Virus record (IMG/VR): IMGVR_UViG_3300032268_000599
Coordinates: 1-64,000 of that record
DNA length: 64,000 nucleotides
Origin: a virus
Strand: one strand, 5' to 3'
Shown here: positions 1-64,000 of the stretch, in pieces
Layout: every line of letters begins with the position of its first letter
How positions within the stretch are numbered: the first letter of the stretch is position 1
The notes under the pieces: model-generated
What the model was told of the DNA's origin: nothing
Database searches by the model: none
What the model saw: only the letters and a program-made list of their open reading frames with translations
Made by a program: the position numbers and the translations under genes

Positions 1-405
1 GTCAGACTTCCCCCTAGACGGCTTTGGGGCACTAACTTTGCAGGTCAGAGGCTGTTCGTCGGTTAGAGTGCCTCATGGCCTAGCAAACCACTCCCGTAAG
101 AGTGCTTCTCCTGTTTGACTGGCCCTTGTGGGGTGTCGAAAAGATTTGAGCATAGAGCTATCGGAATAGTCAAGCATTTCCGCGATAGAATAATTATTGC
201 GATCATCTATCCGGATCGCTTGGCCCACTGACCATGGGCGGGAGCCGTTAGACGGGGACTCGTTTGGTGTCCGGGGTGGCCCGACGTACACGCCAGATTT
301 CCCCGGCCATCACGAGCAGCCTTCCGCGGGGAGGGGGGCTGGGGGGTGGGGAGCAGAGAGACGCGAGAACGGGAATCTCAATCCCGGTTCAAGTAAGATT
401 TCATC
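1..405. other. Left-end stretch with little coding signal and a G-rich tract
   Basis: No confident gene is visible here. The one open frame worth recording is a weak leftward one at 73-228. At 328-351 the top strand carries four runs of four to six G separated by one or two bases, a strong G-quadruplex motif about 55 bases upstream of the next gene. A short CGGGA/TCCCG hairpin follows at about 370-386. No tRNA could be folded. Confidence 0.6.
73..228 (-). CDS. Possible small hypothetical protein (51 aa)
   Basis: A leftward frame from a GTG at 228 encodes VGQAIRIDDRNNYS and ends with REWFARP. The amino-acid composition is plausible for a small soluble protein, but there is no clear ribosome binding site and no family was recognised. 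The codons are more AT-rich than in neighbouring genes. If real, it would be the next gene after lsr2 in a leftward operon. It could equally be a chance frame. Confidence 0.3.
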   Translation of the reverse strand: MGQAIRIDDRNNYSIAEMLDYSDSSMLKSFRHPTRASQTGEALLREWFARP

Positions 406-777
406 ATGGACTTCAAGCCGGTAAAGGTTGTCATCATTCCGCCTGGGGGAGAGCCTGCCGAGGCGCGGGTGATCGGTCAGGATCTTCGGAATCTTCAGTC
501 GATTGTTGGCGGTTACATCGAGGCGGTGAGCACGATGTACGACGATGCCGGAACTCCACAGGCCGTGTTTTGGTGCAACGAGGAGGGGAAGTTGCAGAAC
601 CTTCCCATCAATGCGAGGGCGACAGCTTTGTGGTACGCGATTGAGGGTGGCCCGACCGGGGATCACTTATGCGGGACGGTGATCCTGACTGGCGGGGCGG
701 ATCGGGATGGGGATATCTTGCCCACCCCTCAGGTCCTTGTTGACGGCCTGGGTTTCCTCAATGGCGACGATCAGTAG
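406..777 (+). CDS. DUF3846-type protein
   Basis: This 123-residue protein matches the DUF3846 family of phages and actinobacterial plasmids. The shared pattern is an N-terminal VIIPPGG stretch, the core DLRNLQSIVGGYIEAV, then WCNEEGKLQNLPINARAT, and a C-terminal GTVILTG. The family's biochemical role is unknown. The ATG at 406 starts the conserved domain, though its ribosome binding site is weak (AAGTAAG). The gene converges on lsr2 and the two coding regions overlap by seven bases. A G-quadruplex motif lies just upstream. It may belong to the early accessory genes. Confidence 0.85.
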   Translation: MDFKPVKVVIIPPGGEPAEARVIGQDLRNLQSIVGGYIEAVSTMYDDAGTPQAVFWCNEEGKLQNLPINARATALWYAIEGGPTGDHLCGTVILTGGADRDGDILPTPQVLVDGLGFLNGDDQ

Positions 778-1100
778 CCCTGTCTGTGGGTCTTGTTGTA
801 CTCGTCGGTGACTTCCTGGGAGATGCGTCCGCGGGGGGATATTTCCATGCCGACTTTTGCGGCCCATTCTCGTATGGCGGCGCGTTGCTCGACTCCCGCT
901 AGATGGCCTTGCATTGTTGCTTCCTTGGCCGACCTGCTTCGGGTTGCGATTGCGAGCCACGGCTTTAGCACGGCATAGAAGTTGTCCGCATTCTTTTCCG
1001 ATAGGTCCATTGAATAACCCTCGCCATTGATGGTGAAGGCTATGGTTAGGTCAGCGTCTCCACCGTCCATATCGTCTACTAGTACGGTTTTTGTTGCCAC
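771..1100 (-). CDS. lsr2: Lsr2-like nucleoid-associated protein
   Basis: This 109-residue protein has the two-part Lsr2 layout. An N-terminal dimerisation domain begins TKTVLVDDMDGG and includes the MDLSEKNADNF core. The C-terminal DNA-binding domain contains IREWAAKVGMEISPRGRIS, with the R90-G91-R92 motif that in Lsr2 enters the minor groove of AT-rich DNA. Host Lsr2 silences foreign AT-rich DNA. A phage copy could compete with it, silence competing elements or compact phage DNA. Translation starts at GTG (1100), with AGGAG about nine bases upstream. It is transcribed away from the terminase operon. Confidence 0.92.
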   Translation of the reverse strand: MATKTVLVDDMDGGDADLTIAFTINGEGYSMDLSEKNADNFYAVLKPWLAIATRSRSAKEATMQGHLAGVEQRAAIREWAAKVGMEISPRGRISQEVTDEYNKTHRQGY

Positions 1101-1352
1101 TGGATTTTTGCTCCTATTTGGTTGACTATCCTCGGCGGCGCGGGAGTTTTCCTGGCGGGGCCAACCCTCAGGCTACCCCCATGTGGGTACAAAATTCCAC
1201 TACATCAGATAGTTACACTCGTGTAATTTCGGTTGCCGGAAAGCTTTGTGCAGCTAATCAAATGATATTATTGATGTTGAGAGGCTGTAAGTGGATGGAT
1301 ATTTCCAATTACGCTAACTATTACCGACTTAATCATTAATGCCCGGAAAGAA
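1101..1352. promoter_or_regulatory. Divergent control region between lsr2 and the late operon
   Basis: This 252-base stretch separates leftward lsr2 from the rightward structural genes and is more AT-rich towards the terminase side. It contains two inverted repeats: TTACAC-TC-GTGTAA at 1213-1226, which looks like a dimer operator, and TACCC...GGGTA at 1174-1189. A possible promoter, TTGCCG with TAATCA 16 bases later, starts near 1230 but is weak. The region plausibly controls late transcription; which regulator binds is unknown. Confidence 0.5.
1213..1226. promoter_or_regulatory. Palindromic operator candidate TTACAC-N2-GTGTAA
   Basis: This is a perfect six-base inverted repeat around a two-base centre in the lsr2/terminase intergenic region. 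Its size fits a dimeric repressor or activator site. No second copy was found by eye. Confidence 0.4.
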
Positions 1353-1460
1353 ATGATTTCAGCCTCGGAGCGGGGCGACCGCAAGCTGGAAGCTTTCTGG
1401 TCCGCCGCGATGGATCGTTTTCTGGATACTTTTGCAAGGGAAAACCATGATGATGCCTAG
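1353..1460 (+). CDS. Small ORF upstream of terminase (35 aa)
   Basis: ATG at 1353 is preceded by a good ribosome binding site (GGAAAG, six bases away) and opens a 35-residue frame, MISASERGDRKLEAFW to FARENHDDA. It is charged and probably helical. It ends 23 bases before the start of the small terminase, so it could be a co-translated DNA-packaging accessory or a leader peptide. No family was recognised. Confidence 0.5.
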   Translation: MISASERGDRKLEAFWSAAMDRFLDTFARENHDDA

Positions 1461-1483
1461 CGGATTCAAGCGGGGCTAATCAC

Positions 1484-1870
1484 TTGCGACCCCCTGACGA
1501 TCTGAGAGAACGCGGTCTTGATTTCTGGTCGGCGGTTACCGACTCCGTGGAGTTGGACCCGTCCGGATTTGTGCTGCTCGGGGAAGCCTGCCGGATCATT
1601 GACCGACTTGACCGGCTTAGTGTCGCACTGAACGGCAAGGGCCGGGATTGGCTGAAGCTGGCCGACGAAATTGAGGTCACGGCCACCCGATTTGGGGATG
1701 GGAAAAACATCTCCGTGAAAGTTGCGGTAGACGGCTTGCTGTCGGAGTCGCGGCAGCAGCAGTTGGCGTTAAAGACTGTTTTGGCCCAGCTTGGCTTGGG
1801 TAAGACTTTTGAGAAGGCTTCGGGCGAGAAGTCGGCGTTGCAGCAGTGGCTGGAAGCGCGAAGTGGCTAG
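1484..1870 (+). CDS. terS: Terminase small subunit
   Basis: This 128-residue protein lies directly before the large terminase and overlaps its start by eight bases. Its helical N-terminus (RERGLDFWSAVTDSVELD) and the central LLGEACRIIDRLDRL segment match the short terminase small subunits seen in actinophages. TerS binds the packaging site on concatemeric DNA and recruits TerL. Translation starts at TTG (1484), with a weak GGGG ribosome binding site. The assignment rests on position as much as sequence. Confidence 0.75.
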   Translation: MRPPDDLRERGLDFWSAVTDSVELDPSGFVLLGEACRIIDRLDRLSVALNGKGRDWLKLADEIEVTATRFGDGKNISVKVAVDGLLSESRQQQLALKTVLAQLGLGKTFEKASGEKSALQQWLEARSG

Positions 1871-3416
1871 GTCTGCGGTGGCCGAGAGGGTTACCCGCAA
1901 GCCAATGAACCCGGTGGAGTTGCGGCCAAACGTCATCAACGGTCGCCGGGTGGGGAACCAGATCCCCGGTATCAACATTGTGCCGATGCACGAGTCGCGG
2001 GACCGCGGCGATGAGGCCATCGAGTTCCTGCTCCTGGTCGGAATTGAACCCGACCCCTGGCAGGAACACATTTTGCGGGAATCGCTGAACCTGGACAACC
2101 GAAACAAGTGGGCTGCCACTGAGGTGGGCCTGATTGTTCCGCGGCAGTGCGGAAAGACCGTTATTGCGGAACTTCGGGAACTGGTCGGCCTGTTCGTCCT
2201 GGGCGAGCAGCTGCAAATCCACTCCGCTCAGTTGTTCAGTACGGCCAAGGAGTCCTTCCTGCGTCAGGTGGCGCGGATCAGAAGGTGTCCGGACTTGATG
2301 GCGATGGTGCATAAGTTCCGCACCGGTAATGACAATGTTTCCATCGAGTTGAAGAACGGCTCCCGCCTGATGTATCAGGCGCGGGGTAATGATCCAAGCC
2401 GTGGGTTCTCCGCAGACCTTGTGGTCTACGACGAGGCTTACGGTCTGACAGCCGAGGTGATCGCAGCGTCCATGATGACGCTCTCCGCACGTCCGAATCC
2501 CCAGATGTGGTACTGCTCATCCACAGGTATGGAGGATTCGGAATTTTTGTTTCGCGTGCGTGAGCGCGGGTTAGATCGCGCTCCCCGGCTAGCCTTTTTC
2601 GAGTTCTCCGCTTCGCCTGGGTGCGACCCGAAGGACAAGGAGGAGTGGTACAAGGCCATTCCAGCCCTGGGTATCAGAATCGAAGAGGAGTTCATCGAAT
2701 CTGAGGGCCATGCACTGGACTGGGGTAAGCAGTTCTGCCGCGAGCGGCTGGGGCTGTGGGCGGATACCGCCATGCGGGACGTTATTCCGCTGGACTGGTG
2801 GGAAGCTTGCGGGGATTCGGAATCTCAGATTTCTAGCACCCAGATCATTGCCGCGGTGGACATTTCGCCGTTCCGCGACCGGGCTTCAGTAGCCATTTGC
2901 GGCGTTACGGACGAGGGCAGGCGGCAGTTGGAGGTCATTTATACCGCCAAGGGCACCAACTGGGTGGTTGATTACGTCCGGAAGCTCTATATGTCCACGA
3001 ATGCCCCGGAAAAGGTGGTCATTCAGGGCGGTGGTGCGCCGGGTTCGTTCATTGCCCCCCTTCAGCAGGAGGGGATTGAACTCATCATCCTGGGCCAGTC
3101 CGAAATTGGTAGGGCCACCGGGGAGTTCCACGACGCAGTGCGCGACAAAGTGATAGTTCACCTCAATGATCCGACCGTCATGTCGGCGTTCAAGAACTCG
3201 ACCCGGTACAGCATCGGGTCCAAAGAGGGCGGCAGCGAAAGCCCAACATGGGGTTTCGCCCGGAAAGACGCTTCAGCTGCCGATATAACACCCATAGTTG
3301 CGGCCTGTTACGCGCACTACGGGTTGAGCAAATACCTCGCTGAGAGGGCCATAGAAGAGGCAAAAAAGCCCCCTGGGGCGCACATGAACGCCCCCATCGG
3401 CGGAAGGATTTGGTAA
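1863..3416 (+). CDS. terL: Terminase large subunit (packaging ATPase/nuclease)
   Basis: This is the motor that pumps DNA into the prohead and cuts it. The GTG start at 1863 has a GGAAG ribosome binding site and gives 517 residues; longer frames upstream run through terS. The ATPase shows a Walker A at P93-R-Q-C-G-K-T99 and a Walker B, LVVYDEA, with D190-E191. The RNase H-like nuclease half begins near residue 330 with AAVDISPF. The length is normal for TerL. The stop is immediately followed by the portal start (TAAATG). Confidence 0.97.
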   Translation: MARSAVAERVTRKPMNPVELRPNVINGRRVGNQIPGINIVPMHESRDRGDEAIEFLLLVGIEPDPWQEHILRESLNLDNRNKWAATEVGLIVPRQCGKTVIAELRELVGLFVLGEQLQIHSAQLFSTAKESFLRQVARIRRCPDLMAMVHKFRTGNDNVSIELKNGSRLMYQARGNDPSRGFSADLVVYDEAYGLTAEVIAASMMTLSARPNPQMWYCSSTGMEDSEFLFRVRERGLDRAPRLAFFEFSASPGCDPKDKEEWYKAIPALGIRIEEEFIESEGHALDWGKQFCRERLGLWADTAMRDVIPLDWWEACGDSESQISSTQIIAAVDISPFRDRASVAICGVTDEGRRQLEVIYTAKGTNWVVDYVRKLYMSTNAPEKVVIQGGGAPGSFIAPLQQEGIELIILGQSEIGRATGEFHDAVRDKVIVHLNDPTVMSAFKNSTRYSIGSKEGGSESPTWGFARKDASAADITPIVAACYAHYGLSKYLAERAIEEAKKPPGAHMNAPIGGRIW

Positions 3417-5018
3417 ATGCCCGAAATTCTTAACCCACCCCCGTATGGCGGTGACGATCCTGTTAGAAACAGGGTTTTCGCCCCGCCGCCCACTAATGCG
3501 GGTCCAGAGCTAGCTGTTTACATATCTAACGAGGTGTACCCGAAATGGCACCGGGAAAAACTTCGCCTCGACAAGTTGAGCGGCTGGATGGATGGCCGTC
3601 AGCCCTATTCCGTCCGCGTAGGCCCCAGGGATCTGGAAAAACGATCACTTTTGGACCTTTCGCGCTCCCCCTGGCTTGGGTTGGCGGTGTCAACTTTCGC
3701 ACAAGCGATGTATGTCGATGGCTACCGTTCACCGGAAAACCGTGACAACTCATCCGCCTGGGAAATATGGAACGCGAATAACTTTACGGCACACCAGATT
3801 TCGGTTCACAGGGCGGCAATCGGGTACGGATATTCATTCGTTCGCGTCCTCCCTGGCGTGGACCACACCGGTAGGCAGATGCCGGTTCTTCGCGGAGTCA
3901 GCCCCAAGCGCATCTTCGCCATGTATGACGATCCGGTGGGAGATGATTTTCCCACCTGGGCGCTGGAATGGATGCCCGACAACAAGACGTGGCGCTGGTA
4001 CGACGATTACTGCTATCACGAGTTTGAAAACCCCAACCTTGACGGCAAGTTCACGTTCCTCCGCACCGTCGAACATGAGATCGGTGTATGCCCGATTGTT
4101 CGCTACGTCAACCAGATGGACTTGGATGGCCGTTGCATCGGTGACGTTGAGCCTGTCGTGGCAGTAGCAGCCCGTATCGACAAAACCGACTATGACCGGC
4201 TGCTGGTTCAGCATTACAACTCGTGGAAGGTTCGCACCGCGACCGGGCTTGAGCAAGCCGAAGATGATGCGAACCGGGCCGACGATAAGCGCAAGCTCGC
4301 GCAAGAGGACATGCTGGTGTCATCAGATCCGAACGTGACGTTCGGATCGCTTCCCGAAACCAACATGGCCCCCTTCATCCAGGCGCACGAGAGTGACGTT
4401 GAGGCGTTGTCCGCGATGCTGCAACTGCCGTCGCACTTGTTCACCGGAAAGGTTGTCAACGTGTCCGCGGAAGCGTTGGCGGCTTCCCGCGCGCAGACGA
4501 CTCAAAAGCTTCTGGAAAAGCAAACCAGCATGGGTGTCTCGCACGCCCGGATGCTGCGACTTGCGTCGGCAATTGCCGGGGATTCCAGTGCGGCCCAGGA
4601 TTTCAACGCACGAATCTCCTGGCAGGACGTGGAGGTCAGGTCGTTGGCCCAGGCCGCGGATGCCTACGGCAAGATCGCACAGCAGCTTGGTGTTCCGAAG
4701 GAGTTCCTATGGCGGTTCATTCCGGGCTTCGACGCAACGGATATTCAGGAAATGCGGAACATGGTTCTGGACGACGATCCGCTGACGAAGTATCTGCGGG
4801 ACGAGTTCGGGCAAAACCTTCTCCCCGGTACCGCCGAGGAAATGCACAAGATCGAGATGGAGCAGGCCAAGGCCGGGATCAAGAGTACGAGGGCGAAAGA
4901 AAAGGAAAAGAGCGACCCGAATCGGTTTGTTCGGGACGCTTCCAGGGCAAATAGAGCGGGTCGCGCCCTGCCGTCCCAGACCCCCGATTTTGACAACTCT
5001 CCCGGTGTCGGGGAATAG
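3417..5018 (+). CDS. Portal protein (SPP1 gp6-like)
   Basis: This 533-residue protein matches the SPP1 gp6-type portal family. It has an N-terminal wing (KWHREKLRLDKLSGWMDG), the RSPWLGLAVSTFAQAMYVDG core and the clip/stem region around HLFTGKVVNVSAEAL. The dodecameric portal forms the DNA channel at one capsid vertex and docks terminase and the head-tail connector. The C-terminus is charged and low in complexity. GGAAGGA precedes the ATG, and the position between TerL and the MuF-like gene is canonical. Confidence 0.95.
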   Translation: MPEILNPPPYGGDDPVRNRVFAPPPTNAGPELAVYISNEVYPKWHREKLRLDKLSGWMDGRQPYSVRVGPRDLEKRSLLDLSRSPWLGLAVSTFAQAMYVDGYRSPENRDNSSAWEIWNANNFTAHQISVHRAAIGYGYSFVRVLPGVDHTGRQMPVLRGVSPKRIFAMYDDPVGDDFPTWALEWMPDNKTWRWYDDYCYHEFENPNLDGKFTFLRTVEHEIGVCPIVRYVNQMDLDGRCIGDVEPVVAVAARIDKTDYDRLLVQHYNSWKVRTATGLEQAEDDANRADDKRKLAQEDMLVSSDPNVTFGSLPETNMAPFIQAHESDVEALSAMLQLPSHLFTGKVVNVSAEALAASRAQTTQKLLEKQTSMGVSHARMLRLASAIAGDSSAAQDFNARISWQDVEVRSLAQAADAYGKIAQQLGVPKEFLWRFIPGFDATDIQEMRNMVLDDDPLTKYLRDEFGQNLLPGTAEEMHKIEMEQAKAGIKSTRAKEKEKSDPNRFVRDASRANRAGRALPSQTPDFDNSPGVGE

Positions 5019-5029
5019 GTTGGCACCCC

Positions 5030-5644
5030 ATGGATATGGTTTCTCACCACCACGAGGAACAGAAGCACATTGCCCGTTCGGTAGTTATCGAACTGGTTCC
5101 AGCTTGGGAAATACTAGATTTCAATGACCTCAAGAGAACAACTGCACCATGGCTGAAAATGGCACGACCGATTGTGGAGAGCGCGTTCCGGAAAAGCCAG
5201 AATGTAGCTGCGGAGTTTGTCAAAAGCTATCGGAACTTCCAGTTAGACGACCCCCCGGATATGGACTTCGCCGCCCCAGTTTCAGATCGACAAATGTCAT
5301 TGAAGATTATGGCCTCAATGACGGTGACCGGCCCGGTGTGGATGGCGAAAAGAAGCCTTCCAGGTATGGATTTGAATACGATTCCCCAGATCCGAAGGGA
5401 TGGATTCAGCAAGTCTGTAGGTGCCGTGACCAGGCTCGTTCTCAATGGGGGGAGGGGAGTTGTACTGGATCTGGTACAACTCGACCCGCTTGCCAAGGGA
5501 ATTGCGGCAATCGCAGATCCCGACGCTTGTAATGGCTGTCAATTTTTGACTACACCGATAATGAAATCGGCTGGGATTAAAAGAATGGCTGCCGTTTCCG
5601 TTGGGCACGATTTCTGTAATTGTAGTGCAATTCCTGTCTATTAG
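5030..5644 (+). CDS. MuF-like minor capsid protein
   Basis: This 204-residue protein follows the portal. Its C-terminal signature, DPDACNGCQFL ... VGHDFCNCSAIPVY, is typical of the Cys-containing MuF/VG15-like minor head proteins of actinophages. In SPP1 the equivalent gp7 binds the portal and affects DNA ejection. Many actinophage MuF proteins are longer fusions with protease or ADP-ribosyltransferase domains; this one is the bare domain. ATG at 5030 is chosen; ATG 5036 is possible. Confidence 0.8.
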   Translation: MDMVSHHHEEQKHIARSVVIELVPAWEILDFNDLKRTTAPWLKMARPIVESAFRKSQNVAAEFVKSYRNFQLDDPPDMDFAAPVSDRQMSLKIMASMTVTGPVWMAKRSLPGMDLNTIPQIRRDGFSKSVGAVTRLVLNGGRGVVLDLVQLDPLAKGIAAIADPDACNGCQFLTTPIMKSAGIKRMAAVSVGHDFCNCSAIPVY

Positions 5645-5645
5645 C

Positions 5646-5651
5646 TATAAT
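5646..5651 (+). promoter_or_regulatory. Consensus -10 box TATAAT with no good -35
   Basis: A perfect TATAAT lies 55 bases before the next gene, in an AT-rich gap. The only -35-like hexamer is TTGTAG, 20 bases away, which is too far. It may boost the scaffold/coat genes or be fortuitous. Confidence 0.3.
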
Positions 5652-5705
5652 CTGCTACACTATTACTTAGTAGGGTTAACTATTTCCTTGCGAAAGACTA
5701 TTTGA

Positions 5706-6041
5706 ATGACGGATTACAAACCACCTAGAGCGGTTCAGGCTGAAGCGCGCCGTGCCCTGGCCTGGATTAAAGAAGGCCATGCCGGTGGTGGGTTTACCGC
5801 CACCGGGCGTGGACGCGCGGCGCAACTAGCGCGGGGCGCAGCCGTCAGCCGGGAAACCATTGGTCGTATCGCCAGCTACCTGGCGAGGCACGAGGTGGAC
5901 AAGAAGGGCAAGGGGTGGTCCCCCGGTAGCGAAGGGTATCCGTCACCCGGTCGTGTCGCATGGGCCGCGTGGGGTGGCGATGCCGCTAAGTCGTGGACCG
6001 CATCGGTTCTGAAATACGACGACGACGATAGCGACGATTGA
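5706..6041 (+). CDS. Conserved phage head-region protein
   Basis: This 111-residue protein matches a small domain common in actinophage head clusters, sometimes fused to MuF or protease proteins. The shared pattern is ARRALAWIKEGHAGGGFTA, then RGAAVSRETIGRIASYLARHEVD, then the highly conserved KGKGWSPGSEGYPSPGRVAW. It ends in an acidic DDDDSDD tail. No catalytic motif is evident and the function is unknown. Its place between MuF and scaffold suggests a role in head assembly or entry into the head. Confidence 0.75.
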   Translation: MTDYKPPRAVQAEARRALAWIKEGHAGGGFTATGRGRAAQLARGAAVSRETIGRIASYLARHEVDKKGKGWSPGSEGYPSPGRVAWAAWGGDAAKSWTASVLKYDDDDSDD

Positions 6042-6055
6042 GCAACCAGTCTTAA

Positions 6056-6070
6056 CGCCCGTAAGGGGCG
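6056..6070 (+). terminator. Short hairpin before the scaffold gene
   Basis: CGCCC-GTAA-GGGGCG forms a five-base stem followed by only three T. It is too weak for a convincing terminator and may tune expression between the preceding head-region gene and the scaffold. Confidence 0.25.
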
Positions 6071-6112
6071 GTTTGGTAACGCACGCCAGAAAAGTTGCGG
6101 AAGGAATAAAAA

Positions 6113-6739
6113 ATGGAAAACAATACCGAAGAGGCAGTTGCCTCGACCGAAGAAGTTCTGGAAATTTCTGAGGATACCCAAGAACGTCCGATTGACGACG
6201 GCCCCGAAGAGAAATTCATTTCGCAGACCGAACTTGATCGCATCTTGCAGAAGCGATTAAAGCGTCAGGAAGATCAGCTACTCAAGAAGTACGCTGACTA
6301 CGAACAACGCGTATCTGATTCAGAAGCGTACCGGAAGATTCAGGATGAGAAATCTACCGATTCGGAACGCTGGGAAAAAGAGCGAGATAAACTTCTTTCC
6401 TCGTTGAAGGAAAAAGACGAAACACTTACCAAGCTCGAAAGGGCAAACCTGATCGCTGACCTTGCCAGCGAACGCGGGTTGCCGAAGAGCTTCTGGAAGC
6501 GAGTCCAGGGCGATGGCGCAGATGAAATCGCTGAAGATATGGACTCCATCATCAAAGACCTGGGCCTGAAAGCCGACAGGGAAGCAAGCAAGGAAAAAAC
6601 GCCTAGTGCCCCCAAGAAGGGCGCGTTTTATGGCGGCGGTGGCGAGACTGAGGACCCTGATCCCGACACTGATTCGATTGTCTCAAAAATCCCGCGTGGG
6701 CCACAAATTCGTGTGGATAAACCCCGCGCTTACAAGTAA
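6113..6739 (+). CDS. Capsid scaffolding protein
   Basis: This 208-residue protein is very acidic and strongly coiled-coil. The heptad-rich part runs from about residue 40 to 120 (LQKRLKRQEDQLLKKYADYEQ and SSLKEKDETLTKLERANL), after an acidic N-terminus and before a Lys-rich C-terminus. Scaffolds line the growing prohead and leave before DNA enters. It lies immediately before the coat gene, the usual order. No protease motif is visible. A ribosome binding site GCGGAAGGA precedes the ATG. Confidence 0.9.
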   Translation: MENNTEEAVASTEEVLEISEDTQERPIDDGPEEKFISQTELDRILQKRLKRQEDQLLKKYADYEQRVSDSEAYRKIQDEKSTDSERWEKERDKLLSSLKEKDETLTKLERANLIADLASERGLPKSFWKRVQGDGADEIAEDMDSIIKDLGLKADREASKEKTPSAPKKGAFYGGGGETEDPDPDTDSIVSKIPRGPQIRVDKPRAYK

Positions 6740-6755
6740 GGATTAACCAACAACC

Positions 6756-7910
6756 ATGGCAAATAGCTTTCTTAAGCCTACAGTTGTGGTGGACACCGCG
6801 ATCAAGCTGCTTCAGCGCGAAATCGTTCTCCCCCAGCTGGTTTGGCTGAATGGCCTTGGGGATTTCAGCGGAAAATATCAAGACACCATCACGATCCGCG
6901 TCCCCGCCCGTACCGTCGCTCACCGCCGCACCTTCCGCGGTACCGGAGCGGCCCGTAACCTCGTCACCGAGGATCTGACCGAGAACGCAATCGCGGTCAC
7001 CCTCGATCACGACGTGTACCACGCCGTCTCCCTCACTGATGAGGAGTTGACGCTCGATATCACCGATTTCGCCGGTCAGGTTTTGAACCGTCAGGTTCGC
7101 GCCGTGGCTGAGGATCTGGAAAACGGTCTGGTCGAGACGATTGCCGGTGCGAACTACGCCCAGAACAATCACATCGTCAACACGACCGAAGGCAACCTGT
7201 GGCCTGCAATCGTTGAGGCCCGTCGCAAGCTGAACGACGCATACGTTGACCGCGCTGGCCGCGTCCTCGTTGTCGGCTCCGCTGTCGAGGCTGCGTTCCT
7301 CAAGGACCCGCAGTTCATCCGTTACGATGCCGCTGGCGATTCGCCCAACTCTGCCCTGCGTGATGCCACCATTGGTCAGGTCGCTGGGCTGAATGTCATT
7401 GTCTCCGATGCACTTCCGCATCAGGATGCGTTCCTCTTCCATCCAACCGCGTTCATCATGGCGACCCGGCCCCCGGCCCCGCCGCGTGGCGCTAGCTTCA
7501 CCTCCGCTGCCACCGCAGCTGGTTTGGCTATCCGCTGGCTGATGGACTACGACTACTCCTCGACCACCGACCGCAGCCTGGTGGATACCCTTGTGGGTTA
7601 CCAGTCTGTTGTCGATCCGGTTGATGGTTTCGTGCGTGCCGTCAAGTTGCACCTGAACGCGACCGGTGTCGTCGTCAGTGGCCGTGCCGACGTTACCGCT
7701 GCTGCCGGTGCAAACAAGACCTCGCAGCTTGCGGCCACCACCAACTACAACGAGAACGTCTCGGCCACCGCTACTTGGGCCTCTTCGGTCCCGGCCAAGG
7801 CCACCGTTTCTTCGACTGGTCTGGTGACCGGTGTTGCCGCTGGCACCACCAACATCACCGCCACCATCGACGGTGTTACCTCGGCCAACTTCGTGGTAAC
7901 CGTTACCTAA
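6756..7910 (+). CDS. Major capsid protein with C-terminal Ig-like domain
   Basis: This 384-residue coat protein belongs to the P22-coat-like branch of the HK97 fold; the N-terminus FLKPTVVVDTAIKLLQREIV and the VPARTVAHRRTFRGTG segment are typical. There is no delta domain or maturation-protease site, which agrees with the separate scaffold. From about residue 305 a Big-2-type Ig-like domain follows, with the ATWASSVPAKATVSSTGLVTG signature, probably displayed on the capsid surface. Codon use is strongly GC-biased, as expected for a highly expressed gene. Confidence 0.95.
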   Translation: MANSFLKPTVVVDTAIKLLQREIVLPQLVWLNGLGDFSGKYQDTITIRVPARTVAHRRTFRGTGAARNLVTEDLTENAIAVTLDHDVYHAVSLTDEELTLDITDFAGQVLNRQVRAVAEDLENGLVETIAGANYAQNNHIVNTTEGNLWPAIVEARRKLNDAYVDRAGRVLVVGSAVEAAFLKDPQFIRYDAAGDSPNSALRDATIGQVAGLNVIVSDALPHQDAFLFHPTAFIMATRPPAPPRGASFTSAATAAGLAIRWLMDYDYSSTTDRSLVDTLVGYQSVVDPVDGFVRAVKLHLNATGVVVSGRADVTAAAGANKTSQLAATTNYNENVSATATWASSVPAKATVSSTGLVTGVAAGTTNITATIDGVTSANFVVTVT

Positions 7911-7914
7911 GAAG

Positions 7915-8391
7915 ATGGCTTTTGCTGATCCGTTAGCAACCGTGGAGGAACTCTCCACGTTTACGCGAACCACCTTTACCGCTGGTGCTGAGTACGATCA
8001 GGCAGAACTGATTCTGCAAGTAATTAGCGCCTGGGTTCGCACCCTGGGTCAGAAGAACTGGAATAACACGGATCTACTTCCGCCAGGTGATGTGGTTGGG
8101 GTTGTGCTTTCAGCATCCCGTAGGGAACTCGCCAACCCCGACCGCATCATCTCGGAATCCATGGGTCCGGTTTCAGTTACCAGACTGACGGTGCCGGATG
8201 GCTTCTTCACGCTTGGTGAAATGGCCATCATCCGGAAGAAATCTTCCGGTTCGATGTATACGATTCCGTTCCGCCGCGAGGATGATCGCTGGGCCATGGG
8301 TTATATCCATATGACCGCTGACCTAACCGATGAGCCGTTCCCCTATCTGGATCAGTGGGATCCCGGCTATTACAACACCATCCGTCCATGA
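7915..8391 (+). CDS. Head-to-tail adaptor
   Basis: This 158-residue protein after the coat gene has the helical N-terminus LATVEELSTFTRTTF and AELILQVISAWVRTLGQ typical of gp6/gp15-like connector adaptors, which bind below the portal. It ends in an ATGA overlap with the next gene, so the two are translationally coupled. The call rests on pattern and position. Confidence 0.75.
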   Translation: MAFADPLATVEELSTFTRTTFTAGAEYDQAELILQVISAWVRTLGQKNWNNTDLLPPGDVVGVVLSASRRELANPDRIISESMGPVSVTRLTVPDGFFTLGEMAIIRKKSSGSMYTIPFRREDDRWAMGYIHMTADLTDEPFPYLDQWDPGYYNTIRP

Positions 8392-8720
8392 GGTTGCGCG
8401 GGGGATACACCATTGAGGTGTACCGAACAAGCACTCGTGACCGGTATGGAGATAGTGAACTTCAGTCCGTTGGAACAATAGAAAATGTTCTGGTGCAGTG
8501 GGCTACCGCAAGATCCATGAATTCTGCCGAAGAAGTTGAGTTCATGTCCACTGTTGTTTATTGCCCTCGTGATGCCGCGATCCGGCTTCAGGAAAAAGAT
8601 CGGTTCCAACTGATGGGCGAGTGGTGGGCGGTTATTGGTGACCGGATCTGGGATGAGAACCATCCCGTTACTGGTCACAATTTTGGGTATTACGTTATGC
8701 AAGCGGAGATGATGGCGTAA
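8388..8720 (+). CDS. Head-to-tail stopper
   Basis: This 110-residue, mostly beta protein starts at the ATG that overlaps the previous stop. Its pattern, YTIEVYRTSTRDRYGD then VEFMSTVVYCPRDAAIRLQEKDRF, matches SPP1 gp16-like head-closure proteins that plug the connector and join it to the tail. It is followed directly by the next ATG with no gap. Confidence 0.75.
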   Translation: MRLRGGYTIEVYRTSTRDRYGDSELQSVGTIENVLVQWATARSMNSAEEVEFMSTVVYCPRDAAIRLQEKDRFQLMGEWWAVIGDRIWDENHPVTGHNFGYYVMQAEMMA

Positions 8721-9692
8721 ATGGCTCGGGAAACCAGGCTTTTTCGGGTTGGCGATTGGGCTTTAGATGTACCAGTTCCAAATCCCGGCCTTCAAAAATG
8801 GCTAAACGGCCCCGAGTGTGAAGCTGCGCTCAAGGATGTAGTTGAAGAAATTTATCGCTATTACATCAATTATCTTCCAGTTAAAACCGGCAGGCTTCGC
8901 GGCAAGGCATCTACGGTCGTTAAACGGGTGGGTGTGCCGGGGCAAACCCGGAGGTATCACGGTTGGGTAACCAACAGCGCGTTGAGCTACCGAAAGACCA
9001 AGGGTAAGCCGTACCCAAGATTTATCGAGTACGGCAAGGCCAACGTAGATGCCGAGGGAAACCGCACCGGCACAAGGACAGCAGCGGGGATGCAGCTTCG
9101 GAATGCCGCGTGGCAGGTTGCAAACAAGCGATTCGGTGCCCAAGCCGCCGCCGCGGTTTTGGGCGGAATGTCCGGTGCCGGTACCGATCTTGGACAGGCC
9201 CGACCTGCCCCCAAGAGGGTTCCGAGCGGCGCGGTGCCGACCTCGGTGGAGAGGTTGGCAGAGTTGGCCAAGGGTACGCCCAGGAAGAAGCAGCTTTCTC
9301 CGCAGGAGAAAGAGGCTCGCCGCGTGGCAATGATTAATGCACAGAGGGCGCGCCGCGCAGGAGAAGCGGAAAATAAAGAAGCACGCCGCGTGGCGCGTTT
9401 GGGCAAAAGTCCCCAGCCCCCTCAGCCGCGCATTCCGCAACCCCCGCAGCGCCCGACAGCGCCACCACGCGCACAGCCCCCTCAGCCGCCGCAGCCGCCG
9501 CGACCGGCTCAGCCACCGCAGCCGCCGCGACCCAGGCCCAACCCGCCTGCCCCAGCCGCGCCAAGTTTGCCACCTGGCTACAGAAGCAACCCCAAGGGGA
9601 AGGGGAGCCAGGTCATCAACTCAAAGGGCCAATTCACTAGGGTTGGCCCCCCAAAGCCGCCTTCGGCACGGAAGCCGCGGCGTAGAAAGTGA
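8721..9692 (+). CDS. HK97 gp10-like tail component with proline-rich tail
   Basis: The first 150 residues match the HK97-gp10/minor tail family: YYINYLPVKTGRLRGKAST and YPRFIEYGKANVDAEGNRTG are the key stretches. This family helps finish the tail end that docks to the head. The C-terminal half is unusual: a basic region (KEARRVAMINAQRARRA) and then a long run of Pro-Gln-Pro repeats from about residue 230 to 285, followed by a short folded-looking end. Family members are usually 130-190 residues, so the repeat tail is an extension. Confidence 0.75.
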   Translation: MARETRLFRVGDWALDVPVPNPGLQKWLNGPECEAALKDVVEEIYRYYINYLPVKTGRLRGKASTVVKRVGVPGQTRRYHGWVTNSALSYRKTKGKPYPRFIEYGKANVDAEGNRTGTRTAAGMQLRNAAWQVANKRFGAQAAAAVLGGMSGAGTDLGQARPAPKRVPSGAVPTSVERLAELAKGTPRKKQLSPQEKEARRVAMINAQRARRAGEAENKEARRVARLGKSPQPPQPRIPQPPQRPTAPPRAQPPQPPQPPRPAQPPQPPRPRPNPPAPAAPSLPPGYRSNPKGKGSQVINSKGQFTRVGPPKPPSARKPRRRK

Positions 9693-9700
9693 GGGAATAA

Positions 9701-10189
9701 ATGGCCCTCTCCCTTCCACCCTGGTACAAGGGTGGATTCATTGATGTTGAAGATTTACTCTGCGACCTATTCATTTGGTTGCTCGGTGAAGAAATTCCTG
9801 TAGTAACATGGTTAGTAGAGGACTACTATGTAAATCCGCGCCCAGTAATCAGGGTCCATAGGGCAGCGGGTAAAGCAGTAGATGGAATGCCATTCGACCA
9901 CGCCGTCGTACAAATTGGGGTGTTGAGCCAGAGTCGCCAAGACTCGTGGCAGCTTGCCGAATTTGTGCGTCAAGTAATGGCAGCATGTTCAGGCGGTTTT
10001 AAGGTTCCGCGCCAAGACGGGACCGTTACACAGATCAATTCTGTGGAGGAATGGGCAGGCCCCGTTCAGGCACTAGATGAATATGTCGATGACAAATTCA
10101 TCTCCATAAATTACCGAATTCTGGTTCGGAACCCCCGGAGTGTTTCTCCGGATTACTACCGCCAGATAATGAATACTCTCCCATCTTAA
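9701..10189 (+). CDS. Tail terminator
   Basis: This 162-residue protein sits between the gp10-like protein and the tail tube, where the tail terminator is normally encoded. The pattern VIRVHRAAGKAVDGMPFDHAVVQ and the C-terminal ISINYRILVRNPRSV fit the family. Terminators form a ring that ends tail-tube growth once the tape measure is covered. GAGGGAATAA precedes the ATG. Confidence 0.8.
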   Translation: MALSLPPWYKGGFIDVEDLLCDLFIWLLGEEIPVVTWLVEDYYVNPRPVIRVHRAAGKAVDGMPFDHAVVQIGVLSQSRQDSWQLAEFVRQVMAACSGGFKVPRQDGTVTQINSVEEWAGPVQALDEYVDDKFISINYRILVRNPRSVSPDYYRQIMNTLPS

Positions 10190-10196
10190 GGAAGAA

Positions 10197-11204
10197 ATGG
10201 CTACCGATTTTGAATCCATCCGCTCGGCCAAGCAGGAGTTGGTTCTTGCCAACCTGCACCTGGCCGTGCTTTTCGCTCCCATCACCAGCCCGGTTGTGAC
10301 CAACCTGGAAGATGCCGCTACCGGCGATATCATTTCGCTGTCCAACTACAGCAGCGCCGGGATCATCGAGAAGGGTGCCGGTGTCGATCTCGGCAACGAC
10401 AACACCACGACCGATATCGAGGCGTATGGCGATGCCGACCCGGTTCGTTCGATCATCTCCAAGCGCACGGTCACCTTCAAGGCTGACTTCTTGGAGACTA
10501 ACCTCCAAACCCTGCAACAGTTCTGGGGAACTTCGCTTTCGACCATCGTTCCCAGCGCCCAGGGTGGCATCGTCATCCAGGCACCGTCCCTGCCGAAGAA
10601 CATCTACTACCGCGCAATTCTGCTCGGCCAGGACGATGTTGACGGCGAGGATCTGTTCATGTACTGGATCATGCCCAAGGTCAAGCTCGACACGGTTGAT
10701 AACCAGTCGATCAAGGACGACGGCGCTATGTCCTACATGATGACCTTCAAGGCGTTCAAGGACAGCGCCGCGGGATTCTCTGTGGCGCAGGGCTTCTGCG
10801 GCCCCGGCTGGAACCACCTCGCCTCGCGCGCCGGTTTCGGAACGGCTGTTACCGCCCTGACCGCGACCATCAGCACCACGCAGGGTGGCCCGACGTTCGC
10901 GGCCAACCTGACCGGTACTGCCGCCGCGCTTGCCGGTACTTTCCGCAACATGAAGGTTGTTGGCCAGAACGGTATCAACTACACGGTCAACTGCTCGTAT
11001 GGTTCGTCCAACACCGGCAAGGCCATTGTGGACACCAACGGCAAGATCACCATTCCGGTTGGCGCAAACGCCACTTCGTCTGGCCCCACCAGCGGTGGTG
11101 TGGCTTCGACTGCGGCAGCGTCCCCAGCCAACATCGTGGCTACCTACACGCCTGCTGGCTCGACCACCCCGTTGACTGTCACCCAGACGGTCCAACTCAC
11201 CTAA
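10197..11204 (+). CDS. Major tail (tube) protein with Ig-like domain
   Basis: This 335-residue tube protein has an N-terminal tube domain; the ITSPVVTNLEDAATGDI and YYRAILLGQDDVDGEDLFMY stretches are typical of actinophage tube proteins. From about residue 225 there is a second Ig-like domain (LTATISTTQGGPTFAANLTG), probably exposed along the tail. Its GC-biased codons resemble those of the coat gene. A strong hairpin follows the stop. Confidence 0.93.
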   Translation: MATDFESIRSAKQELVLANLHLAVLFAPITSPVVTNLEDAATGDIISLSNYSSAGIIEKGAGVDLGNDNTTTDIEAYGDADPVRSIISKRTVTFKADFLETNLQTLQQFWGTSLSTIVPSAQGGIVIQAPSLPKNIYYRAILLGQDDVDGEDLFMYWIMPKVKLDTVDNQSIKDDGAMSYMMTFKAFKDSAAGFSVAQGFCGPGWNHLASRAGFGTAVTALTATISTTQGGPTFAANLTGTAAALAGTFRNMKVVGQNGINYTVNCSYGSSNTGKAIVDTNGKITIPVGANATSSGPTSGGVASTAAASPANIVATYTPAGSTTPLTVTQTVQLT

Positions 11205-11216
11205 ATCACCACAACC

Positions 11217-11252
11217 GGGTGGGGGTGGCCTTTAACCGGGTCACCCCCACCC
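11217..11252 (+). terminator. Strong hairpin after the tube gene
   Basis: GGGTGGGGGTG and CACCCCCACCC form an 11-base-pair stem with a 14-base loop. No T-run follows; the next bases are ACCCAAAAAATAAA. It is therefore more likely an mRNA-stabilising or partial-attenuation hairpin, which would let the tube gene be expressed far above the chaperones. Confidence 0.6.
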
Positions 11253-11289
11253 ACCCAAAAAATAAATCCAATTGGAGAGGATTACTAAT

Positions 11290-11580
11290 ATGGCACCGCG
11301 TAAAACAGATGAGGGCGAAACCCTTTTCGAGAAGTTGCGTAAAGAGGTCATTGTGCCTGACCCGCTGCGGGTAACGGAAGAAATCGTTCTGTACTGCCCC
11401 ACAAAAACGCAGCTTGAGAAGTCCCAGAGTGCAGACACAGAGGTTGAGGCCAACAAGCTGCTACTGGGCGAAGAAAACTACGAGAAGCTTGATGAGCTTT
11501 TTGGTCCCGAATCCCCGCAAATGTGGGTCGAATTCAATAAGGCATACATCTCACATTTTTTCCCTACCCCGAACGGGTAG
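11290..11580 (+). CDS. Tail assembly chaperone, short form (gpG-like)
   Basis: This 96-residue acidic protein is the upstream half of the frameshifted chaperone pair between tube and tape measure. ATG 11290 has the ribosome binding site GGAGAGG nine bases upstream, so the earlier in-frame TTG at 11272 is rejected. The C-terminus ISHFFPTPNG contains the slip site. The short form coats the tape measure during tail assembly and is absent from the virion. Confidence 0.88.
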   Translation: MAPRKTDEGETLFEKLRKEVIVPDPLRVTEEIVLYCPTKTQLEKSQSADTEVEANKLLLGEENYEKLDELFGPESPQMWVEFNKAYISHFFPTPNG

Positions 11581-11996
11581 TCGAGATTGTCAATCGCTTC
11601 TGGGAAGCGATTGAGTGGGATTTCCAGCACCTTCTCGGTGTTGACGCTTATGACTATTTCAGGGAATTGCGTCCTTGGAGCCAGTTTCTGCGATTCTTTG
11701 ACCGCCTCTTAAAGGTGGAGGGATCGGCTGTGCTTGACGCATACCTCAATGACCCAGATGTTGTTGATGAAATGGCCAAAAATCTTGAGTTAAATCCCAA
11801 GCGAAAGAAACCGTCGCTATTTGGCTGGACGGCGGAACTTTCCGCACTTAGAGACATTCAAGATCAACTCATCGCCTCTCGGGGGGGCACCAAGTTCGTG
11901 CCCCGACCAGACGTTCCTGGGCATAAAGAAGGTTGGGTTCGCAAGGACACCAAGCTGAATAAAACCATCGACAGGATTATTGGACCCAAAGAATGA
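11290..11996 (+). CDS. Tail assembly chaperone, -1 frameshifted long form (gpGT-like)
   Basis: Ribosomes that slip back one base at T-TTT-TTC (11556-11562) continue as ...ISHFF-PYPERVVEIVNRFWEAIEW and read on to 11996, giving about 235 residues. The downstream frame has no start codon of its own near the junction, which supports frameshifting. In lambda the T part recruits the tube protein to the G-coated tape measure. The stop at 11996 overlaps the tape-measure ATG (ATGA). Confidence 0.9.
11556..11562 (+). promoter_or_regulatory. Programmed -1 frameshift slip site TTTTTTC
   Basis: The heptamer is in the correct phase (T TTT TTC) relative to the short chaperone frame and lies 15 bases before its stop codon. 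Both tRNAs can re-pair after slipping. This is the conserved arrangement in siphophage chaperone genes. Confidence 0.9.
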
Positions 11997-14900
11997 TTGA
12001 AGCTGGCGTACTCGGTCTTAGACTTTCACCAATCGCTACCGGCTTTTGGAGACGAGCCGACGTTGAACTTAAGGCGCAAAAGGCAAGCAAAGCCGAGGTC
12101 AAGGTTGAAGCCGATATCAAGAAGGCTTCAGCCCAAATTGCCGGGTTCCGTATGCGGGAACAGGCCAATGCGATCAACCTGAGAGTCAAGGTTGACGAGA
12201 AATCCATTCGCACCGCGAATGACAAAATTCGATATATTGAGCACACCTGGAAGCAGTCCGATATCAAACGGGCGGTCCGGGTTCAGGTTTTTGTTGCGGG
12301 TGCGGCTGCTCTTCCGGCCTTGACGCAGGGGATCGTGTCGGTCACGGCGGCGATGACCGAACTGAGCCGGGTCAGCTTGGCCCTTCCGGGCCTTCTTGCC
12401 GGTGTGGGCGCGGCGGCGGCGAGCCTCTTTACCGGCCTCAACGGTGTCGGTGCGGCATTCAAGGCATCGAACGACGGTATGCAGAAATCGGCGCAGTACG
12501 CCCGTCAGTATGCGACGGCGAGCAGGGAACTTGAAAATGCCCAGCGCGATGTTGTCAAAGCCCTCAAGGATGCCAACCGGGAGATTGAGGACCAAAAGAC
12601 CAAGCTGGCGCGGGGGCAGCTGAGTGTTGAGCAGGCCGCTCTGAATGTTCGCCGCGCAAACGACGCGGTTTTCAAGGGCGGCTTCCAGAGCATCACCGAA
12701 TACCAGCAGGCCCTACTCGATGTTAAGTCGGCCAACCTTGACCTCAGTGAAGCGGTAAAGCAGAACTCCCGCAACATCCACGACTATTACGAGAGCGCCG
12801 GTCGGGGCGCTGCCCAATCCGACAATTACAAGGATTCGTTAGATAGGCTATCCAATTCCCTGGATAGCTTCCGCAAGGCCCAATTCCAGGCCGCGGGGAT
12901 GAGCGAGCAGTTCATCAGTGCCATGGAGAACCTGGCCCCTGCCGGTCAGGATTTTGTTCTCCAAGTCCTAAAGATGAAGGGGGCTTGGCAGGGACTCCAA
13001 AACTCCATCCAGACCACCCTGTTCAAGGGGCTGGGCGATGAGATCACTAATCTTGCCAACCGCCAGCTTCCGGTGCTCAAGACCGGTATGCAACAGGTCG
13101 CTGCTGCGATCAATAATGACATTAAGGCGCTATCGCGGACACTGAGCCGCGATTCCAGCGCCAAGAGCATTGCCAACATATTCCAGAACACCGGTCAGGC
13201 AATCACCGCCGCCACCCCTGGGCTGGACTCCTTCACCAGTGGCCTACTGAAACTTTCGGAGGTGGGAACGCGATTCCTACCCAGGGTGGCGCTCGCCTTC
13301 AACAAGGTAATGGGGCGCTTTGAGGCTTTCATCAACAAGGCCGACCGGGACGGCTCACTTAACAAATGGATTGATAGTGGCCTGAAGCTTGTCGCAAGCC
13401 TGGGCAGATCGCTGTTGAGTGTCGGATCAATTCTCAATTCCATTACCGAGGCATACAACAAGGCAACCGGTAACGTCGGCGGCTTCGCGGCCACCATGGA
13501 ACGCGCCCTCTCCGGGCTAGCAAAGAGCTTGGCATCCCCGGAGGGCCAGGGGCAGCTAATCAAATGGATACGAAGCTCCCGCGAGTTCATGGAGACGATT
13601 TCCGAGGCATTGCCTGGAATCAGAAAAATCTTCGCGGCCATTGGTGAGGGTGCAAGGGGATTTGCCGCGGTATTCTTCCCAATCTTTTCTAGCATTGGCA
13701 ATACAATCGGTGGCGCAAATGGACCACTGAAAACATTTGTTTCCGGCATGTTGATTTGGCGGACCATTGTTCCGCTCGTTAACGGAATGGGCAAGGCATG
13801 GCGCTACCTTAATGCCCAGTTCCAGCAATTCACGGAAAAACGTGCGGCTCTTCTTTCATCAAGAACTGCCGCATGGAAAGCCGCATTCGACGCGGACGGG
13901 ATTAAGTTTGCCGCTCAAACTCGCCTAAGGGCGCTCAACGATGAGGTCAAGGAGACTGACCGACTCTACGCGCGGATGTTCAATTCCCGCGCCGCCGCCG
14001 AACTTGAATACACCAAAGCGCAGAAGCGTCGTCAAGACCTTGAAGGCACGGCTAAATCCTCCAAGAAGGCTGCCAAAAAGGACGGCCTTGACGAAGCCGA
14101 GGCCAAGAGGAGGAGGGGCATATACCTGGCCGACGCTAATGCTTTCAAGCAGGCGAAGGCGGTAGAGAAGCGCGCCCTTGAGGAATTCAACATCAGGGAT
14201 GAGCGGCTATACAAAGCCGCCGCTGACCGGAGTGAGCTTCGGCGCAGCCTAGAGGTTGCTCGACCAAGGGCCTACAGGGATCTTCGGGAAGCCACCAATC
14301 TGGCAACCAAGGCGCAAGAGAATTTCAACAGGGTCAACCGCCTGACCGCCGATGGCATGTCCGGAAAGTGGGCGCGCTCGGTAGCCCTAATGAAGGGCAA
14401 GTATGACGGGCTGAAGTCCGCCTTGGGGTTCATCGGCGGTGTCGGTGCTTCGGCTGGCATAGCGGTCGGTGTGGCCGTGGCCTTCGATCAGCTAACAGCC
14501 GCCCAGGACAGAAACAAGGCATCCGCAGATAATCTCAAGGAATCTCAGGACGCGCTTGCCCAAACCCTTTCCAAGGGAACCGGATCCGCGACAGCGGCCA
14601 CGCTGGAAGAGAACGCGCGGCAGCTTAGGGACCGCTCCAACCCGGTTCACCCGGACGATCCGGGGCAGAACTTTGATGCCGCGAAAATCCTTGAGGGCCA
14701 GCTTGGAATGTCCCTTTCCGAAGCTGTAAACCTCACCCTTCCAACCGAAGTCAAGAAGCGGGAGGCCCGTCTCGCCACCGCCGACGCTCAGGTCATCGCC
14801 GCCGTTCCCGGCCTCGATGAGTGGAAGCAGTGGGGCAAGGACTTCGAGAAGAATGGTGTCAATTCAAGCGTTTACGGCAAGGCCCTCAACGGCGATCCTG

Positions 14901-17900
14901 GTTCAATCGGAAAGGTCGAGGCCGCTCGTGAGGCAATCCGATACGCCAATACGCCGGGATTGAAACTCGGTGCTGCCGTTGCAATCGGATCAGCACCCAA
15001 TGACCTCGGGGCCGCTCAGGAGCAGCTAGACAGATCGGGTCCATACGGAGGACTGCGCGGACTATCTCTTGCGACCGGCGCGGCCAGAAGCATTGGAAAT
15101 GAATCCCTTGCCAGGAGCCAGGATGCTCGTGAGTCCGCGAATGTAATTCCGCAGCGAGGATTGAACAGCCGCGGATCCAGCACGTTTGGCAAGTTCACCC
15201 TTGGCCCGAATGGGGCGATCATCAATCCGGACGGTTCCGCCGTCGTTGAGGTCGAAACCTATCCCGGTGAGGCGTGGATTCAGGCGCAGGCCGATAAGGG
15301 AATTTCTGTTGAGCGCAGATTCCCCAACGGCGCGGTCATCACCATCGGCCCGGAGTTCGGTCGGCAATATTTCAATAGCTACGCTCGCGGTGGCCCAGTT
15401 TGGGGGGCGGGTTCCGCAACGTCGGACAGCATCCCGGCGATGCTCTCTAATGGCGAGTTTGTTATCAACGCCAAGTCTGCCTCTCTGATCGGGCACGACC
15501 GGTTGCAACAAATGAACAGCATGAAGTTCGCCAATGGTGGACTTGTGCGCCGGTACGCTCCTGGCGGTCCGGTTTTGCCGCTTAACCCGCCACCAGATGA
15601 TGGCGGTAGCGCCGATGTGGTAGACGCTATTCTTGGCGGTAACAACGGGCCTGCGAGTATTGACCCGTTCAATCCAGGCGGGGTTTACGGCAATGTCCCG
15701 ACCCCGGCAGCGCCAAGCCCACCGATTAGGACCGATCCGGTCAATTCGGCTCCGGTGGTCCGACCCTATGTTCCACCAGCCCCGGCGATTTCACAGTTCG
15801 GCTCTATCGCCAACGGGATTGATTACATCCCAAGGCTTGGCGGCAGCGGAGCGCTTTCAGACTATGGAAGCACCGCCGCTTCAGCCGTAGACAAGGCTCC
15901 GATCAATCCGGATGCCAACATTCTCGACTATCTGGTTCAGGTGTCGAACGCTTTCGGGCTGAAGCCCGGTAGCGGACCAGCTGATACCGATGCTGGAAAC
16001 AAGATTGCCGATGAACTCGGCATTATGAACCACGGTCCGATCCCTGGAAACGGGATGCGACCCGCACAGCATGATGTTAACCGCGCCCTTGACATGGGAA
16101 CCGCCGAGCAGTCCCAGGCGGGTGAGATCACTGAATTTGTCAAGGCGTGGATGAGCGATCCGGCCAAGGTCGCGGCGACCCGTCAACTCATCTACAGAGA
16201 TCCAAAAACCGGTGAATCTTTCGGAATACATAAGGGCCGCAGGCTTTTTGGAGATGAGCTTCAGATCGTCTACGGTGACGATCTCCCCGATCACACTAAG
16301 CATGTTCATCTCGCCCTAGAGGGCGTTCCGCTATCCGCATTCAAGACAAATCTTCCCACGGCAAACATCCCCAAGCTGGGCGACATGCCAAAGGCCCCCC
16401 AAGGCCCGGTGGCGATTTCTCCGGGGCCAGCCGCCAGCACACCCAAGAGCGACGTTCAGCTATCCACCCCTGGGGCAATAAAGGGGCCGTTTGGGGACAT
16501 TCCGTTCGACCCCATCAGCATCCTCAAGCAAATCGGTGCCGCCATCCTCAACGGCATCTTCGCCTTCTTCGGGGTTGACGGCTCCGGATTTGTTAATGCG
16601 CTCTTCGGGCTGGGTGGCCAGCAGGGGCTTGGGATTGGCAAACAGGTGGAAGAAATTCCGCAGGCCGATCCGGACCTCGTTGCCGGTCTTGATGCCCAGA
16701 TCGCCCAGTACGAGGCCGTGGGCACACCGGCTGCCCTGGCGTTGGCCGAAAAGATCAAGGCCGGAAGGGACGGCTACCTCAAGCAGTTCGATTCAGTCAA
16801 CGCTGCCGCGAGCGCGGAGTCCGCGGCGGCTTACTTCGACAGCATCGGACAGCCTGACACCGCGGCGAAGTTGCGCGCCGGGGTGGAGGCCCTTGGCCCC
16901 AATCCGAACGAACCGAACCCGGAAAGGTTCGGCCCGGTAACCACCGTCCCCGGAACCGGGGAGAAGGGGCCGACAGCCCTGCCCCGCTCCGGTGTGTTTG
17001 TGGCACCGGCAGCCAACTACTCTGGCGGCACGCCGGAAACCCACAATGCTATCTATCGGGCGTTCAAGGAAGCCGGTTATCCGGACTCCGAATGGCCCTC
17101 CCTTGTTGAGCTTCTGAATCACGAGAACGACACATACGATCCGCTCAGGCCGACCGGTGGCCCCAACTCGGATGCTTCCGGCATCTTCCAATTCCTGTCC
17201 ACGACGTGGGACGAAGTTGGAATGCAGTACAGCACGGATCCGTATGTCCAGAGCGTTGCCGGTATGCGCTACATCAAGAAGCGTTACGGAACGCCAACTG
17301 CCGCATGGAATTTCTGGCAGAACCCCAACCCTCCCGGCCCGGACCCCAACTGGCCGCATTGGTACTCGACTGGCGGAATGGTTGCGCTAGCCAGGGGCGG
17401 AATGGTTTCCGGCCCCGGAACGGGCACCTCCGACAGCATCCCTGCGATGCTTTCCAACGGCGAGTTCGTCATGCGCGCCGATGCGGTGAAGCACTGGGGT
17501 AGCGACAAGCTTCACGCGATGAACCGCTATGCCGATGGCGGCTTGGTCGGGTACGCACCCGGTGGTCTTGTGATACCAAGCGATCCCGAGCAGCAGAAGT
17601 CGATGCTGCGGGATGCTTTCAAACCGAGAAGCGACGACCCGAATATGCAGGGTGGCGGCGGCTCCTTTGACTCCGCGCCGAAGCTGTCCACCGCCCAGAG
17701 TATCGGCCAAAATATTGGAAACTGGGGCAAAGGGTTCGCCCAGGCCGCGGATCAGGCGGTTACAGGTCTTGCTCCGCTAGTTGGCGCGGGTAACTTGCTG
17801 AACGATGCCGTTCGCCTGGAGTCGCAGTTGCTCGGCAGACCCGATCAAAGCATCAAAGACTACAAAGCGCCCGGTGTCGCGGATTCATGGAAGGGCGTGG

Positions 17901-20900
17901 CTTCCGCTATCGCACCCCTAGTGGGGGCCGGAAATGTCGTTAACAACGCATTGGGGATAAAAGCGGCCCCGGCTGCGGGAGTTGGGGATTCGTGGGAGGC
18001 GATGGCTAAGGCAACCAGTCGCTATGACCAGTGGACCGGTGGGCAAAAAGCCGAAGCCCTTGGTGGAAATATGTTCGACATTCTCACCGCGGTCCTCCCC
18101 GGAGGTGCCCTATTTAAGGCAAATCAGGTTGGGCAGTTGGGGGTCAAGGGAGCGCTCGCCAGCACTTCCACGCCCACGGTTTCCGGTATTACTCGCGCGG
18201 CTGCTCAGTCGGCAGGGGCGATAGTCCCTGGCGCTGGCATTGTCGGTAGGGGAGTGGCAGGCGGCGTAATGGCCGCAAGGCAGGCCGCGTGGGTTAGGAA
18301 ACACACTAGGGGTATTGATTTCAGCGACCTCGTTGCTCCGAGGGCTGCAAGAAAAGAAATCATAAGATCCATTGCGGAACTGCAAGCAGCTGCACCCACA
18401 AACCTGCATCGGGTCTATACGGATCCAGGCATTTCCAGTGAAACTGGCTTGACCTTGGCCCATACGGGACTTGAGATGAAGGCAAGCACCGGAGATGTGG
18501 GTGGTTCCATTGGCGTAAATGTGAGGGCCTTCGACAGCCCGAATACCTTGACAAGAATCTTTTCAAAGTACCAGAGCGTAAAGAACCCGGACAGGGGATT
18601 TCACCCGTCAACCGGACTTAAGGGCGGCATATTCCAGGTAATAGCCCATGAATATGGACACGTCCTTGACCAACTTAACCTTGGTGCCCGGAGCGAGGTG
18701 CCAATTCAACTTGTTGACGATTATCCCGGTTCGCGGTCGGGGCCGAGCAAGGCCCCTGAAAATGTAACATATCCGCGATCACTGCGCATTTGGCAGGAGA
18801 TGGAAACCACTAATTTCGGAGATAATCAACCTCGGCTAACGCCAAACGAAGCTTTTGACCTTTATGGCAACCAGCGAAAAGCCACGCTTGGCGCAGACCG
18901 CAGGACATATACGGGAGCAAAGGCGATTTCGGACTTCAGGTTCAGGGAGTTGCTGGGCGAGAGGTTCAGGGAAGAATTTGACACCGTAACGCGAAATAGG
19001 GCCGAGGCATTTGGTACGCCGGATCGTTATAACCCATATGAATTTGCGAAATTTATTCGCAGCAGGTTGAGTGGCTACAGTTACATAAAGGGTGACGACC
19101 TTGAAGTTATGACGGGACTGCCAGGGGGCACCTTAGCTACAATTAGAGAAACCCTGGCCGACGCAAACATACACGGGTTTAGTCAAACCCAGCTACAGGA
19201 TTTGATTACCGCGTCGGTTCTTAGCCCACCGGACGGCAAGGTTCCACAGGCCCTCTCCAACCTATTTGGCGACCAACTAAAAAACGGTCCACCACGGTCA
19301 AGGGAACCCGAGGGGCTTTATGGTTCTCCCGCTCAATGGGCACTGCGAACAATAGATCGCCACGAATCCCTTGCCGAGGCTTTTGCCGACGTTATGACAA
19401 ACGGCGTGCGCGCTTCCCGAGGCAGCAAGACTGTTTACAATGTCCTTCAGGAGCAACTTAAGCTTCGCGGCGTAAAAATTCCGAAAATAGATAAAGCCGA
19501 TTATTCCGACGTGACCTCTAGGACCCAGGGCCTTGTGGGTCAGGGCATGTTCGATTCCGAAGGCTCTCAACTTATTCAGGAAATTTTCAAGACGTACACC
19601 GCGGGGCTGCTTTATGCGGAGTCGGACGCAAAGACTAACGCAGAGGCGGCTCGCGCTCGACTCGGACTCAAGGACGAAGATGCTGCCCTAGGGAGAATGC
19701 GCCAAATTCGCCAATCGCGCCGCGACTCTAAGGGGCGGTTCGCCAAGTTGTTTGGCGGGAAGGGCAAGAAAAAGAGCGAACTCCCATCCGGTCCGATGGC
19801 CATGAGCAAACCCCCGGTTCAAGGTAGGGGCTTGGCGAAGGGCTGGGAATCCGCCGTCAAGCAGGCGGACGAGATGTTCGATTTCGCGGTTGAGGAACAC
19901 AGGTTTCAGTGGAACCCGTACATACCTACGCGAGCACCGTGGGGGCCGGATGAGGATGGAAACCCCCGTAGAAACAGAACTCCGATGGGTTCACCGTTCG
20001 ACTGGGATCAGTTAACGAGCCTGATTGGGTATTCTGGCAGTTCCTCCGTAAATAAATCATTACGCGGAATGGATCAACTGCCATTATATGCGCGCGTTCT
20101 AAAAGAATTACTGGCAATCCGTCCAAACATGTCCGGATATGGTGGCAGGGCACAGGTTTATAGTCCCGGTCAGCTTTTGAAGTACATGGAAGATAATAAG
20201 GGTATGCCAGCCGCGGCTATGATCGAAGCCCTCGGTCGCGAGTTCCCAGGTAATAGTACTCAACAGTACTGGGAGCTTTTGCTTACTCAAAATTTGGCGA
20301 AGGCGCGCGCAGCTGCGGCGAGGATGCTGGACAACCTGGGTACAATTCAATACCTCGACTCAGCATTTGAAGCGTCCCAGCCGCTAGCCCAGGATATGTG
20401 GGTAACAAGATTCGTCGATGACCTTAATCCGAATTTCCCAGATCTAAGCAATCCGGAAGCGCTGGTCGGACAGACCATTCCGAATGTGGGGTATTCATCG
20501 ACCTCTGTTGGCATTACCGCTAAACCACAGACCGGACCGCTACAGTGGCGGCATCGTTCTAAGAATAATCAAGAGGCCAATCCTTTCCAACTTCGACGCG
20601 TAATGAAGCAGATGCTAGTTCGCGCCGGGATGCCAGCGATTTGGTTTGGCGGCTACGAGGGCGAGTTGATGTTCCCAAGGGGGCTTGACTTTAACGTACT
20701 CGGCCAACAGGACATTAGGGCAGCTGCGGGTTATGGTCCGGAGGACATGCGATATGCCGCGGAGGTGGCGCGCAAGGTTGAGGAGATGACCGGGCAGGCC
20801 CAGCCGAATAAATTCAAGCTCTGGGGTACTGCATCCCTAAACCCGGATAATCAGTCAACTCCCACCCCTGCCGATCTTGGGTATGGAGAATTAGAACCAA

Positions 20901-22399
20901 TACTCAAGGCAATGAGTGGTGGTGCGTGGATTAATTTATTAGCGCCACAAAGCCCCACTAACTTCAGGCCAGAGTATTCTGATTTTAGAGACATGCCGCT
21001 CTATCATGCCCTCTCCTTTGATAGTCCGACCCCGAACCCGCCGCTGAACCCGGTGCTGTTCGCCCCCGGATACATGACCAACAATATCCCAAAGAAGAAG
21101 GCTTCCGAAGTGCCGATGGATTTCGGGAGCATGGATTTCCCCGATCCGGGCGATGGGTCGCTAGCGGCTGCGGGTCGCGCGTTTGATCCGATTGCTATGG
21201 GCGAACTTTACGGACCGTCGCCAATGGATTTATCTTTTTTACCCGATTTGACAGACGATTGGAAGGAAGTAATAGCACCGAGGATTGAGAAGTGGGGGAC
21301 GAGGCGTATGGAAGAAACCGGTCGGCTATACCCCCGCCTTGATCGACTAACCGAACAAGAACAGGCCCTAATTTCAACACCCTTCTTAGAAAGCGGTCGA
21401 TCCCTCTACGGTATTACCGAGATCTTGGGAACCCTGGGGGAGCCTAGCTGGTGGTGGACTCATTTGAATTATCGTTTCGGCGCGGAATTTGCGGATTGGT
21501 TTACCCCCAAGCTGTTCGGAATGATGCCCGGTACCGACATGATGATGTACGCCAATGGCGGGTACGTTAGCGGTCGCGGTGGACCGAAGTCGGACATGAT
21601 CCCGGCGATGCTTTCCAATGGTGAGTTCGTGATGAGCGCGGCGGCAACGGACCGAATTGGCGCTGGCCGTCTGATGGCGATGAACAAGTTCGCCAACGGT
21701 GGCCCCGTCCCACCCGCACCTAGCGGTGGTTCCGATCCGGACGCTTTCAAGGATCTGTCCAAGTTTATGACGACCCCGCTGTTCAAACCGGCAGAGTCGG
21801 GAAGTTCCGATCCGGACGCGTTCAAGGACTTGAGTGCGATAACCCCCGCCAGCATTGCCGGATCGGTTCTTTCCCCGAAGGGCGTCGGTGGTGGAGTGTC
21901 GGCTGGCGCGGCTGCGCCAAAGCCGAAGGACCCCAGGGCAATCTTGGGTGCCGCACCGCGGAGCGATAGCTACGTCAACCCCGCGCTGGCCGGTGCTATC
22001 AATGGCGTCTTTAACACGGTCGGTGGGCTGGTTTCCCAGGCCGCGGGATTCGCCGGGGCCGCAGCATCAGCGCAGGCCACTGGCGGTGCCCCGATCCCCG
22101 GTGCCGGTCAAGCGACCTCCGCTCTCGTCAGTGCCGGATTCCAGATGGCCGGTGACGTTGCGGTGGGCGCGGCGAACATCATCTCAGCCCTCCTGGTCGG
22201 GACGGTAACCCCGTCGCAAACCGGGCAGGGATACGGTGCCCCGCTACTTCCACAGCAGCAGCCGGGGGGCGGGGTCAACAACTTCCAGTCCATTCACAAC
22301 GGAAATGTCGTGACCAACAACTTGTCCGAATACAGCAGGCTCAAGGACCGCAAGGATGCCCAGAAAGCCGCTCCGTTCTTTAATCGGGTGAACCAGTAA
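11993..22399 (+). CDS. Giant tape measure protein with cell-wall, protease-like and ADP-ribosyltransferase-like domains
   Basis: This 3468-residue protein sets tail length and travels through the tail at infection. Residues 1-1130 are the ruler: coiled coils (notably 660-790) and hydrophobic segments (100-150 and 805-830). An M15-like peptidase signature follows, with H1360/RALD1367 and H1437-V-H1439. A transglycosylase SLT domain spans 1665-1790 with catalytic Glu likely E1711 and the SGIFQFLSTTW motif. A hydrophobic linker (1860-2100) leads to a metallopeptidase-like domain with HEYGH at 2219-2223 and a later ESLAEAFAD. Residues 2617-2935 carry R2806, S2836-T-S and E2889-x-E, the ADP-ribosyltransferase signature. 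Three repeats of a motif with IPAMLSNGEFV lie at 1132-1185, 1801-1853 and 3189-3242. The 18.3-21.0 kb DNA looks more AT-rich than its flanks. Confidence 0.93.
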   Translation: MIEAGVLGLRLSPIATGFWRRADVELKAQKASKAEVKVEADIKKASAQIAGFRMREQANAINLRVKVDEKSIRTANDKIRYIEHTWKQSDIKRAVRVQVFVAGAAALPALTQGIVSVTAAMTELSRVSLALPGLLAGVGAAAASLFTGLNGVGAAFKASNDGMQKSAQYARQYATASRELENAQRDVVKALKDANREIEDQKTKLARGQLSVEQAALNVRRANDAVFKGGFQSITEYQQALLDVKSANLDLSEAVKQNSRNIHDYYESAGRGAAQSDNYKDSLDRLSNSLDSFRKAQFQAAGMSEQFISAMENLAPAGQDFVLQVLKMKGAWQGLQNSIQTTLFKGLGDEITNLANRQLPVLKTGMQQVAAAINNDIKALSRTLSRDSSAKSIANIFQNTGQAITAATPGLDSFTSGLLKLSEVGTRFLPRVALAFNKVMGRFEAFINKADRDGSLNKWIDSGLKLVASLGRSLLSVGSILNSITEAYNKATGNVGGFAATMERALSGLAKSLASPEGQGQLIKWIRSSREFMETISEALPGIRKIFAAIGEGARGFAAVFFPIFSSIGNTIGGANGPLKTFVSGMLIWRTIVPLVNGMGKAWRYLNAQFQQFTEKRAALLSSRTAAWKAAFDADGIKFAAQTRLRALNDEVKETDRLYARMFNSRAAAELEYTKAQKRRQDLEGTAKSSKKAAKKDGLDEAEAKRRRGIYLADANAFKQAKAVEKRALEEFNIRDERLYKAAADRSELRRSLEVARPRAYRDLREATNLATKAQENFNRVNRLTADGMSGKWARSVALMKGKYDGLKSALGFIGGVGASAGIAVGVAVAFDQLTAAQDRNKASADNLKESQDALAQTLSKGTGSATAATLEENARQLRDRSNPVHPDDPGQNFDAAKILEGQLGMSLSEAVNLTLPTEVKKREARLATADAQVIAAVPGLDEWKQWGKDFEKNGVNSSVYGKALNGDPGSIGKVEAAREAIRYANTPGLKLGAAVAIGSAPNDLGAAQEQLDRSGPYGGLRGLSLATGAARSIGNESLARSQDARESANVIPQRGLNSRGSSTFGKFTLGPNGAIINPDGSAVVEVETYPGEAWIQAQADKGISVERRFPNGAVITIGPEFGRQYFNSYARGGPVWGAGSATSDSIPAMLSNGEFVINAKSASLIGHDRLQQMNSMKFANGGLVRRYAPGGPVLPLNPPPDDGGSADVVDAILGGNNGPASIDPFNPGGVYGNVPTPAAPSPPIRTDPVNSAPVVRPYVPPAPAISQFGSIANGIDYIPRLGGSGALSDYGSTAASAVDKAPINPDANILDYLVQVSNAFGLKPGSGPADTDAGNKIADELGIMNHGPIPGNGMRPAQHDVNRALDMGTAEQSQAGEITEFVKAWMSDPAKVAATRQLIYRDPKTGESFGIHKGRRLFGDELQIVYGDDLPDHTKHVHLALEGVPLSAFKTNLPTANIPKLGDMPKAPQGPVAISPGPAASTPKSDVQLSTPGAIKGPFGDIPFDPISILKQIGAAILNGIFAFFGVDGSGFVNALFGLGGQQGLGIGKQVEEIPQADPDLVAGLDAQIAQYEAVGTPAALALAEKIKAGRDGYLKQFDSVNAAASAESAAAYFDSIGQPDTAAKLRAGVEALGPNPNEPNPERFGPVTTVPGTGEKGPTALPRSGVFVAPAANYSGGTPETHNAIYRAFKEAGYPDSEWPSLVELLNHENDTYDPLRPTGGPNSDASGIFQFLSTTWDEVGMQYSTDPYVQSVAGMRYIKKRYGTPTAAWNFWQNPNPPGPDPNWPHWYSTGGMVALARGGMVSGPGTGTSDSIPAMLSNGEFVMRADAVKHWGSDKLHAMNRYADGGLVGYAPGGLVIPSDPEQQKSMLRDAFKPRSDDPNMQGGGGSFDSAPKLSTAQSIGQNIGNWGKGFAQAADQAVTGLAPLVGAGNLLNDAVRLESQLLGRPDQSIKDYKAPGVADSWKGVASAIAPLVGAGNVVNNALGIKAAPAAGVGDSWEAMAKATSRYDQWTGGQKAEALGGNMFDILTAVLPGGALFKANQVGQLGVKGALASTSTPTVSGITRAAAQSAGAIVPGAGIVGRGVAGGVMAARQAAWVRKHTRGIDFSDLVAPRAARKEIIRSIAELQAAAPTNLHRVYTDPGISSETGLTLAHTGLEMKASTGDVGGSIGVNVRAFDSPNTLTRIFSKYQSVKNPDRGFHPSTGLKGGIFQVIAHEYGHVLDQLNLGARSEVPIQLVDDYPGSRSGPSKAPENVTYPRSLRIWQEMETTNFGDNQPRLTPNEAFDLYGNQRKATLGADRRTYTGAKAISDFRFRELLGERFREEFDTVTRNRAEAFGTPDRYNPYEFAKFIRSRLSGYSYIKGDDLEVMTGLPGGTLATIRETLADANIHGFSQTQLQDLITASVLSPPDGKVPQALSNLFGDQLKNGPPRSREPEGLYGSPAQWALRTIDRHESLAEAFADVMTNGVRASRGSKTVYNVLQEQLKLRGVKIPKIDKADYSDVTSRTQGLVGQGMFDSEGSQLIQEIFKTYTAGLLYAESDAKTNAEAARARLGLKDEDAALGRMRQIRQSRRDSKGRFAKLFGGKGKKKSELPSGPMAMSKPPVQGRGLAKGWESAVKQADEMFDFAVEEHRFQWNPYIPTRAPWGPDEDGNPRRNRTPMGSPFDWDQLTSLIGYSGSSSVNKSLRGMDQLPLYARVLKELLAIRPNMSGYGGRAQVYSPGQLLKYMEDNKGMPAAAMIEALGREFPGNSTQQYWELLLTQNLAKARAAAARMLDNLGTIQYLDSAFEASQPLAQDMWVTRFVDDLNPNFPDLSNPEALVGQTIPNVGYSSTSVGITAKPQTGPLQWRHRSKNNQEANPFQLRRVMKQMLVRAGMPAIWFGGYEGELMFPRGLDFNVLGQQDIRAAAGYGPEDMRYAAEVARKVEEMTGQAQPNKFKLWGTASLNPDNQSTPTPADLGYGELEPILKAMSGGAWINLLAPQSPTNFRPEYSDFRDMPLYHALSFDSPTPNPPLNPVLFAPGYMTNNIPKKKASEVPMDFGSMDFPDPGDGSLAAAGRAFDPIAMGELYGPSPMDLSFLPDLTDDWKEVIAPRIEKWGTRRMEETGRLYPRLDRLTEQEQALISTPFLESGRSLYGITEILGTLGEPSWWWTHLNYRFGAEFADWFTPKLFGMMPGTDMMMYANGGYVSGRGGPKSDMIPAMLSNGEFVMSAAATDRIGAGRLMAMNKFANGGPVPPAPSGGSDPDAFKDLSKFMTTPLFKPAESGSSDPDAFKDLSAITPASIAGSVLSPKGVGGGVSAGAAAPKPKDPRAILGAAPRSDSYVNPALAGAINGVFNTVGGLVSQAAGFAGAAASAQATGGAPIPGAGQATSALVSAGFQMAGDVAVGAANIISALLVGTVTPSQTGQGYGAPLLPQQQPGGGVNNFQSIHNGNVVTNNLSEYSRLKDRKDAQKAAPFFNRVNQ
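15386..15547 (+). repeat. Tape-measure repeat, copy 1
   Basis: This encodes about 54 residues containing SDSIPAMLSNGEFVINA, then RLQQMNSMKFANGGLV. It lies between the ruler region and the M15-like peptidase region. The motif is common in tape measures; here it appears three times at domain borders. Confidence 0.85.
17393..17551 (+). repeat. Tape-measure repeat, copy 2
   Basis: The second copy has SDSIPAMLSNGEFVMRA followed by KLHAMNRYADGGLV. It sits between the transglycosylase domain and the hydrophobic linker before the protease-like domain. Confidence 0.85.
21557..21715 (+). repeat. Tape-measure repeat, copy 3
   Basis: The third copy has SDMIPAMLSNGEFVMSA followed by RLMAMNKFANGGPV. It closes the block that holds the protease-like and ADP-ribosyltransferase-like domains. 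Confidence 0.85.
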
Positions 22400-23310
22400 T
22401 GAGTGACGGATACCTCTCCAACAAGATCGAGGTGTATGGGTGCGACGGATCGTACTGGTACATCAGCGGACCGGACATTCCAGAAGAAGCCGGTGTGACA
22501 CTTAATCCCAAACTTACCGGTGCCATTGATGCCCCGGTAAAGACGCAGTGGCTTCCCGGCGCTTTCGGGCAAGAGTCCCAGGGATACCGGTGGGAACGCA
22601 GAGACATTATTTTCGCGGTACAAACCTTCGCGCAAGACCCCGAAACCTGGATGACAGTTGATTCGGAATGGCGCAACGCATTTGATTACGTCAAGACCAC
22701 CAGGATCGCCTACACCACATCGGCTGGAACCCGGTGGCTGGACGTGAGGATGCTGGAAGAGCCGAAGAGCTACGAGGGCGAGACGGACAACGGGAAGTCC
22801 CCATTCCTCGTGTGCGACTCAACAATAGTTATGACCGTTGCATCAGAGTTGCCATTCTATGTCGGGGAAACCGACGTGTACGAGTGGTCGCTTACCGGAC
22901 AAACATTCGGATCAACCACCATAGATATCGTCAACGAGTCCGACGTGGAGGTGTGGCCCAAGTGGACCCTGACCGGTGGTGCCACCTGGACCCTCCCAGA
23001 CTTCAGCTGGGGCAACAACGATTACGGGCGCGCAGATGAGGATGCCGGTAGGACCGTGGACCTTCCGGCATTGACGGTCTACGAAAACATCGTGGTTGAT
23101 TCGGACCCGCGGAAGCAGACGATCCTTTCATCGAATATGTCGAATGTTCAGGGCCGGTGGAAGGGTAACGATCTTCTTTACCCACTGGCACCGGGGGCCA
23201 CGGAATCGCTTCCGATATCGGTGACCGGTATCAACAACCCTGCCGGTGCAGCACTTCGCCTAGAGATACCGAAATGGTTCACCAGGCCATGGGGAAGGCC
23301 GTTGCCATGA
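22399..23310 (+). CDS. Distal tail / minor tail protein
   Basis: This 303-residue protein is the first gene after the tape measure (TAATG overlap) and occupies the distal-tail (Dit) position. It is beta-rich, with SYWYISGPDIPEEAGVTL, then WRNAFDYVKTTRIAYTTSAGTRWLDVRML, as in the first minor tail protein of many actinophages. Dit rings join the tube to the tail-tip hub. It ends in an ATGA overlap with the hub gene. Confidence 0.85.
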   Translation: MSDGYLSNKIEVYGCDGSYWYISGPDIPEEAGVTLNPKLTGAIDAPVKTQWLPGAFGQESQGYRWERRDIIFAVQTFAQDPETWMTVDSEWRNAFDYVKTTRIAYTTSAGTRWLDVRMLEEPKSYEGETDNGKSPFLVCDSTIVMTVASELPFYVGETDVYEWSLTGQTFGSTTIDIVNESDVEVWPKWTLTGGATWTLPDFSWGNNDYGRADEDAGRTVDLPALTVYENIVVDSDPRKQTILSSNMSNVQGRWKGNDLLYPLAPGATESLPISVTGINNPAGAALRLEIPKWFTRPWGRPLP

Positions 23311-25073
23311 CGATTGCAGATGCCAACCTGTTGGCGATCATCAATAACACCCAGGAGTATTGCGAGGCTTGGCGCGAGGAGCTTCTCAACAAGAGGAAGC
23401 AAAAGCCATACATCAGGATCTGGAAGAACAAAGACAACGGCACCCCTGGCCTTGAGTATGTGGGCCGCATCCACTACGACGACACCATCCGCGCCTCATT
23501 CTCGTTCCGAAAGAATGAATCCACACAGGGAGTGTTGGAGATTCGCACCGACCACTACATCTCTGAGTGGATCAGAAGTGTGGTCATGTCCCCGGAGTTA
23601 CGGAAGAACATCGTCATCACCGTGGACTTCTACGGTGGTGAAAAGCGTTGGAGCGGAATACTTAAGAGCCACTCGATCAAGGTGAACGAGGACTTCGTTC
23701 GCTACCACGAGTTGACGTTCAATGATGATCTTCAGTTCCTTCAGTTCTTGTTATGCCCCCCGAACCCCGCGCTGCCAGTTAACGTCTTTCAATTTCCGCG
23801 CGTATTTACCCTGGCCGGTCCCGCGAAATGGGCAATTTCCGTTATGATTTTGCTGAATCTAATTCGCGTCGAGGGGAACCTGTGGAGCCTTCCGGACGAT
23901 CCATTTGATTTCGAGTCATGGGATGACCTGTGGGACTGGTCGGACTGGCAAGTGCATATCAAGTGCAAGCCGTTCAGTCTGGATGACAGCAGCTTGTGGG
24001 TTTTGCTTGCGTCGAGGATGAATCCGGTCGATTCGGTGATTGCCGAAGCACTCGATGACAGCCAGCTGACCCTAAGGTACAGAAGGGTTTTCAGCGATCT
24101 AGGTGAAACCTCCGATGGTCTGCCGCCAGGTGTCACACCCGCTAACGGTGCCCTCGTTTTTGAACTTGTAGACGACAGTGGATATCACAGCCAGCTTCAC
24201 GGAACATTCCTTGAGGGAACGATTGCTGATGGGCTGGTCAGGTCGGGCGCGGTTTATGCGGGTGGGTTCATCGAGGACACCATTGGGATGTTTCAAGATA
24301 GCTCTAGCTTCTACAAGCCGCAGATTGATGGCGGACTGGGATATCTGGATTCTTACTGGGGGCCAGGATTCCTTGGAAGCTTGGGGGCCGCACCGTGGTT
24401 GATAATCAGGGACAACAAATGGACTGAAGTTGCCACATCGGAACTAACGTACAGTCCATCGACTGCCGTCTCAGTGGTTGTCGGCGGGGATAATCCCGCC
24501 GCGGATGCGGTAGCCAGATTGATTATCGAAACCGTGGGAAACGTACTTGGCTACTTCCTGCTTTTCGGCTTCAGTTCGGCTGGAACCATTGCCGCCGATC
24601 TCATCATGCCCTTCCTCCGAGGCACCATCCTGGCATGGGTGCGCCACAAAAATTCGTCCAGGGCCAAGGAACTCGGGTGGGTCCACCTGTGGGAGATTTA
24701 CCAGCAGGGCGCAGAGGCCAACGCGTGGAGTTTGTCGGCAATCGCGGCCCTTCGTGGCGGATTCCTCGCCACCCGCACCCAGACCTCCCACACGCTCATG
24801 CTCAAGGGCACGCGCTGGATCCTGCCGGGACTGCACTTTGATGTGGGCAGCCGGGTCGGGTCCACGGCCAAGGAATACCCGGACTATATCTTTGTGAATC
24901 AGGTCGAGTCCATTGAGGCCACCTGGGACCACACCGAGGATGGCGGTCTTGACTACACAATCCAGATCGGCACGAATAAAGCGGCCATGAGCATGGGTGA
25001 GAGATCGGCCAGGGCTATGCAGAAGGCAATAACGACGCTAAACAATCTTGGTGTCAATCTAATTTCTGGCTAA
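23307..25073 (+). CDS. Tail-tip hub protein, ReqiPepy6 Gp37-like
   Basis: This 588-residue protein matches the Siphovirus Gp37-like family that forms the baseplate hub. Features include YVGRIHYDDTIRASFSFRKNE near the N-terminus and GLHFDVGSRVGSTAKEYPDYIFVNQVESIEA near the C-terminus. The start is the ATG overlapping the previous stop (ATGA at 23307). A hydrophobic stretch near residues 410-440 may be the region that contacts the tape measure or the membrane. Confidence 0.85.
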   Translation: MTIADANLLAIINNTQEYCEAWREELLNKRKQKPYIRIWKNKDNGTPGLEYVGRIHYDDTIRASFSFRKNESTQGVLEIRTDHYISEWIRSVVMSPELRKNIVITVDFYGGEKRWSGILKSHSIKVNEDFVRYHELTFNDDLQFLQFLLCPPNPALPVNVFQFPRVFTLAGPAKWAISVMILLNLIRVEGNLWSLPDDPFDFESWDDLWDWSDWQVHIKCKPFSLDDSSLWVLLASRMNPVDSVIAEALDDSQLTLRYRRVFSDLGETSDGLPPGVTPANGALVFELVDDSGYHSQLHGTFLEGTIADGLVRSGAVYAGGFIEDTIGMFQDSSSFYKPQIDGGLGYLDSYWGPGFLGSLGAAPWLIIRDNKWTEVATSELTYSPSTAVSVVVGGDNPAADAVARLIIETVGNVLGYFLLFGFSSAGTIAADLIMPFLRGTILAWVRHKNSSRAKELGWVHLWEIYQQGAEANAWSLSAIAALRGGFLATRTQTSHTLMLKGTRWILPGLHFDVGSRVGSTAKEYPDYIFVNQVESIEATWDHTEDGGLDYTIQIGTNKAAMSMGERSARAMQKAITTLNNLGVNLISG

Positions 25074-25223
25074 TTGATTGATAAGCTATTACCGAGAGGT
25101 GATCTGAAATTCATCCCATTCAGAGCGAATGTGACCCCCACAACCCTGAGCAACATGCAGCTTGGTGTTGGGCTGGCGGCATTCCAGATCCCTCACCGGC
25201 TAGGCCAATGCCGATCCCGCTGA
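25074..25223 (+). CDS. Possible small tail-region protein (49 aa)
   Basis: A TTG directly after the hub stop opens 49 codons, MIDKLLPRGDLKFIPFRANV to HRLGQCRSR, ending 16 bases into the next gene. The region would otherwise be a 134-base gap in a tightly packed operon, and the composition looks coding. No ribosome binding site is clear and no family was recognised. Confidence 0.45.
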   Translation: MIDKLLPRGDLKFIPFRANVTPTTLSNMQLGVGLAAFQIPHRLGQCRSR

Positions 25224-25531
25224 TTAGTCCACAGCTGACCGCTGGGGTTTCCAAGATGCTGTGGGATTTCGGGTTCAGGCATCACCCGGAGCTACAAAAC
25301 GTATGGGTGGATGGCGTTGCCGGATTGGGAATGGTGGCCAATCTGGTGGATACGAAGCCCGAAGAAGTGGACTTCAAGGATGTTGCTCTGGAATTCCTAG
25401 AGGCAAACAACCCCGGACTTTTAGAAACAATACGAAACGCAGACCCGAAAGAGCGGGAAGCTCTGATCCAGAAATTGGAGAAGAGTTTCGGTGAACTTCA
25501 GGGGCTTATCGAAGCATTGAAGGAGGGCTGA
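25208..25531 (+). CDS. Small conserved tail-module protein
   Basis: This 107-residue, helical, acidic protein (MPIPLISPQLTAGVSKMLWDFGF ... EKSFGELQGLIEALKEG) is encoded between the hub and the first large fibre gene. Similar small proteins occur at this place in many actinophages and are usually called minor tail proteins. Its role is unknown. The stop overlaps the next ATG (TGATG). Confidence 0.6.
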   Translation: MPIPLISPQLTAGVSKMLWDFGFRHHPELQNVWVDGVAGLGMVANLVDTKPEEVDFKDVALEFLEANNPGLLETIRNADPKEREALIQKLEKSFGELQGLIEALKEG

Positions 25532-28344
25532 TGGCCGGTATTCCTAATCCATTGGTCAACCCGGCCAATCCTGGGTCATGGAGCAGTGACCCCACCGCCA
25601 ACGCCCAGGGTGGCGCGGCGGCACAGTATTCAAATTCTTCCGCGACAACAGCGGCCAGCACCGAGACGGTAACCCTGACAACCTCGGGAACCGTTCGCAA
25701 CAAATATTACGCAACCTTAACGCTGGCCAATCCGCTGAACGCGGCCATCGAAACGAAGATCAACGTCACCGGAATCGAGCCAACCGGGTATCGCGGAACC
25801 GATCTGATGATTACCGGTATTTCGGATACCTTCCCGTACAGCGTCACCTACGAGGTGCCCAGTGCGCTGGGATCGCAGACGGTGGCGGGGACGGTATTAG
25901 TGGCCGGAACACGCTTCAATACCGGTGACTACGGCATGGTTAAGACTGGTCGGACCGCACTGATGACGGACCGCAATCGGGAAAATGTTGAGAGCTTCTA
26001 TCAGAACAGCCAGGAAACCGACCTGGACGCGAAGAAGGCTGCCCTTTTCGCTGGTCTGAATCCAAACCTTCCGTTTCCAATTGCCATCATAGAGGCGGTG
26101 GCGAAGGCGCTTCTCCGTGAAGGATACGACCTAGTTGTTGGGGTCATCACCACCGTTGAGCAGGCAGCGTATTGGATGGGCCAGATAATCAATAAAGTGG
26201 TTGACTGGATCGGTGAAGCAATTGATGCCGCTGGAAAGCTCGTAGGGGATATCGCCACGGCGGTTGTCGATGGTGCCGGTAATCTTGTTGAGGATTTCCT
26301 CGACGTACTGCATTGGGTATTTACCGGTGGCCCCTTTGAAGCGTTCCAGAAACTACTCACCGGCCACAAGACCCTGGACGACGTTAAAGATAAAGCGGTC
26401 GAGTTAAAAACTTCGGTTTACCAAACGGAAGTGGAGAGTGGAACCACTACCGACTTCTTCAACACGGTAAGGGTTTTGCCTACATGGGTGGGTGGGAAAA
26501 CTGACGATGTTAACCTTCCGCAGTCATTCATATCTGGGACTTCAACTACGGTAGCGACAAGTCCATCCATTCTGGGGCTTGATGGCAGACTTGTCCTAAT
26601 CCCGGTGGTTGCTGGTCAGAACAGAACTTGGTCTGCGGTCAAATTTGGGGTCGCGCAAATGGCCCTTAATGCGAAGGTTCCGGGCACCCAATACTTTTAC
26701 GGAACCCCAGATGTACCAGGAAACTACTTAACTTCCGCATCAACCGCAACCCTGCCCGTTGTTGCGCCAGCTACGGTCGGACTGGTGCAGGCAACCATTG
26801 GCCTTCCAAGGCCGAGCTATGTGGACGTAGGGGACACGATTACCGTGTCCGGTTTCCCTACCTCATGGGCGGGATACAACGGCACTTCTTGGACAGTTTC
26901 GGCTAAATCTGATGTAGTTCCTTACAGCGTCAGCTACATCGTTCCCGCACTTTTACCAACAGCTACACCCACGACACAGACCTATACTGCTACCACCACC
27001 GCAACCTCCGGTAACGGTACAACGGCTACAGTGACCTTTAACTCCTCTATTGGTACGTTGTCTGTGGGGGAATCGGTTCTAATCTCTGGCGTAACCCCGA
27101 CCGCATATAACGGGCAAAAAACTATTACGGCAAGATCTAATAATCCGCCTTACAGTGTTTCATTTTCTTCTACGGCAACCGGAAGCATGACCGTAGCAGG
27201 GTCGGTAGGAACCGACCCGGTGTTGACGACCGCGACGTTGCCATCTTATATGCCACCTAGCGTCACAACTCCTTCTGCCGTCCTTATGGGTGTTTACGAT
27301 GTTGACGAGACTACCGGTGCCGCGACTAAGGTTATTGACCTTGGAAATGTCAGATCAAAGATAAATGTCGGTGCTAACTCGCAGAGAAACTTGCAGGTCA
27401 TTAGCCTTCCCAGTCCAAAGCCCGTTCAGATGGGCGAAATATACTATATTGGAATTCTTCAAATTGGTGACGCAGGATTGACACCGGCTGGGTCAATCGC
27501 ATTGAGTCACGCATCATCGAGTACCATCCCCTACACCTTTAATACCGGAACATTCCCTAAAAGAGTCTGCCTCTATTACAATTCTGGAACTCTAGGAGTA
27601 TTGCCAGCTACATTTACGGACGCGCAGACGAGCGGAAGTTCATCAAACTTCTGGGGCGCTTTCGGTGACGATGTTCCAAATGTTATTCAACCTCCGGTTG
27701 CTTTCGCGGATAGCTTCACTGGGACGAGCGGTGCTGTTATAGACACCCAAAAGTGGTTGACAAGATACGGAAATGGACTACGCATTGCGTCGGGCCTCGG
27801 CGGTGAATTAAGGGCAACCGCCAACTCGACAAACGGTACGAGCATAAACACATATAAGTTCAAGACGAACTATTTGAAACAGACAGCCCAATGCACAATT
27901 GTCACCCAGACTGAGAATCTCGGTCGCCTTGGGGTTGGTGGAAGCATCATTACCCTTCGCGGTGATGGCAGCGGTAAGTTCATTTACCTTCGCGTTGTGA
28001 TTGAGGTATACGGACTTTCATGGAGACTTAAGGTTGGGATATATACATCTCTGACTTATTCTCAGCCCGGAACCCAACTATCCGGTGGAACACTCAGAAA
28101 AGAAGTGCTGATAGGAACCGGCCTGAATCCATCTAACGGAAATACCTGGAAGTTTATTGCCGATGGATACACCTATGTTGGGTATAGAAACGGTGTCGAG
28201 GTAATCAGGTGGGCTGACACCGGGTTTGCCTTTGCCGGTTCCGGTGTTGGAAATGCTAACTTTAAGGAAGTTGGGATCGGGGCGTTCTACGTCTCGGAAT
28301 ACTCTTGTGTTGATAACTGGACCGCTTTCGACGAATCTGCTTAA
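25531..28344 (+). CDS. Large minor tail / fibre protein
   Basis: This 937-residue Thr/Ser-rich, beta-rich protein has an N-terminal IPNPLVNPANPGSW motif often seen in actinophage tail proteins. Residues 170-290 form an amphipathic helical region (AIIEAVAKALLREGYDLVVGVITT). Two Ig-like/fibronectin-like segments share the pattern GDTITVSGFPTSWAGYNG and GESVLISGVTPTAYNG. The last 200 residues, from FADSFTGTSGAVIDTQKWL, look like a lectin-like jelly-roll (DUF7257 type). It probably contacts the host surface. Confidence 0.8.
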   Translation: MAGIPNPLVNPANPGSWSSDPTANAQGGAAAQYSNSSATTAASTETVTLTTSGTVRNKYYATLTLANPLNAAIETKINVTGIEPTGYRGTDLMITGISDTFPYSVTYEVPSALGSQTVAGTVLVAGTRFNTGDYGMVKTGRTALMTDRNRENVESFYQNSQETDLDAKKAALFAGLNPNLPFPIAIIEAVAKALLREGYDLVVGVITTVEQAAYWMGQIINKVVDWIGEAIDAAGKLVGDIATAVVDGAGNLVEDFLDVLHWVFTGGPFEAFQKLLTGHKTLDDVKDKAVELKTSVYQTEVESGTTTDFFNTVRVLPTWVGGKTDDVNLPQSFISGTSTTVATSPSILGLDGRLVLIPVVAGQNRTWSAVKFGVAQMALNAKVPGTQYFYGTPDVPGNYLTSASTATLPVVAPATVGLVQATIGLPRPSYVDVGDTITVSGFPTSWAGYNGTSWTVSAKSDVVPYSVSYIVPALLPTATPTTQTYTATTTATSGNGTTATVTFNSSIGTLSVGESVLISGVTPTAYNGQKTITARSNNPPYSVSFSSTATGSMTVAGSVGTDPVLTTATLPSYMPPSVTTPSAVLMGVYDVDETTGAATKVIDLGNVRSKINVGANSQRNLQVISLPSPKPVQMGEIYYIGILQIGDAGLTPAGSIALSHASSSTIPYTFNTGTFPKRVCLYYNSGTLGVLPATFTDAQTSGSSSNFWGAFGDDVPNVIQPPVAFADSFTGTSGAVIDTQKWLTRYGNGLRIASGLGGELRATANSTNGTSINTYKFKTNYLKQTAQCTIVTQTENLGRLGVGGSIITLRGDGSGKFIYLRVVIEVYGLSWRLKVGIYTSLTYSQPGTQLSGGTLRKEVLIGTGLNPSNGNTWKFIADGYTYVGYRNGVEVIRWADTGFAFAGSGVGNANFKEVGIGAFYVSEYSCVDNWTAFDESA

Positions 28345-28353
28345 GGAAATTAA

Positions 28354-28629
28354 ATGATTGAGATTACTCGCCAGTTGAGCGGACTGGCAAAGAAAGTTGA
28401 AACGCTCACTGACGTTATCGAGGTAATGCAGTGGGTACTGGATTTGGATGACCTCTACTGCACCGCCTCTGCCCGTACCGATGGAACAGTATTCATGGAG
28501 GTAGGCGGGGTGGAAGTTCAGTCCATTGAGGTTCAACTTGGGCAATGGGTCATCTTTGATGGGGTTCGATTCTCCGCTCTCACCCAGGAAGAGTTTGAAG
28601 CCCAGGGCTACTCGGAACCTTCCGAATAA
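28354..28629 (+). CDS. Small tail-module protein
   Basis: This 91-residue acidic protein begins with a short helical stretch (MIEITRQLSGLAKKVETLTDVIEV) and continues as a beta-rich domain (VGGVEVQSIEVQLGQWVIFDG). The AAGGAAATTAA before the ATG is a good ribosome binding site. It lies between fibre genes, so a structural or fibre-assembly role is likely, but no family was recognised. Confidence 0.6.
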   Translation: MIEITRQLSGLAKKVETLTDVIEVMQWVLDLDDLYCTASARTDGTVFMEVGGVEVQSIEVQLGQWVIFDGVRFSALTQEEFEAQGYSEPSE

Positions 28630-28666
28630 ATTAGACATGCTAAGTGATAGGATTTAGGTGAGTTAA

Positions 28667-28996
28667 TTGGCTCTAAAGAAATTTATCAAAGACCCAAATG
28701 CCAAGCTCGATTACACACTTGATTGGACGGAATGGCTTAGGCCATTTAGTGACACCCTGGCCTCGGCTACCGCGACGGTTATCCCTACCGGGGGGCTGAT
28801 GATATCGGGAAGTTCCACCGTCCCCGGAACATTTTCTAGCAGTGCCCAGGTGACGCTCACGGTGTCTCAATACATTGCAACCCTCTGGGTGAAGGATGGG
28901 GCAGCCGGAAGTTCCTACGACGTAACGGTTCGCGTTACTACCTCGGGTGGACGCATAGATGATCGGACAATAACCATTACCTGTAAGGAAATGTGA
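28667..28996 (+). CDS. Ig-like fibre adaptor protein
   Basis: This 109-residue protein (start TTG, with AGGTGAG upstream) resembles phage fibre-tail adaptor proteins. It opens with KKFIKDPNAKLDYTLDWTEWL and then forms an Ig-like beta fold ending RTITITCKEM. In other phages such proteins plug fibres to the baseplate or decorate virions. Its stop overlaps the next ATG (TGATG). Confidence 0.65.
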   Translation: MALKKFIKDPNAKLDYTLDWTEWLRPFSDTLASATATVIPTGGLMISGSSTVPGTFSSSAQVTLTVSQYIATLWVKDGAAGSSYDVTVRVTTSGGRIDDRTITITCKEM

Positions 28997-29085
28997 TGGA
29001 TAAAAACAACAACGAGAACGTAGTTCTGACAATGGCCGTCTCCGCTTCTGCGGAGGTTACAAGGCCGGATAAGGAAGAGGAATAA
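28996..29085 (+). CDS. Tiny protein between fibre genes (29 aa)
   Basis: ATG 28996 overlaps the previous stop and opens 29 codons, MDKNNNENVVLTMAVS to RPDKEEE. Its last codons supply the GGAAGAGGA ribosome binding site for the next gene. It may therefore act mainly as a coupling element; a real product is possible but unproven. Confidence 0.5.
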   Translation: MDKNNNENVVLTMAVSASAEVTRPDKEEE

Positions 29086-29088
29086 GAA

Positions 29089-29496
29089 ATGCCAGCTGGA
29101 CTTAGTACCGCAAACCTAATTGTAAAAATCCTGAACCACATTAAAGGTTCGGGAGCGACAGCGTTCACTGCCCCCACGCAGCTGTACGTTCGACTGCACA
29201 CAGCCACCCCTGGGTCTACCGGGGTGGCTGGGGTTCCGACTGGCGGTGAGGGTGGTCAGACAGGTCAAGCCATCAACTTCACAACGACCGCGACGAACGT
29301 GCTCACCATGTCCAATACGCCTAGCTGGAATATCACGGTTGCGAGTCAGACTGCCAGCCATATCAGCATTTGGGATGCAAGCACTGGCGGTAACTTTTTG
29401 TGGTCGGCGGATCTCACCGCACCCAAGGCTGTTGTTTCCGGTGACACCCTCACGCTTACCTCTTGCACGCTGACGCTTAACACGCCTGCGTCGTAA
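29089..29496 (+). CDS. Tail fibre-type protein
   Basis: This 135-residue beta-rich protein has the pattern STANLIVKILNHIKGSG, YVRLHTATPGSTG and HISIWDASTGGNFLWSADL. This is typical of a small family of phage tail-fibre proteins that recurs in actinophage fibre clusters. It has a strong ribosome binding site in the upstream gene. It is probably a virion tail-tip component. Confidence 0.75.
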   Translation: MPAGLSTANLIVKILNHIKGSGATAFTAPTQLYVRLHTATPGSTGVAGVPTGGEGGQTGQAINFTTTATNVLTMSNTPSWNITVASQTASHISIWDASTGGNFLWSADLTAPKAVVSGDTLTLTSCTLTLNTPAS

Positions 29497-29522
29497 TAAA
29501 AAACTGAACGGATGGGTGGCCT

Positions 29523-31220
29523 ATGCCTTCCCAAATTGATACGTTCAGCACGGCTGGCGCATTTACCTACACGATCCCGTCGTGGGCAGCGGTAATTGAT
29601 ATCGTCGTACTGGGCGGCGGCGGCGGTGGCAATGTCGGTGGTGCAGGTCTTCAAAACGGTGGCGGCGGCGGCAAGGGAAGCTACTCGACTTACACAGCCG
29701 TAAGAGGCACTAATGTTCTCCCTTTTGCCACTACCACGATTACCGGCACTGTGGGAGTTGCCGGAATTGGCGCACCTTCATTCGGAAACTCAACTAACGG
29801 TGGTACTTCCACTGCCTCACTACAGGCCGGTGTGAGTGTCACTGGTGCTGGCGGAGTTGGCGGTTTCGGACACGGCATACAGCAGGCTGGCTATGCGCCC
29901 GGTAACACCACCTTTAATGGTCAAACATATGTTGGTGGCACTATCGGCAGTGGCGGCGGCGGTAATGCTGTTGCTCCCGGTGCTGGCGGTAACGGCGGTA
30001 CCGGCCCTTTAATCGGATCGACCGCTGGCGGTAACGGTTCCGCTGGCCGGGTTTGGTTCCGTGCCTACGGTGAAATCGGTCAAGCTGAAACTATAGCTGC
30101 TGCTACGACAACAGCCGCCCTTACGAAGGGTGTTAGAACCTCTGCCTCGCAGATCGCTACCGCAACCACCGCCACCGCTCTAACCAAGGGCGTTAGGGTA
30201 GGCGCAAGCACCACAGCGGTAGCGACATTCCTTTTGGAAGAGACTTATAGCGGAAGGATGGGGGCACCAACCACTGCCGTTGCAACGACTTCCGGAACGG
30301 TGAGTCGCGGACAATCTCTGGCCGCTGCGCTCATCGCCAGCGGTAACGCCGGGACGGTAACACCCATTCGCGGCGCGGTGGCCGGTGCGCCACTATTTGC
30401 AAATACCCTTCCGACCGGGGGGGCACTAAGGACTGCCAATGTTGAGGCCAGCCTGCTGTCCACCCATTCCGCTTCCGCGAATCTAACGGAGAATACCGCT
30501 GCACAGTCCGCGTTAACGGCTACGGCTGTACCCGGTAGCCGTTTGGCATCAAGCCAGAGAATGCAAGCTGCCCTTTCTGCGGCGGCATCCCAGTCGGGTG
30601 TTCTTTCCAGGGGGCAGGGGATTTCCCCGGATGCCACGGTAGCTACGGCATCGACTTCTGGGACTATCTTGCGCGGCGTGAGGATCGAGGCCAACCTGAT
30701 GGCTTCCGCGATCACCACTGGCGTGATTGTGAAGGGGAGAACCCTTTCGGGTTCACTGACCGCTACGGCAACACCTACCGGTGGGGTTGTGGAAAACACA
30801 ATTGCACAGGCCGCGCTGACGGCTACAGCTACGGGTTCGGCTGGGGTTAGGAGAACTCAACGAATTGATGCTGCACTTACGGCAACCGCTACTTTCGCAT
30901 CGAATTTGACGGCGATAAAAACAATTCGTGCAGGACTTGTAGCTACCGCATTTGGAAATGCGAAAATTGACGAACCTCGGGAGGTTATTTATGTCGAGGC
31001 GGAAGATAGAAATACAAAGATTGAGTCAAGTTCAAGAACTGTATATGTAGAGAAGTACACAAATACGGTTGCCGTTATTTCCGGTGGAACAAGGAAAGTA
31101 TTAGTAGCCGAATCTTCACGTTCCTACCAATTGGGAAAAGATGACCGTTCCGTTTCCGTAAATGCCGAAGATCGAGATGCCTTGGTCCCGGCGACAAGGC
31201 CCGAAAGTTTACTTAAATGA
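29523..31220 (+). CDS. Glycine-rich and Ala/Thr-repeat tail protein
   Basis: This 565-residue protein begins with a glycine-rich domain (residues 1-180) holding GGGGGG runs, as in many actinophage minor tail proteins. Residues 185-480 are a degenerate repeat of about 27 residues, of the type ALTATAT...G-V-RG-..-A. Such repeats often form an extended fibre. A charged, beta-like C-terminus (VIYVEAEDRNTKIESSSRTVY) follows. It ends in an ATGA overlap. Confidence 0.8.
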   Translation: MPSQIDTFSTAGAFTYTIPSWAAVIDIVVLGGGGGGNVGGAGLQNGGGGGKGSYSTYTAVRGTNVLPFATTTITGTVGVAGIGAPSFGNSTNGGTSTASLQAGVSVTGAGGVGGFGHGIQQAGYAPGNTTFNGQTYVGGTIGSGGGGNAVAPGAGGNGGTGPLIGSTAGGNGSAGRVWFRAYGEIGQAETIAAATTTAALTKGVRTSASQIATATTATALTKGVRVGASTTAVATFLLEETYSGRMGAPTTAVATTSGTVSRGQSLAAALIASGNAGTVTPIRGAVAGAPLFANTLPTGGALRTANVEASLLSTHSASANLTENTAAQSALTATAVPGSRLASSQRMQAALSAAASQSGVLSRGQGISPDATVATASTSGTILRGVRIEANLMASAITTGVIVKGRTLSGSLTATATPTGGVVENTIAQAALTATATGSAGVRRTQRIDAALTATATFASNLTAIKTIRAGLVATAFGNAKIDEPREVIYVEAEDRNTKIESSSRTVYVEKYTNTVAVISGGTRKVLVAESSRSYQLGKDDRSVSVNAEDRDALVPATRPESLLK

Positions 31221-32311
31221 TTGATTTATCTAGCGAGCCGTCGCTCGGAACGATGATCCTTACGGAGGGCGGGGTTTTGAAATACTCCTATGTCCTACCG
31301 CGGGGCATGGAATTTCCGACCGGCTCGGAAGCATACATTGAGTTCAGTGACCGCGCTGGCGGTGTTTACAATCTGGGCGACTATAAGCATGGATCCATCA
31401 GCGACGATTCAACGACCTTCACCTGGGTGATTGGCGAAGTATTGACCAATCAGGTTTCCGCGGGGGACAACTTTGAGGTTTTCGTCAACATCGACGGCGA
31501 CACCTACAAGGTTCGGTATGGCCGGGTTGTTCGCAAGCAGGTTTCCTACCCGCTGAACCCGATCACCGTCGCATCCCCGCCCCTTATGTATGAGGACGAC
31601 TTCCAAAGGAATGTTCCCGGCCCCCGGTGGCTTGTCAAGTACGGCGCGGTGTCAATGACTCAGTTGACATTTACCAGCGGAAACTCCGCTGTGGGGACTA
31701 AGTACACCATGGCGGCTAGAAATGCAGTGGACATTTTTGGCAACACCCTATCCCTATTCTCAAAAGCCTCTGTTCGATGGTATGCGCCCATGCAGTCGGA
31801 TTCGGTGGACATTTCCGTGAAGCTGGTATCCGGTGCGGCCAACAATGACGGCGAGTGCTTCATTGTCTTTGCCAGCAATTCGACCATGACGAGGTGGCTG
31901 GCGGTAAGGATCAGCGATCCCAGCACTGGATGGACAAGAACTGCCGACAATATTCAGGTGGTGATGGGAACCTCCACAAGCGAGCCACCAACCTTCGATG
32001 CACTCCTGACCAACTACCTTCCGGCAGTGACTGAGATCGGATCATTTGTAAACTTCGACACCCCTCACTTCAATCAGGCATCTGCAAGCACTTTCACCTA
32101 CAGGGTGGTCTACAACGGAACCGGTGTAACACCCTCGGTGGCGGTATACACCCCCGCAAGCACAACCACACCAGCACTGACGACAAACCTGGCCAGTAGC
32201 GGCTTCTACAGCGGTGCCGGTTACCGGTACTGCGGACTGATGTTCAACGGCTCCCTGGTAACCCCAGGGCCAAGGGTTTTCTACTGGAAAGCCAAGGACA
32301 CGGTTTCATAA
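31217..32311 (+). CDS. LtfC-like minor tail protein with lectin-like C-terminus
   Basis: This 364-residue protein has an N-terminal LtfC/p132/Gp6-type beta-sandwich (TMILTEGGVLKYSYVLPRGMEF, then YIEFSDRAGGVYNLGDY and VRYGRVVRK). A DUF7257-like domain starts at YEDDFQRNVPGPRWLVKYG, near residue 125. The same lectin-like type ends the 937-residue fibre, which suggests duplication. It is probably part of the host-contact apparatus. Confidence 0.82.
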   Translation: MIDLSSEPSLGTMILTEGGVLKYSYVLPRGMEFPTGSEAYIEFSDRAGGVYNLGDYKHGSISDDSTTFTWVIGEVLTNQVSAGDNFEVFVNIDGDTYKVRYGRVVRKQVSYPLNPITVASPPLMYEDDFQRNVPGPRWLVKYGAVSMTQLTFTSGNSAVGTKYTMAARNAVDIFGNTLSLFSKASVRWYAPMQSDSVDISVKLVSGAANNDGECFIVFASNSTMTRWLAVRISDPSTGWTRTADNIQVVMGTSTSEPPTFDALLTNYLPAVTEIGSFVNFDTPHFNQASASTFTYRVVYNGTGVTPSVAVYTPASTTTPALTTNLASSGFYSGAGYRYCGLMFNGSLVTPGPRVFYWKAKDTVS

Positions 32312-32700
32312 TGAATGGATGGTTTAATCCAGATTCTTGGATGGATGTTTGGTCCCAACTACTACTCATTTTGGGGGCACTTTCAATCGCAATTGCCCCT
32401 TCCTGGTTTTCTGCCAGGAAAACCCATAGAGATCTGAGGGATGTAAAAGACCAAGTGAAAAATGGCCACACCAATACAAATCTTCGTGACGATGTGGACC
32501 GGGTTCTAGCGAGGCTGGAAGAGCTTTCTAGGCATGTTACAGAAATGGCCAGGGGGTTCTCCGGGCTGAAGTCTGAGTTAATTGATGAGGAAATCCGTAG
32601 GCGGGAATCGGTCAAGGAATTGCGCGTTGACCTGCGGGATGGAATATCACATATTGAGGGTCGGCTTAACGATTTGGAAGGGCAGATAAAGCCCAAATGA
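32311..32700 (+). CDS. DUF2746-type membrane-anchored tail/lysis-region protein
   Basis: This 129-residue protein has one N-terminal transmembrane helix (WSQLLLILGALSIAIAPSWFS) followed by a coiled coil with RDVKDQVKNGHTNTNLRDDVDRVLARLEE. The pattern is typical of DUF2746 proteins found between fibre and lysis genes in actinophages. Function is unproven; a minor tail or a lysis-associated role has been suggested. It overlaps both neighbours (TAATG and ATGA). Confidence 0.8.
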   Translation: MNGWFNPDSWMDVWSQLLLILGALSIAIAPSWFSARKTHRDLRDVKDQVKNGHTNTNLRDDVDRVLARLEELSRHVTEMARGFSGLKSELIDEEIRRRESVKELRVDLRDGISHIEGRLNDLEGQIKPK

Positions 32701-32933
32701 GTGCTAGACTGAAATTGAGCCGAGAGGCGCTCACGGAAAACATTGCAACAATAAAACGGGCTTACTATGATTCCGTTTACGGAATTACAAAAGCCGCCCT
32801 TGAGCCAGTAGTGGCCGCAACGAGCGATGTGATCCGAGAGTCGGTTTCAGAAGCGGTTAGAGATGGCGTTAAAGACGCTTTCTCGTCTACCGATTTTATC
32901 GGTGATCTCATATTCGGGAGAAGAAGAAAATAA
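32697..32933 (+). CDS. Hypothetical protein (78 aa)
   Basis: A small helical protein (LKLSREALTENIATIKRAYYDS ... SSTDFIGDLIFGRRRK) with an amphipathic middle and a basic end. It overlaps the DUF2746 stop (ATGA), so it is co-translated with it. No family was recognised; the position just before lysin A hints at a lysis or tail role. Confidence 0.6.
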   Translation: MSARLKLSREALTENIATIKRAYYDSVYGITKAALEPVVAATSDVIRESVSEAVRDGVKDAFSSTDFIGDLIFGRRRK

Positions 32934-32935
32934 TA

Positions 32936-33370
32936 ATGTTCTGCTTTCTTCGTGAGCATTTTCAAAGCAAGTATTTACCGTATCGAATGAATAGGTTGGA
33001 AACACAAATGGCTTCTTTTGATCGCGCACTGGCAGCCCTGGCTGCCAAGGTTGACGCAGTAATCGCAGTGATCGCTAACGATGCGGTGGCTCTTGAGGCG
33101 GCTCGGCAGGCCGTGGCCGTGGCAGAGGCGAAGGCCGCTCAGGTCGTTGCCGATGATGCTGCTGAGGATGCCGCTGCTGATGCCGCTCGCGCTGACGCGC
33201 TGGCCGGTGTCGGGGCGAAGCTCGATGCAGTCCTGAACCCGCCCGTCGTGGAGGTTCCCGTTGAAGAGGTTCCCGTCGTTGACGAGGTTCCGGTTGTTGA
33301 CGAGGTTCCCGTCGAGGTAGTTGACGTGCCGGTGGATACCCCTCCGGTTGAGGACGCTCCGCAGGTCTGA
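32936..33370 (+). CDS. Alanine-rich coiled-coil protein with Val-Pro repeats
   Basis: This protein of up to 144 residues has a helical Ala-rich part (DRALAALAAKVDAVIAVIAN and EAARQAVAVAEAKAAQVV) and a C-terminal run of VPVVDE/VPVEV repeats. Similar proteins sit before the endolysin in other actinophages. The start is uncertain: ATG 32936 follows the previous stop by two bases but has no close ribosome binding site; ATG 33008 gives a 120-residue form beginning MASFDRAL. Confidence 0.7.
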   Translation: MFCFLREHFQSKYLPYRMNRLETQMASFDRALAALAAKVDAVIAVIANDAVALEAARQAVAVAEAKAAQVVADDAAEDAAADAARADALAGVGAKLDAVLNPPVVEVPVEEVPVVDEVPVVDEVPVEVVDVPVDTPPVEDAPQV

Positions 33371-33382
33371 GGCGCATAAGTT

Positions 33383-34132
33383 ATGCCTTCGCCTACACCG
33401 TCGAGGCCGGATTTCAACGAGTACTGGGTTTCCTCCCCGTCCGCGCATGGGCGGGGGGGAACCAGGGTTGACCTGTTCCTCCTCCACACGCAGGAGGGCA
33501 ACGGCAACGCCGACTCGCTGGCAAAATACCTTGCCAACCCAGCCAATAAAGTCTCGTACCACTACACGGTTTCGCAGGACCCGCGCGATGGCGGTGTCAC
33601 CGTATGCGACGTAGTTGATACCGATTACTGCTCGTGGTCCGTTCTGTCTGCTAACCCACGTTCCATCAATCTGTGCTTTGCCGGTTCGTCGGTTCGGTGG
33701 ACGCGCGAGCAGTGGATGGCGCAGTCCAAGGCCATCGACGTGGCCGCGTTCCTTGCCGTACAGGACTGCAAGAAGTACGGCATTGCGCTTCGGGTTCTTT
33801 CGCCGCCGTATTCCTCACCGCCACCGGGCATTTCGGATCACCGCTATGTGAGCGAGTATCTGAAGGACGGTAACCATACCGATGTTGGACCTAACTTCCC
33901 ATGGGATTACTTCCGGCAGTGTGTGTCAAAGTATTCCGGTGGCGAGGCGGCACCCAAGCCCCAGCCGTTAGCGCCGCCAGCTGGACCTCCCCCCTTCCGA
34001 TATCCGTCAAGTGACGAAATGATCCGGCAGGTCTGGGAGCAGCTTTTCGGGCCACAGGGCAAGGGTTGGCCACAGCTGGGTGGAAAGACTCTGGTTGATT
34101 CCGTTGCAGAACTCTTACGGCTCAGGAAATGA
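33383..34132 (+). CDS. lysA: Lysin A: N-acetylmuramoyl-L-alanine amidase
   Basis: This 249-residue endolysin has an amidase-2/PGRP domain. H35 in LFLLHTQEGN, the SYHYTVSQD strand and the zinc-ligand stretch HTDVGPNFPW near residue 160 are visible. It cleaves the stem peptide from muramic acid. After a proline-rich linker the C-terminus (DEMIRQVWEQLFG ... SVAELLRLRK) matches a small domain common in mycobacteriophage lysins. No signal peptide is present, so release depends on the holin. The stop overlaps the lysin B start. Confidence 0.92.
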   Translation: MPSPTPSRPDFNEYWVSSPSAHGRGGTRVDLFLLHTQEGNGNADSLAKYLANPANKVSYHYTVSQDPRDGGVTVCDVVDTDYCSWSVLSANPRSINLCFAGSSVRWTREQWMAQSKAIDVAAFLAVQDCKKYGIALRVLSPPYSSPPPGISDHRYVSEYLKDGNHTDVGPNFPWDYFRQCVSKYSGGEAAPKPQPLAPPAGPPPFRYPSSDEMIRQVWEQLFGPQGKGWPQLGGKTLVDSVAELLRLRK

Positions 34133-35118
34133 GGATCGGCGGCGCTTACGTCGGACTGGGCCTGGGGGACTCCTCGGAGGAGATCCGAAAGATCAAGAGC
34201 TTCCTTCGTAAGAAATTCAGCTACGCCCGGAACCTGGCCGACACCCCGGACTACGACGATGCGATGTTCGCCGTCGTGTACCAGATGCAGGCCGCGTACC
34301 ACAAGCAGGGGAAGCTGCACAATCCCACCGGGATCATCGACGTGGCCACCAAGGTGGTGTGCGGATACCTCCCTCCCCCCACTCCGGTTGATTCCCGACC
34401 GGTGCTGTTCACGGCGTGCGGGACGGGGGTTCCCTGGTGGGTCGGCCCCGACGCTGACGCGGCCAGGGCGGTCGAGGACCGCTACAAGTGGCAGCCCATT
34501 GGCTACCGGGCGGCACCCTTCCCCATGGCCAGGTCGGTGCGCGAGGGGCGCAGTGAACTCATTAACCAGTTTGAGATTCACCGCAACAGGGTGCGGCAGC
34601 ATGGCGCTGCCCTGATGGGCTACTCGCAGGGGGCGATTGTCACTGGCGAGTGCTGGGAGTTCGATATCAAGCCCGAGAACGGCAGGCTGCACTGGGCCAA
34701 GCCGCACATCCGCAAAGCGGTCACGTTCGGCAGCCCCATGCGAGAGGCCGGGAAGGTGTGGGCGGATCCGGGTGGAGAGCCAGCCCCCATGACTTCTCGC
34801 GGCATTGCCGACCAGCTGATGACGGACACGCCCCGGTTTTGGAGGGAGTACGCCCACCGGGGTGACCTTTACACAGATGTGGAGGGCCAAAGCGGTGAGG
34901 ACAAGACGGCGATTTACAAAATCATCATGGGCGCAAGGGTTTTCGACGGCCCGGATAACATCCTGGCTCAATTCCTTGAGCTTGCCCAGGCACCCGCGGT
35001 GGAAGCCGTTGCCATGTTCCAGGCGATCATCGACGCGGGAATGTTCTTCCTTCGCGGCACCGGCCCCCACGTCAACTACAGCGTCAGTCCCGCCATCGAA
35101 TATTTGCGTTCAGCCTGA
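34129..35118 (+). CDS. lysB: Lysin B: mycolylarabinogalactan esterase
   Basis: This 329-residue alpha/beta hydrolase cuts the ester bond that holds mycolic acids to arabinogalactan, so the outer layer comes off at lysis. The nucleophile is S166 in GYSQG. The likely Asp lies near AHRGDLYTDVEG and the His in GPHVNYS. The first 80 residues (GLGLGDSSEEIRKIKSFLRKKF) form the peptidoglycan-binding-like region seen in many LysB proteins. Its presence indicates a mycolate-bearing host. Confidence 0.95.
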   Translation: MRIGGAYVGLGLGDSSEEIRKIKSFLRKKFSYARNLADTPDYDDAMFAVVYQMQAAYHKQGKLHNPTGIIDVATKVVCGYLPPPTPVDSRPVLFTACGTGVPWWVGPDADAARAVEDRYKWQPIGYRAAPFPMARSVREGRSELINQFEIHRNRVRQHGAALMGYSQGAIVTGECWEFDIKPENGRLHWAKPHIRKAVTFGSPMREAGKVWADPGGEPAPMTSRGIADQLMTDTPRFWREYAHRGDLYTDVEGQSGEDKTAIYKIIMGARVFDGPDNILAQFLELAQAPAVEAVAMFQAIIDAGMFFLRGTGPHVNYSVSPAIEYLRSA

Positions 35119-35134
35119 CGCGAGAGGAAAAGCA

Positions 35135-35398
35135 TTGCTTACTTATACCTTCTGGTCCGAGACGCTCCAACGGGCTGTTCGGACCTTCGCGCAGACGATT
35201 CTGGCCGGATTCGGGGGGTCGGCCATGAATGTGTGGAGCGCCAACTGGCATCAGGTTATTGGCCTGGGCCTGGGGGCTTCGGTGCTGTCTATTTTGATGA
35301 GCATTGATAGGAGTGGCCATACCCCGTCGCCGGTATCGGTGGCGACACCGGCCTTGAACCCGCGGTCAGGAATGGCCTGCGGGGATCAGCTTCGCTAA
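35135..35398 (+). CDS. Holin, r1t type
   Basis: This 87-residue protein matches the phage r1t holin family: FWSETLQRAVRTFAQTILAGFGG forms the first hydrophobic helix and GLGLGASVLSILMSI the second. Holins open the cytoplasmic membrane and let lysins reach the wall. The TTG start at 35135 has a GAGAGGAAA ribosome binding site. It follows lysin B by 16 bases and is followed by a terminator. Confidence 0.88.
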   Translation: MLTYTFWSETLQRAVRTFAQTILAGFGGSAMNVWSANWHQVIGLGLGASVLSILMSIDRSGHTPSPVSVATPALNPRSGMACGDQLR

Positions 35399-35424
35399 GA
35401 AGCAAAAACCCATTTGAAACAAGC

Positions 35425-35453
35425 GGGTGACCCCCGGCGTGGGGCACCCCTTT
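35425..35453 (+). terminator. Terminator after the lysis genes
   Basis: GGGTG-A-CCCC pairs with GGGG-CACCC around a six-base loop, with one bulged A, and is followed by CTTT. It lies just after the holin and probably reduces readthrough of the structural operon into the NrdH-like gene. Confidence 0.6.
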
Positions 35454-35471
35454 CCCTGAAAGGCACTGATT

Positions 35472-35729
35472 GTGTTGATTACTGTTTATAGCCTTCCCGC
35501 CGCCAACTGCGTTAAGTGCCGCGCAGTTGAGATTAGTATGCGGAACCGCGGGATCGAATCCATCAAGGTGCTTGTCAATGAGGATGCCGATGCCCTTGCC
35601 TACATCAAGTCGCTGGGCTATTCAGAGGCCCCGGTGATAGTTGTGACTGAGGGTGATGAAGTGCTCGATCACTGGTCGGGGTTCAGCGATGAAAAGATTT
35701 CCTCCCTGAGGGAGTTGGTGGCTGCATAA
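35472..35729 (+). CDS. NrdH-like glutaredoxin
   Basis: This 85-residue thioredoxin-fold protein has the redox motif C13-V-K-C16 after ITVYSLPAAN, and the typical APVIVVTEGDEVLDHWSGF segment. NrdH proteins reduce class Ib ribonucleotide reductase; no reductase gene is visible here, so it would serve the host enzyme. The start is GTG 35472 with an AAAGG ribosome binding site. It sits alone between two terminators with two tiny genes. Confidence 0.88.
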   Translation: MLITVYSLPAANCVKCRAVEISMRNRGIESIKVLVNEDADALAYIKSLGYSEAPVIVVTEGDEVLDHWSGFSDEKISSLRELVAA

Positions 35730-35914
35730 TGGATGATATGGAGTTCACTAAGGGCGAGAGAGTCACCTATACAGACCCCGATGGGGTTGTCCACGACGGA
35801 ATTGTGGATAGCTACCGCAGGGGATGGGTGATGGTTGAACTTGACCATCCGCGGGAGACTGAGCAGGGATGGAGTACCTCAAAGATGATGGTGAGGGCTT
35901 CCAATCTTGGGTAG
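35729..35914 (+). CDS. Hypothetical protein (61 aa)
   Basis: A small beta-rich protein whose pattern GERVTYTDPDGVVHDGIVDSY and WVMVELDHPRE resembles SH3-like or KOW-like barrels. It overlaps the NrdH stop (TAATG). No specific family was recognised. Confidence 0.65.
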   Translation: MDDMEFTKGERVTYTDPDGVVHDGIVDSYRRGWVMVELDHPRETEQGWSTSKMMVRASNLG

Positions 35915-35955
35915 CAACGACCAAAACAATCCCAAGGGAGAGGTGGTGAACAAAC

Positions 35956-36045
35956 ATGGCCTACAACATGCCCAAACCTAAGGCAAAGCCCGCAGCTTCA
36001 CCCGCGAAGCCGAAGATGCCGCCGAAGAAGATGCCAAAGAAGTAG
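35956..36045 (+). CDS. Small Lys/Pro-rich basic protein (29 aa)
   Basis: An ATG with GGGAGAGG upstream opens 29 codons of mostly Lys, Pro, Ala and Met (MAYNMPKPKAKP to KKMPKK). Tiny basic proteins like this are common just before a terminator in actinophages. It could bind nucleic acid; the function is unknown. Confidence 0.55.
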   Translation: MAYNMPKPKAKPAASPAKPKMPPKKMPKK

Positions 36046-36057
36046 TAAGCGGGAACG

Positions 36058-36094
36058 AAAAAGCCCCCCGGATTTTAGTTCCAGGGGGCTTTTT
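36058..36094. terminator. Strong bidirectional terminator
   Basis: AAAAAGCCCCC, a 15-base loop, and GGGGGCTTTTT form a near-perfect hairpin with T-runs on both strands. It lies between convergent genes and should end the rightward late operon and the leftward transcript of the gene at 36106. Confidence 0.92.
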
Positions 36095-36105
36095 CCGTAC
36101 CTACA

Positions 36106-36420
36106 TCAGGCCAGATTGGAAAGGTTTACCTTGCCTACGGGTCCGTGGGACCGGGTTCGCTTCCACTCCTTGAGGGCGGTCTTTCGCTTGTCGTCTGCGG
36201 CCTTTTTTGCGGCACGACACACCTGACACCGGCACCCCTTGTCGTAGCCGTAGCGACTGTGGTCGGTAACCACGCCAGTGCGGTCCGCACGAGCCTTGTC
36301 CCTGGCCGCGACCCGGCATCCACTACACCTACACCCCCAGTACGCGTACCCCGAGGGGGTTCCATGCCTGGGGTCTGACATTCCCCGTAGCGGCTTTACC
36401 GCCTTGACTGCTTTTCTCAT
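36106..36420 (-). CDS. Cys-rich protein with GCRC-x2-C repeats
   Basis: This 104-residue basic protein has two copies of a motif, HGTPSGYAYWGCRCSGCRVA and YGYDKGCRCQVCRAA, likely forming zinc-binding units. Such proteins are common but uncharacterised in actinophages, and a relative is encoded at 59082. The ATG at 36420 (MRKAVKAVK) is chosen because a -10/-35 pair is placed so that transcription would begin on it. ATG 36432 is an alternative. It is the only leftward gene in this part of the genome. Confidence 0.75.
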   Translation of the reverse strand: MRKAVKAVKPLRGMSDPRHGTPSGYAYWGCRCSGCRVAARDKARADRTGVVTDHSRYGYDKGCRCQVCRAAKKAADDKRKTALKEWKRTRSHGPVGKVNLSNLA

Positions 36421-36427
36421 GCAGAAA

Positions 36428-36457
36428 AGCATACACGCGAGGAAACTATTACGTCAA
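36428..36457 (-). promoter_or_regulatory. Leftward promoter for the Cys-rich gene, leaderless geometry
   Basis: On the minus strand TTGACG (36457-36452) is followed after 18 bases by TATGCT (36433-36428), and then after 7 bases by the ATG at 36420. The start of transcription should fall on or next to the A of the ATG. There is no ribosome binding site, which agrees with a leaderless mRNA. Confidence 0.65.
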
Positions 36458-36509
36458 ACCTAGTGACGTACCCGGCTTGGGTGACAACCGCTTATCTGTT
36501 CTCTTCGCG

Positions 36510-36532
36510 TCATGTTTAGCGATTAAACATGA
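36510..36532. promoter_or_regulatory. Palindromic operator candidate between divergent promoters
   Basis: TCATGTTTA and TAAACATGA form a perfect nine-base inverted repeat around GCGAT. It lies between the two divergent promoters, about 55 bases from the leftward one, so it is a good candidate regulator site. Confidence 0.55.
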
Positions 36533-36594
36533 CAATCTTGTAGTATCCGCTATGCCAGGACACGGAGGGGTGCAGCGGCTATGGGTGTGCCAAT

Positions 36595-36632
36595 GGGTGT
36601 CCACTCCTCCGCTGCGCTCCGGAGTGTCCACT
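36595..36632. repeat. Direct repeats GTGTCCACT with an internal hairpin
   Basis: GTGTCCACT occurs at 36597-36605 and 36624-36632. Between them CACTCC and GGAGTG can pair. The arrangement could be a second protein-binding site upstream of the rightward promoter. Confidence 0.4.
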
Positions 36633-36705
36633 AGAGGTAAAGGCATTTTTTTGAACTCGATAGACGCGACACGCGAACTTTATCTAACTCTTAGAAAACT
36701 CTTAC

Positions 36706-36735
36706 TTGACCAACTGAGACGGATTCGGTTATATT
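36706..36735 (+). promoter_or_regulatory. Rightward early promoter, leaderless geometry
   Basis: TTGACC (36706-36711) is followed after 18 bases by TATATT (36730-36735), and the ATG of the ParB-like gene is 7 bases further on. Transcription would begin at the start codon, and no ribosome binding site is present. This is probably the main promoter of the replication operon. Confidence 0.75.
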
Positions 36736-36742
36736 TAACGGC

Positions 36743-37627
36743 ATGACAGCAATCATGGATGCCCACAGGGGTATCAATCACAGCGGCGGGGAGATCCCCG
36801 CCAACCTGGACATTCGCGTAATGTCCATTTCTTCGGTTCAGGCAGCACAGATGCTTGAACTGCATAAGGGGCCTAATCGTCGCACTTCGGACAATCAGGT
36901 CTTGAAGTTCCAGGCCGACATGGAGAATGGTCGGTGGCACTTTGAGGGTGCCCCCATCAAGCTCTCCAAGACGGGGAAGCTCCTCGACGGCAAGCACCGC
37001 CTGACGGCCTTGGCCAACACGGTGCCCGAAATGGAAATCTCTTTCGTGGTCATCACCGGCCTCGATGATGATTCCCAGATGTATATGGATATCGGTCAGA
37101 TCCGCACCGTGGGCCAGCAGCTTGGCCTTCGCGGGATCTCCAACGGTGTTCTCTACGGGGCCGTAGCCAAGCTCTACCTTGAGTGGACCCGCGGACGCTT
37201 GTTCCGGGCATCCAACCGGGGGTCTACGAGTAAGTCTGAGCAGACCGAATGGGTAATCTCCCATCAGGACATTCTGACCAGGCTTTCGGAGACTGGCTTC
37301 CAGCAGGTGGATGCACCCCCCTCAGTGGTCGGTGCCTTCACCCTGGCGATCTTGCAGATCAGTCCCGCCAGGGCCACCAAGTTCATCAGTCGCCTGGTAA
37401 GCGGTGCCTCACTCGCGGAGGGTGATCCCATCCTCGCTCTTGATCGTCGCCTCAGGAACATCCGGCGCTCCGGTGTCAGGGTGAGCCAGCGGGAGTACTT
37501 GGCGTACTTCATCAAGGCGTGGAATGCCTGGGTGATGGGTGACCGTTTGCAGAAGTTGCAGCTGTCCTCGCTCACTGAGGACAATTTCCCTGAGCTTCTT
37601 TCGGTTATCGACGCGAGCGAACTCTGA
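36743..37627 (+). CDS. ParB-like early protein
   Basis: This 294-residue protein has a ParB/sulfiredoxin-like N-terminal domain: ISSVQAAQMLELHKGPNRRTSD, then PIKLSKTGKLLDGKHRLTALA and FVVITGLDDDSQMYMDIGQ. The rest is helical. Proteins of this kind are often the first or second early gene in actinophages; the ParB-like fold suggests DNA or nucleotide binding, but partitioning is not shown and no ParA is present. It is expressed from an apparently leaderless promoter and ends at a strong terminator. Confidence 0.8.
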   Translation: MTAIMDAHRGINHSGGEIPANLDIRVMSISSVQAAQMLELHKGPNRRTSDNQVLKFQADMENGRWHFEGAPIKLSKTGKLLDGKHRLTALANTVPEMEISFVVITGLDDDSQMYMDIGQIRTVGQQLGLRGISNGVLYGAVAKLYLEWTRGRLFRASNRGSTSKSEQTEWVISHQDILTRLSETGFQQVDAPPSVVGAFTLAILQISPARATKFISRLVSGASLAEGDPILALDRRLRNIRRSGVRVSQREYLAYFIKAWNAWVMGDRLQKLQLSSLTEDNFPELLSVIDASEL

Positions 37628-37637
37628 GAAGTGCAAC

Positions 37638-37679
37638 TGATCGGGGGGTGGGGAATACCCGCCCCCCGATCATTGTTTT
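37638..37679 (+). terminator. Terminator after the ParB-like gene
   Basis: TGATCGGGGGG and CCCCCCGATCA form an 11-base-pair stem, with further GGG/CCC pairing inside, followed by TTGTTTT. It isolates the ParB-like gene, so the following genes need readthrough, antitermination or a second promoter. Confidence 0.9.
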
Positions 37680-37686
37680 ATCTATT

Positions 37687-37965
37687 ATGATGGAGAGCAT
37701 GGAAGTTGTTGAGATTGCCCCCGGTTGGGGCGTTGAGCTTGAAACCCCTATATGTGAACTACACCTCGATGATGATTGTGAAACCTTCTGTACGCACGGC
37801 ATACGAGTACACGAGTGCGGGTTCCACTACTGCTGCGAGGAATGCGCCAAGGTATTCGCCCAGCGGGTTCGGTGTGGGTTCAAGGATTTCAAAAAGATGC
37901 GGTGCGCCGAATGCAAACGAGGCTTCACCAATAACAAAAAATACTACCAAATAATTGAGTTGTGA
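37687..37965 (+). CDS. Cys/His-rich zinc-binding protein
   Basis: This protein of about 92 residues has CTHGIRVHECGFHYCCEECAK followed by RCAECKRGF, at least eight Cys/His ligands that fit one or two zinc sites. The start is uncertain: ATG 37687, 37690 or 37699 are in frame and no ribosome binding site is well placed. It lies just after a terminator. Function unknown. Confidence 0.7.
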   Translation: MMESMEVVEIAPGWGVELETPICELHLDDDCETFCTHGIRVHECGFHYCCEECAKVFAQRVRCGFKDFKKMRCAECKRGFTNNKKYYQIIEL

Positions 37966-37979
37966 GAGGCAGTGGAAGC

Positions 37980-38597
37980 GTGACTGAACTGGATAAATTG
38001 GCACCGGCTGTAGTTAAACTACAGTCGTTGCTTACCCCGGTTGGGAAATCGGCAGACAATCCATTCTTTAAGTCCAAGTACGCACCCCTACCGGAGGTCA
38101 GGGCGGCTCTTCAGCCGCTCCTGGCCTCTTGTGATCTGGCGTTGGTGACGATGCCGACGATCATTGACGGCAACAACGGTCTGCACTTCTACCTGTTTCA
38201 TGCCAGCGGTCAATATCTTGACGGTCAGTGGATCCTCACCCCGGCTCAGAAAAACCCGCAGGGGGAGGGTGCGGATACCACCTACAAGCAGAGGTTCGGG
38301 ATCATGGCGATCACCGGGCTGGTCGCTGATGAGGATGACGACGGAAACCAGGCATCCAAGGGGTCCGCAGCACCGGTCACCGCTTCCTACACTGCGAAGC
38401 TTGCCAAGCCGAAGGCTGCGAGCAGGCTCGACCAGGCCAAGTCCCGGCTGCGTGATGCGATCAAGTCATCCGGGGTTAAGGGCGATGAGTATGCATGGGT
38501 GGCGAAGGCCACCGATTCGGACGCGGAGAAGATAGACGGCCTCGCCGCCGCCCTTGAGTTGGGCCGGTCGGTAGGGGATTCCACTAAAACGGCATAA
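37980..38597 (+). CDS. erf: ERF-family single-strand annealing protein
   Basis: This 205-residue protein matches the ERF family of phage recombinases. The core LDKLAPAVVKLQSLLTPVGKSADNPFFKSKYAPLPEV ... LALVTMP is clear, and the TYKQRFGIMAITGL segment follows. ERF anneals complementary single strands and helps circularise or recombine phage DNA. GTG 37980 is chosen because AGAGG and GGAAG lie just upstream; GTG 37962 overlaps the previous stop. The neighbouring nuclease completes a two-component system. Confidence 0.9.
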   Translation: MTELDKLAPAVVKLQSLLTPVGKSADNPFFKSKYAPLPEVRAALQPLLASCDLALVTMPTIIDGNNGLHFYLFHASGQYLDGQWILTPAQKNPQGEGADTTYKQRFGIMAITGLVADEDDDGNQASKGSAAPVTASYTAKLAKPKAASRLDQAKSRLRDAIKSSGVKGDEYAWVAKATDSDAEKIDGLAAALELGRSVGDSTKTA

Positions 38598-38663
38598 TAA
38601 TAGTTAACCATAAGGGGCGTGTCGCGCCTATGGAAAACATTACGCTCGATCATCATAACTGTG

Positions 38664-39542
38664 ATGACCGACTTCAACGTAGAACGGGACCGTTGGGGCC
38701 GACCCCTTCTGTACCCACCGCAGGGCGGCAAGGCCGTGGCATACACGAGGGCTTCCACGATGGCCAAGTGGCTTGACTCGCAGGCCGGTTTAATCAACTG
38801 GAAGGCATCCATGGCGATGATTGGCATGGCCAGGTCCAAGCCCATTCAGGCCAGGATCGCCGCCATCGTCGCCCGGACCGAAAATGATGCGTACCGGGAG
38901 AACAAGGAAGCCCTGAAGGATCTGGTGGAGAACGCCACCCAGATCGCCCAGGCGCAAGGCCGCGCAGACCTGGGGACGGCGGTCCACGAGTTCACCGAGC
39001 TTCTTGATGCCGGAACGCTGGACTGGCAGTTCGTACCAGAACAGCTGAAGGCCCCCCTTGCCCTCTACCGCGAGAAGATGCAGGCATTTGAGACGGTGGA
39101 CACTGAGGTTTTCGTGGCCGTCGATGCTGAAAGCGTTGACGGCAAGGCAATTCGTGGGGCTGGAAGCCTGGACCGAATCATCCGGCACCCGGAGTTCGGC
39201 GTGTGCGTGGCCGATATCAAGACCGGCGCAGAAGAGCCAAAATACCCCCTTGGTGTCACCACCCAGGTGGCGATCTACTCGCGTGGGAGCCGATACAGGG
39301 ACGCAAGATTCTCCGGATCGCCAGCCTTTGATGACGGCGAGCCTAATGCCGATGGCACCGCCTTCCGCAAGGAGCTTCACCCCGAACTGAACAAGTCCGT
39401 GGGAATTATGATCCACCTCCCGCTGGAAAAGGCCGAATGCTCGCTGTACGCATTGGACCTCGATCACGGCTGGGAGTCCATGCTCCTTGGGCACCGCGTT
39501 CAGGACTCCCGCCGCCCACCCAAACTGCAAAGGATTGGATGA
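38664..39542 (+). CDS. Cas4/RecB-like exonuclease
   Basis: This 292-residue protein has PD-(D/E)xK nuclease features: LGTAVHEFTELLDAG, GSLDRIIRHPEFGVCVADIKTG (with the D...D-x-K core) and TTQVAIYSRG. Such nucleases resect DNA ends for the annealing protein, here ERF directly upstream. ATG 38664 is chosen (GTG 38661 is adjacent); no good ribosome binding site is seen. It ends in an ATGA overlap with the next gene. Confidence 0.88.
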   Translation: MTDFNVERDRWGRPLLYPPQGGKAVAYTRASTMAKWLDSQAGLINWKASMAMIGMARSKPIQARIAAIVARTENDAYRENKEALKDLVENATQIAQAQGRADLGTAVHEFTELLDAGTLDWQFVPEQLKAPLALYREKMQAFETVDTEVFVAVDAESVDGKAIRGAGSLDRIIRHPEFGVCVADIKTGAEEPKYPLGVTTQVAIYSRGSRYRDARFSGSPAFDDGEPNADGTAFRKELHPELNKSVGIMIHLPLEKAECSLYALDLDHGWESMLLGHRVQDSRRPPKLQRIG

Positions 39543-40228
39543 AAGTGCCCGACGACGTGCTTGAGTCCACAGATGACGTTCACGAGTCCATCGAACTGAG
39601 CAAAGCCCTTTCGGAAGCGGAGAAGGCGGCGTTTGAGGCCCGGTTGTCGGAAATTCAGGTCGCCCGGTCGGAGGTAGAGCTTCTTGAGGCTCAGATCAAT
39701 TTGGACTACCAGCTATCGGGGCTGTTCACCTTCCATCGTCGCGTGGAGCAGAAGTCGATGAACCGCCTGTACCGATCCATGCGCCTGTGGAACAAGCACA
39801 ATGCCAGCGGTAAGTGGACGATCTACCTCAACTCCGTAGGGGGCGAGGCGTGGGCGGGTATCGGAATCATTGACGAGTTGATCGCTCAGTCCATTCGCGG
39901 CGGCGGTACGCACGACATAACAATCAAGGTCCGCGGAGTGGCTGCGTCGGCAGCGGCGATGATCCTTCAGTCCGCGGACCACCGCGTCATCGGTCGCAAC
40001 TCCCAGTTGATGATTCACAAGGGTTCCTCCGGTATCCAGGGCACCGCCGACGATATCGGTGATGAACACGCGTGGTGGGAGTCCAGCGTGGAGCGGATGG
40101 CGGAACTGTTCCTTTCCCGCACCGAAAAGATCACCAAGCGCGAGTTCATGCGGAAGATCAACCGGCGCGACTGGTGGCTGTCCGCTGACGAGGCTGTCAG
40201 GGTTGGGTTCGCTGATGAAATCGGATGA
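39539..40228 (+). CDS. ClpP-like serine protease in the replication operon
   Basis: This 229-residue protein has a helical N-terminal extension (residues 15-60) and a ClpP/crotonase-type fold. Key residues are S137 in GVAASAAAMIL, H160 in LMIHKG and D211 in RRDWWLSADEAVRVGFADEI. IYLNSVGGEAWAGIGI is the typical substrate-binding strand. Phage ClpP-like proteases are usually head-maturation enzymes next to the portal; here the gene sits between recombination genes and SSB, and the head cluster needs no protease. It may process a replication protein or host target. Confidence 0.88.
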   Translation: MKVPDDVLESTDDVHESIELSKALSEAEKAAFEARLSEIQVARSEVELLEAQINLDYQLSGLFTFHRRVEQKSMNRLYRSMRLWNKHNASGKWTIYLNSVGGEAWAGIGIIDELIAQSIRGGGTHDITIKVRGVAASAAAMILQSADHRVIGRNSQLMIHKGSSGIQGTADDIGDEHAWWESSVERMAELFLSRTEKITKREFMRKINRRDWWLSADEAVRVGFADEIG

Positions 40229-40577
40229 CCTGATTACTCCCGCCGATGTTGAGCGGGAGATGGTTGAGCTTACTGCCCGTATTGACCGCGCCCCGGCCAC
40301 CCTCAAGGAGTATCACGAAAAGGTGAGGGCGGCTCGGCAGGCCCACAAGAAGGCTTACGCCTTAGCCTATGCAGCGGCGGCGGGAACGCAGATGGACCGC
40401 AAGATGCAGGCCGATCTGGACACTGAAGAAACCCTGAAGGCCCTCGATGACGCTGAGATTTCCTACAGGTTTGTCAACGACACGTTTGACAGCTTGAGCA
40501 AGAAACTCCGTGCGCTGCAATCTGTTTCGTCACTAATGAAGGCAAGCATGTTCGGCTCGACGGCAGGTGGTATCTGA
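40215..40577 (+). CDS. Coiled-coil hypothetical protein
   Basis: This 120-residue helical protein (DVEREMVELTARIDRAPATLKEYHEKVRAARQAHKKAYALAYA) resembles short coiled-coil proteins that accompany early replication genes in actinophages. It overlaps the protease gene by 14 bases and the next gene by TGATG. Function unknown. Confidence 0.7.
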   Translation: MKSDDLITPADVEREMVELTARIDRAPATLKEYHEKVRAARQAHKKAYALAYAAAAGTQMDRKMQADLDTEETLKALDDAEISYRFVNDTFDSLSKKLRALQSVSSLMKASMFGSTAGGI

Positions 40578-40951
40578 TGGCGTGGTTCAAGAAGAGGGGT
40601 GATGCTACCCCTGCGGTTCGGTCGGTTCAGATCCCGCGGGAGCATCAGCATCCCGGCGATTGGATCATGGTTCCGTTTCGGTTTGCTGAGGCCGCGCGGG
40701 TGAGTATTCATACGATTGGTTGCCAGGAGGAAATTCCTGCTCCGGTCAGGTTTTGGATTGCCCAATGGCTTGCGGACTACAACTACCAACTGGTAGCGTA
40801 TATGAAGGAATATTACGGCCCGGAAATCCTGCCGCTGCTTGACCGGATCACTGATGAGGTTAAACCTCCCGATTCGGAAGATCAATCGGAAGCCGATGGG
40901 CGTAGTACCGCCTGGGATCATTGGGAAAACCAGTTCAAGGAGGACTGCTAG
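40577..40951 (+). CDS. Hypothetical protein (124 aa)
   Basis: The protein opens MAWFKKRGDATPAVRSV, has a beta-rich first half, then a helical WIAQWLADYNYQLVAYMKEYY and an acidic C-terminus ending ENQFKEDC. No family was recognised. It is tightly overlapped on both sides, so it belongs to the early operon. Confidence 0.65.
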   Translation: MAWFKKRGDATPAVRSVQIPREHQHPGDWIMVPFRFAEAARVSIHTIGCQEEIPAPVRFWIAQWLADYNYQLVAYMKEYYGPEILPLLDRITDEVKPPDSEDQSEADGRSTAWDHWENQFKEDC

Positions 40952-41301
40952 TGGGGCGATCATTTGACCGGCACACCGATCCGGTCAATCTGGTTCACGA
41001 GAACGCGTTCCACATTCCCCTGAGGCTGGCGGAACTTCTGCACGCCACGCTTGGCCCCCTGGCCGAACAGCTTGCCATCGAAGGGCACTCCTGGGAGCCG
41101 ATGGTCAGACGGGTGCTGGCCGAATACACCGAACTACGAAACGCGATCCTTCGGCAGACCCACGGCAGTTCGGTCCTTGCCGATATCAAGCATGAGACTT
41201 TCCTTGCTTCCGAATGGCTTTGCACCCTAACGTCCTTGGCCGTGAGTGAGGCCGCGGATTTTGTGACATGGGCTTCTGAGGTTGAGGGCGAAGCAGTCTG
41301 A
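40951..41301 (+). CDS. Helical hypothetical protein (116 aa)
   Basis: The GTG start at 40951 overlaps the previous stop and has an excellent AAGGAGGA ribosome binding site. The product is mostly helical (FHIPLRLAELLHATLGPLAEQLA ... EWLCTLTSLAVSEAADFVTWAS). No family was recognised. Confidence 0.65.
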   Translation: MGRSFDRHTDPVNLVHENAFHIPLRLAELLHATLGPLAEQLAIEGHSWEPMVRRVLAEYTELRNAILRQTHGSSVLADIKHETFLASEWLCTLTSLAVSEAADFVTWASEVEGEAV

Positions 41302-41629
41302 GCGCCGCTGCCGGGAGCTAGTGGCAGAACGATCCGATGGCCTGTGCGAGCGTTGCGGTGGAGAGGCCCACAGCTTTCACCACAGGGTCAAGCGCGGCCA
41401 GGGCGGACCCTGGGAACCTCAAAACATTGTGCATCTGTGCGGCCACGGAACTCTCGGCTGCCACGGCTGGGTGGAGGGGCACCCCAACGCCGCGGAGGAC
41501 GAAGGGTTTCATGTTCGGCCCTGGCGAGATCCGGCGCGTGTCGCTGTCGTCTATAGAAAACTATTACTGGTACGTTTATGCCCATCGGGTTCGATGGAAA
41601 GGTTGGCGAGGATATGTCACTACCAGTAG
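41282..41629 (+). CDS. HNH endonuclease-like protein
   Basis: This protein of about 115 residues has CERCGG, then SFHHRVKRGQGGPWEPQNIVHLCG and TLGCHGWVEGHP. This pattern fits a zinc-supported HNH nuclease, with the HH pair as the catalytic start. Freestanding HNH proteins in phages act in packaging or as homing-type nucleases. The start is TTG 41282, with overlap of both neighbours; GTG 41321 is possible but would cut into the domain. Confidence 0.8.
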   Translation: MRAKQSERRCRELVAERSDGLCERCGGEAHSFHHRVKRGQGGPWEPQNIVHLCGHGTLGCHGWVEGHPNAAEDEGFHVRPWRDPARVAVVYRKLLLVRLCPSGSMERLARICHYQ

Positions 41630-41991
41630 TCAGCGGCAGAGGGTTCCTTATCTCCCCTGGGGTTGAGTTGAAGTTCGGTAAGACCGGGACCGCGTATGCG
41701 CGACTTCCTTTGTCGTTCAAGAACTCTCGCAAGACCCCGGACGGCTGGACTCACGACAAGGAAATCCTTATCGAGGGCACCGTGTTCGGGAAGCTGGCCG
41801 AGTACCTGTGCGAGGTGGTTACCACCCAACAGGAACTGAACTTTTCGGGCGAGGTTTACGTCGAGGAGTACGAGGGCAAGAAGTACATCAAGGCCAACAT
41901 CCTGAGCGCGTGGCCGGTCAAAGAGGGTGGCGGTTCATTTGCGGGTGCCGTATCGGGTTCCCGTTCCTCCGGGGCTGACCTACCGTTCTGA
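41614..41991 (+). CDS. ssb: Single-stranded DNA-binding protein
   Basis: This 125-residue OB-fold protein has the SSB pattern MSLPVVSGRGFLISPGVELKF, FKNSRKTPDGWTHDKEILIEG and an acidic-hydrophobic tip ending ADLPF, like the DIPF tip that recruits partners. ATG 41614 is chosen since it begins the OB fold and has GGCGAGG upstream; ATG 41578 would overlap the HNH gene by 52 bases. It protects single strands for ERF and the primase-helicase. Confidence 0.88.
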   Translation: MSLPVVSGRGFLISPGVELKFGKTGTAYARLPLSFKNSRKTPDGWTHDKEILIEGTVFGKLAEYLCEVVTTQQELNFSGEVYVEEYEGKKYIKANILSAWPVKEGGGSFAGAVSGSRSSGADLPF

Positions 41992-41994
41992 GTC

Positions 41995-42462
41995 ATGGAC
42001 CGCGCAGAGGCCCGGAAAAGGTACGAAGAAACCTTTAGGGACTTCATGGCGGCGTACCCGCGCCGCGTGGATCATGCTCGTGCATACGACATTTTCCTAG
42101 ACCTCGTTCTGGACGAGGGGGTGGAACCATCAATGATTATTTCCAGGGCCGAGTCCTACAGCCGGAACGTAGACCCTGAAAGCATCAAGTATGTCCCCTC
42201 GCCCAGAACGTGGTTACGCGACCGCAGGTTTCACGACGAGGACATTTTCACCGACCGCAAGGTGTCCGCAAGGGACTGGTTCATCCGGGCCTACAAGGAT
42301 GCTGACGCGGCGGCGGTGGAGAAGCGTTACGGGTTTGTCTACCCGGACCCCCCAATCCCAGCGGACGTGACCGACGTTCGTCACTGGTGTGAGGACGACC
42401 GAAGGAAGTGGGTTGGCCAGGTGGCCAACCATGTCCTTAACGATGCGCCACTACCGGAGTGA
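41995..42462 (+). CDS. Replication accessory protein, helicase-loader-like tail
   Basis: This 155-residue protein carries FMAAYPRRVDHARAYDIFLDL ... YVPSPRTWLRDRRFHDEDI. The pattern of YP-R-(K/R) and P-S-x-T-W-L is widespread at the C-terminus of phage replication initiators and helicase loaders. It lies between SSB and primase-helicase, so a role in loading or ssDNA handling is likely. It overlaps the next gene by 20 bases. Confidence 0.65.
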   Translation: MDRAEARKRYEETFRDFMAAYPRRVDHARAYDIFLDLVLDEGVEPSMIISRAESYSRNVDPESIKYVPSPRTWLRDRRFHDEDIFTDRKVSARDWFIRAYKDADAAAVEKRYGFVYPDPPIPADVTDVRHWCEDDRRKWVGQVANHVLNDAPLPE

Positions 42463-43945
42463 TGTGCTAGACGCATACAAGAGGTTCGTTGACGCGGCCA
42501 GAGACAAGGGCTTGACCGTTCAGGAATTGGACGGCAGGGCCATGGTTCAGTGCCCCGCCCATAACGACGGCAGGCCCTCCCTCAGTGTCCGACCCATCGA
42601 GGGTTCGGTGCTGGCGTACTGCATGGCCGGGTGTCAAACCCTTGACGTTGTAGAGGGTTTAGGTCTGTCCATGTCGGACCTGTTCGATGACAGTTCCGGC
42701 TTTGCTTACGAGTATCCCGGTGGCCGGATCGTCAAGCGCACCCCAAGCAAAGAGTTCTTCCAGTCGGGCAACAAGTCCGACACCTCCCTGTACCGGGCCG
42801 ACCGTATCGGGGATTCAAAAACCGTCTATGTCGTAGAGGGAGAGAAAGATGTTCTGGCTGTTGAATCGGTTGGAGGACAGGCTGTATCAGCGCCTAATGG
42901 GGCTTCGGCCAAACCCGAAAGATATGATTGGGAACCCCTCCGGGGAAAGACGGTGCGGATTGTCGCAGACCGGGACGCAGCTGGCGCGAAACGTGCGAAG
43001 GAAGTCTCACTACACCTTGAGGGAATTGCAGAAAGCGTTTGTGTCGTTGACCCAGCGGTAGGCAAGGATGCTGCGGATCATATCGCTGCCGGGTACGGGC
43101 TTGAGGATCTTCGGTATCGGTCGCCACCGGATGTAATCACCATGTCTCAGGCGTTCGATTCCTGGCTTGCGTGGCGCGACAGCGAGAAATCCGAACCCAT
43201 CCCCACACCCTGGCAGTCCCTCAATAAGGGGCTTGCCGGTGGACTGCATCCGGGTCGTCTGTATGTGGTGGCCGCGCGCACCGGGCAGGGAAAGAGCGTC
43301 GCCGGTCAGAACATGGTGTCCTACGCCGTGTCCCAGGGCCACCCCTCGCTGGTCGTCAGTGTTGAGATGCCGGTCGTGGAGGTCGTGTCCAGAATCTTGG
43401 CGGCGCAGGCCGGGATCGACTACAGCGTTATCACCAAGCGGGAGTTTGGTGATTCCCTCACCGCGGTTGATGAATACATTCAGGGCCACCGGTCCATGCC
43501 GATGTATCTGTGCGACAACCCGACCGTCACGGTGGAGCAGATCGCCCAGAAGTGCAGGACGCTCAAGGAAACCACCGGCCTGTCAATGCTGTTCCTTGAC
43601 TACGCGCAGCTGGTGTCGCCGTCTGACCGCAGAGTGTCCCGCCAGGAGCAGGTAGCCCACATCGTCAGGGCCACGAAGCTGATCGCCATGGAGTTGGAGA
43701 TCGCCGTCGTTCTGGCTGCCCAGCTAAATCGCAATGCCGACTCTGAGGTCGATGGCCGCACCCCGAAGGTGTCGGATCTGCGGGAGTCCGGTGAGCTTGA
43801 GCAATCCGCTGACGTGATTCTCTTGCTGCATCAGGAGCAGAATTCGCCGTCGATCATCGTTAACATCGCAAAGAATCGCACCGGCCCACCCAAGTCCATT
43901 TCTCTTATTCGCCGCTTCGATCAGGCCAGGTTAGATCCGGTATGA
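42443..43945 (+). CDS. Primase-helicase (TOPRIM and DnaB-type)
   Basis: This 500-residue T7 gp4-like enzyme makes primers and unwinds DNA. A CHCC zinc ribbon (C37-P-A-H40 ... C60-x3-C64) is followed by a TOPRIM domain with VYVVEGEKDVLAVESVG and VRIVADRDAAGAKRAKE. A RecA-like helicase follows, with Walker A G-Q-G-K284-S285 and MLFLDYAQLVSP. The end RRFDQARLDPV is typical of DnaB. ATG 42443 is used; GTG 42464, with GGAG upstream, is an alternative. No separate polymerase gene is seen. Confidence 0.92.
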   Translation: MRHYRSDVLDAYKRFVDAARDKGLTVQELDGRAMVQCPAHNDGRPSLSVRPIEGSVLAYCMAGCQTLDVVEGLGLSMSDLFDDSSGFAYEYPGGRIVKRTPSKEFFQSGNKSDTSLYRADRIGDSKTVYVVEGEKDVLAVESVGGQAVSAPNGASAKPERYDWEPLRGKTVRIVADRDAAGAKRAKEVSLHLEGIAESVCVVDPAVGKDAADHIAAGYGLEDLRYRSPPDVITMSQAFDSWLAWRDSEKSEPIPTPWQSLNKGLAGGLHPGRLYVVAARTGQGKSVAGQNMVSYAVSQGHPSLVVSVEMPVVEVVSRILAAQAGIDYSVITKREFGDSLTAVDEYIQGHRSMPMYLCDNPTVTVEQIAQKCRTLKETTGLSMLFLDYAQLVSPSDRRVSRQEQVAHIVRATKLIAMELEIAVVLAAQLNRNADSEVDGRTPKVSDLRESGELEQSADVILLLHQEQNSPSIIVNIAKNRTGPPKSISLIRRFDQARLDPV

Positions 43946-44235
43946 AAACCTGGCACCGAAAAGACGAATGGGTTGAGCTTGCCAGATGTGGGGATTCGGC
44001 AATTCACACCATGGAGAATCCCGATGAAATGGATCGGCTAGAAGCCGAAGCTATTTGTGGCGAATGTATTGTTAGACCTGAGTGCATTCAATGGGCCATT
44101 AAGGAAAGGGCCTGCTCCGTTTTTGTTGCAGGTATCTATTTACCCGACCCGGCCAATAAGCGTGAATTAAAATTGCTTTATAGTCAATTGGAGAAGTCGC
44201 TTCCCGCGGAGCGAGAATTGATCGGAGAAATATGA
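43942..44235 (+). CDS. WhiB-like protein lacking the GVWGG turn
   Basis: This 97-residue protein has the four-cysteine Fe-S pattern of WhiB proteins: C16, C39-x2-C42-x5-C48 (ICGECIVRPECIQWAIKE). The usual G-(V/I)-W-G-G turn is replaced by GIYLPD and there is no clear basic DNA-binding tail. WhiB proteins bind the primary sigma factor, so this may alter host promoter use. It overlaps the primase-helicase stop (ATGA). Confidence 0.75.
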   Translation: MKTWHRKDEWVELARCGDSAIHTMENPDEMDRLEAEAICGECIVRPECIQWAIKERACSVFVAGIYLPDPANKRELKLLYSQLEKSLPAERELIGEI

Positions 44236-44408
44236 CCGCCAACGGAGCAATCTTTGACCCGATGGATAAATCCCTGGTGATTTCCGCCAAGGTTGCGGAC
44301 ATTTTTGTGCTTCCCGAATCCGATGGCCGGGTCACCATTGGCATATCGAAGCTGGATGAGGGTATTGAGATTGTGCATGAGGATAGCGCCCTGTGGTGGC
44401 CAGTGTGA
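44232..44408 (+). CDS. Hypothetical protein (58 aa)
   Basis: ATGA overlap with the WhiB-like gene, GGAGAAAT ribosome binding site. The protein (MTANGAIFDPMDKSLVISAK ... HEDSALWWPV) is probably a small beta domain. It ends in a GTGA overlap with the next gene. No family was recognised. Confidence 0.65.
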   Translation: MTANGAIFDPMDKSLVISAKVADIFVLPESDGRVTIGISKLDEGIEIVHEDSALWWPV

Positions 44409-44692
44409 ACAATAAGAACAGGAAGGTCACCGTCCCCGGTCGGGTGTTGGAGGTTTCCTATGTCGCCGGGGGCGATCAGGTAAAGAATGCGGTCATTGCA
44501 ATCCGCCACGCCGACCGCATCATCATGGTGTTTTACGCAAAGGATTCCGGCCCACCATCTGCCTGGTCAATGACCGCGGTCGAGGCGAATCAGTTCGCGG
44601 AGGACGTGAAGGCGGCATATCTAGCCATTGCCGACGACGCGAAGATAGCGCAGCTAGAGAGGGAGTTCGGCGGAAATAATGATGAAAATTGA
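44405..44692 (+). CDS. Hypothetical protein (95 aa)
   Basis: The GTG 44405 start overlaps the previous stop. The product (VNNKNRKVTVPGRVLEVSYV, then VIAIRHADRIIMVFYAKD and a helical end) looks like a small alpha/beta protein with a C-terminal helix. No family was recognised. Confidence 0.6.
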   Translation: MNNKNRKVTVPGRVLEVSYVAGGDQVKNAVIAIRHADRIIMVFYAKDSGPPSAWSMTAVEANQFAEDVKAAYLAIADDAKIAQLEREFGGNNDEN

Positions 44693-44948
44693 ACCTAACT
44701 GGAACTGGGGTCCTGCCTGGAACAAGATCCGTGAGGACTTGAACACCCTGGCGTGGCTTTTCGAGGAGGAAAGGACCATCCAGCGGCTCTATATCGAGAG
44801 CGTTTTCTGGGTCTTGAGCGGAACGGGAATGACTATTGAAGAATTCGCCAGAGAAGTGGGTCTTGGTGCTTCCGCTGAAGGCTCCGATGATGAGTACGAA
44901 CGGCCAGAGGAGAGCGCACTGGACGGGGGTGGCGAAGGCCAAGGCTGA
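44679..44948 (+). CDS. Hypothetical acidic protein (89 aa)
   Basis: The frame starts at ATG 44679, 14 bases inside the previous gene, with GGCGGA upstream. The first 60 residues look folded and Trp-rich (PNWNWGPAWNKIREDLNTLAWLFEEE). The end is acidic and Gly-rich and overlaps the RusA gene by about 83 bases, so the true C-terminus may be constrained by both frames. Confidence 0.5.
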   Translation: MMKIEPNWNWGPAWNKIREDLNTLAWLFEEERTIQRLYIESVFWVLSGTGMTIEEFAREVGLGASAEGSDDEYERPEESALDGGGEGQG

Positions 44949-45246
44949 TACAGAAATAATAGTTTTAGCTGCCGCCCGAAAAGCGAAACTTGATCGTGTA
45001 GATGGGCTATTATCGGTTCGTATCATTTGGTACGCGCCGGATGCCCGGAAGAGAGACGTTGATTCACTCGCGGTTTTAGCTAAATCATCTTTGGACGCGC
45101 TCAAAAAAGGAAAGATTATTGATGACGACCATGCGGGAATCGTTCACGAAGTCAGCCTCGGACCAATTATTATCGCAAGAGACAACCCGCGAATTGAGAT
45201 TCACGTCAGAAGATTGGAAGCTGGATGGGGTTTGTCGGACGATTGA
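44866..45246 (+). CDS. rusA: RusA-type Holliday junction resolvase
   Basis: This protein of about 126 residues has the RusA pattern: LPLKAPMMSTNGQRRAHW, then WYAPDARKRDVDSLAVLAKSSLDALKKGKIIDDD, with the catalytic aspartates. The enzyme cuts four-way junctions produced by ERF-driven recombination and so prepares DNA for packaging. The start is uncertain; GTG 44866 fits the family, TTG 44836 is longer. It overlaps genes on both sides. Confidence 0.85.
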   Translation: MLPLKAPMMSTNGQRRAHWTGVAKAKADTEIIVLAAARKAKLDRVDGLLSVRIIWYAPDARKRDVDSLAVLAKSSLDALKKGKIIDDDHAGIVHEVSLGPIIIARDNPRIEIHVRRLEAGWGLSDD

Positions 45247-45436
45247 TCCGGACCTGTGGTTTCCGGATGCTCCGCAGACCGGGGCTGTGGCTAAGAGGGT
45301 ATGCCGGTCCTGCCCGGTGATTAAGGAATGCCTTCAGTACGCCCTGGATAACAATGAAATGTATGGCGTATGGGGTGGTATGGGCAATTCTGAGCGCAAA
45401 TTGCTGCGCCGTCGCATGAATATCAGAGCTATTTAG
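45194..45436 (+). CDS. WhiB-family transcriptional regulator
   Basis: This protein of about 80 residues is a full WhiB: C14, C37-x2-C40-x5-C46 (VCRSCPVIKECLQYAL), the GVWGG turn at 58-62 and a basic end RKLLRRRMNIRAI. WhiB proteins hold a 4Fe-4S cluster and act with region 4 of the housekeeping sigma factor. TTG 45194 is chosen because it begins the domain; a longer frame from 45119 would overlap RusA by 128 bases. It precedes an extended -10 promoter. Confidence 0.87.
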   Translation: MRFTSEDWKLDGVCRTIDPDLWFPDAPQTGAVAKRVCRSCPVIKECLQYALDNNEMYGVWGGMGNSERKLLRRRMNIRAI

Positions 45437-45449
45437 ATGCACTATCTAA

Positions 45450-45458
45450 TGGTAGAAT
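45450..45458 (+). promoter_or_regulatory. Extended -10 promoter TGG-TAGAAT
   Basis: A TG-N-TAGAAT element lies 14 bases after the WhiB stop, in a non-coding gap. No good -35 is visible, as is usual for extended -10 promoters. Predicted initiation is in the GGGG at 45464-45467. Confidence 0.5.
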
Positions 45459-45499
45459 TGTAAGGGGTAGGCTCTATCGCCTTTAAGACTCTGCGCCCT

Positions 45500-45549
45500 G
45501 GCCCGGAGGAAGTTCCAGTTCGCCTCTCCCAGCGGACCTCCTCCGGGCC
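45500..45549 (+). other. Hairpin in a 140-base non-coding gap
   Basis: GGCCCGGAGGA pairs perfectly with TCCTCCGGGCC across a 28-base loop. No T-run follows, so it is not a standard terminator. It would lie in the 5' leader of the transcript from the extended -10 promoter, just before the gene at 45577, and hides a GGAGGA sequence. Confidence 0.6.
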
Positions 45550-45576
45550 TCACAAACTTAGAGGTTGGGATGTGGC

Positions 45577-45840
45577 GTGTCTGATGAAGAGGACTTCGCG
45601 GAGCGGCTTGGGCTGCTGCGCGACCATGTTGCAGAAGAAGAAATAGAAGAGATAGTCCGGTGGCAGATGACCGGAATCCTAACGAAGAAGGCTCCGATGG
45701 TTAAGCACCAGGAACAGCCGCTTTGCCACCGATGCCGTGGCGACTGGCACGGACTCCCCAAGGATGAATGCCCCGGATCCTTCACCTACCGTCACGAACT
45801 CGACCACTCTTACGACACGCCCGATAAAGACAAACAATAA
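45577..45840 (+). CDS. Small protein with CxxC...H...C zinc motif
   Basis: The protein (87 residues from GTG 45577) has an acidic helical first half and then CHRCRGDWHGLPKDECPGSF, a plausible single zinc site, before a charged end. It is the first gene after the structured leader. No family was recognised; the start could be TTG 45565. Confidence 0.65.
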   Translation: MSDEEDFAERLGLLRDHVAEEEIEEIVRWQMTGILTKKAPMVKHQEQPLCHRCRGDWHGLPKDECPGSFTYRHELDHSYDTPDKDKQ

Positions 45841-45870
45841 ATATTACGCAATAGGGTTTAGGGTTTTTAT

Positions 45871-46101
45871 ATGCGCTCCGCAGAACGCGCCTGGTTCGCC
45901 CTAGCAATTGGCGTTTTCGCTTACGAGCTATTCGCCAAGGAGGGCGAGTTGCTTTCGCATCAGGTTGATCGCTGGCTGGAATCCCATCCCGTTATTACGT
46001 CGGCTGTTGTCACCATGACCGCGGCCCACCTACTGAACATCCTCCCCCAGAGAGCGGACCCCTGGGCGTGGATGTTCGCGTGGAGGAAACTTGTCTACTG
46101 A
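45871..46101 (+). CDS. Small membrane protein (DUF7427-like)
   Basis: This 76-residue protein has an N-terminal helix (RAWFALAIGVFAYELFA) and a second hydrophobic stretch (VITSAVVTMTAAHLLNIL). Proteins with this pattern are widespread in actinophage early regions. It probably sits in the cytoplasmic membrane; the role is unknown. Confidence 0.72.
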   Translation: MRSAERAWFALAIGVFAYELFAKEGELLSHQVDRWLESHPVITSAVVTMTAAHLLNILPQRADPWAWMFAWRKLVY

Positions 46102-46861
46102 AATCTGGACAGTCGATATCGAAACCAGACCCAATGAGGTTTATGCCTGGGGTCTGCGGGATCAGAACGTCGGCATCAACCAGATCATCCGCCCTGGCGG
46201 GTTGCTCATGTTCGCCGCGCACAAGCGCGGCAACAAGCATGTCGAGGCCCACGCCGAATGGGATGGGTACGAGTCCATGGTTCGCCGGTCGCACGAAATC
46301 TACGATGCCGCTGATTACATTGTGACGTTCAATGGAGTGAGGTTCGATAACAAGCACTTGCGTGCGGCCTGGGCAGAGATCGGATTGCCGCCGCCGTCAC
46401 CCTGGCGGGACATTGATCTATTCAAGACGGTCGGCAAGTTCCAATGGCCCAGCAGGAAGTTGGCCTTTGTGTGCGACAAGCTCGGCCTTGACCTCAAGAC
46501 CGACCCAGGAGGGTTTAGCACATGGGATCACATCCTCCGGGGGACGGATGCACAGAAGGCATCGGCCCAGAAGAGGATGATCCGGTACTGCAAGAACGAT
46601 GTGAAGATCACGAGCCAGCTGTTCGACCGGCTGCTGCCGTGGATCGACGGCTTAAACATTCCGTTGATTTCTGGGAGCGACGAGGATGCATCGGGGGCCG
46701 CGGCTATGTGTACCAGATGCGGTGGAGTAAACGTCCACCAGAGGGGCTGGGCCTACACGACGACGTACCGCTATAAGCGGTACTGCTGTATGGATTGCGG
46801 CGGGTGGATGAAGGACAAGAAGTGCGAGCCGGTAGTCAACGCAGACTTGAGGAACGCATGA
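46091..46861 (+). CDS. DnaQ/RNase H-like 3'-5' exonuclease
   Basis: This 256-residue protein has a DEDD exonuclease fold: D9-I-E11 in VDIETRP, DYIVTFNGVRFDNKHL and RYCKNDVKITSQLF. The C-terminus adds a zinc ribbon (CTRCGG ... CCMDCGGWM). It could proofread or trim DNA ends during replication. The TTG start has a GGAGGAAAC ribosome binding site. It overlaps the next gene (ATGA). Confidence 0.85.
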   Translation: MSTEIWTVDIETRPNEVYAWGLRDQNVGINQIIRPGGLLMFAAHKRGNKHVEAHAEWDGYESMVRRSHEIYDAADYIVTFNGVRFDNKHLRAAWAEIGLPPPSPWRDIDLFKTVGKFQWPSRKLAFVCDKLGLDLKTDPGGFSTWDHILRGTDAQKASAQKRMIRYCKNDVKITSQLFDRLLPWIDGLNIPLISGSDEDASGAAAMCTRCGGVNVHQRGWAYTTTYRYKRYCCMDCGGWMKDKKCEPVVNADLRNA

Positions 46862-46992
46862 GGCACTGGAATGAACCCCTTGACGCAGAGCAGATCGCGT
46901 GGCTTCAGGAACAGTTTGAATTGGCCAAGCAGAAGATCGAGAGCGTGTGGGGTGGGCAGCCGCAGCCATGGAAACAGAACAGGCGTGAGTGA
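46858..46992 (+). CDS. Small helical protein (44 aa)
   Basis: ATGA overlap with the exonuclease gene. The product MRHWNEPLDAEQIAWLQEQF ... QNRRE is a single amphipathic helix with a basic end. It may be an accessory of the exonuclease or the HNH protein that follows. No family was recognised. Confidence 0.55.
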   Translation: MRHWNEPLDAEQIAWLQEQFELAKQKIESVWGGQPQPWKQNRRE

Positions 46993-47372
46993 TGCCGAAG
47001 TTTGTTGCCACGCCAAAAAGATCAAAGGGCCGGGGTGGTAGGTTGTGGGAGAGGTCAAGGGCTACCTGCCTTTCCCGCTCTCAGATATGTTGGATCTGCG
47101 CGGGAGAGGCCGCGGACGCGGAGTATGCGCCGTTCAGCTGGGACACCATTCCGTTTGAGTCAACGGCTATTGACTTGACTTTGGAGTGGCCGAACCCGGC
47201 GAGCGCAAGTGTCGATCACATCATTCCGATTTCCATGTTGGATCCCGACGACTCGCGGCTGTGGAAGGTGGAATACCTTCGCCCCTCCCATCTTCGGTGT
47301 AACTCCGCTCGCGGCGATGGCCGCAACGGGGACAGGATTAAGACAGTGACTAGCAGAAATTGGTTGGCATAG
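46992..47372 (+). CDS. HNH endonuclease
   Basis: This 126-residue protein has CWICAGEAAD, then SVDHIIPISMLDPDDSRLW and LRPSHLRCNSARGDG. These are the zinc Cys pair, the DH catalytic pair and the N-containing helix of HNH nucleases. It is basic at the N-terminus. The ATG overlaps the previous stop (TGATG). It could nick DNA in recombination or act against competitors. Confidence 0.85.
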   Translation: MPKFVATPKRSKGRGGRLWERSRATCLSRSQICWICAGEAADAEYAPFSWDTIPFESTAIDLTLEWPNPASASVDHIIPISMLDPDDSRLWKVEYLRPSHLRCNSARGDGRNGDRIKTVTSRNWLA

Positions 47373-47374
47373 AA

Positions 47375-47668
47375 ATGGCATACGCAGAAGATGGCGACGA
47401 CGGCTATAGCGTCTCTGAGGCTGGCGGGTTTCGCCTGGGAGACATGGCTACCTGGGATGGCGGCGAAGGCCGTGTTGAGCATTTGATGACAGAGGGCTGC
47501 CTGGGATTGGAGGGTAGCCAGTATTCCATCGAGGCATCCAAAGATGATCCCGCTGCGCTGCTTCGCATTTACCGCAACGGTCAGCCCACGGAGTATCTGG
47601 TGGGCAAGGCGGTCGCGGAACTGAATCCCGACAGCGGTAATAGGCTGGGCAAAAATGGCCGCAGGTAA
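47375..47668 (+). CDS. Hypothetical protein (97 aa)
   Basis: The product (MAYAEDGDDGYSVSEAGGF, then FRLGDMATWDGGEGRVEHLMTE) looks like a small beta barrel of the type that recurs in actinophage accessory genes. No specific family was recognised. It overlaps the next gene by 14 bases. Confidence 0.6.
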   Translation: MAYAEDGDDGYSVSEAGGFRLGDMATWDGGEGRVEHLMTEGCLGLEGSQYSIEASKDDPAALLRIYRNGQPTEYLVGKAVAELNPDSGNRLGKNGRR

Positions 47669-47918
47669 AGAGGTCACGCCTAAGGACCGCCAAAACGTCA
47701 GGCAGCTTCGCCGGTACTGGGCCTACGAGGAGGGTCGGCAGAAGTGGGTCAATGCCGCCCATCCGTACACCACACTGGTGGGGCTGCTCCGCAAGTACAT
47801 CCCCAACGACGATGAACTGAAGGGATTCGCCGCGAAAGTTTTCCATGATGCCCTCGGGTTTTGGCCGGGAACTCCCCACAAGGGAAAGACCCCGACACCG
47901 GGAAGGGGGAGGGACTGA
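47655..47918 (+). CDS. Conserved phage hypothetical protein (87 aa)
   Basis: The helical protein has RQLRRYWAYEEGRQKW and HPYTTLVGLLRKYIPNDDELKGFAAKVFHDALG, a pattern that recurs in actinophages. The C-terminus is short, basic and Gly/Pro-rich. It ends in TGATG with the lipoprotein gene. Function unknown. Confidence 0.68.
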   Translation: MAAGKEVTPKDRQNVRQLRRYWAYEEGRQKWVNAAHPYTTLVGLLRKYIPNDDELKGFAAKVFHDALGFWPGTPHKGKTPTPGRGRD

Positions 47919-48061
47919 TGTTTAAGCGCCTTGTTGCACTGGTATTGGTTTCGGGCTGCTTGTCGGCCTGTAGCTCGACAATCGAGGATGCCACGCCGGT
48001 TCCAGAGCCAAGGAAGATTGACTGCAATTTGATTTTCCCCGGATCAAGCGTGGCGCAATGA
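47918..48061 (+). CDS. Small phage lipoprotein
   Basis: The 47-residue product begins MFKRLVALVLVSGCLSACSS: a basic start, a hydrophobic core and the lipobox L-S-A-C. Cleavage before the cysteine and lipid attachment would give a mature surface peptide of about 30 residues. GGAAGGGGGAGGG is a very strong ribosome binding site. Phage lipoproteins often block entry of related phages. It overlaps the genes on both sides. Confidence 0.75.
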   Translation: MFKRLVALVLVSGCLSACSSTIEDATPVPEPRKIDCNLIFPGSSVAQ

Positions 48062-48210
48062 CCACGTTCTTGGAGATTGAGCGCATCGCGGAACGCTTTG
48101 GCGTTCGGGATGAGGATATTCCGGCTTTTATCACCGCTGTTGCCGAATTGGTGAACCGGAAGCCGGTCGAGGACTGGCACGGTAAGGCCACTAGCCGCGG
48201 AATTATATGA
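48058..48210 (+). CDS. Hypothetical protein (50 aa)
   Basis: ATGA overlap with the lipoprotein gene. The product MTTFLEIERIAERFGVRDED ... KATSRGII is helical. It is the last gene of this operon before the extended -10 promoter and the second tail-fibre cluster. No family was recognised. Confidence 0.6.
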   Translation: MTTFLEIERIAERFGVRDEDIPAFITAVAELVNRKPVEDWHGKATSRGII

Positions 48211-48219
48211 ACGGTTCCG

Positions 48220-48228
48220 TGTTAGAAT
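48220..48228 (+). promoter_or_regulatory. Extended -10 promoter TGT-TAGAAT before the second fibre cluster
   Basis: A TG-N-TAGAAT element lies 26 bases before the LtfC-like gene in the only gap in this stretch. It shares TAGAATT with the 45450 element. It probably drives the separate fibre cluster, late in infection if it needs an activator. Confidence 0.5.
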
Positions 48229-48254
48229 TAGGCATTGGGAGAATGGATTGAGGA

Positions 48255-48587
48255 ATGACTGCTAATTCATACATTTGTCCCCCACCGCTGGTAAAGTTAA
48301 TTCCTGTCACGCTGGGGTGCGACCGGTCATTTACTGTGCAGCGAGTAAACTCATCCGGAACTCCGGTTAACTTTGATGCCGGGACCACTTCTTATATCTT
48401 TATTGACATAAGCCGGGAGAATCCCACAAGGGTCAACGCTGTTATTTCCGGCAGTACCGCGGCCTTCACCATTAGTTCCACGGTCTGCGACTTGGTAAAG
48501 ACCGGAACCCGCTGGCGGATCGTTCTTGACTTTGGGGAACTTGAGTCCCCCCTGCTGGTGGGGAGGTTTGAACGTCACGATGGCTGA
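48255..48587 (+). CDS. LtfC-like domain protein
   Basis: This 110-residue protein is a free-standing LtfC/p132/Gp6-type beta-sandwich: LIPVTLGCDRSFTVQRVNSSG, then YIFIDISRENPTRVNAVIS and RWRIVLDFGELESPLLVGRFERHDG. The same domain begins the minor tail protein at 31217. It is probably a tail-tip or fibre base component, first in the second fibre cluster. The ribosome binding site is GATTGAGGA. Confidence 0.82.
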   Translation: MTANSYICPPPLVKLIPVTLGCDRSFTVQRVNSSGTPVNFDAGTTSYIFIDISRENPTRVNAVISGSTAAFTISSTVCDLVKTGTRWRIVLDFGELESPLLVGRFERHDG

Positions 48588-48960
48588 TAGCTACATCATC
48601 AACCAGGACGACCTGATATCGGTGACGGTTACCGATTCCGCCCCGGTGAGCGTCACCGTTACCGACCCCGATCCGATTGAGATTGTTGGCTTCCTTGGAC
48701 CCATGGGTCCGACCGGCCCAAGGGGGGCCGGTAATGAAACGGTTTCTCAGGTAATTTCTGCCAGCCTTCAGAATGGCGTTACCGCTACCTTTACCCTATC
48801 TCAGGCTGCCGATATCACGCAGGCGGTTCAGGTATTTCGCAATGGGCTGTTGGAAATACCGGTCGTCGGATTCACGGCCACCCAGAACTCTATTACCTTA
48901 ACAACCCCTCCGCTGAACAGTGATGTTATAGCGGTCATCTACCAGAAAGTTGCATCGTAA
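48580..48960 (+). CDS. Minor tail protein with short collagen-like segment
   Basis: This 126-residue protein has two VTVTDS/VTVTDP repeats, a short collagen-like GPMGPTGPRGA stretch and a C-terminal domain (NGLLEIPVVGFTATQNSITL) also seen in the next protein. It overlaps the previous gene by eight bases. It is likely a trimeric fibre segment. Confidence 0.75.
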   Translation: MADSYIINQDDLISVTVTDSAPVSVTVTDPDPIEIVGFLGPMGPTGPRGAGNETVSQVISASLQNGVTATFTLSQAADITQAVQVFRNGLLEIPVVGFTATQNSITLTTPPLNSDVIAVIYQKVAS

Positions 48961-49694
48961 TGGCTCAGACCCAGATTAATGGCGGCACACAGATTCGTTC
49001 TGGTTCAATTACCGCCGACCGGCTTGCCGCTGGCACCCTCGACAAGAACGCAGTTGGTCTTGGCAATGTGGATAACACTTCGGATGCCAACAAGCCGATC
49101 AGCACTGCCACGCAGACAGCCCTTGATGGCAAGCAGAATACGTCCACTTACGGCTACGCGACACTTGATGCGGGTGGCAAGGTTCCGGTTTCCCAGTTGC
49201 CTAGTGCAATCATGGAGTACCAGGGTGTGTGGAATGCCAGCACCAATACCCCGACCCTGGCGAATGGAACCGGTAATACCGGTGACGTGTATCGGGTTTC
49301 GGTTTCCGGCAACGCCCTGTCTCTGAGCTTTGAGGTTGGCGACTACATCATCTACAACGGCAGCGTTTGGGAGAAGAGCGACACAACCGATGCGGTTGCA
49401 AGTGTTGCGGGGCGCACCGGAGTAATCACCCTGACCACCACGGACCTGTCGGACTTCGGCACTGCCGTCACCGGAAAATTCGTGACGCGGGAAACCCCGA
49501 CCGGCGCAGTCAACGGCACTAACACGTCTTTCGTGCTCGCCAACACCCCGGTCGCTGGTTCGGAGCAGGTGTTCCTGAATGGCATTTTGCAGGAGCCGGG
49601 TGTCGGTAATGACTACACCATTTCTGGCAGTGCCATTACCTATCTTTCAGCCCCGGTTACGGGCGACAAGATTCGGGTCAGCTACGTTAAGTGA
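48960..49694 (+). CDS. Tail fibre protein
   Basis: This 244-residue fibre has TADRLAAGTLDKNAVGLGNVDNTSDANKPIS, the classic phage fibre repeat, then ATLDAGGKVPVSQLPSAIME. The C-terminal FVLANTPVAGSEQVFLNGIL domain resembles the end of the preceding gene. It starts at the ATG overlapping the previous stop (TAATG). Confidence 0.85.
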   Translation: MAQTQINGGTQIRSGSITADRLAAGTLDKNAVGLGNVDNTSDANKPISTATQTALDGKQNTSTYGYATLDAGGKVPVSQLPSAIMEYQGVWNASTNTPTLANGTGNTGDVYRVSVSGNALSLSFEVGDYIIYNGSVWEKSDTTDAVASVAGRTGVITLTTTDLSDFGTAVTGKFVTRETPTGAVNGTNTSFVLANTPVAGSEQVFLNGILQEPGVGNDYTISGSAITYLSAPVTGDKIRVSYVK

Positions 49695-49704
49695 GAGTTG
49701 AATA

Positions 49705-50787
49705 ATGCCTAAAACAGAAGTTTCTGGCAGTCAGATCAAGGACAGTTCTGTCGCCCTGTCGGGTGCGGCATCTCCAACGGGTAATGCTGACGTGGCCGGT
49801 GTTTTGCCAGCCGGTAACGGAGGGACGGGGCTTTCCTCACCGGGCGCAAGCGGTAACGTGCTGACCTCTGACGGTACGGGGTGGACTACTGCTGCGCCTA
49901 CTGGTGGTGGTGGTGGTGGTGCAGCTAATGCCGGAGTTACTTCTGTTCCTACCGCTGCCGGTGTTACATTACTGTCGAGTTCCAGTACGGAAAACTATGT
50001 GTTTACCGGCGTAAGCACGCAAACGGTGAGGCTTCCTCCCACTGCCACTGTTGGGGCAGTATGGACGATCATTAATCAATCGACTGGGTTGGTGACGGTT
50101 CAGTCCTCCGCAGCTGCTGCGATTGTGGTTTTGGCTGCGGGTACGTCAGCGATTTTTACTGCACTGACTACTGCCCCTACTGCTGCGGCGAACTGGACTG
50201 CGGTATACAACGGCTCCCTGGCTGCGACTGGCAAGAAGCTGACGGTCAACAACACCTTGACACTATCCGGCACTGATGCGACTACGATGACGTTCCCAAC
50301 TACGAACGCCACTATCGCCAGAACTGATGCGGCCCAGACCTTTACGGGTGTGCAGACTTTTAACACCCCGGTCATCAATGGTATTCCGACTGGCACTGGC
50401 GTGGCGACGGCGGCGACTGCCAACACCTTGGTTTTGCGCGGCACTGGCGGCACGGTAACCGGAACATTTATAGATTCCACCACTGCTGTAGGAACTATCG
50501 GCGCGGCGGTGACACTGGCCCTCGCGGGTACGGTGCAGACGGCCACGCTGACTTCAAATACTCCTTGTACGGTGACGATGCCTGCGGTGGCTTCTGGTGC
50601 CTCGTTTGTGTTGTATCTGCGGCAGCCTGCGACGGGTACACCGACGACGGCGACGTTCTCTGGCGTGCGGTGGGGCACTGGCGGTGCGCCGGTCATCACC
50701 AACGTGTTGGGGCGCATGGACATTTTGACGTTTTTCTCTGACGGCACCAACTGGTTCGGACAAGTGGCGCAGGGATACCAGTACTGA
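49705..50787 (+). CDS. Tail fibre protein, Thr/Ala-rich
   Basis: This 360-residue protein begins with a fibre motif, VAGVLPAGNGGTGLSSPGASG, followed by a run of six glycines and a beta-rich shaft. The C-terminal VLYLRQPATGTPTTATFSGVRWGTGG and ILTFFSDGTNWFG resemble knob domains of phage fibres. It ends in TGATG with the next gene. Confidence 0.82.
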   Translation: MPKTEVSGSQIKDSSVALSGAASPTGNADVAGVLPAGNGGTGLSSPGASGNVLTSDGTGWTTAAPTGGGGGGAANAGVTSVPTAAGVTLLSSSSTENYVFTGVSTQTVRLPPTATVGAVWTIINQSTGLVTVQSSAAAAIVVLAAGTSAIFTALTTAPTAAANWTAVYNGSLAATGKKLTVNNTLTLSGTDATTMTFPTTNATIARTDAAQTFTGVQTFNTPVINGIPTGTGVATAATANTLVLRGTGGTVTGTFIDSTTAVGTIGAAVTLALAGTVQTATLTSNTPCTVTMPAVASGASFVLYLRQPATGTPTTATFSGVRWGTGGAPVITNVLGRMDILTFFSDGTNWFGQVAQGYQY

Positions 50788-52619
50788 TGCCGTTAACTAA
50801 AGCCGCACTGATCGGCAAGGATAATCCGCTGCCAACATCGTCGGGTGTCACCTTTGAGTCGGTGGCGGCAGGGTCTTACGTCGGTGCCCTTGCAACGTCG
50901 TGGCAGCACGTCATCACTGCGCCTGCGAACTGCCTGCTGGTGCTGGTGGTCAGTCAGTCAATTTCGCCACCGGCCATGTCTATCGACACGGGTCAAACAT
51001 TCACCTTCCTTAATGCATTGGGGTATACGGCCTTCAGTAACATTTACTACTACCTGTACGGTCTGATGAACCCCACGGTGGGAACCCGCACAATCAGCAC
51101 GTCGATTGGGGCGTTTGCCGGATATGCGGTGGGCGGCAGCAGTATTGCTTATTCCGGCGTGACAGGCTTCGCGGCCAACGTCGCCACGTTTAACACCAGC
51201 ACCGGACTGACCCTTAGCCTTCCTGCTTTTCCTGGCGGTGTGGCGGTCATGGGAACTAATGTTGGATGGACTAGCGCGGCACAAACGTCCCGTCAGAATA
51301 GCGGCTCGTTTGGGTGGCAGGAGTCCACGACGAACACCGGCAACACTAGGAGCTTCACAACTACCTGGGGAACGTCGGAGAACCACCACGCAGTGGGTGT
51401 CGTGCTTAAAGGCCAGGTAACCCCGATCCCTTCGCCCGTATTCGTGGATACGGCGACCGGGCCGTCAGTTACCGGTGCGGGGCAACTCACATCGACGTGG
51501 AACCACACGATTGCGGAAGGAACCAACTGCCTTCTGGTGGGCGTATTTAGCAACGACCTGGCTAATAGGCCGACGGCACTGTCTATTGACTCCGGTGGCC
51601 CATTCACGGTGTTGGATCACATCCAGTACAACGCCTTCGGGGTGATCCATTACACGCTGTACGGGCTGCTGAACCCGCCTGTCGGCACGCGCACTCTCAC
51701 CACAACCTGTTTCGGTTACGGCATCCAAGGTGTCAGTGCCGCCTACAGTGGCGTGTCCGGGTTCGCGGCGACCCACGCTTCGGCGATTGGGGCGGGAACG
51801 AACATAAGCTTCGGCCTTCCTGCTTTCCCCGGTGGTGTGGCGGCTGCGTTTGTTTCAAGCGGCTGGTCAAGCCTTACCCAGACTTCGCGTTCCAATCCGG
51901 CCACTGGGCACGGCTGGCAGGAATCGCGCAACAACACTACTGTCCCTGCTGCAACAGTGAAGGGCACGGCGAATGCGGTGCTGGGAACGTCGGTGACCAT
52001 CCCAGCCCATGACGTTGGCGACGAGATTGTTGTGTTCGCTTATGCCAACGGCATCAACGCCGCGCCCACACCACCAGCGGCCTCTGGCACCGTCCCGGCC
52101 TGGACCCTGATCCAGGGCGGCGGCGGCAACTCCAACGGCTCCGGTGTGTGGCGCTTCACGGCGACGGCCAACAACCACACGTCGGGGACGTGGGGAAGCT
52201 GCACCGGCCTGATCGCGGTGGTGATTGAAGGTGTCCACCCCACGACCCCGGTCGGTGGTTTCGCCCAGGCGACCGCCAACGCCAACAGTGTCTCCGGTGC
52301 CCCGGCCATTACACAGAATGTGACGGACGGGTCAAGCTGCCTGCTCTACTTCCACGGCCACCGCAGCAACGTCACCACCTTGGGTGCGCCGCCAGCCGGT
52401 TTTACCAGACGGGCCGAGGCTATTGGTTCGTCTGGAATATGCCTCAACACTAAAAACGATACAACCTCAGACGGTGCCGCCAACCAGACCGACAACGGCA
52501 ACGGTGGATACGTCGGGCAGACGGTGGAGATACGGGCGAATACCGTTTTAAGCAGAAACTTTTCGACCACCTGGGCGACAAGCGGGGGGCGCGGCGCAGT
52601 CGCCGTGGTGTTGAAATAA
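50787..52619 (+). CDS. Large tail fibre with internal duplication and inserted domain
   Basis: This 610-residue protein contains two copies of a domain of about 200 residues. Matching stretches are AYSGVTGFAANVATF / AYSGVSGFAATHASA, LSLPAFPGGVAVM / FGLPAFPGGVAAA and GWQES / GWQES. Copy 1 ends RSFTTTWGTSENHHAVGVVLKG. In copy 2 the matching end, SRNFSTTWATSGGRGAVAVVLK, comes only after about 200 extra residues that begin VPAATVKGTANAVLGTSVTI. This extra segment is itself a domain common in actinophage tail proteins, so it looks like an insertion into the second repeat. Confidence 0.85.
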   Translation: MPLTKAALIGKDNPLPTSSGVTFESVAAGSYVGALATSWQHVITAPANCLLVLVVSQSISPPAMSIDTGQTFTFLNALGYTAFSNIYYYLYGLMNPTVGTRTISTSIGAFAGYAVGGSSIAYSGVTGFAANVATFNTSTGLTLSLPAFPGGVAVMGTNVGWTSAAQTSRQNSGSFGWQESTTNTGNTRSFTTTWGTSENHHAVGVVLKGQVTPIPSPVFVDTATGPSVTGAGQLTSTWNHTIAEGTNCLLVGVFSNDLANRPTALSIDSGGPFTVLDHIQYNAFGVIHYTLYGLLNPPVGTRTLTTTCFGYGIQGVSAAYSGVSGFAATHASAIGAGTNISFGLPAFPGGVAAAFVSSGWSSLTQTSRSNPATGHGWQESRNNTTVPAATVKGTANAVLGTSVTIPAHDVGDEIVVFAYANGINAAPTPPAASGTVPAWTLIQGGGGNSNGSGVWRFTATANNHTSGTWGSCTGLIAVVIEGVHPTTPVGGFAQATANANSVSGAPAITQNVTDGSSCLLYFHGHRSNVTTLGAPPAGFTRRAEAIGSSGICLNTKNDTTSDGAANQTDNGNGGYVGQTVEIRANTVLSRNFSTTWATSGGRGAVAVVLK

Positions 52620-52625
52620 ACCCCC

Positions 52626-52654
52626 TTGACCTATCGGTAATAGTTATGTACTCT
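52626..52654 (+). promoter_or_regulatory. Promoter of the candidate structured RNA
   Basis: TTGACC and TACTCT are separated by 17 bases. Initiation seven bases on falls at 52661-52662, exactly where the G-rich 5' strand of the RNA's closing helix begins. Confidence 0.6.
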
Positions 52655-52661
52655 TTCCGGT

Positions 52662-52927
52662 GGGGAAGGGTCGTTACCTAACACTGACCGTGAGGCGCAG
52701 TACCCCCCACTTGCCGCCTCCGCAAGGTAGACCCTTCCCCCTTTAAGCTGCGCCCCGGTGCCGGGTTCCGATATCAAATGCACTGCCTCACGAGGGTTTC
52801 GGGAAAGGCACTCCGCCCTGGGCGGCTGGCAGTAGTGAACGCGAGTGGACCGACCCCAGCCGAGCCGCAGCCCCAAGGGAGGACGACACCCCCATGCACT
52901 ATTACAGTGTGTGGGGGTGTTGCTTTA
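52662..52927 (+). ncRNA. Candidate free-standing structured RNA, about 266 nt
   Basis: This 333-base gap has no good open frame but dense pairing. Domain I (52662-52740) is closed by GGGGAAGGGTC with GACCCTTCCCC and contains an inner GAGGCG/CGCCTC helix. Domain II (52747-52871) is closed by GCTGCG/CGCAGC and contains CGGCTGG/CCAGCCG and GTGCC/GGCAC helices. A terminator follows. The promoter is placed so that the transcript starts at the first helix. It does not look like tmRNA, RNase P RNA or a tRNA. It could be a regulatory RNA or RNA decoy; the function is unknown. Confidence 0.6.
52886..52927 (+). terminator. Terminator of the structured RNA
   Basis: ACACCCCCA pairs with TGGGGGTGT, with CACT/AGTG pairing inside, followed by TGCTTTAT. 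The stem is long and GC-rich. Confidence 0.8.
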
Positions 52928-52937
52928 TGCCTAATAG

Positions 52938-52946
52938 TGGTACATT
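52938..52946 (+). promoter_or_regulatory. Extended -10 promoter TGG-TACATT for the small-gene cluster
   Basis: TG-N-TACATT ends six bases before the ATG at 52953, so the mRNA would be leaderless, as at 36.7 kb. No -35 is clear. Confidence 0.5.
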
Positions 52947-52952
52947 GCTTTT

Positions 52953-53180
52953 ATGGAGTATATGGACGGCTTCACAGAGATGGGGGCCATGTCCCTCAAC
53001 ATCGTGGAAGCGGACAGGGTAATCATTGGGGTCCTTGAGGACTCTCCGGACCGGGTGGCATTGGCGCTGGGCAATGATGCGGCGGCACGGTACTACCTGA
53101 TGCAGCTGCCCCCCGCTCGCGCGCGGCAGCTAGCAGCTTCCCTTCTCAATAAATCTGATTCGATTGAGGGGGTCAGGTAA
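52953..53180 (+). CDS. Hypothetical protein (75 aa)
   Basis: First gene of a run of twelve tiny overlapping genes. The product (MEYMDGFTEMGAMSLNIVEADRVIIG ... LNKSDSIEGVR) is an alpha/beta protein without a recognised family. The ATG at 52953 lies six bases after an extended -10 box and has no ribosome binding site, so translation may be leaderless. Confidence 0.65.
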   Translation: MEYMDGFTEMGAMSLNIVEADRVIIGVLEDSPDRVALALGNDAAARYYLMQLPPARARQLAASLLNKSDSIEGVR

Positions 53181-53344
53181 TGGCCGGTCGCCGCGGCAGC
53201 AGCGAGGACATGCTGCTACAGCAGATCCCGCTCCCCGCAAAGCCGACCGACGAGCAGGTCCATCACGCACGCCTGGTGGTGTGTTCCAACGTCGATGACG
53301 CTGCCGAAGCGGAGACATTGCTGGCCATGTTAGGGCTGCTGTGA
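53180..53344 (+). CDS. Hypothetical protein (54 aa)
   Basis: TAATG overlap with the previous gene. The product begins MAGRRGSSEDMLLQQIPLPA and ends TLLAMLGLL; it resembles small conserved proteins of actinophage early regions. Function unknown. Confidence 0.65.
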   Translation: MAGRRGSSEDMLLQQIPLPAKPTDEQVHHARLVVCSNVDDAAEAETLLAMLGLL

Positions 53345-53508
53345 TGGGCGCTTATATCAACTACGACAAAGAGCCTCTTGAGATTTGGGAGGAACCGTCT
53401 TACTCCGTCTATGACCCTTGGCAGGCTCAGGTGTTGGGAACATTCCCCAGCCGCGAGGAAGCGGAACTCTTTATGAAGGCCGTCCATAAGAGGGCGAAGA
53501 AGCGGTGA
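53344..53508 (+). CDS. Hypothetical protein (54 aa)
   Basis: TGATG overlap with the previous gene. The product (MGAYINYDKEPLEIWEEPSY, then VLGTFPSREEAELFMKAVHK) may fold as a small beta-alpha unit with a basic end RAKKR. No family was recognised. Confidence 0.62.
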   Translation: MGAYINYDKEPLEIWEEPSYSVYDPWQAQVLGTFPSREEAELFMKAVHKRAKKR

Positions 53509-53660
53509 ACGGGGTGTATCAGGCTTACGGAGATATCCGCAAGATCGCCTTGGAGCTTGCCATTGAGTCGGCCTCTCTTTTCAGTGCCGATGCCCTCACT
53601 ACCGATGCGGTGGTCGCCAGGGCTGAGTCATATTTCCTGTTCCTGATGGAGGACTCGTGA
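53505..53660 (+). CDS. Hypothetical helical protein (51 aa)
   Basis: GTGA overlap with the previous gene. The product MNGVYQAYGDIRKIALELAI ... FLFLMEDS is probably all helical. No family was recognised. Confidence 0.6.
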   Translation: MNGVYQAYGDIRKIALELAIESASLFSADALTTDAVVARAESYFLFLMEDS

Positions 53661-53833
53661 ACGACGATTTGGAAAATCCCCTCCTGAAAGTTGAGGGCAC
53701 TAACTTTTCGTCCCGCCTCAAACTGGCGGTCTACTGGGTTCTGTGGGCCGTGGTCATGGCAGCCATTATCGGCTCATCGGTGGGGGCGATCCTCTGGATG
53801 TTGATGGTGTATGGGGAGCATAACTTCCGGTGA
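53657..53833 (+). CDS. Small membrane protein (58 aa)
   Basis: GTGA overlap with the previous gene. One long hydrophobic segment (LAVYWVLWAVVMAAIIGSSVG, then AILWMLMVY) spans residues 22-51 and probably crosses the membrane once. It may be an exclusion or host-interaction protein; the role is unknown. Confidence 0.65.
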   Translation: MNDDLENPLLKVEGTNFSSRLKLAVYWVLWAVVMAAIIGSSVGAILWMLMVYGEHNFR

Positions 53834-54006
53834 GTAGCTACGAGAAGTGCCAGATTTACCGCAGCACCGAATGGGTGATCTGGGATCCCAACAAGAAGAT
53901 GCTGCATTTGTTCGATGACGGCCAGGGGGCCTTGAAGTTTTTCAACGAAGGTATGCCGGTCACCGGCAAAGACGGGTGCTACGAAGGGACGGTAGGCGAT
54001 GCGTAA
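53830..54006 (+). CDS. Hypothetical protein (58 aa)
   Basis: GTGA overlap with the membrane protein gene. The product (MSSYEKCQIYRSTEWVIWDP ... YEGTVGDA) is beta-rich. It overlaps the next gene by eight bases. No family was recognised. Confidence 0.6.
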   Translation: MSSYEKCQIYRSTEWVIWDPNKKMLHLFDDGQGALKFFNEGMPVTGKDGCYEGTVGDA

Positions 54007-54100
54007 ATTTACTCCCGACGACGCGACGGCACTGATGGTGCTGAGTTTGTCGTTGCTCTCTGTGCTGATTTTTGTGCTGTGCGCGGTGGCGTACCTCTAA
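53999..54100 (+). CDS. Tiny membrane protein (33 aa)
   Basis: The product MRKFTPDDATALMVLSLSLL followed by SVLIFVLCAVAYL is nearly all hydrophobic after ten residues, a single transmembrane helix. It overlaps both neighbours, ending TAATG. Holin-like or accessory roles cannot be told apart. Confidence 0.58.
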   Translation: MRKFTPDDATALMVLSLSLLSVLIFVLCAVAYL

Positions 54101-54333
54101 TGGGGTTCAGCACGCTTGAGGCTCAGATCGCCGCGCATCAGTCATGGGCGAAAACGCCGGATCGTTCCGCGCGTACTGCGCCTGCACGCAGGGCGATGTT
54201 GGCGCGTTTTGAGAAATTGGTAGATCCCGATGGGGTGATGCCGGAAGCTGCACGGCTGGAAATGGCGGAATCCGCCCGGAAAGCCCACTACCGGAAAATG
54301 GCGTTGAAATCGGCCAGGGTGAGGGCGAGATGA
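54100..54333 (+). CDS. Conserved phage hypothetical protein (77 aa)
   Basis: The basic helical protein carries FSTLEAQIAAHQSWAKTPDR, TAPARRAMLARFEKLVDPDG and AESARKAHYRKMALKSARVR. This pattern recurs widely in actinophages, but the function is unknown. The ATG overlaps the previous stop (TAATG). Confidence 0.72.
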   Translation: MGFSTLEAQIAAHQSWAKTPDRSARTAPARRAMLARFEKLVDPDGVMPEAARLEMAESARKAHYRKMALKSARVRAR

Positions 54334-54485
54334 AAGTTCATGGTTTCTATTGGCGTGACACGATTTTGCCGAATACGGCGGTGAATGTGATAACGGTGGA
54401 TGCCGACACCAAAGAGCAGGCCATGGAGACGGCTCAGATGTTATTGAGGAATGGGTGCGGTGCCGTCGAGGTGGACTGGTCGTGA
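54330..54485 (+). CDS. Hypothetical protein (51 aa)
   Basis: ATGA overlap with the previous gene. The product (MKVHGFYWRDTILPNTAVNV, then ITVDADTKEQAMETAQMLLR) looks like a small beta-alpha-beta unit. No family was recognised. Confidence 0.6.
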   Translation: MKVHGFYWRDTILPNTAVNVITVDADTKEQAMETAQMLLRNGCGAVEVDWS

Positions 54486-54784
54486 TCGCCATGTCCGAAT
54501 TCATTGTCCGCTTGAGAATACTTCTCACCGGGCGTACCGAATGGACCGATTCCAATACCGGGGAAATTGAGGTCTGTTACGAGGATTGGGACACCAGTTG
54601 GGCGATTGCCGGTATTCATTCCCATAATTGGTGGTGGGTGCGCAAATACGGGCAATTGGACTGCGGATGCACCATCAACCCGATCACTCGCCGCCGCGTG
54701 CTGACGCTGTGGGGGTGTCATACGCATTGCGACAAGGACGACTGGTTGGACGACGAAGTGCGTGATTGGGAGCAATGGGGATGA
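54482..54784 (+). CDS. Trp/Cys-rich hypothetical protein (100 aa)
   Basis: GTGA overlap; an internal ATG at 54491 is an alternative start. The protein is rich in Trp, Cys and His (AGIHSHNWWWVRKYGQLDCG, then LTLWGCHTHCDKDDWLDDE), which suggests a metal site. No family was recognised. Confidence 0.6.
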   Translation: MIAMSEFIVRLRILLTGRTEWTDSNTGEIEVCYEDWDTSWAIAGIHSHNWWWVRKYGQLDCGCTINPITRRRVLTLWGCHTHCDKDDWLDDEVRDWEQWG

Positions 54785-55134
54785 GCGAGGTAGTGCCGGT
54801 GGATTGGGATACGACCGGGAATCCGGTGAAATGGCTGGCTTTTTCCCAAACCCATGAGGAGAATGAGACGTGCGCTCAGGCGTGCGTGATTCACAATCGC
54901 ACTGACCACCATATGAGGTACTGGCCGCTGAATTGGCGTGGTGATCGAGGAATTTTTGAGCGTATCTGCGATTGCGGTATCGGCCATCCCGATCCGGACC
55001 AGGGGCCGTATTGGAGTTACAGCGGACAGGATTGGCAGTGGGTTCATGGCTGCTGCGGGTGTTGCGGTAATCCGGTTCCGGCTTTCAAGCCGCGCACAGC
55101 GGAAAAGTTGGGTCTGACCGGGGATGGACAATGA
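54781..55134 (+). CDS. Conserved Cys/His-rich phage protein (117 aa)
   Basis: The pattern CAQACVIHNRTDHHMRYWPL, NWRGDRGIFERICDCGIGHP and DPDQGPYW is strongly conserved in actinophages; the ordered Cys and His residues suggest zinc binding. The function is unknown. ATGA overlap with the previous gene. Confidence 0.75.
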   Translation: MSEVVPVDWDTTGNPVKWLAFSQTHEENETCAQACVIHNRTDHHMRYWPLNWRGDRGIFERICDCGIGHPDPDQGPYWSYSGQDWQWVHGCCGCCGNPVPAFKPRTAEKLGLTGDGQ

Positions 55135-55298
55135 CGCTGCACGATGCGATCACGTTCGCTATCCGCGACAACTTTTCGCCCCGGATGTGGGCCGATGCCG
55201 ACGATATGGCCGCTCTTGTTATCCGTACCGTCGCGCAGTACCGCAAGTCGGTCAGTGAGGACGAGTTCCTTGACGAAATTCTGGCCGCGGAGGACTAG
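55131..55298 (+). CDS. Hypothetical protein (55 aa)
   Basis: ATGA overlap with the previous gene. The product MTLHDAITFAIRDNFSPRMW ... LAAED is helical and acidic. Its stop shares the CTAG tetranucleotide with the stop of the convergent integrase. No family was recognised. Confidence 0.6.
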   Translation: MTLHDAITFAIRDNFSPRMWADADDMAALVIRTVAQYRKSVSEDEFLDEILAAED

Positions 55299-56200
55299 AA
55301 GCCCAGGTTTAAGCCCTTGGCTTCATCGAGTGCGCGTTCGGCGGCAGAGGCCCCGGTGTACCGGTCGATCATGGCCCTGGAACTCCACCCGGCGATAGCC
55401 ATTAAACCGCCCTCAGAGCCACCGTGCAGCAGCCAGCGGGTCGCCGCGGTGTGCCGGGTGCGGTGCGGGTGAAATCCCTTCACACCGGCAGACTCAGCGC
55501 GAGCTTTCAGCGTCGATACCAGGGTGTGATATTGCATGGGGGTGCCCCAGGCGGTGATCCAAAACTTGTCGTTACCGGGCTTTACCGCCCTGCGGCGTGC
55601 CCGAATGTAACGGTCTACCGCAATGGCCGTGGCCGCGGAGAACGGCACCATCCGGCCCTTGCCACCCTTGCCCTTGATGATGATGGCTTTCATGGCAGGC
55701 AGGTCGAGGTCGTCTATCCGCATTCCCACCAATTCCGCACTGCGCGTTGCTGTCTCAAACATGAACCGCAGGATCGCCTCGTCGCGTATGTCGATGAATT
55801 TGGAGGACTTGCTGACCCCGGCACGCTTGCACGCTTTCAGCATGGCGTTGACCTGATCGTCCGATAGTGACGGCACCACCTTGTCGTTCTTGCGCGGTGG
55901 CCCCATCCCCAGGAACGGGTCGGCGGTCGTTTCGCCTTCCTCGCGCAGCCACTTGACGAAGGATTTCAGCGCATAGTGGCGCAGCCGTGCGGTATTGGGT
56001 TCGGTGCCTGCCGCTAGGGTGTCGGCATGAAACTTCTGGATGCTCAGTTTCAGCAGCGGTTCGGTGGTGCCGGTGGCCTCGCACCATTGCAGGTAGCAGA
56101 TCACCGACCGGGTGTAGCTGCCCAGGGTTTGGGGCGACTTGTTCAGCGCCGCCAGGGATATCCGCCACGATTCGACCAGTTCCAGCAAATCTTTGACCAT
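55295..56200 (-). CDS. int: Tyrosine integrase
   Basis: This 301-residue protein inserts phage DNA into the host chromosome. The N-terminal SAM-like DNA-binding domain runs to about residue 105. The catalytic core shows R153 (ATRSAELVGMRIDDL), K178/K181 (GKGGKGRMVPF), H246-R-T-R249-H (HPHRTRHTAAT), W272 in AIAGWSS and the nucleophile Y281 (MIDRYTG). ATG 56200 is chosen; the frame extends 36 codons upstream through a terminator hairpin. It makes the phage temperate. No att core or excisionase was recognised. Confidence 0.94.
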   Translation of the reverse strand: MVKDLLELVESWRISLAALNKSPQTLGSYTRSVICYLQWCEATGTTEPLLKLSIQKFHADTLAAGTEPNTARLRHYALKSFVKWLREEGETTADPFLGMGPPRKNDKVVPSLSDDQVNAMLKACKRAGVSKSSKFIDIRDEAILRFMFETATRSAELVGMRIDDLDLPAMKAIIIKGKGGKGRMVPFSAATAIAVDRYIRARRRAVKPGNDKFWITAWGTPMQYHTLVSTLKARAESAGVKGFHPHRTRHTAATRWLLHGGSEGGLMAIAGWSSRAMIDRYTGASAAERALDEAKGLNLGF

Positions 56201-56244
56201 GGTCTTATCTTGACATATAGCTCTGTGCCCGGTGTGCGCGACCC

Positions 56245-56288
56245 GAAAAAAGAACAAACCCCCTGGTGCGAGGGGTGACACCAGGGGG
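56245..56288 (-). terminator. Leftward terminator before the integrase
   Basis: On the minus strand CCCCCTGGTG and CACCAGGGGG form a ten-base-pair stem with a ten-base loop, followed by TTTGTTCTTTTTT. It should end the long leftward operon before the integrase and keep integrase under separate control. Confidence 0.85.
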
Positions 56289-56404
56289 CTTGAAACTCTT
56301 GAAAACACGTTCTTAAACTTGAGTTAGCTCTGTCCGTTGGGCTGTTTTACCTGCACATACATTAGCGTTGTGCGGGGTATTATTCTGAGGTTTGCAACCC
56401 GCTA
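56289..56404. other. Gap upstream of the integrase with CTTGAA-type repeats
   Basis: The sequence has CTTGAAACT, CTTGAAAAC, CTTAAACTT and CTTGAG within 40 bases (56289-56325). Such clustered short repeats next to an integrase could be arm-type binding sites of an attP. No core matching a tRNA 3' end was recognised. Confidence 0.3.
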
Positions 56405-56662
56405 TCAATCATGTTCTACCATCTCTGCTTTGGTTTTCGTAACCACCACATCCCAGCCACCGGGGGATCCAATGACCGCGCTAATCTGCGCTACCACCCC
56501 GTCAAGGGCGGCGGCGAGAGATTCCGCCTCGCCTTTGGACTGAAGCATGTAGGAGCAAGCTCCGGTCGATACGAAGTAGTCTCCCAGCCCCCACATTTCC
56601 ATCCCGGCCGCTTGGCCGATTGGCCGTGCGGTCTTGAACTGGACTTCCAGTTGCACCATCAT
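56405..56662 (-). CDS. Hypothetical protein (85 aa)
   Basis: Last gene of the leftward operon. ATG 56662 overlaps the previous stop (ATGA) and has AAGGGA upstream. The product (MMVQLEVQFKTARPIGQAAG, then SYMLQSKGEAESLAAALDGV) is an alpha/beta protein. No family was recognised. Confidence 0.65.
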   Translation of the reverse strand: MMVQLEVQFKTARPIGQAAGMEMWGLGDYFVSTGACSYMLQSKGEAESLAAALDGVVAQISAVIGSPGGWDVVVTKTKAEMVEHD

Positions 56663-57522
56663 GCGGTGTCCCTTCCCAACGTATAGTCGCTCTCGACCAC
56701 CCCAGACTCGATGGAGCCGCGGATGTTCCAGCCCCACCAGTATGTGCCGACGTGACGACCCATGAGTGGTGCATCAGCCGTGTAGGTCTTGAAGTGGCCC
56801 CGCACACGGTGGACTGCCGAAGCCCGGTGGTGCGTGCCCGATCCGGTTCCCACCCGCTCACTTCCGCCACCCGGCAGGATGATGGTCGAGTAGCGGATTT
56901 CCTTGGCCGGGATTCCGCGCCGCTTATCCGTTCCGCTCCGTGCCTGCCTGATTCGGCCCCCATCCCACAACTTCACGTTGCGGCAGTTGATGAGGCCCAA
57001 GGCCGTCAGACAAGCCCTTGCTAGGGCGGCAACGATTGGCGTGAACTGCTGAATGCTTTCTAAGCTCCAACCAAGATCGTCAGACCAGTAAACGAAAGCC
57101 TCAACGGAATTCTTCCCATTATCCACAGCAGCTTTCCAATTACCATTATCGGTATTCTTGCCGTAAACTAGGAATCCATTCTCATCAATTTTGTATTCCA
57201 ACTCAATTACGTCGTTCATTGCCCCATCGTTGTCAAAAAGAAAATATGCCTTCATGTAGATGGAGCGATGGTCGTCGCTTTCTGTGATGAGAAATCCAAC
57301 CTTGCTGGGGAAGTCCCCATCACCCTTCTTTACCAGCATGGGTTCTCGATATTCCATGAATACCGTTGGATACGGCAATCTAACCGGTCCGACCTTACTG
57401 AAGTCGATGCCAATGTTTCTTGGCATCAAATCCCGCGCAACCTGGATATCGAACAGTACGGTGTCGTCGGGAATCATCTTGTTCTTGAGTGCCGCTTTTG
57501 CGAGCGGCATCCTATCGCTCAT
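56659..57522 (-). CDS. Conserved protein with RGHFKTYT...GTYWW motif
   Basis: This 287-residue protein has a beta-rich N-terminal part (IPDDTVLFDIQVARDLMPRN and VGPVRLPYPTVFMEYREPM) and a very characteristic C-terminus, HRVRGHFKTYTADAPLMGRH followed by VGTYWWGWNIRGS. The same C-terminal motif recurs in uncharacterised phage and prophage proteins. The invariant His, Arg and Trp residues look like an active or binding site, but no reaction is known to me. It is the largest gene of the leftward operon. Confidence 0.75.
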   Translation of the reverse strand: MSDRMPLAKAALKNKMIPDDTVLFDIQVARDLMPRNIGIDFSKVGPVRLPYPTVFMEYREPMLVKKGDGDFPSKVGFLITESDDHRSIYMKAYFLFDNDGAMNDVIELEYKIDENGFLVYGKNTDNGNWKAAVDNGKNSVEAFVYWSDDLGWSLESIQQFTPIVAALARACLTALGLINCRNVKLWDGGRIRQARSGTDKRRGIPAKEIRYSTIILPGGGSERVGTGSGTHHRASAVHRVRGHFKTYTADAPLMGRHVGTYWWGWNIRGSIESGVVESDYTLGRDTA

Positions 57523-57524
57523 AG

Positions 57525-57743
57525 TTATCTGTTTACTCCGTAGTTGTATCCCTTGGCCCACTGCTTTTGGTGCATCCGGCAAATCGGAGTTCCACCCTCT
57601 TTGCCAACACCATTGTCATCGACTTCCAGCTTGGCCCGGTTGCCGCAGCCAATCATGGAGTCGCCCCACCCCGCTACCTCGCACTGGCGGCGCGTCTTGG
57701 CCTGACAGAAATTGTCATACCGAATCCTTGGGGTTCTAGCCAT
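57525..57743 (-). CDS. Cys-rich zinc-binding protein (72 aa)
   Basis: The product has FCQAKTRRQCEVAGW, MIGCGNRAK and TPICRMHQKQWAKG, at least five Cys/His ligands for zinc. ATG 57743 overlaps the previous stop (TGATG), while GTG 57746 is also possible. No family was recognised. Confidence 0.65.
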   Translation of the reverse strand: MARTPRIRYDNFCQAKTRRQCEVAGWGDSMIGCGNRAKLEVDDNGVGKEGGTPICRMHQKQWAKGYNYGVNR

Positions 57744-57928
57744 CACTCCACCGGCCCATCAATCGGGGGCAGTGGCTTTAGGCCCTTGTATACGAAATCC
57801 CAAATACCCTCAGCCGTCCCGCACCTGGAACAGATATTGGTCTTGTTATCCACGCGGGACAATGCCGGGTATTCCGTGTAATCCTTCTTGCATCGGGGGC
57901 AGTTGCCCCCCATCTTGTATTCGCTCAT
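57743..57928 (-). CDS. Zinc-ribbon protein (61 aa)
   Basis: CPRCKKDYTEYPALS and ICSRCGTAEGIWDF form a classical CxxC...CxxC zinc ribbon. The C-terminus is Pro-rich. A GGAAGGTAGAAA ribosome binding site precedes the ATG. Proteins of this type recur in actinophage accessory operons; the target is unknown. Confidence 0.72.
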   Translation of the reverse strand: MSEYKMGGNCPRCKKDYTEYPALSRVDNKTNICSRCGTAEGIWDFVYKGLKPLPPIDGPVE

Positions 57929-57940
57929 TTTCTACCTTCC

Positions 57941-58156
57941 TCACAGATACATCTTGTTGATCCCGTTGCCGGGGGTTACTGAATATCCTGACGGGTGCAT
58001 CAGATACGAAACCGATCCAACACCACCGAACTGCCACTTGTCCGACAAAAACGACTCAGCGGTATCGCCCTTGGCGAGAGTGATGACCGCTTCGCGGTAA
58101 CCATCACCGATATCTACCGCGGCCTGCTCAATTGCGTTCGCATCGTAGTGAACCAT
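57941..58156 (-). CDS. Hypothetical protein (71 aa)
   Basis: ATG 58156 is preceded by AAAGGA and gives MVHYDANAIEQAAVDIGDGY ... NGINKMYL. The middle, FLSDKWQFGGVGSVSYLM, is glycine-rich. No family was recognised. It lies just downstream of nusG. Confidence 0.65.
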   Translation of the reverse strand: MVHYDANAIEQAAVDIGDGYREAVITLAKGDTAESFLSDKWQFGGVGSVSYLMHPSGYSVTPGNGINKMYL

Positions 58157-58160
58157 CGTC

Positions 58161-58778
58161 TTATATCCTTTCGATCTGATGGAACCCAAGTTCCACCGGG
58201 GTATCCCGACCGAATATTGAAACCAGAACGTGAAGCTTCCTGCGTTCAACATCGACCTCGCTAACGGAGGCGTGGTAGCCGGTGAACGGGCCGTCCATAA
58301 CGGTAACCGCATCCCCGATTGTGAAGTCGCAAACGATTACGTCCGCTATCGGGAGGTCTGCTACGCCAGCCGGTTTCCCGACCTCTTTTGCGGCGGGGGG
58401 GAGTAGGAACTTGACTACATCGCCAATGGGAAGCGGGGTCGGGAGGGTGGTGGCCCCCACGAACCCGCTGATGCCCGGTGTGTTCTTAACCGCCGCCCAG
58501 GACTCATCGGTCAGTTCCATACGGATCAATACATAACCTGGCATGACGGTCTTTTTGGCCACCTTTCGTTGGCCATTCTTGAGCGTCACAACCTGTTGGG
58601 TTGGAGCTTCCGCCTGAAATATTAGGTGGTCAATCCCCAGGTTTTGGACTCGTTGCATGAGGTTGGTCTTAGCCAGATTTTCTGCACCAACCTTGGCGCG
58701 AGCCACATACCACTCGCCGGGAAGGGCCTGAAGATCGGCCCGTAAAGATTCCGCTGTATCAGTTGTTTCTGTGGTCAT
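58161..58778 (-). CDS. nusG: Phage-encoded NusG transcription elongation factor
   Basis: This 205-residue protein is a complete NusG. The NGN domain (20-125) has [53 protein letters not shown] and [16 protein letters not shown]. The KOW domain (150-205) has [20 protein letters not shown] and [19 protein letters not shown]. It is very like actinobacterial NusG, so it was probably taken from a host. NusG binds RNA polymerase and affects pausing, Rho and coupling; a phage copy could antiterminate its own transcripts or compete with host NusG. A structured leader lies upstream. Confidence 0.95.
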
Positions 58779-58911
58779 TATCCCTATCTACCATCAAGGC
58801 GAAAGCCGCCTCTGCCATTTCCTTGCTGAAGAACTGCCCTACATGCTTGCCGTCAACCTCAAGGAACCAATTGTCGCTACTCGTGAGCTTGTAGATACTT
58901 TTGTGCATCAT
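58759..58911 (-). CDS. Small protein upstream of nusG (50 aa)
   Basis: An ATG with AGGTAAGAG upstream opens [20 protein letters not shown] ... DNDHRNN, ending 20 bases inside nusG. The composition is plausible for a beta-alpha protein ([17 protein letters not shown]). It is likely co-translated with nusG. No family was recognised. Confidence 0.6.
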
Positions 58912-58963
58912 ATCTCTTACCTATCCTTAATTTGTGTTGGGTTTTACTGCTAATAAAATGGTC

Positions 58964-59072
58964 GGGATGGGGGCGCAGCGATGACCTCGCCCAGAGGTTT
59001 GAATGGTGGGGTCATGGGCCATGCTTTGCGCGGAAAAAGGAGACAAGTAACGCGCTTTCACACCCCCATCCC
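58964..59072 (-). ncRNA. Structured leader RNA of the nusG transcript
   Basis: On the minus strand GGGATGGGGG (59072-59063) pairs perfectly with CCCCCATCCC (58973-58964) and encloses about 90 bases with further helices: GCGCG/CGCGC, ATGACC/GGTCAT and CCTC/GAGG. The 170-base gap holds no gene and precedes the small gene and nusG. A downstream TTTTATT could make it an attenuator. It may be a cis-acting regulator of nusG or a separate RNA. Confidence 0.6.
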
Positions 59073-59081
59073 TGTGGTTAA

Positions 59082-59387
59082 CTAAGTATTCTTTTCTGCC
59101 TTGCGGCGCATCCTCTGACGCATGTTCAGTTCCTTACGGTTGGCCTTGCGCCATGCGGCGGCGTAGTCGTACTTCTCGCGGCAAGCTTCCAGGCACTTGG
59201 CGCACCGGCACGCATAGTTGCTGTAACCGTTCCAGGTGCCGTGGACGTGTTCAGGGGTCGGCCCCTTCTGCCGCCGCTCCCTGGGTGTCTTTCCCAGCTT
59301 CCGGTACGCCGCTACGCACCCCTCGCACCGGCATTTGTGGTGAACGTACCCCTCAGGCCCAACCGGGGGACCGGCAATGTGTTCCAC
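59082..59387 (-). CDS. Cys-rich protein with CRC-x2-C repeats (101 aa)
   Basis: The product has GPEGYVHHKCRCEGCVAAYR and HGTWNGYSNYACRCAKCLEA, the same double motif as the protein at 36106, followed by a basic helix (WRKANRKELNMRQRMRRKAE). Both units are likely zinc sites. The GTG start directly follows the previous stop, with GGGGAG upstream. Function unknown; the basic tail suggests nucleic-acid binding. Confidence 0.75.
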   Translation of the reverse strand: MEHIAGPPVGPEGYVHHKCRCEGCVAAYRKLGKTPRERRQKGPTPEHVHGTWNGYSNYACRCAKCLEACREKYDYAAAWRKANRKELNMRQRMRRKAEKNT

Positions 59388-59546
59388 TTACAACTCCCCT
59401 TCAAGAAGTGCATCGGCCTTTTCAAGCTCTACCATGCGGTCCTCGATCTGCCTGACGCGTTTGGTTATACGGATTAGCTCGACTTGGAGTTCCATCCGCT
59501 CTAACCGGACGGCCCTGACGAGTTCGGCCTTGCTGTACTTCACCAT
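59388..59546 (-). CDS. Coiled-coil protein (52 aa)
   Basis: ATG 59546 opens MVKYSKAELVRAVRLERMEL ... LLEGEL, an uninterrupted heptad pattern, likely a dimeric coiled coil. It overlaps the previous gene by seven bases and ends one base before the next start. No family was recognised. Confidence 0.62.
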   Translation of the reverse strand: MVKYSKAELVRAVRLERMELQVELIRITKRVRQIEDRMVELEKADALLEGEL

Positions 59547-59845
59547 GGAATATTACCGTAGCGGATGTTGCGGTCGTCCTCAGCCCACTGGTCGTGATAC
59601 CACCCAATTGGGTCGTGGTGTGAGTGCCAACCGGGGTGACCAATCTCCAACCGGCAGTGCAACGCACCATCCGGTGATTCATTCCCGCAGATTATGTGGG
59701 AGGGCGCACTATCGGCCTGGTCGTACTTGGCCCACAACTCCCGCAGCCGCTTGTTGCCGCGATAGGGCCTGCCCCCAGGCCGTAGACCCTTGAAGAGGGC
59801 GTAGGAAAACATCACTGCCGCCAGCAGGAGGTAGGAGTTAGGCAA
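59540..59845 (-). CDS. Membrane-anchored Cys/His-rich protein (101 aa)
   Basis: The TTG start at 59845 has GAGG six bases upstream, inside the previous gene's end. A hydrophobic N-terminal helix (YLLLAAVMFSYALFKG) is followed by HIICGNESPDGALHCRLEIG and HPGWHSHHDPIGWYHD, a His/Cys-rich stretch that may bind metal. The pattern after the helix resembles small conserved phage proteins. Confidence 0.65.
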   Translation of the reverse strand: MPNSYLLLAAVMFSYALFKGLRPGGRPYRGNKRLRELWAKYDQADSAPSHIICGNESPDGALHCRLEIGHPGWHSHHDPIGWYHDQWAEDDRNIRYGNIPW

Positions 59846-60065
59846 CTTCTTCCTCGCCCTCGTCGTAGTCGTCGGCAGCGGTTTCCGTATTGACAATCAC
59901 ACCCTTGACCGTATTGACGGTTACCACCTTGCCGGTTTCACAATCCTCGACACCCCAGGCCCATCGGCTGTGATCGTCGGCCATCTGACGGGCGATGCGA
60001 GCGGCCTCTACCGGTCCGTCAACGTCGAGGACGAAAACTCCCCACGTTGCTACATAGGAACCCAC
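59838..60065 (-). CDS. Hypothetical acidic protein (75 aa)
   Basis: GTG 60065 follows the previous stop with no gap (TAGGTG). The product (MGSYVATWGVFVLDVDGPVE, then TGKVVTVNTVKGVIVNTETA) is an alpha/beta fold with a very acidic end. No family was recognised. Confidence 0.62.
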   Translation of the reverse strand: MGSYVATWGVFVLDVDGPVEAARIARQMADDHSRWAWGVEDCETGKVVTVNTVKGVIVNTETAADDYDEGEEEVA

Positions 60066-60263
60066 CTAGACCGCACCCTTGTCGGCATCTGCGATAGCGG
60101 AGAAAACTGACTCCCAATAGTATTCGATGCTCTCTACTGCCTTGATGAACTTCTTCTCCTGCCCGGACTTGATTGCCTGTAGGCGGCGCAGCCTCTTGAG
60201 GTCGGGGTCGATGCCGCTGGCTAGGATTGCTGCTTTGTTACGTTCCAACTTGTTTTCCTTCAT
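60066..60263 (-). CDS. Hypothetical helical protein (65 aa)
   Basis: The ATG lies 12 bases after the -10 box of a near-consensus promoter, so its leader is only about six bases. The product MKENKLERNKAAILASGIDP ... DADKGAV is basic and helical. No family was recognised. Confidence 0.65.
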   Translation of the reverse strand: MKENKLERNKAAILASGIDPDLKRLRRLQAIKSGQEKKFIKAVESIEYYWESVFSAIADADKGAV

Positions 60264-60275
60264 CTTGATAGTGCA

Positions 60276-60304
60276 ATATTACATTCTGCTGCCGGGGTTG
60301 TCAA
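60276..60304 (-). promoter_or_regulatory. Near-consensus leftward promoter
   Basis: On the minus strand TTGACA (60304-60299) is followed after exactly 17 bases by TAATAT (60281-60276). The -35 overlaps the stop region of the upstream gene. This is the best sigma-70-type promoter in the window and probably drives genes from 60263 leftward, including nusG. Confidence 0.82.
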
Positions 60305-60585
60305 ACAACCGGGGGCTTGTAGTTAGCAATCCTGGCTAGAGTCTCCCCGGCGACACGCTGCCTTTCGCGCACCCTTGTCGCGTCGGCATAGGCCGCATCC
60401 GCCTCAGAGCGAAACTCGTCCGTGTCAAACGCCCAGTCCTGAATGGCGATTTCATTGGCGACGAAGTGGATTGCCATGGCAATTCCGGCTCGTTCCTCGT
60501 CGGTGTTGACTGCTGCGGCGGCGCGGCCAAGCGCCATGGCTACGCGGCGACTGCTGATTTTGTGCAGTATGGCCTCAGCCTTCAC
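60301..60585 (-). CDS. Alanine-rich helical protein (94 aa)
   Basis: GTGA overlap with the previous gene. The product (MKAEAILHKISSRRVAMALG ... IANYKPPVV) is largely helical, with ALGRAAAAVNTDEERAGIAM in the middle. No family was recognised. Confidence 0.65.
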   Translation of the reverse strand: MKAEAILHKISSRRVAMALGRAAAAVNTDEERAGIAMAIHFVANEIAIQDWAFDTDEFRSEADAAYADATRVRERQRVAGETLARIANYKPPVV

Positions 60586-60773
60586 TTCGGGTCTGCCTTG
60601 TAAACATTGAAGTGCCCCCTCGCCGGGACGATGGCAACCTTGTGGCCCTTGTTACCGGCCTCATGCCACTTGATGGCCTGCTGAACCAGTTGGTTCGGGA
60701 TGCCATGCGGGTCGTCAATGACCCCGGTGGTGTAGTCACCGCGGTTGCAGTGCAACACCATCTTCTCGGTCAC
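60582..60773 (-). CDS. Hypothetical protein (63 aa)
   Basis: GTG 60773 overlaps the previous stop (GTGA). The product has LHCNRGDYTTGVIDDPHGIP followed by QAIKWHEAGNKGHKVAIVPA. No family was recognised. Confidence 0.62.
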   Translation of the reverse strand: MTEKMVLHCNRGDYTTGVIDDPHGIPNQLVQQAIKWHEAGNKGHKVAIVPARGHFNVYKADPK

Positions 60774-60949
60774 TCCACCCACACTTTGATTTGCTCAGGA
60801 TCGAGCTTGGTGATGAATTGCAGTTCTGCCGCGAAGTCGGCAGCAACCTTTTCGGCATCCCCCGTAGCGCACCGCGTTATTACCAGTGCGATGTCGCACT
60901 GAGGGTGATCGTCGCTGTCGATGCTGTACCAGATTGTTGATTTGTTCAT
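60770..60949 (-). CDS. Hypothetical protein (59 aa)
   Basis: ATG 60949 has a clear AAGGGATACAA ribosome binding site. The product MNKSTIWYSIDSDDHPQCDI ... IKVWVE is a small acidic alpha/beta protein. No family was recognised. Confidence 0.65.
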   Translation of the reverse strand: MNKSTIWYSIDSDDHPQCDIALVITRCATGDAEKVAADFAAELQFITKLDPEQIKVWVE

Positions 60950-60989
60950 TTGTATCCCTTCACTTGTAGGTAACTTCCTTGCCTCAGCC

Positions 60990-61118
60990 TCACATGGCCT
61001 CCTCAATCACGCTGACCATTTGGCCGCACAGTTCAGCGATCACACCGTTGTAGCTCGCGGTTGCCTCGACCCGCTGCACGTCGCTCAACGCGTGGCAGGC
61101 GGGGTTGTCACACTCCAT
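60990..61118 (-). CDS. Small protein with unusual start (42 aa; frame open to 61199)
   Basis: The frame is open from 61199 and looks coding throughout (DVVYEAHEELEFLISAYWHV, then RHGFERAMECDNPACHA), but the first standard start is ATG 61118, with AAAGGG close upstream. Its upstream part begins exactly where the previous gene stops at AAA-TGA-C, so it could be made by +1 frameshifting or by an unusual start. It has CDNPACH, a possible metal site. Confidence 0.5.
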   Translation of the reverse strand: MECDNPACHALSDVQRVEATASYNGVIAELCGQMVSVIEEAM

Positions 61119-61197
61119 AGCCCTTTCAAAGCCATGCCTTACATGCCAGTAAGCGGAGATGAGGAACTCAAGTTCCTCATGGGCCTCGTAAACTACG

Positions 61198-61395
61198 TCA
61201 TTTAATATCCCAAATCTCCCAATCTTCTACGGTTTCATCATTAAATTCTGTGGAAACCAGTCTGTGTTCGTCGCTACCCATCAAAAACCAGTCCTCAAGG
61301 ATCTGGTCGCTGTCCTCTGGCTTGTAGTCGTCATCAACCTCGATTTCGTAGGTTGAATACATGACAGTCCGGAGGGTCACGGTTAATTTCTTCAT
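61198..61395 (-). CDS. Acidic hypothetical protein (65 aa)
   Basis: ATG 61395 overlaps the previous stop (ATGA). The product (MKKLTVTLRTVMYSTYEIEV, then TEFNDETVEDWEIWDIK) has a beta start and a strongly acidic rest, a pattern seen in DNA-mimic and anti-host proteins. It ends at AAA-TGA-C, a weak stop context. No family was recognised. Confidence 0.65.
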   Translation of the reverse strand: MKKLTVTLRTVMYSTYEIEVDDDYKPEDSDQILEDWFLMGSDEHRLVSTEFNDETVEDWEIWDIK

Positions 61396-61859
61396 CCAAT
61401 TCCCAATCTCATTGCATCGGCAAACAGCCCCGATATTCCAAGGTCGCTCCCCGAGTCTTTCCACGGACCCAGTGTTGGGGGAGCGGATTCATGCCGGTGA
61501 ATTTCGGCCATGAACACATTCACTGAATCCCTGGTGACGTGGGATAGCATGAGAACTTCCTTGCGGTCGGGCTGCTCCCTGACCGGCAAATCCAACCCAA
61601 GGGGATGGTCAGGCCCACGTTCCACATACCAGGACGACGCAACTAGAACCGCTTCGTCGGCATGAACCTTTCTGAGCAGATTTGCGATACCTTCACAAAT
61701 CTGCTCTTTGTCATCGTCAAACTTCAACATGCAGGGAATTGTCAAGCCCTTTGACTGGATCATCAGTACCGGGAACCAGTCATCATCAGGGTTCTTGAAT
61801 CCCCGCTGAATTTCCTCAGCGCCGTCCTTCATAACGGCCACAATGTCAACTTTCTTCAT
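61392..61859 (-). CDS. Hypothetical protein (155 aa)
   Basis: AAAGGATTAA precedes the ATG. The product (MKKVDIVAVMKDGAEEIQRG, MLKFDDDKEQICEGIANLLR and VLVASSWYVERGPDHPLGLD) looks like a folded alpha/beta protein. The central region resembles proteins of unknown role in phages. No family was recognised. Confidence 0.68.
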   Translation of the reverse strand: MKKVDIVAVMKDGAEEIQRGFKNPDDDWFPVLMIQSKGLTIPCMLKFDDDKEQICEGIANLLRKVHADEAVLVASSWYVERGPDHPLGLDLPVREQPDRKEVLMLSHVTRDSVNVFMAEIHRHESAPPTLGPWKDSGSDLGISGLFADAMRLGIG

Positions 61860-62045
61860 TTAATCCTTTCCCAAGTCAAATGGATCGAACTCATCCATGT
61901 CAAAATGCGGCTCCCGCCGCCGCTTAACCCTCGCAAGGGCATCTGAAGCCAACTGGCGATGCTTTCGGGCGATATCCAGATGCCGTTCGGCAGCCGCCAG
62001 GTCTGCCCGATCCTCGTCGGACAGAATGCCTTTCTTAGTCTCCAT
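61860..62045 (-). CDS. Charged helical protein (61 aa)
   Basis: ATG 62045 has AAAGGTAGAT upstream. The product METKKGILSDEDRADLAAAE ... FDPFDLGKD forms a long charged helix with a basic patch (RVKRRRE) and an acidic end. No family was recognised. Confidence 0.63.
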   Translation of the reverse strand: METKKGILSDEDRADLAAAERHLDIARKHRQLASDALARVKRRREPHFDMDEFDPFDLGKD

Positions 62046-62280
62046 ATCTACCTTTCTTCTTGTTATGAACAACTTTCACCCGCTCGGGGTAAAAAGACCT
62101 GAGTAGGTGCTTACTTGTGCCCCCGCCAACAAAATTGAGGACAACCTTGCCCTCGCTGGTCTTGGAGTGGCCCAGGTACTTGAACTTGCCGCGCTCTCCG
62201 GTGATTGACACTTCGGAGTCGATTTTGAGCCAGCGACCGTTGATCTGGACTTCGCCATTGGCGTTAACTACTACACTCAT
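62035..62280 (-). CDS. Small beta-barrel protein (81 aa; DUF7246-like)
   Basis: AAGGAGAG precedes ATG 62280, which overlaps the previous stop (TGATG). The product has VQINGRWLKIDSEVSITGER, GKFKYLGHSKTSEGKVVLNF and RSFYPERVKVVHNKKKGR. This is the pattern of small KOW/SH3-like barrels (DUF7246 type) common in actinophages. It may bind nucleic acid. Confidence 0.7.
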   Translation of the reverse strand: MSVVVNANGEVQINGRWLKIDSEVSITGERGKFKYLGHSKTSEGKVVLNFVGGGTSKHLLRSFYPERVKVVHNKKKGRYGD

Positions 62281-62369
62281 CACTCTCCTTCTGATGGATC
62301 ACAAACCTCGCAGTATTCGCTGATACCTACCTGTGCGTCATTTCCGCACCACATACATTCGGGCTTCAC
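62280..62369 (-). CDS. Minimal zinc ribbon (29 aa)
   Basis: GTGA overlap with the previous gene and TGATG with the next. The 29-residue product is MKPECMWCGNDAQVGISEYC followed by EVCDPSEGE, a bare CxxC...CxxC zinc ribbon. Such mini-ribbons recur in phage accessory operons. Confidence 0.65.
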   Translation of the reverse strand: MKPECMWCGNDAQVGISEYCEVCDPSEGE

Positions 62370-62590
62370 GCTGCGGTCTTTAACTTGACCTCGCCTTCGG
62401 TTTCAATCCACACCTTGGCCCCGCATGAAAGCGGGTTGTCGGGGCGGTACACGATCTTTGCAACGACATTGCCGTCAACAACAATTTCTGCCTCAGACGC
62501 ATAATCATTGGACTTGTACGTCTTGACAGTCAAAACATCCTGTTCACCGGCACGAATCTTGTGCTGGTTAACATGAACAATGGTTTTCAA
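62366..62590 (-). CDS. Conserved actinophage protein (74 aa)
   Basis: The pattern MKTIVHVNQHKIRAGEQDVL, TVKTYKSNDYASEAEIVVDG and YRPDNPLSCGAKVWIETEG is strongly conserved across actinophages, but the function is unknown. The TTG start has AAAGGA upstream. Probably a small beta protein. Confidence 0.78.
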   Translation of the reverse strand: MKTIVHVNQHKIRAGEQDVLTVKTYKSNDYASEAEIVVDGNVVAKIVYRPDNPLSCGAKVWIETEGEVKLKTAA

Positions 62591-62600
62591 GCCATTCCTT

Positions 62601-62864
62601 TCACAGTATTGATATCCTCTTAATGTTTCCGGTTTTCACAACCATCGGAACGCAATAGTCTTGATCTTTCTCAGACCAAACCATCAGATTGGTTACATCG
62701 TCGCTACCGGCACCGTCCCACCGGGCTATAAGAATTGTTCTACTCGTTCCAAAATCTGACGCTACCCAGATACGAGCGCACCATCCGGTGATAATTGAGT
62801 GCAGGGTGTCGTAGCTGCAATCTTTTCCCCATTCAATGTTGGGGATGCTTTCGTAGTCTTCCAC
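62601..62864 (-). CDS. Hypothetical protein (87 aa)
   Basis: The product, from GTG 62864, has SYDTLHSIITGWCARIWVAS and TILIARWDGAGSDDVTNLMV, an alpha/beta pattern with acidic ends. The ribosome binding site is weak. No family was recognised. Confidence 0.62.
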   Translation of the reverse strand: MEDYESIPNIEWGKDCSYDTLHSIITGWCARIWVASDFGTSRTILIARWDGAGSDDVTNLMVWSEKDQDYCVPMVVKTGNIKRISIL

Positions 62865-62866
62865 TT

Positions 62867-62963
62867 CTAGTAGCCGACCTCACTGAGTAATGCTTCCGCT
62901 TTACCCATCATGTAAAGCAATGCCTGGTATTCATCCGTACTGTTTCCGCATCATGCGCTGCAA
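62867..62963 (-). pseudogene. Possible remnant of a small gene
   Basis: The minus-strand frame ending at 62867 reads ...STDEYQALLYMMGKAEALLSEVGY, which looks coding, but a stop lies just upstream and only TTG or ATG codons deep inside could start it. It may be a tiny gene of about 17 residues or the broken end of a longer one. Confidence 0.3.
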
Positions 62964-63128
62964 TCACTTCGCATCGGTGATGGTGTAGTGTTGTTTTATT
63001 TCGTCTTCGCATTCACCATCGCAGTATGCGCTTTCAAACACGTTTACGATTTCTTCGTTAACATCGACGCAGGCATCGAAGTAAACTTTGGTGCTTCCGC
63101 ACCAGTCACACGTTGCAATTTTGGTCAA
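62964..63128 (-). CDS. Zinc-binding protein (54 aa)
   Basis: TTG 63128 overlaps the previous stop (TTGA). The product LTKIATCDWCGSTKVYFDAC ... TITDAK has CDWC and a later CDGEC, a treble-clef-like zinc pattern with an acidic core. No family was recognised. Confidence 0.65.
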   Translation of the reverse strand: MTKIATCDWCGSTKVYFDACVDVNEEIVNVFESAYCDGECEDEIKQHYTITDAK

Positions 63129-63352
63129 ACCACTATCTCCATGCCTTCCGGATCAGTCGCCCGGTCGTCATCCCACTCTGCTTTCCACGTCCACATATCG
63201 ACACCAGCACGGTGCAAACCCTTGTGGTCTATTTGGCGGGTGCAAATCCAGCGGCCACATGGCGACTCTGAATCGCAGTCGCCCCATTTCCAGTCGATTG
63301 GCGGGAGATGCTGCTCGCCGGATTTATCTTGTTTAACTTCGGTGTTATACAT
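63125..63352 (-). CDS. Trp/Cys-rich hypothetical protein (75 aa)
   Basis: The product has DCDSESPCGRWICTRQIDHK followed by GLHRAGVDMWTWKAEWDDD. The CGRWIC...DH...GLH pattern is common in small actinophage proteins and may bind zinc. It overlaps the previous gene by eight bases. Confidence 0.66.
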   Translation of the reverse strand: MYNTEVKQDKSGEQHLPPIDWKWGDCDSESPCGRWICTRQIDHKGLHRAGVDMWTWKAEWDDDRATDPEGMEIVV

Positions 63353-63515
63353 CGGTGCGGTAAATCATCGGTTCGACATAAGCCCGAACATGATCGCTGT
63401 CGCCTGGAAGAAAACAGGAGACAAGCTCGACAAGGGCACGGTTGTACTCCGGATTGGAGTTGTCCGGTGCCGCCAGCATTTGAGCTTCTTTAATCAGGTC
63501 TTTTATCAGTGGCAT
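63345..63515 (-). CDS. Hypothetical protein (56 aa)
   Basis: ATG 63515 has an AGAGGAAAGT ribosome binding site. The product MPLIKDLIKEAQMLAAPDNS ... MIYRTDV is helical. It is the first gene downstream of the structured element at 63542. No family was recognised. Confidence 0.64.
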   Translation of the reverse strand: MPLIKDLIKEAQMLAAPDNSNPEYNRALVELVSCFLPGDSDHVRAYVEPMIYRTDV

Positions 63516-63541
63516 ACTTTCCTCTCTTTCTCGTAAAGCCT

Positions 63542-63671
63542 TGATGGGCTTTGGGAGATTCAACGGGCGCATGGGCTTGGGGTTCCCGCCCCCAGCTAGT
63601 GGTTTCCCAAATCTGGTTTCCTACTGGCCAGCTTCTGCGGGGATTCCCGCTGAATCTTCCGAAACCCATCA
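63542..63671 (-). ncRNA. Candidate structured leader or RNA, 130 nt
   Basis: Arms at 63542-63562 and 63651-63671 can pair over 21 positions with one mismatch and two G-U pairs. The enclosed 88 bases include GC-rich helices and, on the minus strand, three GGAAACC/GGGAAACC-type segments. The 180-base gap holds no convincing gene and precedes leftward genes. It could be a riboswitch-like leader or an independent RNA; the family is not known to me. Confidence 0.5.
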
Positions 63672-63696
63672 GGTTTCGGCTCGCTCTCCACAAGTG

Positions 63697-63909
63697 TTAA
63701 AACATAGAATCGTCAATGGCCTCGTCAATTAACGCTTTACGAGCCATTTGACGGGCGTACTTGTCCTGATGAAGCCTGTTCATCAGCGACATGGTTGCAC
63801 CGACCAATTCGTCGGAGTTCTTCCGCGAAAGGCGTTCGGAGCGAAGCTTTCCGATGGCCCGTTCGCACCGGTACATCAGGTCGTCAAGCTCGTCGTCAGT
63901 TAATCTCAT
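63697..63909 (-). CDS. Helical hypothetical protein (70 aa)
   Basis: ATG 63909 gives MRLTDDELDDLMYRCERAIG ... IDEAIDDSMF, a helical charged protein that may form a small bundle. It overlaps the upstream partial gene by 14 bases. TTG 63921 is an alternative start. No family was recognised. Confidence 0.63.
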   Translation of the reverse strand: MRLTDDELDDLMYRCERAIGKLRSERLSRKNSDELVGATMSLMNRLHQDKYARQMARKALIDEAIDDSMF

Positions 63910-64000
63910 TGCACCGGTCAATCATGGTTCTATCAACGGACGCGTCAGGCGATCCTTCGGGGGTCAACTCGTCAATAATGCTAGACGAGAAACGAACACC
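63896..64000 (-). CDS. C-terminal end of a gene cut by the window edge
   Basis: The minus-strand frame is open from the window end and stops at 63896, giving at least 34 residues: GVRFSSSIIDELTPEGSPDA ... RCNEIN. It overlaps the next start, as is usual in this operon, so the genome clearly continues to the right. The family cannot be judged. Confidence 0.5.
   Translation of the reverse strand, partial: GVRFSSSIIDELTPEGSPDASVDRTMIDRCNEIN

What the first reader, a model, noticed from the sequence alone, without database searches (positions are those of the whole stretch)
19842..20799. ADP-ribosyltransferase-like domain inside the tape measure protein
Tape-measure residues 2617-2935 contain the ordered signature of R-S-E class ADP-ribosyltransferases: R2806 in WVTRFVDD, S2836-T-S in GYSSTSVG, and E2889-G-E2891 in GYEGELMFPRGLDF. 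Spacing between the three motifs fits known toxins. In actinophages such domains are known in MuF-type capsid proteins; here the MuF protein is short and the domain lies in the tape measure, which enters the cell with the DNA. It may modify a host protein at the moment of infection.
Basis: partly seen in the sequence, partly recalled or inferred. Interest (0 to 1): 0.88.

Follow-up and report, generated by a model that had tools for sequence, protein, structure and literature searches.

The report
ADP-ribosyltransferase module in phage tape-measure protein
The ruler protein of this uncultured virus of actinobacteria carries an extra module, set between repeats, that contains a real but very diverged ADP-ribosyltransferase domain next to a protease-like domain, so the tail itself probably carries an enzyme into the bacterium during infection.

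Summary
Residues ~2667-2915 of the 3468-aa tape measure protein (TMP) contain a diverged R-S-E ADP-ribosyltransferase (ART) domain: R2806, S2836-T-S and E2889-G-E2891. The bare motif is weak evidence, since 36% of shuffled TMPs contain it. The homology rests on other results. A profile of 30 known ARTs picks this TMP out of 1228 frames (E 5.6e-10; next best 1.6). Profile-profile comparison gives P ~1e-10; 50 shuffled controls stay below probability 4%. PHROGs' only hit is 'ADP-ribosyltransferase exoenzyme toxin' (E 0.026). The guided model matches solved ARTs at Z 12-14. Pfam and NCBIfam score nothing.

The domain lies in a ~1330-residue module between two copies of a TMP repeat, absent from Rey and Aegeus. 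The module also holds a zincin-like HExxH...E region. One other virus, a 24-kb contig, has the same module with the catalytic residues kept at ~42-44% identity. I found no TMP-ART fusion in ~50,000 phage records or in the papers searched.

Most likely it is a virion-borne effector that works like T4 Alt or MuF-VIP2 but rides on the TMP. Activity, delivery and target are inferred.

The parts
11993..22399 (+). Tape measure protein gene, 3468 aa, one open frame
   Evidence: PHROG 3547 'tail length tape measure protein' E 1.6e-276 over residues 4-1997
16001..16327 (+). Region resembling a D-Ala-D-Ala-carboxypeptidase-like (HxxxxxxD...HVH) peptidase (residues ~1337-1445); identity read by eye only
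   Evidence: sequence shows directly; no Pfam hit
17009..17365 (+). Transglycosylase-like domain (residues ~1673-1791), usual in actinophage tape measures
   Evidence: PHROG 12661 transglycosylase E 1.4e-7; NCBIfam AggPromo_Cterm E 1.2e-12
17381..17551 (+). Second copy of the 'GGxVxGxGTxTSDSIPAMLSNGEFVMxA' repeat (residues 1797-1853), left flank of the module; copy 1 is at 15374-15547
17552..21541 (+). Extra module (residues ~1854-3183) present in this phage and contig IMGVR_UViG_3300032302_000052, absent from Rey and Aegeus TMPs
18284..19672 (+). Zincin-like metallopeptidase-like region (residues ~2098-2560); HEYGH at 18647-18661, candidate third ligand in ESLAEAFADV near 19364; function inferred from motif
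   Evidence: three-way alignment with the two copies in the relative, H/E/H and ExxAEAFxDV invariant; relative scores weakly to metallopeptidase families M43/M10; no significant Pfam hit for the window copy
19991..20737 (+). ADP-ribosyltransferase domain (residues ~2667-2915)
20030..20065 (+). YSGSSSVNKSLR (2680-2691): N-terminal helix signature of VIP2/PF03496-type ARTs; Y, N and R invariant in a 20-sequence alignment
20408..20410 (+). Catalytic-motif Arg R2806 (strand 1)
   Evidence: invariant in 20 sequences; on strand 186-192 of the model
20495..20506 (+). S-S-T-S motif, S2836-T-S (strand 2)
   Evidence: S2836 invariant; strand 219-222 of the model
20657..20665 (+). E2889-G-E2891, ExE catalytic motif
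   Evidence: E2891 invariant, E2889 at least 90%; start of strand 275-278
21542..21712 (+). Third copy of the repeat (residues 3184-3240), right flank of the module

Best explanation
Residues ~2667-2915 are a diverged but probably catalytically competent mono-ADP-ribosyltransferase of the VIP2/C3-like R-S-E class, carried as part of a ~1330-residue module set into the tape measure protein of an actinobacteriophage related to Vilmaviridae. The TMP is packed in the tail and leaves it ahead of the DNA. The module would enter or reach the cytoplasm, where NAD+ is. It may be cut free by the neighbouring zincin-like metallopeptidase-like domain, and would then transfer ADP-ribose to a host protein (the ExE motif suggests an arginine acceptor), as T4 Alt does, to favour early phage gene expression or blunt a defence. 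Shown here: ART homology, intact catalytic motifs, module boundaries, conservation in one other virus. Inferred: catalysis, delivery, release by proteolysis, host target.
For: Independent tblastn of the module against plasmids hits only Streptomyces clavuligerus records, where the gene is annotated ADP-ribosyltransferase (E 0.2, 31% over 118 aa), itself PF03496 at E 2e-24. PHROGs' only hit is ADP-ribosyltransferase exoenzyme toxin, E 0.026, over residues 2784-2901. hhalign P 9.5e-11 with reversed and shuffled controls near zero. hmmsearch E 5.6e-10 with a window-free profile. The 20-sequence alignment keeps Y2680, N2687, R2691, R2806, S2836 and E2891 invariant. AlphaFold model pLDDT 77-84 in the catalytic strands, R/S/E on the expected strands; Foldseek 24 PDB hits E<=0.001, those listed being ARTs; VIA-align Z 14.0, rmsd 3.0 over 163 residues. 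R, SSxS and ExE are kept in the relative while module identity falls to ~42% against 60-76% for the TMP core. Polyvalent phage proteins with ART and predicted self-processing zincin peptidases are a known theme (PMC5512222). The lambda TMP is proximity-labelled at the inner membrane during injection (PMC13190303).
Against: No Pfam or NCBIfam hit. The relative's middle STS residue is Phe and its ART scores only ~2 bits in that profile, so part of the family may be losing activity. The loop before ExE is about six residues shorter than in other ARTs. The structure model used an ART-rich alignment, so the fold match is not independent of it; the single-sequence model failed (pLDDT 42). Nothing here shows that the domain reaches the cytoplasm, and a folded ART may not fit the tail lumen.
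Confidence: 0.58

Rival explanations
1. Degenerate or pseudo-enzyme ART: a captured ART fold that now serves a structural or binding role in the tail, with catalysis lost or marginal.
For: Below Pfam detection; short loop before ExE; relative has SSFS and lacks the usual R after ExE; module diverges faster than the TMP core.
Against: R, S, ExE and the YxG..N..LR signature are intact in the window and, apart from the middle STS residue, in the relative.
Confidence: 0.2
2. Active NAD+ glycohydrolase or ART acting on phage or virion proteins or free NAD+, not on a host protein (for example superinfection exclusion, NAD+ depletion, or self-modification in the tail).
For: ART-fold effectors that are NAD(P) glycohydrolases are known (PMC13285283). 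The genome has no detectable ADP-ribosylglycohydrolase or macrodomain.
Against: ExE rather than a single E favours transferase chemistry (established knowledge of R-S-E ARTs).
Confidence: 0.15
3. Chance resemblance: the three motifs fall in order by accident in a long, low-constraint protein.
For: The bare motif occurs in 36% of shuffled TMPs.
Against: Profile evidence with reversed and shuffled controls, independent library hit, conservation in a second virus.
Confidence: 0.03

Closest known systems
MuF-VIP2 fusion proteins of actinophages (e.g. Microbacterium phages Goodman, Percival; Arthrobacter phage Reedo)
   Same: Virion structural protein fused to a PF03496/VIP2-type ART with YTG..N..LR, R, STS and ExE motifs; presumed injection
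   Different: There the carrier is a head protein (MuF or capsid protease) with the ART at the C terminus; here it is the tape measure, the ART is internal, and sequence identity is about 25%
T4 Alt (head-packaged, injected ART acting on host RNA polymerase)
   Same: Working principle proposed here: ART delivered from the virion to modify host proteins at infection
   Different: Separate head protein, not part of the tail ruler; no direct sequence match tested; host target here unknown
Polyvalent proteins of phages and conjugative elements (Iyer et al. 2017, PMC5512222)
   Same: Large multidomain virion-associated polypeptide combining ART, zincin-like peptidase and cell-wall hydrolase domains
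   Different: Carrier is a tape measure protein; the word 'tape' does not occur in that paper; the polyvalent ART clade named there (Tox-ART-HYD2), and the Pfam family ART-PolyVal, which has no match here
Tme, tape-measure-related effector of Streptomyces davawensis contractile injection systems (PMC11126660)
   Same: A tape-measure-like protein that carries an enzymatic effector domain
   Different: Nuclease at the C terminus, non-viral injection system
Peptidoglycan-hydrolase motifs in mycobacteriophage tape measures (TM4, PMC1796659)
   Same: Enzymatic domain embedded in an actinophage TMP that aids infection; this TMP also has a transglycosylase-like domain
   Different: Acts on the cell wall; ART needs cytoplasmic NAD+

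Membership tests
R-S-E class ADP-ribosyltransferases (PF03496/VIP2-like) | Conserved Arg on strand 1 | tested here: met
   R2806 invariant in 20-sequence alignment
R-S-E class ADP-ribosyltransferases (PF03496/VIP2-like) | Aromatic-x-S-T-S motif on strand 2 | tested here: met
   Y2834-S-S-T-S2838; in the relative the middle residue is F
R-S-E class ADP-ribosyltransferases (PF03496/VIP2-like) | E-x-E (or Q-x-E) on strand 5 | tested here: met
   E2889-G-E2891; E-N-E in the relative
R-S-E class ADP-ribosyltransferases (PF03496/VIP2-like) | N-terminal helix signature YxG..N..LR | tested here: met
   YSGSSSVNKSLR 2680-2691
R-S-E class ADP-ribosyltransferases (PF03496/VIP2-like) | ART fold | tested here: met
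   Model matches ART structures at Z 12-14; caveat: the alignment guiding the model was ART-rich, mean pLDDT 66.5
R-S-E class ADP-ribosyltransferases (PF03496/VIP2-like) | Score above Pfam PF03496 cut-off | tested here: not met
   No match at E<=10; member only by wider profile comparison. Filed as a diverged homologue, not as a PF03496 member by Pfam's own rule
R-S-E class ADP-ribosyltransferases (PF03496/VIP2-like) | NAD+-dependent catalysis | not testable with these tools
   needs biochemistry
Polyvalent-protein ART (PF18760 ART-PolyVal) | Profile match | tested here: not met
   No match at E<=10
MuF-fused toxin | MuF domain in the same protein or genome | tested here: not met
   No Phage_Mu_F match in the record at E<=10
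Siphophage tape measure protein | Profile match and position between tail genes | tested here: met
   PHROG 3547 E 1.6e-276; major tail protein upstream, minor tail proteins downstream
Zincin-like metallopeptidase (adjacent region) | HExxH plus third ligand, conserved | tested here: inconclusive
   HEYGH and ExxAEAFxDV invariant in three copies; relative scores below cut-off to M43/M10, window copy scores none

The most novel reading that the evidence does not exclude
Tape measure proteins of some actinophages are cargo carriers: exchangeable effector modules (peptidase plus ADP-ribosyltransferase) sit between copies of a tape-measure repeat, ride inside the tail, and are released into the host cytoplasm by self-cleavage ahead of the DNA to reprogramme or disarm the cell.
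Probability: 0.35. Interest if true: 0.85.

Novelty: new variant of a known kind. Interest (0 to 1): 0.66.

Why it matters
Virion-borne ARTs are known from phage heads (T4 Alt, MuF fusions). An ART inside the tape measure would place the enzyme in the first protein to leave the tail, ahead of the DNA. That makes a direct test possible of whether siphophage tape measures deliver enzymes into the cytoplasm as well as opening the envelope, and it would give a natural reporter of tape-measure entry in actinobacteria.

Tried and rejected
The bare three-motif argument was tested by shuffling and found weak (36% of shuffles). Pfam, NCBIfam, PF03496 and ART-PolyVal on the own genome gave nothing for the domain. 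PDB sequence searches with the domain gave no real relative. tblastn of the ART or peptidase region against ~50,000 phage records: no match, even at E 10 for the ART. DNA-level search of phages with the TMP gene: no match. GTDB genome contigs: no relative of the ART region. Single-sequence AlphaFold failed (pLDDT 42). I checked whether ART-bearing proteins from other viruses also carry HExxH: only one of 18 does, so the pairing is not general. PHROG 3895 by the genome search rang nowhere, controls included, so it is uninformative. One script failed on a file name.

Full report
The window is part of a 70,362-base uncultured virus record. Its structural genes run terminase, portal, head maturation protease, scaffold, capsid, major tail protein, tape measure, minor tail proteins, lysins. 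The tape measure's best relatives by protein are mycobacteriophages of Vilmaviridae: Rey, 2267 aa, and Aegeus, 1634 aa. No record in the phage collection matches at DNA level. The host is probably an actinobacterium; this is inferred from the relatives only.

Check of the observation. The tape measure gene is 11993-22399 (+), 3468 aa. The three motifs in order prove little by themselves: 36% of shuffled tape measures contain a match to the generic pattern. The stricter pattern with an aromatic residue before STS occurs in 1.1%, and adding the upstream Y-x-G...N-x-x-L-R signature gives 0 of 2000.

Homology. A tblastn of the region against plasmids returned only Streptomyces clavuligerus records, mostly annotated ADP-ribosyltransferase, at E 0.2. 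That protein is PF03496 at E 2e-24. PHROGs returned one family for the domain, 'ADP-ribosyltransferase exoenzyme toxin', E 0.026, over residues 2784-2901. I then collected actinophage ARTs and further ARTs from IMG/VR and built profiles without the window. hmmsearch finds the tape measure at E 5.6e-10 among 1228 frames; the next best is 1.6. hhalign of window plus relative against 12 ARTs gives probability 97.0, P 9.5e-11; the reversed alignment gives 0.2 and the best of 50 column shuffles 3.5. In a 20-sequence alignment Y2680, N2687, R2691, R2806, G2826, S2836, G2879 and E2891 are invariant. Two features set the domain apart: an insert of about 95 residues between the LR helix and the LDSAF helix, and a loop before ExE about six residues shorter.

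Structure. A single-sequence model failed. With the 20-sequence alignment the model has mean pLDDT 66.5 and pTM 0.63, with 77-84 in the blocks holding the catalytic strands; R, STS and ExE fall on strands 186-192, 219-222 and 275-278 of the segment. Foldseek's listed PDB matches are ADP-ribosyltransferases, the viral library returns VIP2-like ARTs, and VIA-align gives Z 12-14 over about 160 residues. The alignment that guided the model is rich in ARTs, so this is support and not a separate proof.

Surroundings. The ART lies in a stretch of about 1330 residues (1854-3183) set between copies 2 and 3 of a repeat, 'GGxVxGxGTxTSDSIPAMLSNGEFVMxA', with copy 1 upstream. Rey and Aegeus lack the stretch. 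One other virus has it: contig IMGVR_UViG_3300032302_000052, whose tape measure is 3991 aa. Identity between the two is 60-76% in the tape-measure core and 65% at the C terminus, but 40-42% in the module by local alignment (44% over the ART segment by MAFFT), so the module diverges faster or was exchanged. The relative keeps R, S-x-x-S spacing and E-x-E, with Phe for the middle Thr. Upstream of the ART is a region with HEYGH and, about 240 residues on, ESLAEAFADV; the relative has two tandem copies, and the H, E, H and E positions are invariant in all three. It looks like a zincin-type metallopeptidase; library support is weak.

Interpretation. The best reading is a virion-borne ART effector on the tape measure. 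Known relatives of the idea are T4 Alt and MuF-VIP2 fusions (PMC7302621, PMC9503650), polyvalent proteins with ART and zincin-like peptidases (PMC5512222), the tape-measure-like effector Tme (PMC11126660), and enzymatic motifs in mycobacteriophage tape measures (PMC1796659). The lambda tape measure is labelled at the inner membrane during injection (PMC13190303), which makes delivery plausible. Catalysis, entry, self-cleavage and target are not shown. The listed hits in the phage collection for three ART queries include MuF or capsid-protease fusions, head proteins, tail or tail-fibre proteins and free-standing ARTs, but no tape measure (not all records are listed). The paper searches found no tape-measure-ART fusion.

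No ADP-ribosylglycohydrolase or macrodomain was found in the record.

Noticed in passing
window 18284-19672; L005 16497-19376: Zincin-like region next to the ART is present once here and as a tandem duplication in the relative; no relatives were found in phage records or IMG/VR by the patterns used.
   Followed up: partly
window 15374-15547, 17381-17551, 21542-21712: Three copies of a ~55-residue tape-measure repeat (SDSIPAMLSNGEFV); two bracket the extra module, which suggests a recombination point.
   Followed up: partly
window 39437-40225: A ClpP/head-maturation-protease-like protein (PHROG 94, E 6.8e-42) encoded far from the head genes, among replication and recombination genes.
   Followed up: no
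window 48960-52616: Second group of tail-fibre or minor-tail-like genes well downstream of the main structural block.
   Followed up: no
window 8721-9689: 323-aa protein in the head-tail connector block with a long proline-rich C terminus and no PHROG match.
   Followed up: no

What the first reader, a model, noticed from the sequence alone, without database searches (positions are those of the whole stretch)
52620..52930. Candidate free-standing structured RNA with its own promoter and terminator
A gene-free gap between the second fibre cluster and the small-gene run has TTGACC-N17-TACTCT, a transcript start predicted exactly at an 11-base-pair closing helix, two nested multi-helix domains and a strong terminator. 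It resembles no RNA family I can recognise.
Basis: partly seen in the sequence, partly recalled or inferred. Interest (0 to 1): 0.8.

Follow-up and report, generated by a model that had tools for sequence, protein, structure and literature searches.

The report
Phage RNA gene of unknown family
A phage distantly related to known mycobacteriophages carries what looks like a small gene for a folded, non-coding RNA of about 265 nucleotides, belonging to no RNA family in Rfam, at the spot where its relatives keep other phage RNA genes; its function is not known.

Summary
Confirmed: a gene-free gap with TTGACC-N17-TACTCT, an 11-bp closing helix starting at the predicted transcript start, and a 17-bp terminator hairpin (tail UUGCUUUAU). 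No Rfam family matches. One relative was found (L064, IMG/VR 3300032302_000137). Similarity to it begins exactly at the -35 box; the fibre genes just upstream are unrelated. Promoter to terminator is 80-94% identical, against 72-75% for the next two genes, and neither strand keeps an open frame. Domain 1 and the terminator fold far better than shuffled sequence in both phages. Domain 2 does not, and the window's own best fold is partly broken in the relative; a different fold survives with five two-sided changes (2-6% by chance). Related Vilmaviridae keep tmRNA, tRNA and GOLLD genes at this point of the genome. The next gene appears to have its own leaderless promoter, so a free-standing RNA is more likely than a leader. 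Best mechanism, inferred only: a trans-acting RNA using its invariant ACCCCCC loop, like mycobacterial 6C/B11. Only two members are known and there is no expression evidence.

The parts
52626..52654 (+). Promoter TTGACC-N17-TACTCT (-10 matches mycobacterial TANNNT); spacer holds GTAATAGTT, the most over-represented 9-mer of the window
   Evidence: 94% conserved in L064 over 52625-52656
52661..52926 (+). Predicted RNA transcript, about 265 nt (start at 52661/52662, end at the terminator)
   Evidence: inferred ends, no RNA data
52662..52740 (+). Domain 1: 11-bp closing helix 52662-52672/52730-52740 and apical hairpin 52692-52720 with C6 loop (ACCCCCC, 52702-52708); the apical hairpin is identical in L064 except one bulged base, and one closing-helix pair is lost there
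   Evidence: z -4.7; L064 z -4.3
52748..52870 (+). Domain 2, consensus fold: 52748-52752/52866-52870, 52757-52762/52807-52812, 52767-52771/52799-52803, 52823-52829/52856-52862, GCGA tetraloop at 52841-52844
   Evidence: two-sided changes; not more stable than shuffles
52884..52922 (+). Terminator hairpin, 17 bp, tail UUGCUUUAU; a two-sided C-G to A-U change in L064; its loop region holds CACTATTAC, a variant of the repeated 9-mer
   Evidence: same class of tail near 37675
52941..52952 (+). Candidate leaderless promoter element TACATT-N6 directly before ATG 52953 (27-nt spacer 93% conserved)
52953..53180 (+). 75-aa ORF, first of the small-gene run downstream; codon-position pattern of a real gene (14/4/38 substitutions)

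Best explanation
The gap is a free-standing RNA gene. RNA polymerase starts at 52661/52662 from a SigA-type promoter and stops at the 52884-52922 hairpin, giving a stable non-coding RNA of about 265 nt. Domain 1 is a long closed hairpin that ends in an invariant C6 loop; domain 2 is a branched fold with a GNRA-capped arm. Shown here: the sequence signals, conservation above that of neighbouring genes, no conserved open frame, and pair-preserving changes. Inferred: that it is transcribed, that it acts in trans, and that the C6 loop is the working part, pairing with G-rich ribosome-binding sites as the loops of mycobacterial 6C/B11 RNA do. The promoter spacer carries the phage's most over-represented 9-mer, so expression is probably under a phage regulator, perhaps silenced in lysogeny. 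The confidence given is for 'free-standing RNA gene'; given that, I put the C6-loop antisense mechanism at about 0.3, a GOLLD-like or translation-related role at about 0.3, and something else at the rest.
For: Promoter, closing helix and hairpin in register. Homology to L064 begins at 52625, one base before the -35, with fibre genes upstream unrelated. Identity by segment 94/88/80/91/93% against 75/72% in the next genes. No frame conserved on either strand. Consensus fold z = -5.9 on the + strand, -4.4 on the - strand. Five pairs changed on both sides with none broken, none when slid by 1-3 columns, 14 of 500 shuffles as good; column-shuffle control 3 of 200 for the whole RNA, 13 of 200 without the terminator. 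The next gene has TACATT-N6-ATG and no Shine-Dalgarno just upstream, which fits leaderless starts as in 24% of M. smegmatis transcripts (PMC6448022). Relatives have RNA genes at this locus: tmRNA in Kumao and Bongo, GOLLD in all six Mclasvirinae searched.
Against: Only two sequences exist in all the data searched, so covariation is thin, and domain 2 is energetically unremarkable. Domain 1 shows no covariation because nothing in its consensus pairs varies. The U-tract is imperfect. The terminator lies about 27 nt before a gene, which also suits a leader. No conserved complement of the C6 loop was found in the phage, so targets, if any, would be in the host. Rfam's 6C model did not match.
Confidence: 0.62

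Rival explanations
1. Cis-acting leader (attenuator or riboswitch type) of the small-gene operon that starts at 52953: the structured RNA senses something and decides whether the hairpin 52884-52922 stops transcription.
For: Promoter, structured RNA, terminator and gene lie in that order within 330 nt, and the whole unit is inherited together with the downstream genes in L064. AGTAGTG (52831-52837) can pair with CACTATT in the terminator's 5' arm, and ATGCACTG (52778-52785) with its 3' arm, in both phages.
Against: By my estimate such 7-8-bp complements are about as frequent as chance gives in this space, and they are far weaker than the 17-bp terminator. The downstream gene has its own candidate leaderless promoter and lacks a Shine-Dalgarno site just upstream. 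No riboswitch family matches.
Confidence: 0.2
2. No RNA function: a regulated promoter and a terminator that bound the exchangeable fibre cassette, conserved for their DNA sites (operator-like 9-mer, terminator) with incidental structure between.
For: The homology block begins exactly at the promoter and the fibre genes upstream are swapped. The repeated 9-mer lies in the spacer, with a variant in the terminator loop. Domain 2 is no more stable than chance.
Against: Domain 1 and domain 2 between the two sites are 88% and 80% conserved, above coding DNA, with pair-preserving changes. A spacer without function should not be.
Confidence: 0.1
3. Processive antitermination element (HK022 put-like or LoaP-leader-like) that works with the NusG encoded by the phage at 58161-58778.
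For: Both phages with the RNA encode a NusG; none of 17 other related records searched does.
Against: The two phages are close relatives, so the co-occurrence is one event. The NusG scores as a housekeeping-type equivalog (167 bits, cut-off 135.7), not as LoaP or RfaH. The element is followed at once by a terminator that it would have to overcome.
Confidence: 0.05
4. A decayed or rearranged tmRNA/tRNA/GOLLD gene left at the locus where relatives carry those genes.
For: Same place after the HNH gene as tmRNA in Kumao and tmRNA-tRNA-GOLLD in Bongo.
Against: ARAGORN and Rfam find no tmRNA, tRNA or GOLLD; no sequence similarity to those genes; strong conservation argues against decay.
Confidence: 0.03

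Closest known systems
GOLLD RNA (RF02032)
   Same: Structured phage RNA of unknown function, beside tRNA/HNH genes; present in all six Mclasvirinae searched, in Bongo at the matching locus
   Different: GOLLD is over 400 nt (model 416 positions); no match in the window's or L064's record
6C / B11 small RNA of mycobacteria
   Same: Hairpin with a run of six C in the loop; host group probably related
   Different: 6C/B11 has two such loops; here one, inside a larger two-domain RNA; no Rfam match
tmRNA of Kumao and Bongo (RF00023)
   Same: Same genome position after the HNH endonuclease gene
   Different: No tRNA-like domain, no tag frame, no ARAGORN or Rfam hit
T4 stable RNAs C and D (from memory)
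   Same: Stable phage RNAs of unknown function located with phage tRNA genes
   Different: No sequence comparison made here; unrelated phage and host
RNA-based origins of cluster A prophages (PMC7157519)
   Same: Non-coding RNA of an actinophage outside coding regions
   Different: Those phages lack an integrase and carry parABS; this phage has a tyrosine integrase

Membership tests
Any Rfam 15 family | Covariance-model score at or above gathering threshold | tested here: not met
   0 matches in the window; nothing credible at E<=10 in the window or L064
6C / B11 RNA | Two hairpins, each with a C-rich loop | tested here: not met
   One C6 loop only (52703-52708); no Rfam match
6C / B11 RNA | C-rich loop pairs with G-rich ribosome-binding sites and represses | not testable with these tools
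   No conserved phage target; host unknown
GOLLD (RF02032) | Conserved 3' region of the model | tested here: not met
   No match in G000 or G023; positive in six Mclasvirinae
tmRNA (RF00023) | tRNA-like domain with tag reading frame | tested here: not met
   ARAGORN 0 genes, no Rfam match
Riboswitch/attenuator leader | Conserved alternative pairing that excludes the terminator | tested here: inconclusive
   Only 7-8-bp alternatives, about as many as chance gives
Riboswitch/attenuator leader | Downstream gene transcribed through the leader | not testable with these tools
   Own leaderless promoter candidate at 52941; no RNA data
Independent RNA gene | Own promoter and terminator signals, no conserved ORF | tested here: met
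Independent RNA gene | Compensatory changes in helices across relatives | tested here: inconclusive
   5 two-sided changes, 14/500 and 3/200 in controls, but one relative only
Independent RNA gene | Discrete transcript | not testable with these tools
   No transcriptome held

The most novel reading that the evidence does not exclude
A new family of phage-encoded structured RNA, found so far in two phages that also encode their own NusG, which takes the genome place of tmRNA/GOLLD and works in trans on host transcription or translation by a mechanism not yet described.
Probability: 0.3. Interest if true: 0.65.

Novelty: new variant of a known kind. Interest (0 to 1): 0.45.

Why it matters
Phage RNA loci with tmRNA, tRNAs and GOLLD are widespread in mycobacteriophages and mostly unexplained. 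A smaller RNA that stands alone at the same locus, with a defined promoter, would be an easy test case for what such RNAs do. It also gives annotators a starting model (two sequences, consensus structure) for a family that Rfam lacks.

Tried and rejected
Homologs by blastn in phages and plasmids: none. All eight viral-contig scans with neighbour genes, portal, NusG and RNA patterns: only contig 3300032302_000137 carries the RNA; the other RNA-pattern hits (L067, L090-L092) are chance matches in coding DNA. A genome contigs pattern scan gave 13 hits, no more than chance would give, none in Actinobacteria by title (not examined further). Covariance model R1 over 35 records (related viral contigs, Kumao, Bongo, two other phages) and nine Vilmaviridae genomes (two in both sets): only L064's record. 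Searching mycobacterial genomes with R1 was not possible, as no genome handle was available. Coding on either strand: frames not conserved. DGR template repeat: no copy of the gap elsewhere in the window. RNA-based prophage origin: the phage has an integrase. C6-loop targets in the phage: none conserved. An even stabler stretch at 5741 proved to lie in a small ORF.

Full report
What the window is. The window is bases 1-64000 of a 70,362-base virus record. Its head and tail proteins are mostly 23-57% identical to those of Mycobacterium phage Kumao, and it keeps Kumao's and Bongo's replication gene order, so it is a distant member or neighbour of the Vilmaviridae. It has a tyrosine integrase (55295-56308, -) and no tRNA or tmRNA gene.

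The observation. The gap 52620-52952 holds no convincing ORF. TTGACC (52626) and TACTCT (52649) are 17 nt apart; six such TTGACN-N16-19-TANNNT sites exist on both strands of the window. The predicted start, 52661/52662, is the beginning of an 11-bp helix 52662-52672/52730-52740. A 17-bp hairpin with the tail UUGCUUUAU follows at 52884-52922. The same kind of tail (UUGUUUUAU) follows a strong hairpin after the gene ending at 37627, so the hairpin is a credible terminator in spite of its broken U-tract. Rfam gives nothing.

The relative. One contig, IMG/VR 3300032302_000137 (L064), carries the same element. Similarity starts at 52625, one base before the -35 box. The fibre genes upstream differ completely between the phages, and in the window the fibre stop codon lies only seven bases before the -35. 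Identity is 94% in the promoter, 88% in domain 1, 80% in domain 2, 91% in the terminator and 93% in the spacer after it, against 75% and 72% in the next two genes. The next gene shows a normal codon-position pattern (14/4/38), so it is a real gene and the element is under stronger constraint than it. Neither strand of the element keeps a reading frame.

Structure. Domain 1 and the terminator are far more stable than shuffled sequence in both phages (z about -4.5 and -6.8). Domain 2 is not (z about +0.8). A consensus fold with other helices in domain 2 keeps every pair in both phages. It shows five pairs changed on both sides: four in domain 2 and one in the terminator in the alignment, or five in domain 2 in that, which treats a small gap differently. 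The clearest case is GGTGCC/GGCACT to GGTAAC/GTTACC (52757-52762/52807-52812). Controls: 3 of 200 column shuffles reach the number of two-sided changes for the whole RNA, 13 of 200 without the terminator, 10 of 200 for domain 2 alone; 14 of 500 in the tool's own shuffle and none in slid versions. The consensus was chosen to fit these two sequences, so this is moderate evidence. The + strand folds better than the - strand (z -5.9 against -4.4).

Free-standing or leader. The gene at 52953 has TACATT six bases before its ATG, in a spacer that is 93% conserved, and no Shine-Dalgarno site just upstream. The genes at 36743 (+) and 36432 (-) show the same arrangement, a -10 seven bases before ATG, below TTGAC boxes. 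In M. smegmatis 24% of transcripts are leaderless, and TANNNT is the preferred -10 (PMC6448022). I therefore read the terminator as the end of the RNA gene and 52941-52952 as the next promoter. Conserved alternative pairings with the terminator exist but are short and, by my estimate, about as frequent as chance. The leader reading remains the main rival.

Place in the genome. In Kumao a tmRNA, and in Bongo tRNA, tmRNA and GOLLD genes, follow the HNH gene whose homolog here is 46989-47372. All six Mclasvirinae searched have GOLLD; the window's record and L064's do not. In this lineage the fibre cassette and this RNA lie between the HNH gene and the small-gene run. This is similarity of place, not of sequence: the model of the RNA matches none of nine Vilmaviridae genomes.

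Mechanism. The apical hairpin of domain 1 ends in ACCCCCC and is identical in the two phages apart from one bulged base in the stem. Mycobacterial 6C/B11 RNA represses by pairing C-rich loops with ribosome-binding sites (PMC10470900). That makes a trans-acting antisense RNA the most concrete proposal, but no conserved target was found in the phage, the host is unknown and the Rfam 6C model does not match. I give it about 0.3, conditional on the RNA gene being real. The spacer of the RNA promoter holds GTAATAGTT, seen five times against 0.13 expected, once also directly after the -35 of the leftward promoter at 36457; this looks like a regulator's site and suggests that the RNA is under phage control. 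That step is inference.

Verdict. An RNA gene, probably real, of a family not in Rfam, with two known members and no expression evidence.

Noticed in passing
58161-58778 (-): Full-length NusG homolog (NCBIfam nusG equivalog, 167 bits, cut-off 135.7); also in L064 (77% identical) but in none of 17 other related records searched, and no Mycobacterium phage is among the organisms named in the tally of 43 phage-collection matches. A phage with its own housekeeping-type NusG deserves a separate look.
   Followed up: partly
1317, 27121, 36445, 41560 (-) and 52637 (+); variants 5659, 52898: GTAATAGTT is the most over-represented 9-mer (5 against 0.13 expected), two copies inside TTGAC promoters, with copies also in L064 (4610, 8855, 10648, 12518): operator or stoperator-like sites.
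   Followed up: partly
48141-52625: Fibre cassette replaced as a block between the window and L064, with the right-hand break at the -35 box of the RNA promoter.
   Followed up: partly
37635-37680 (+): Very strong terminator-like hairpin (tail UUGUUUUAU) after the gene 36743-37627.
   Followed up: no
55295-56308 (-): Tyrosine integrase, whereas Kumao and Bongo are annotated with serine integrases.
   Followed up: no
L061:24108-24521: GOLLD RNA not annotated in the Bongo record (216 bits), and present in five other Mclasvirinae.
   Followed up: yes
36106-36432 (-): Small Cys-rich ORF directly below the leftward promoter that contains the repeated 9-mer; candidate regulator.
   Followed up: no
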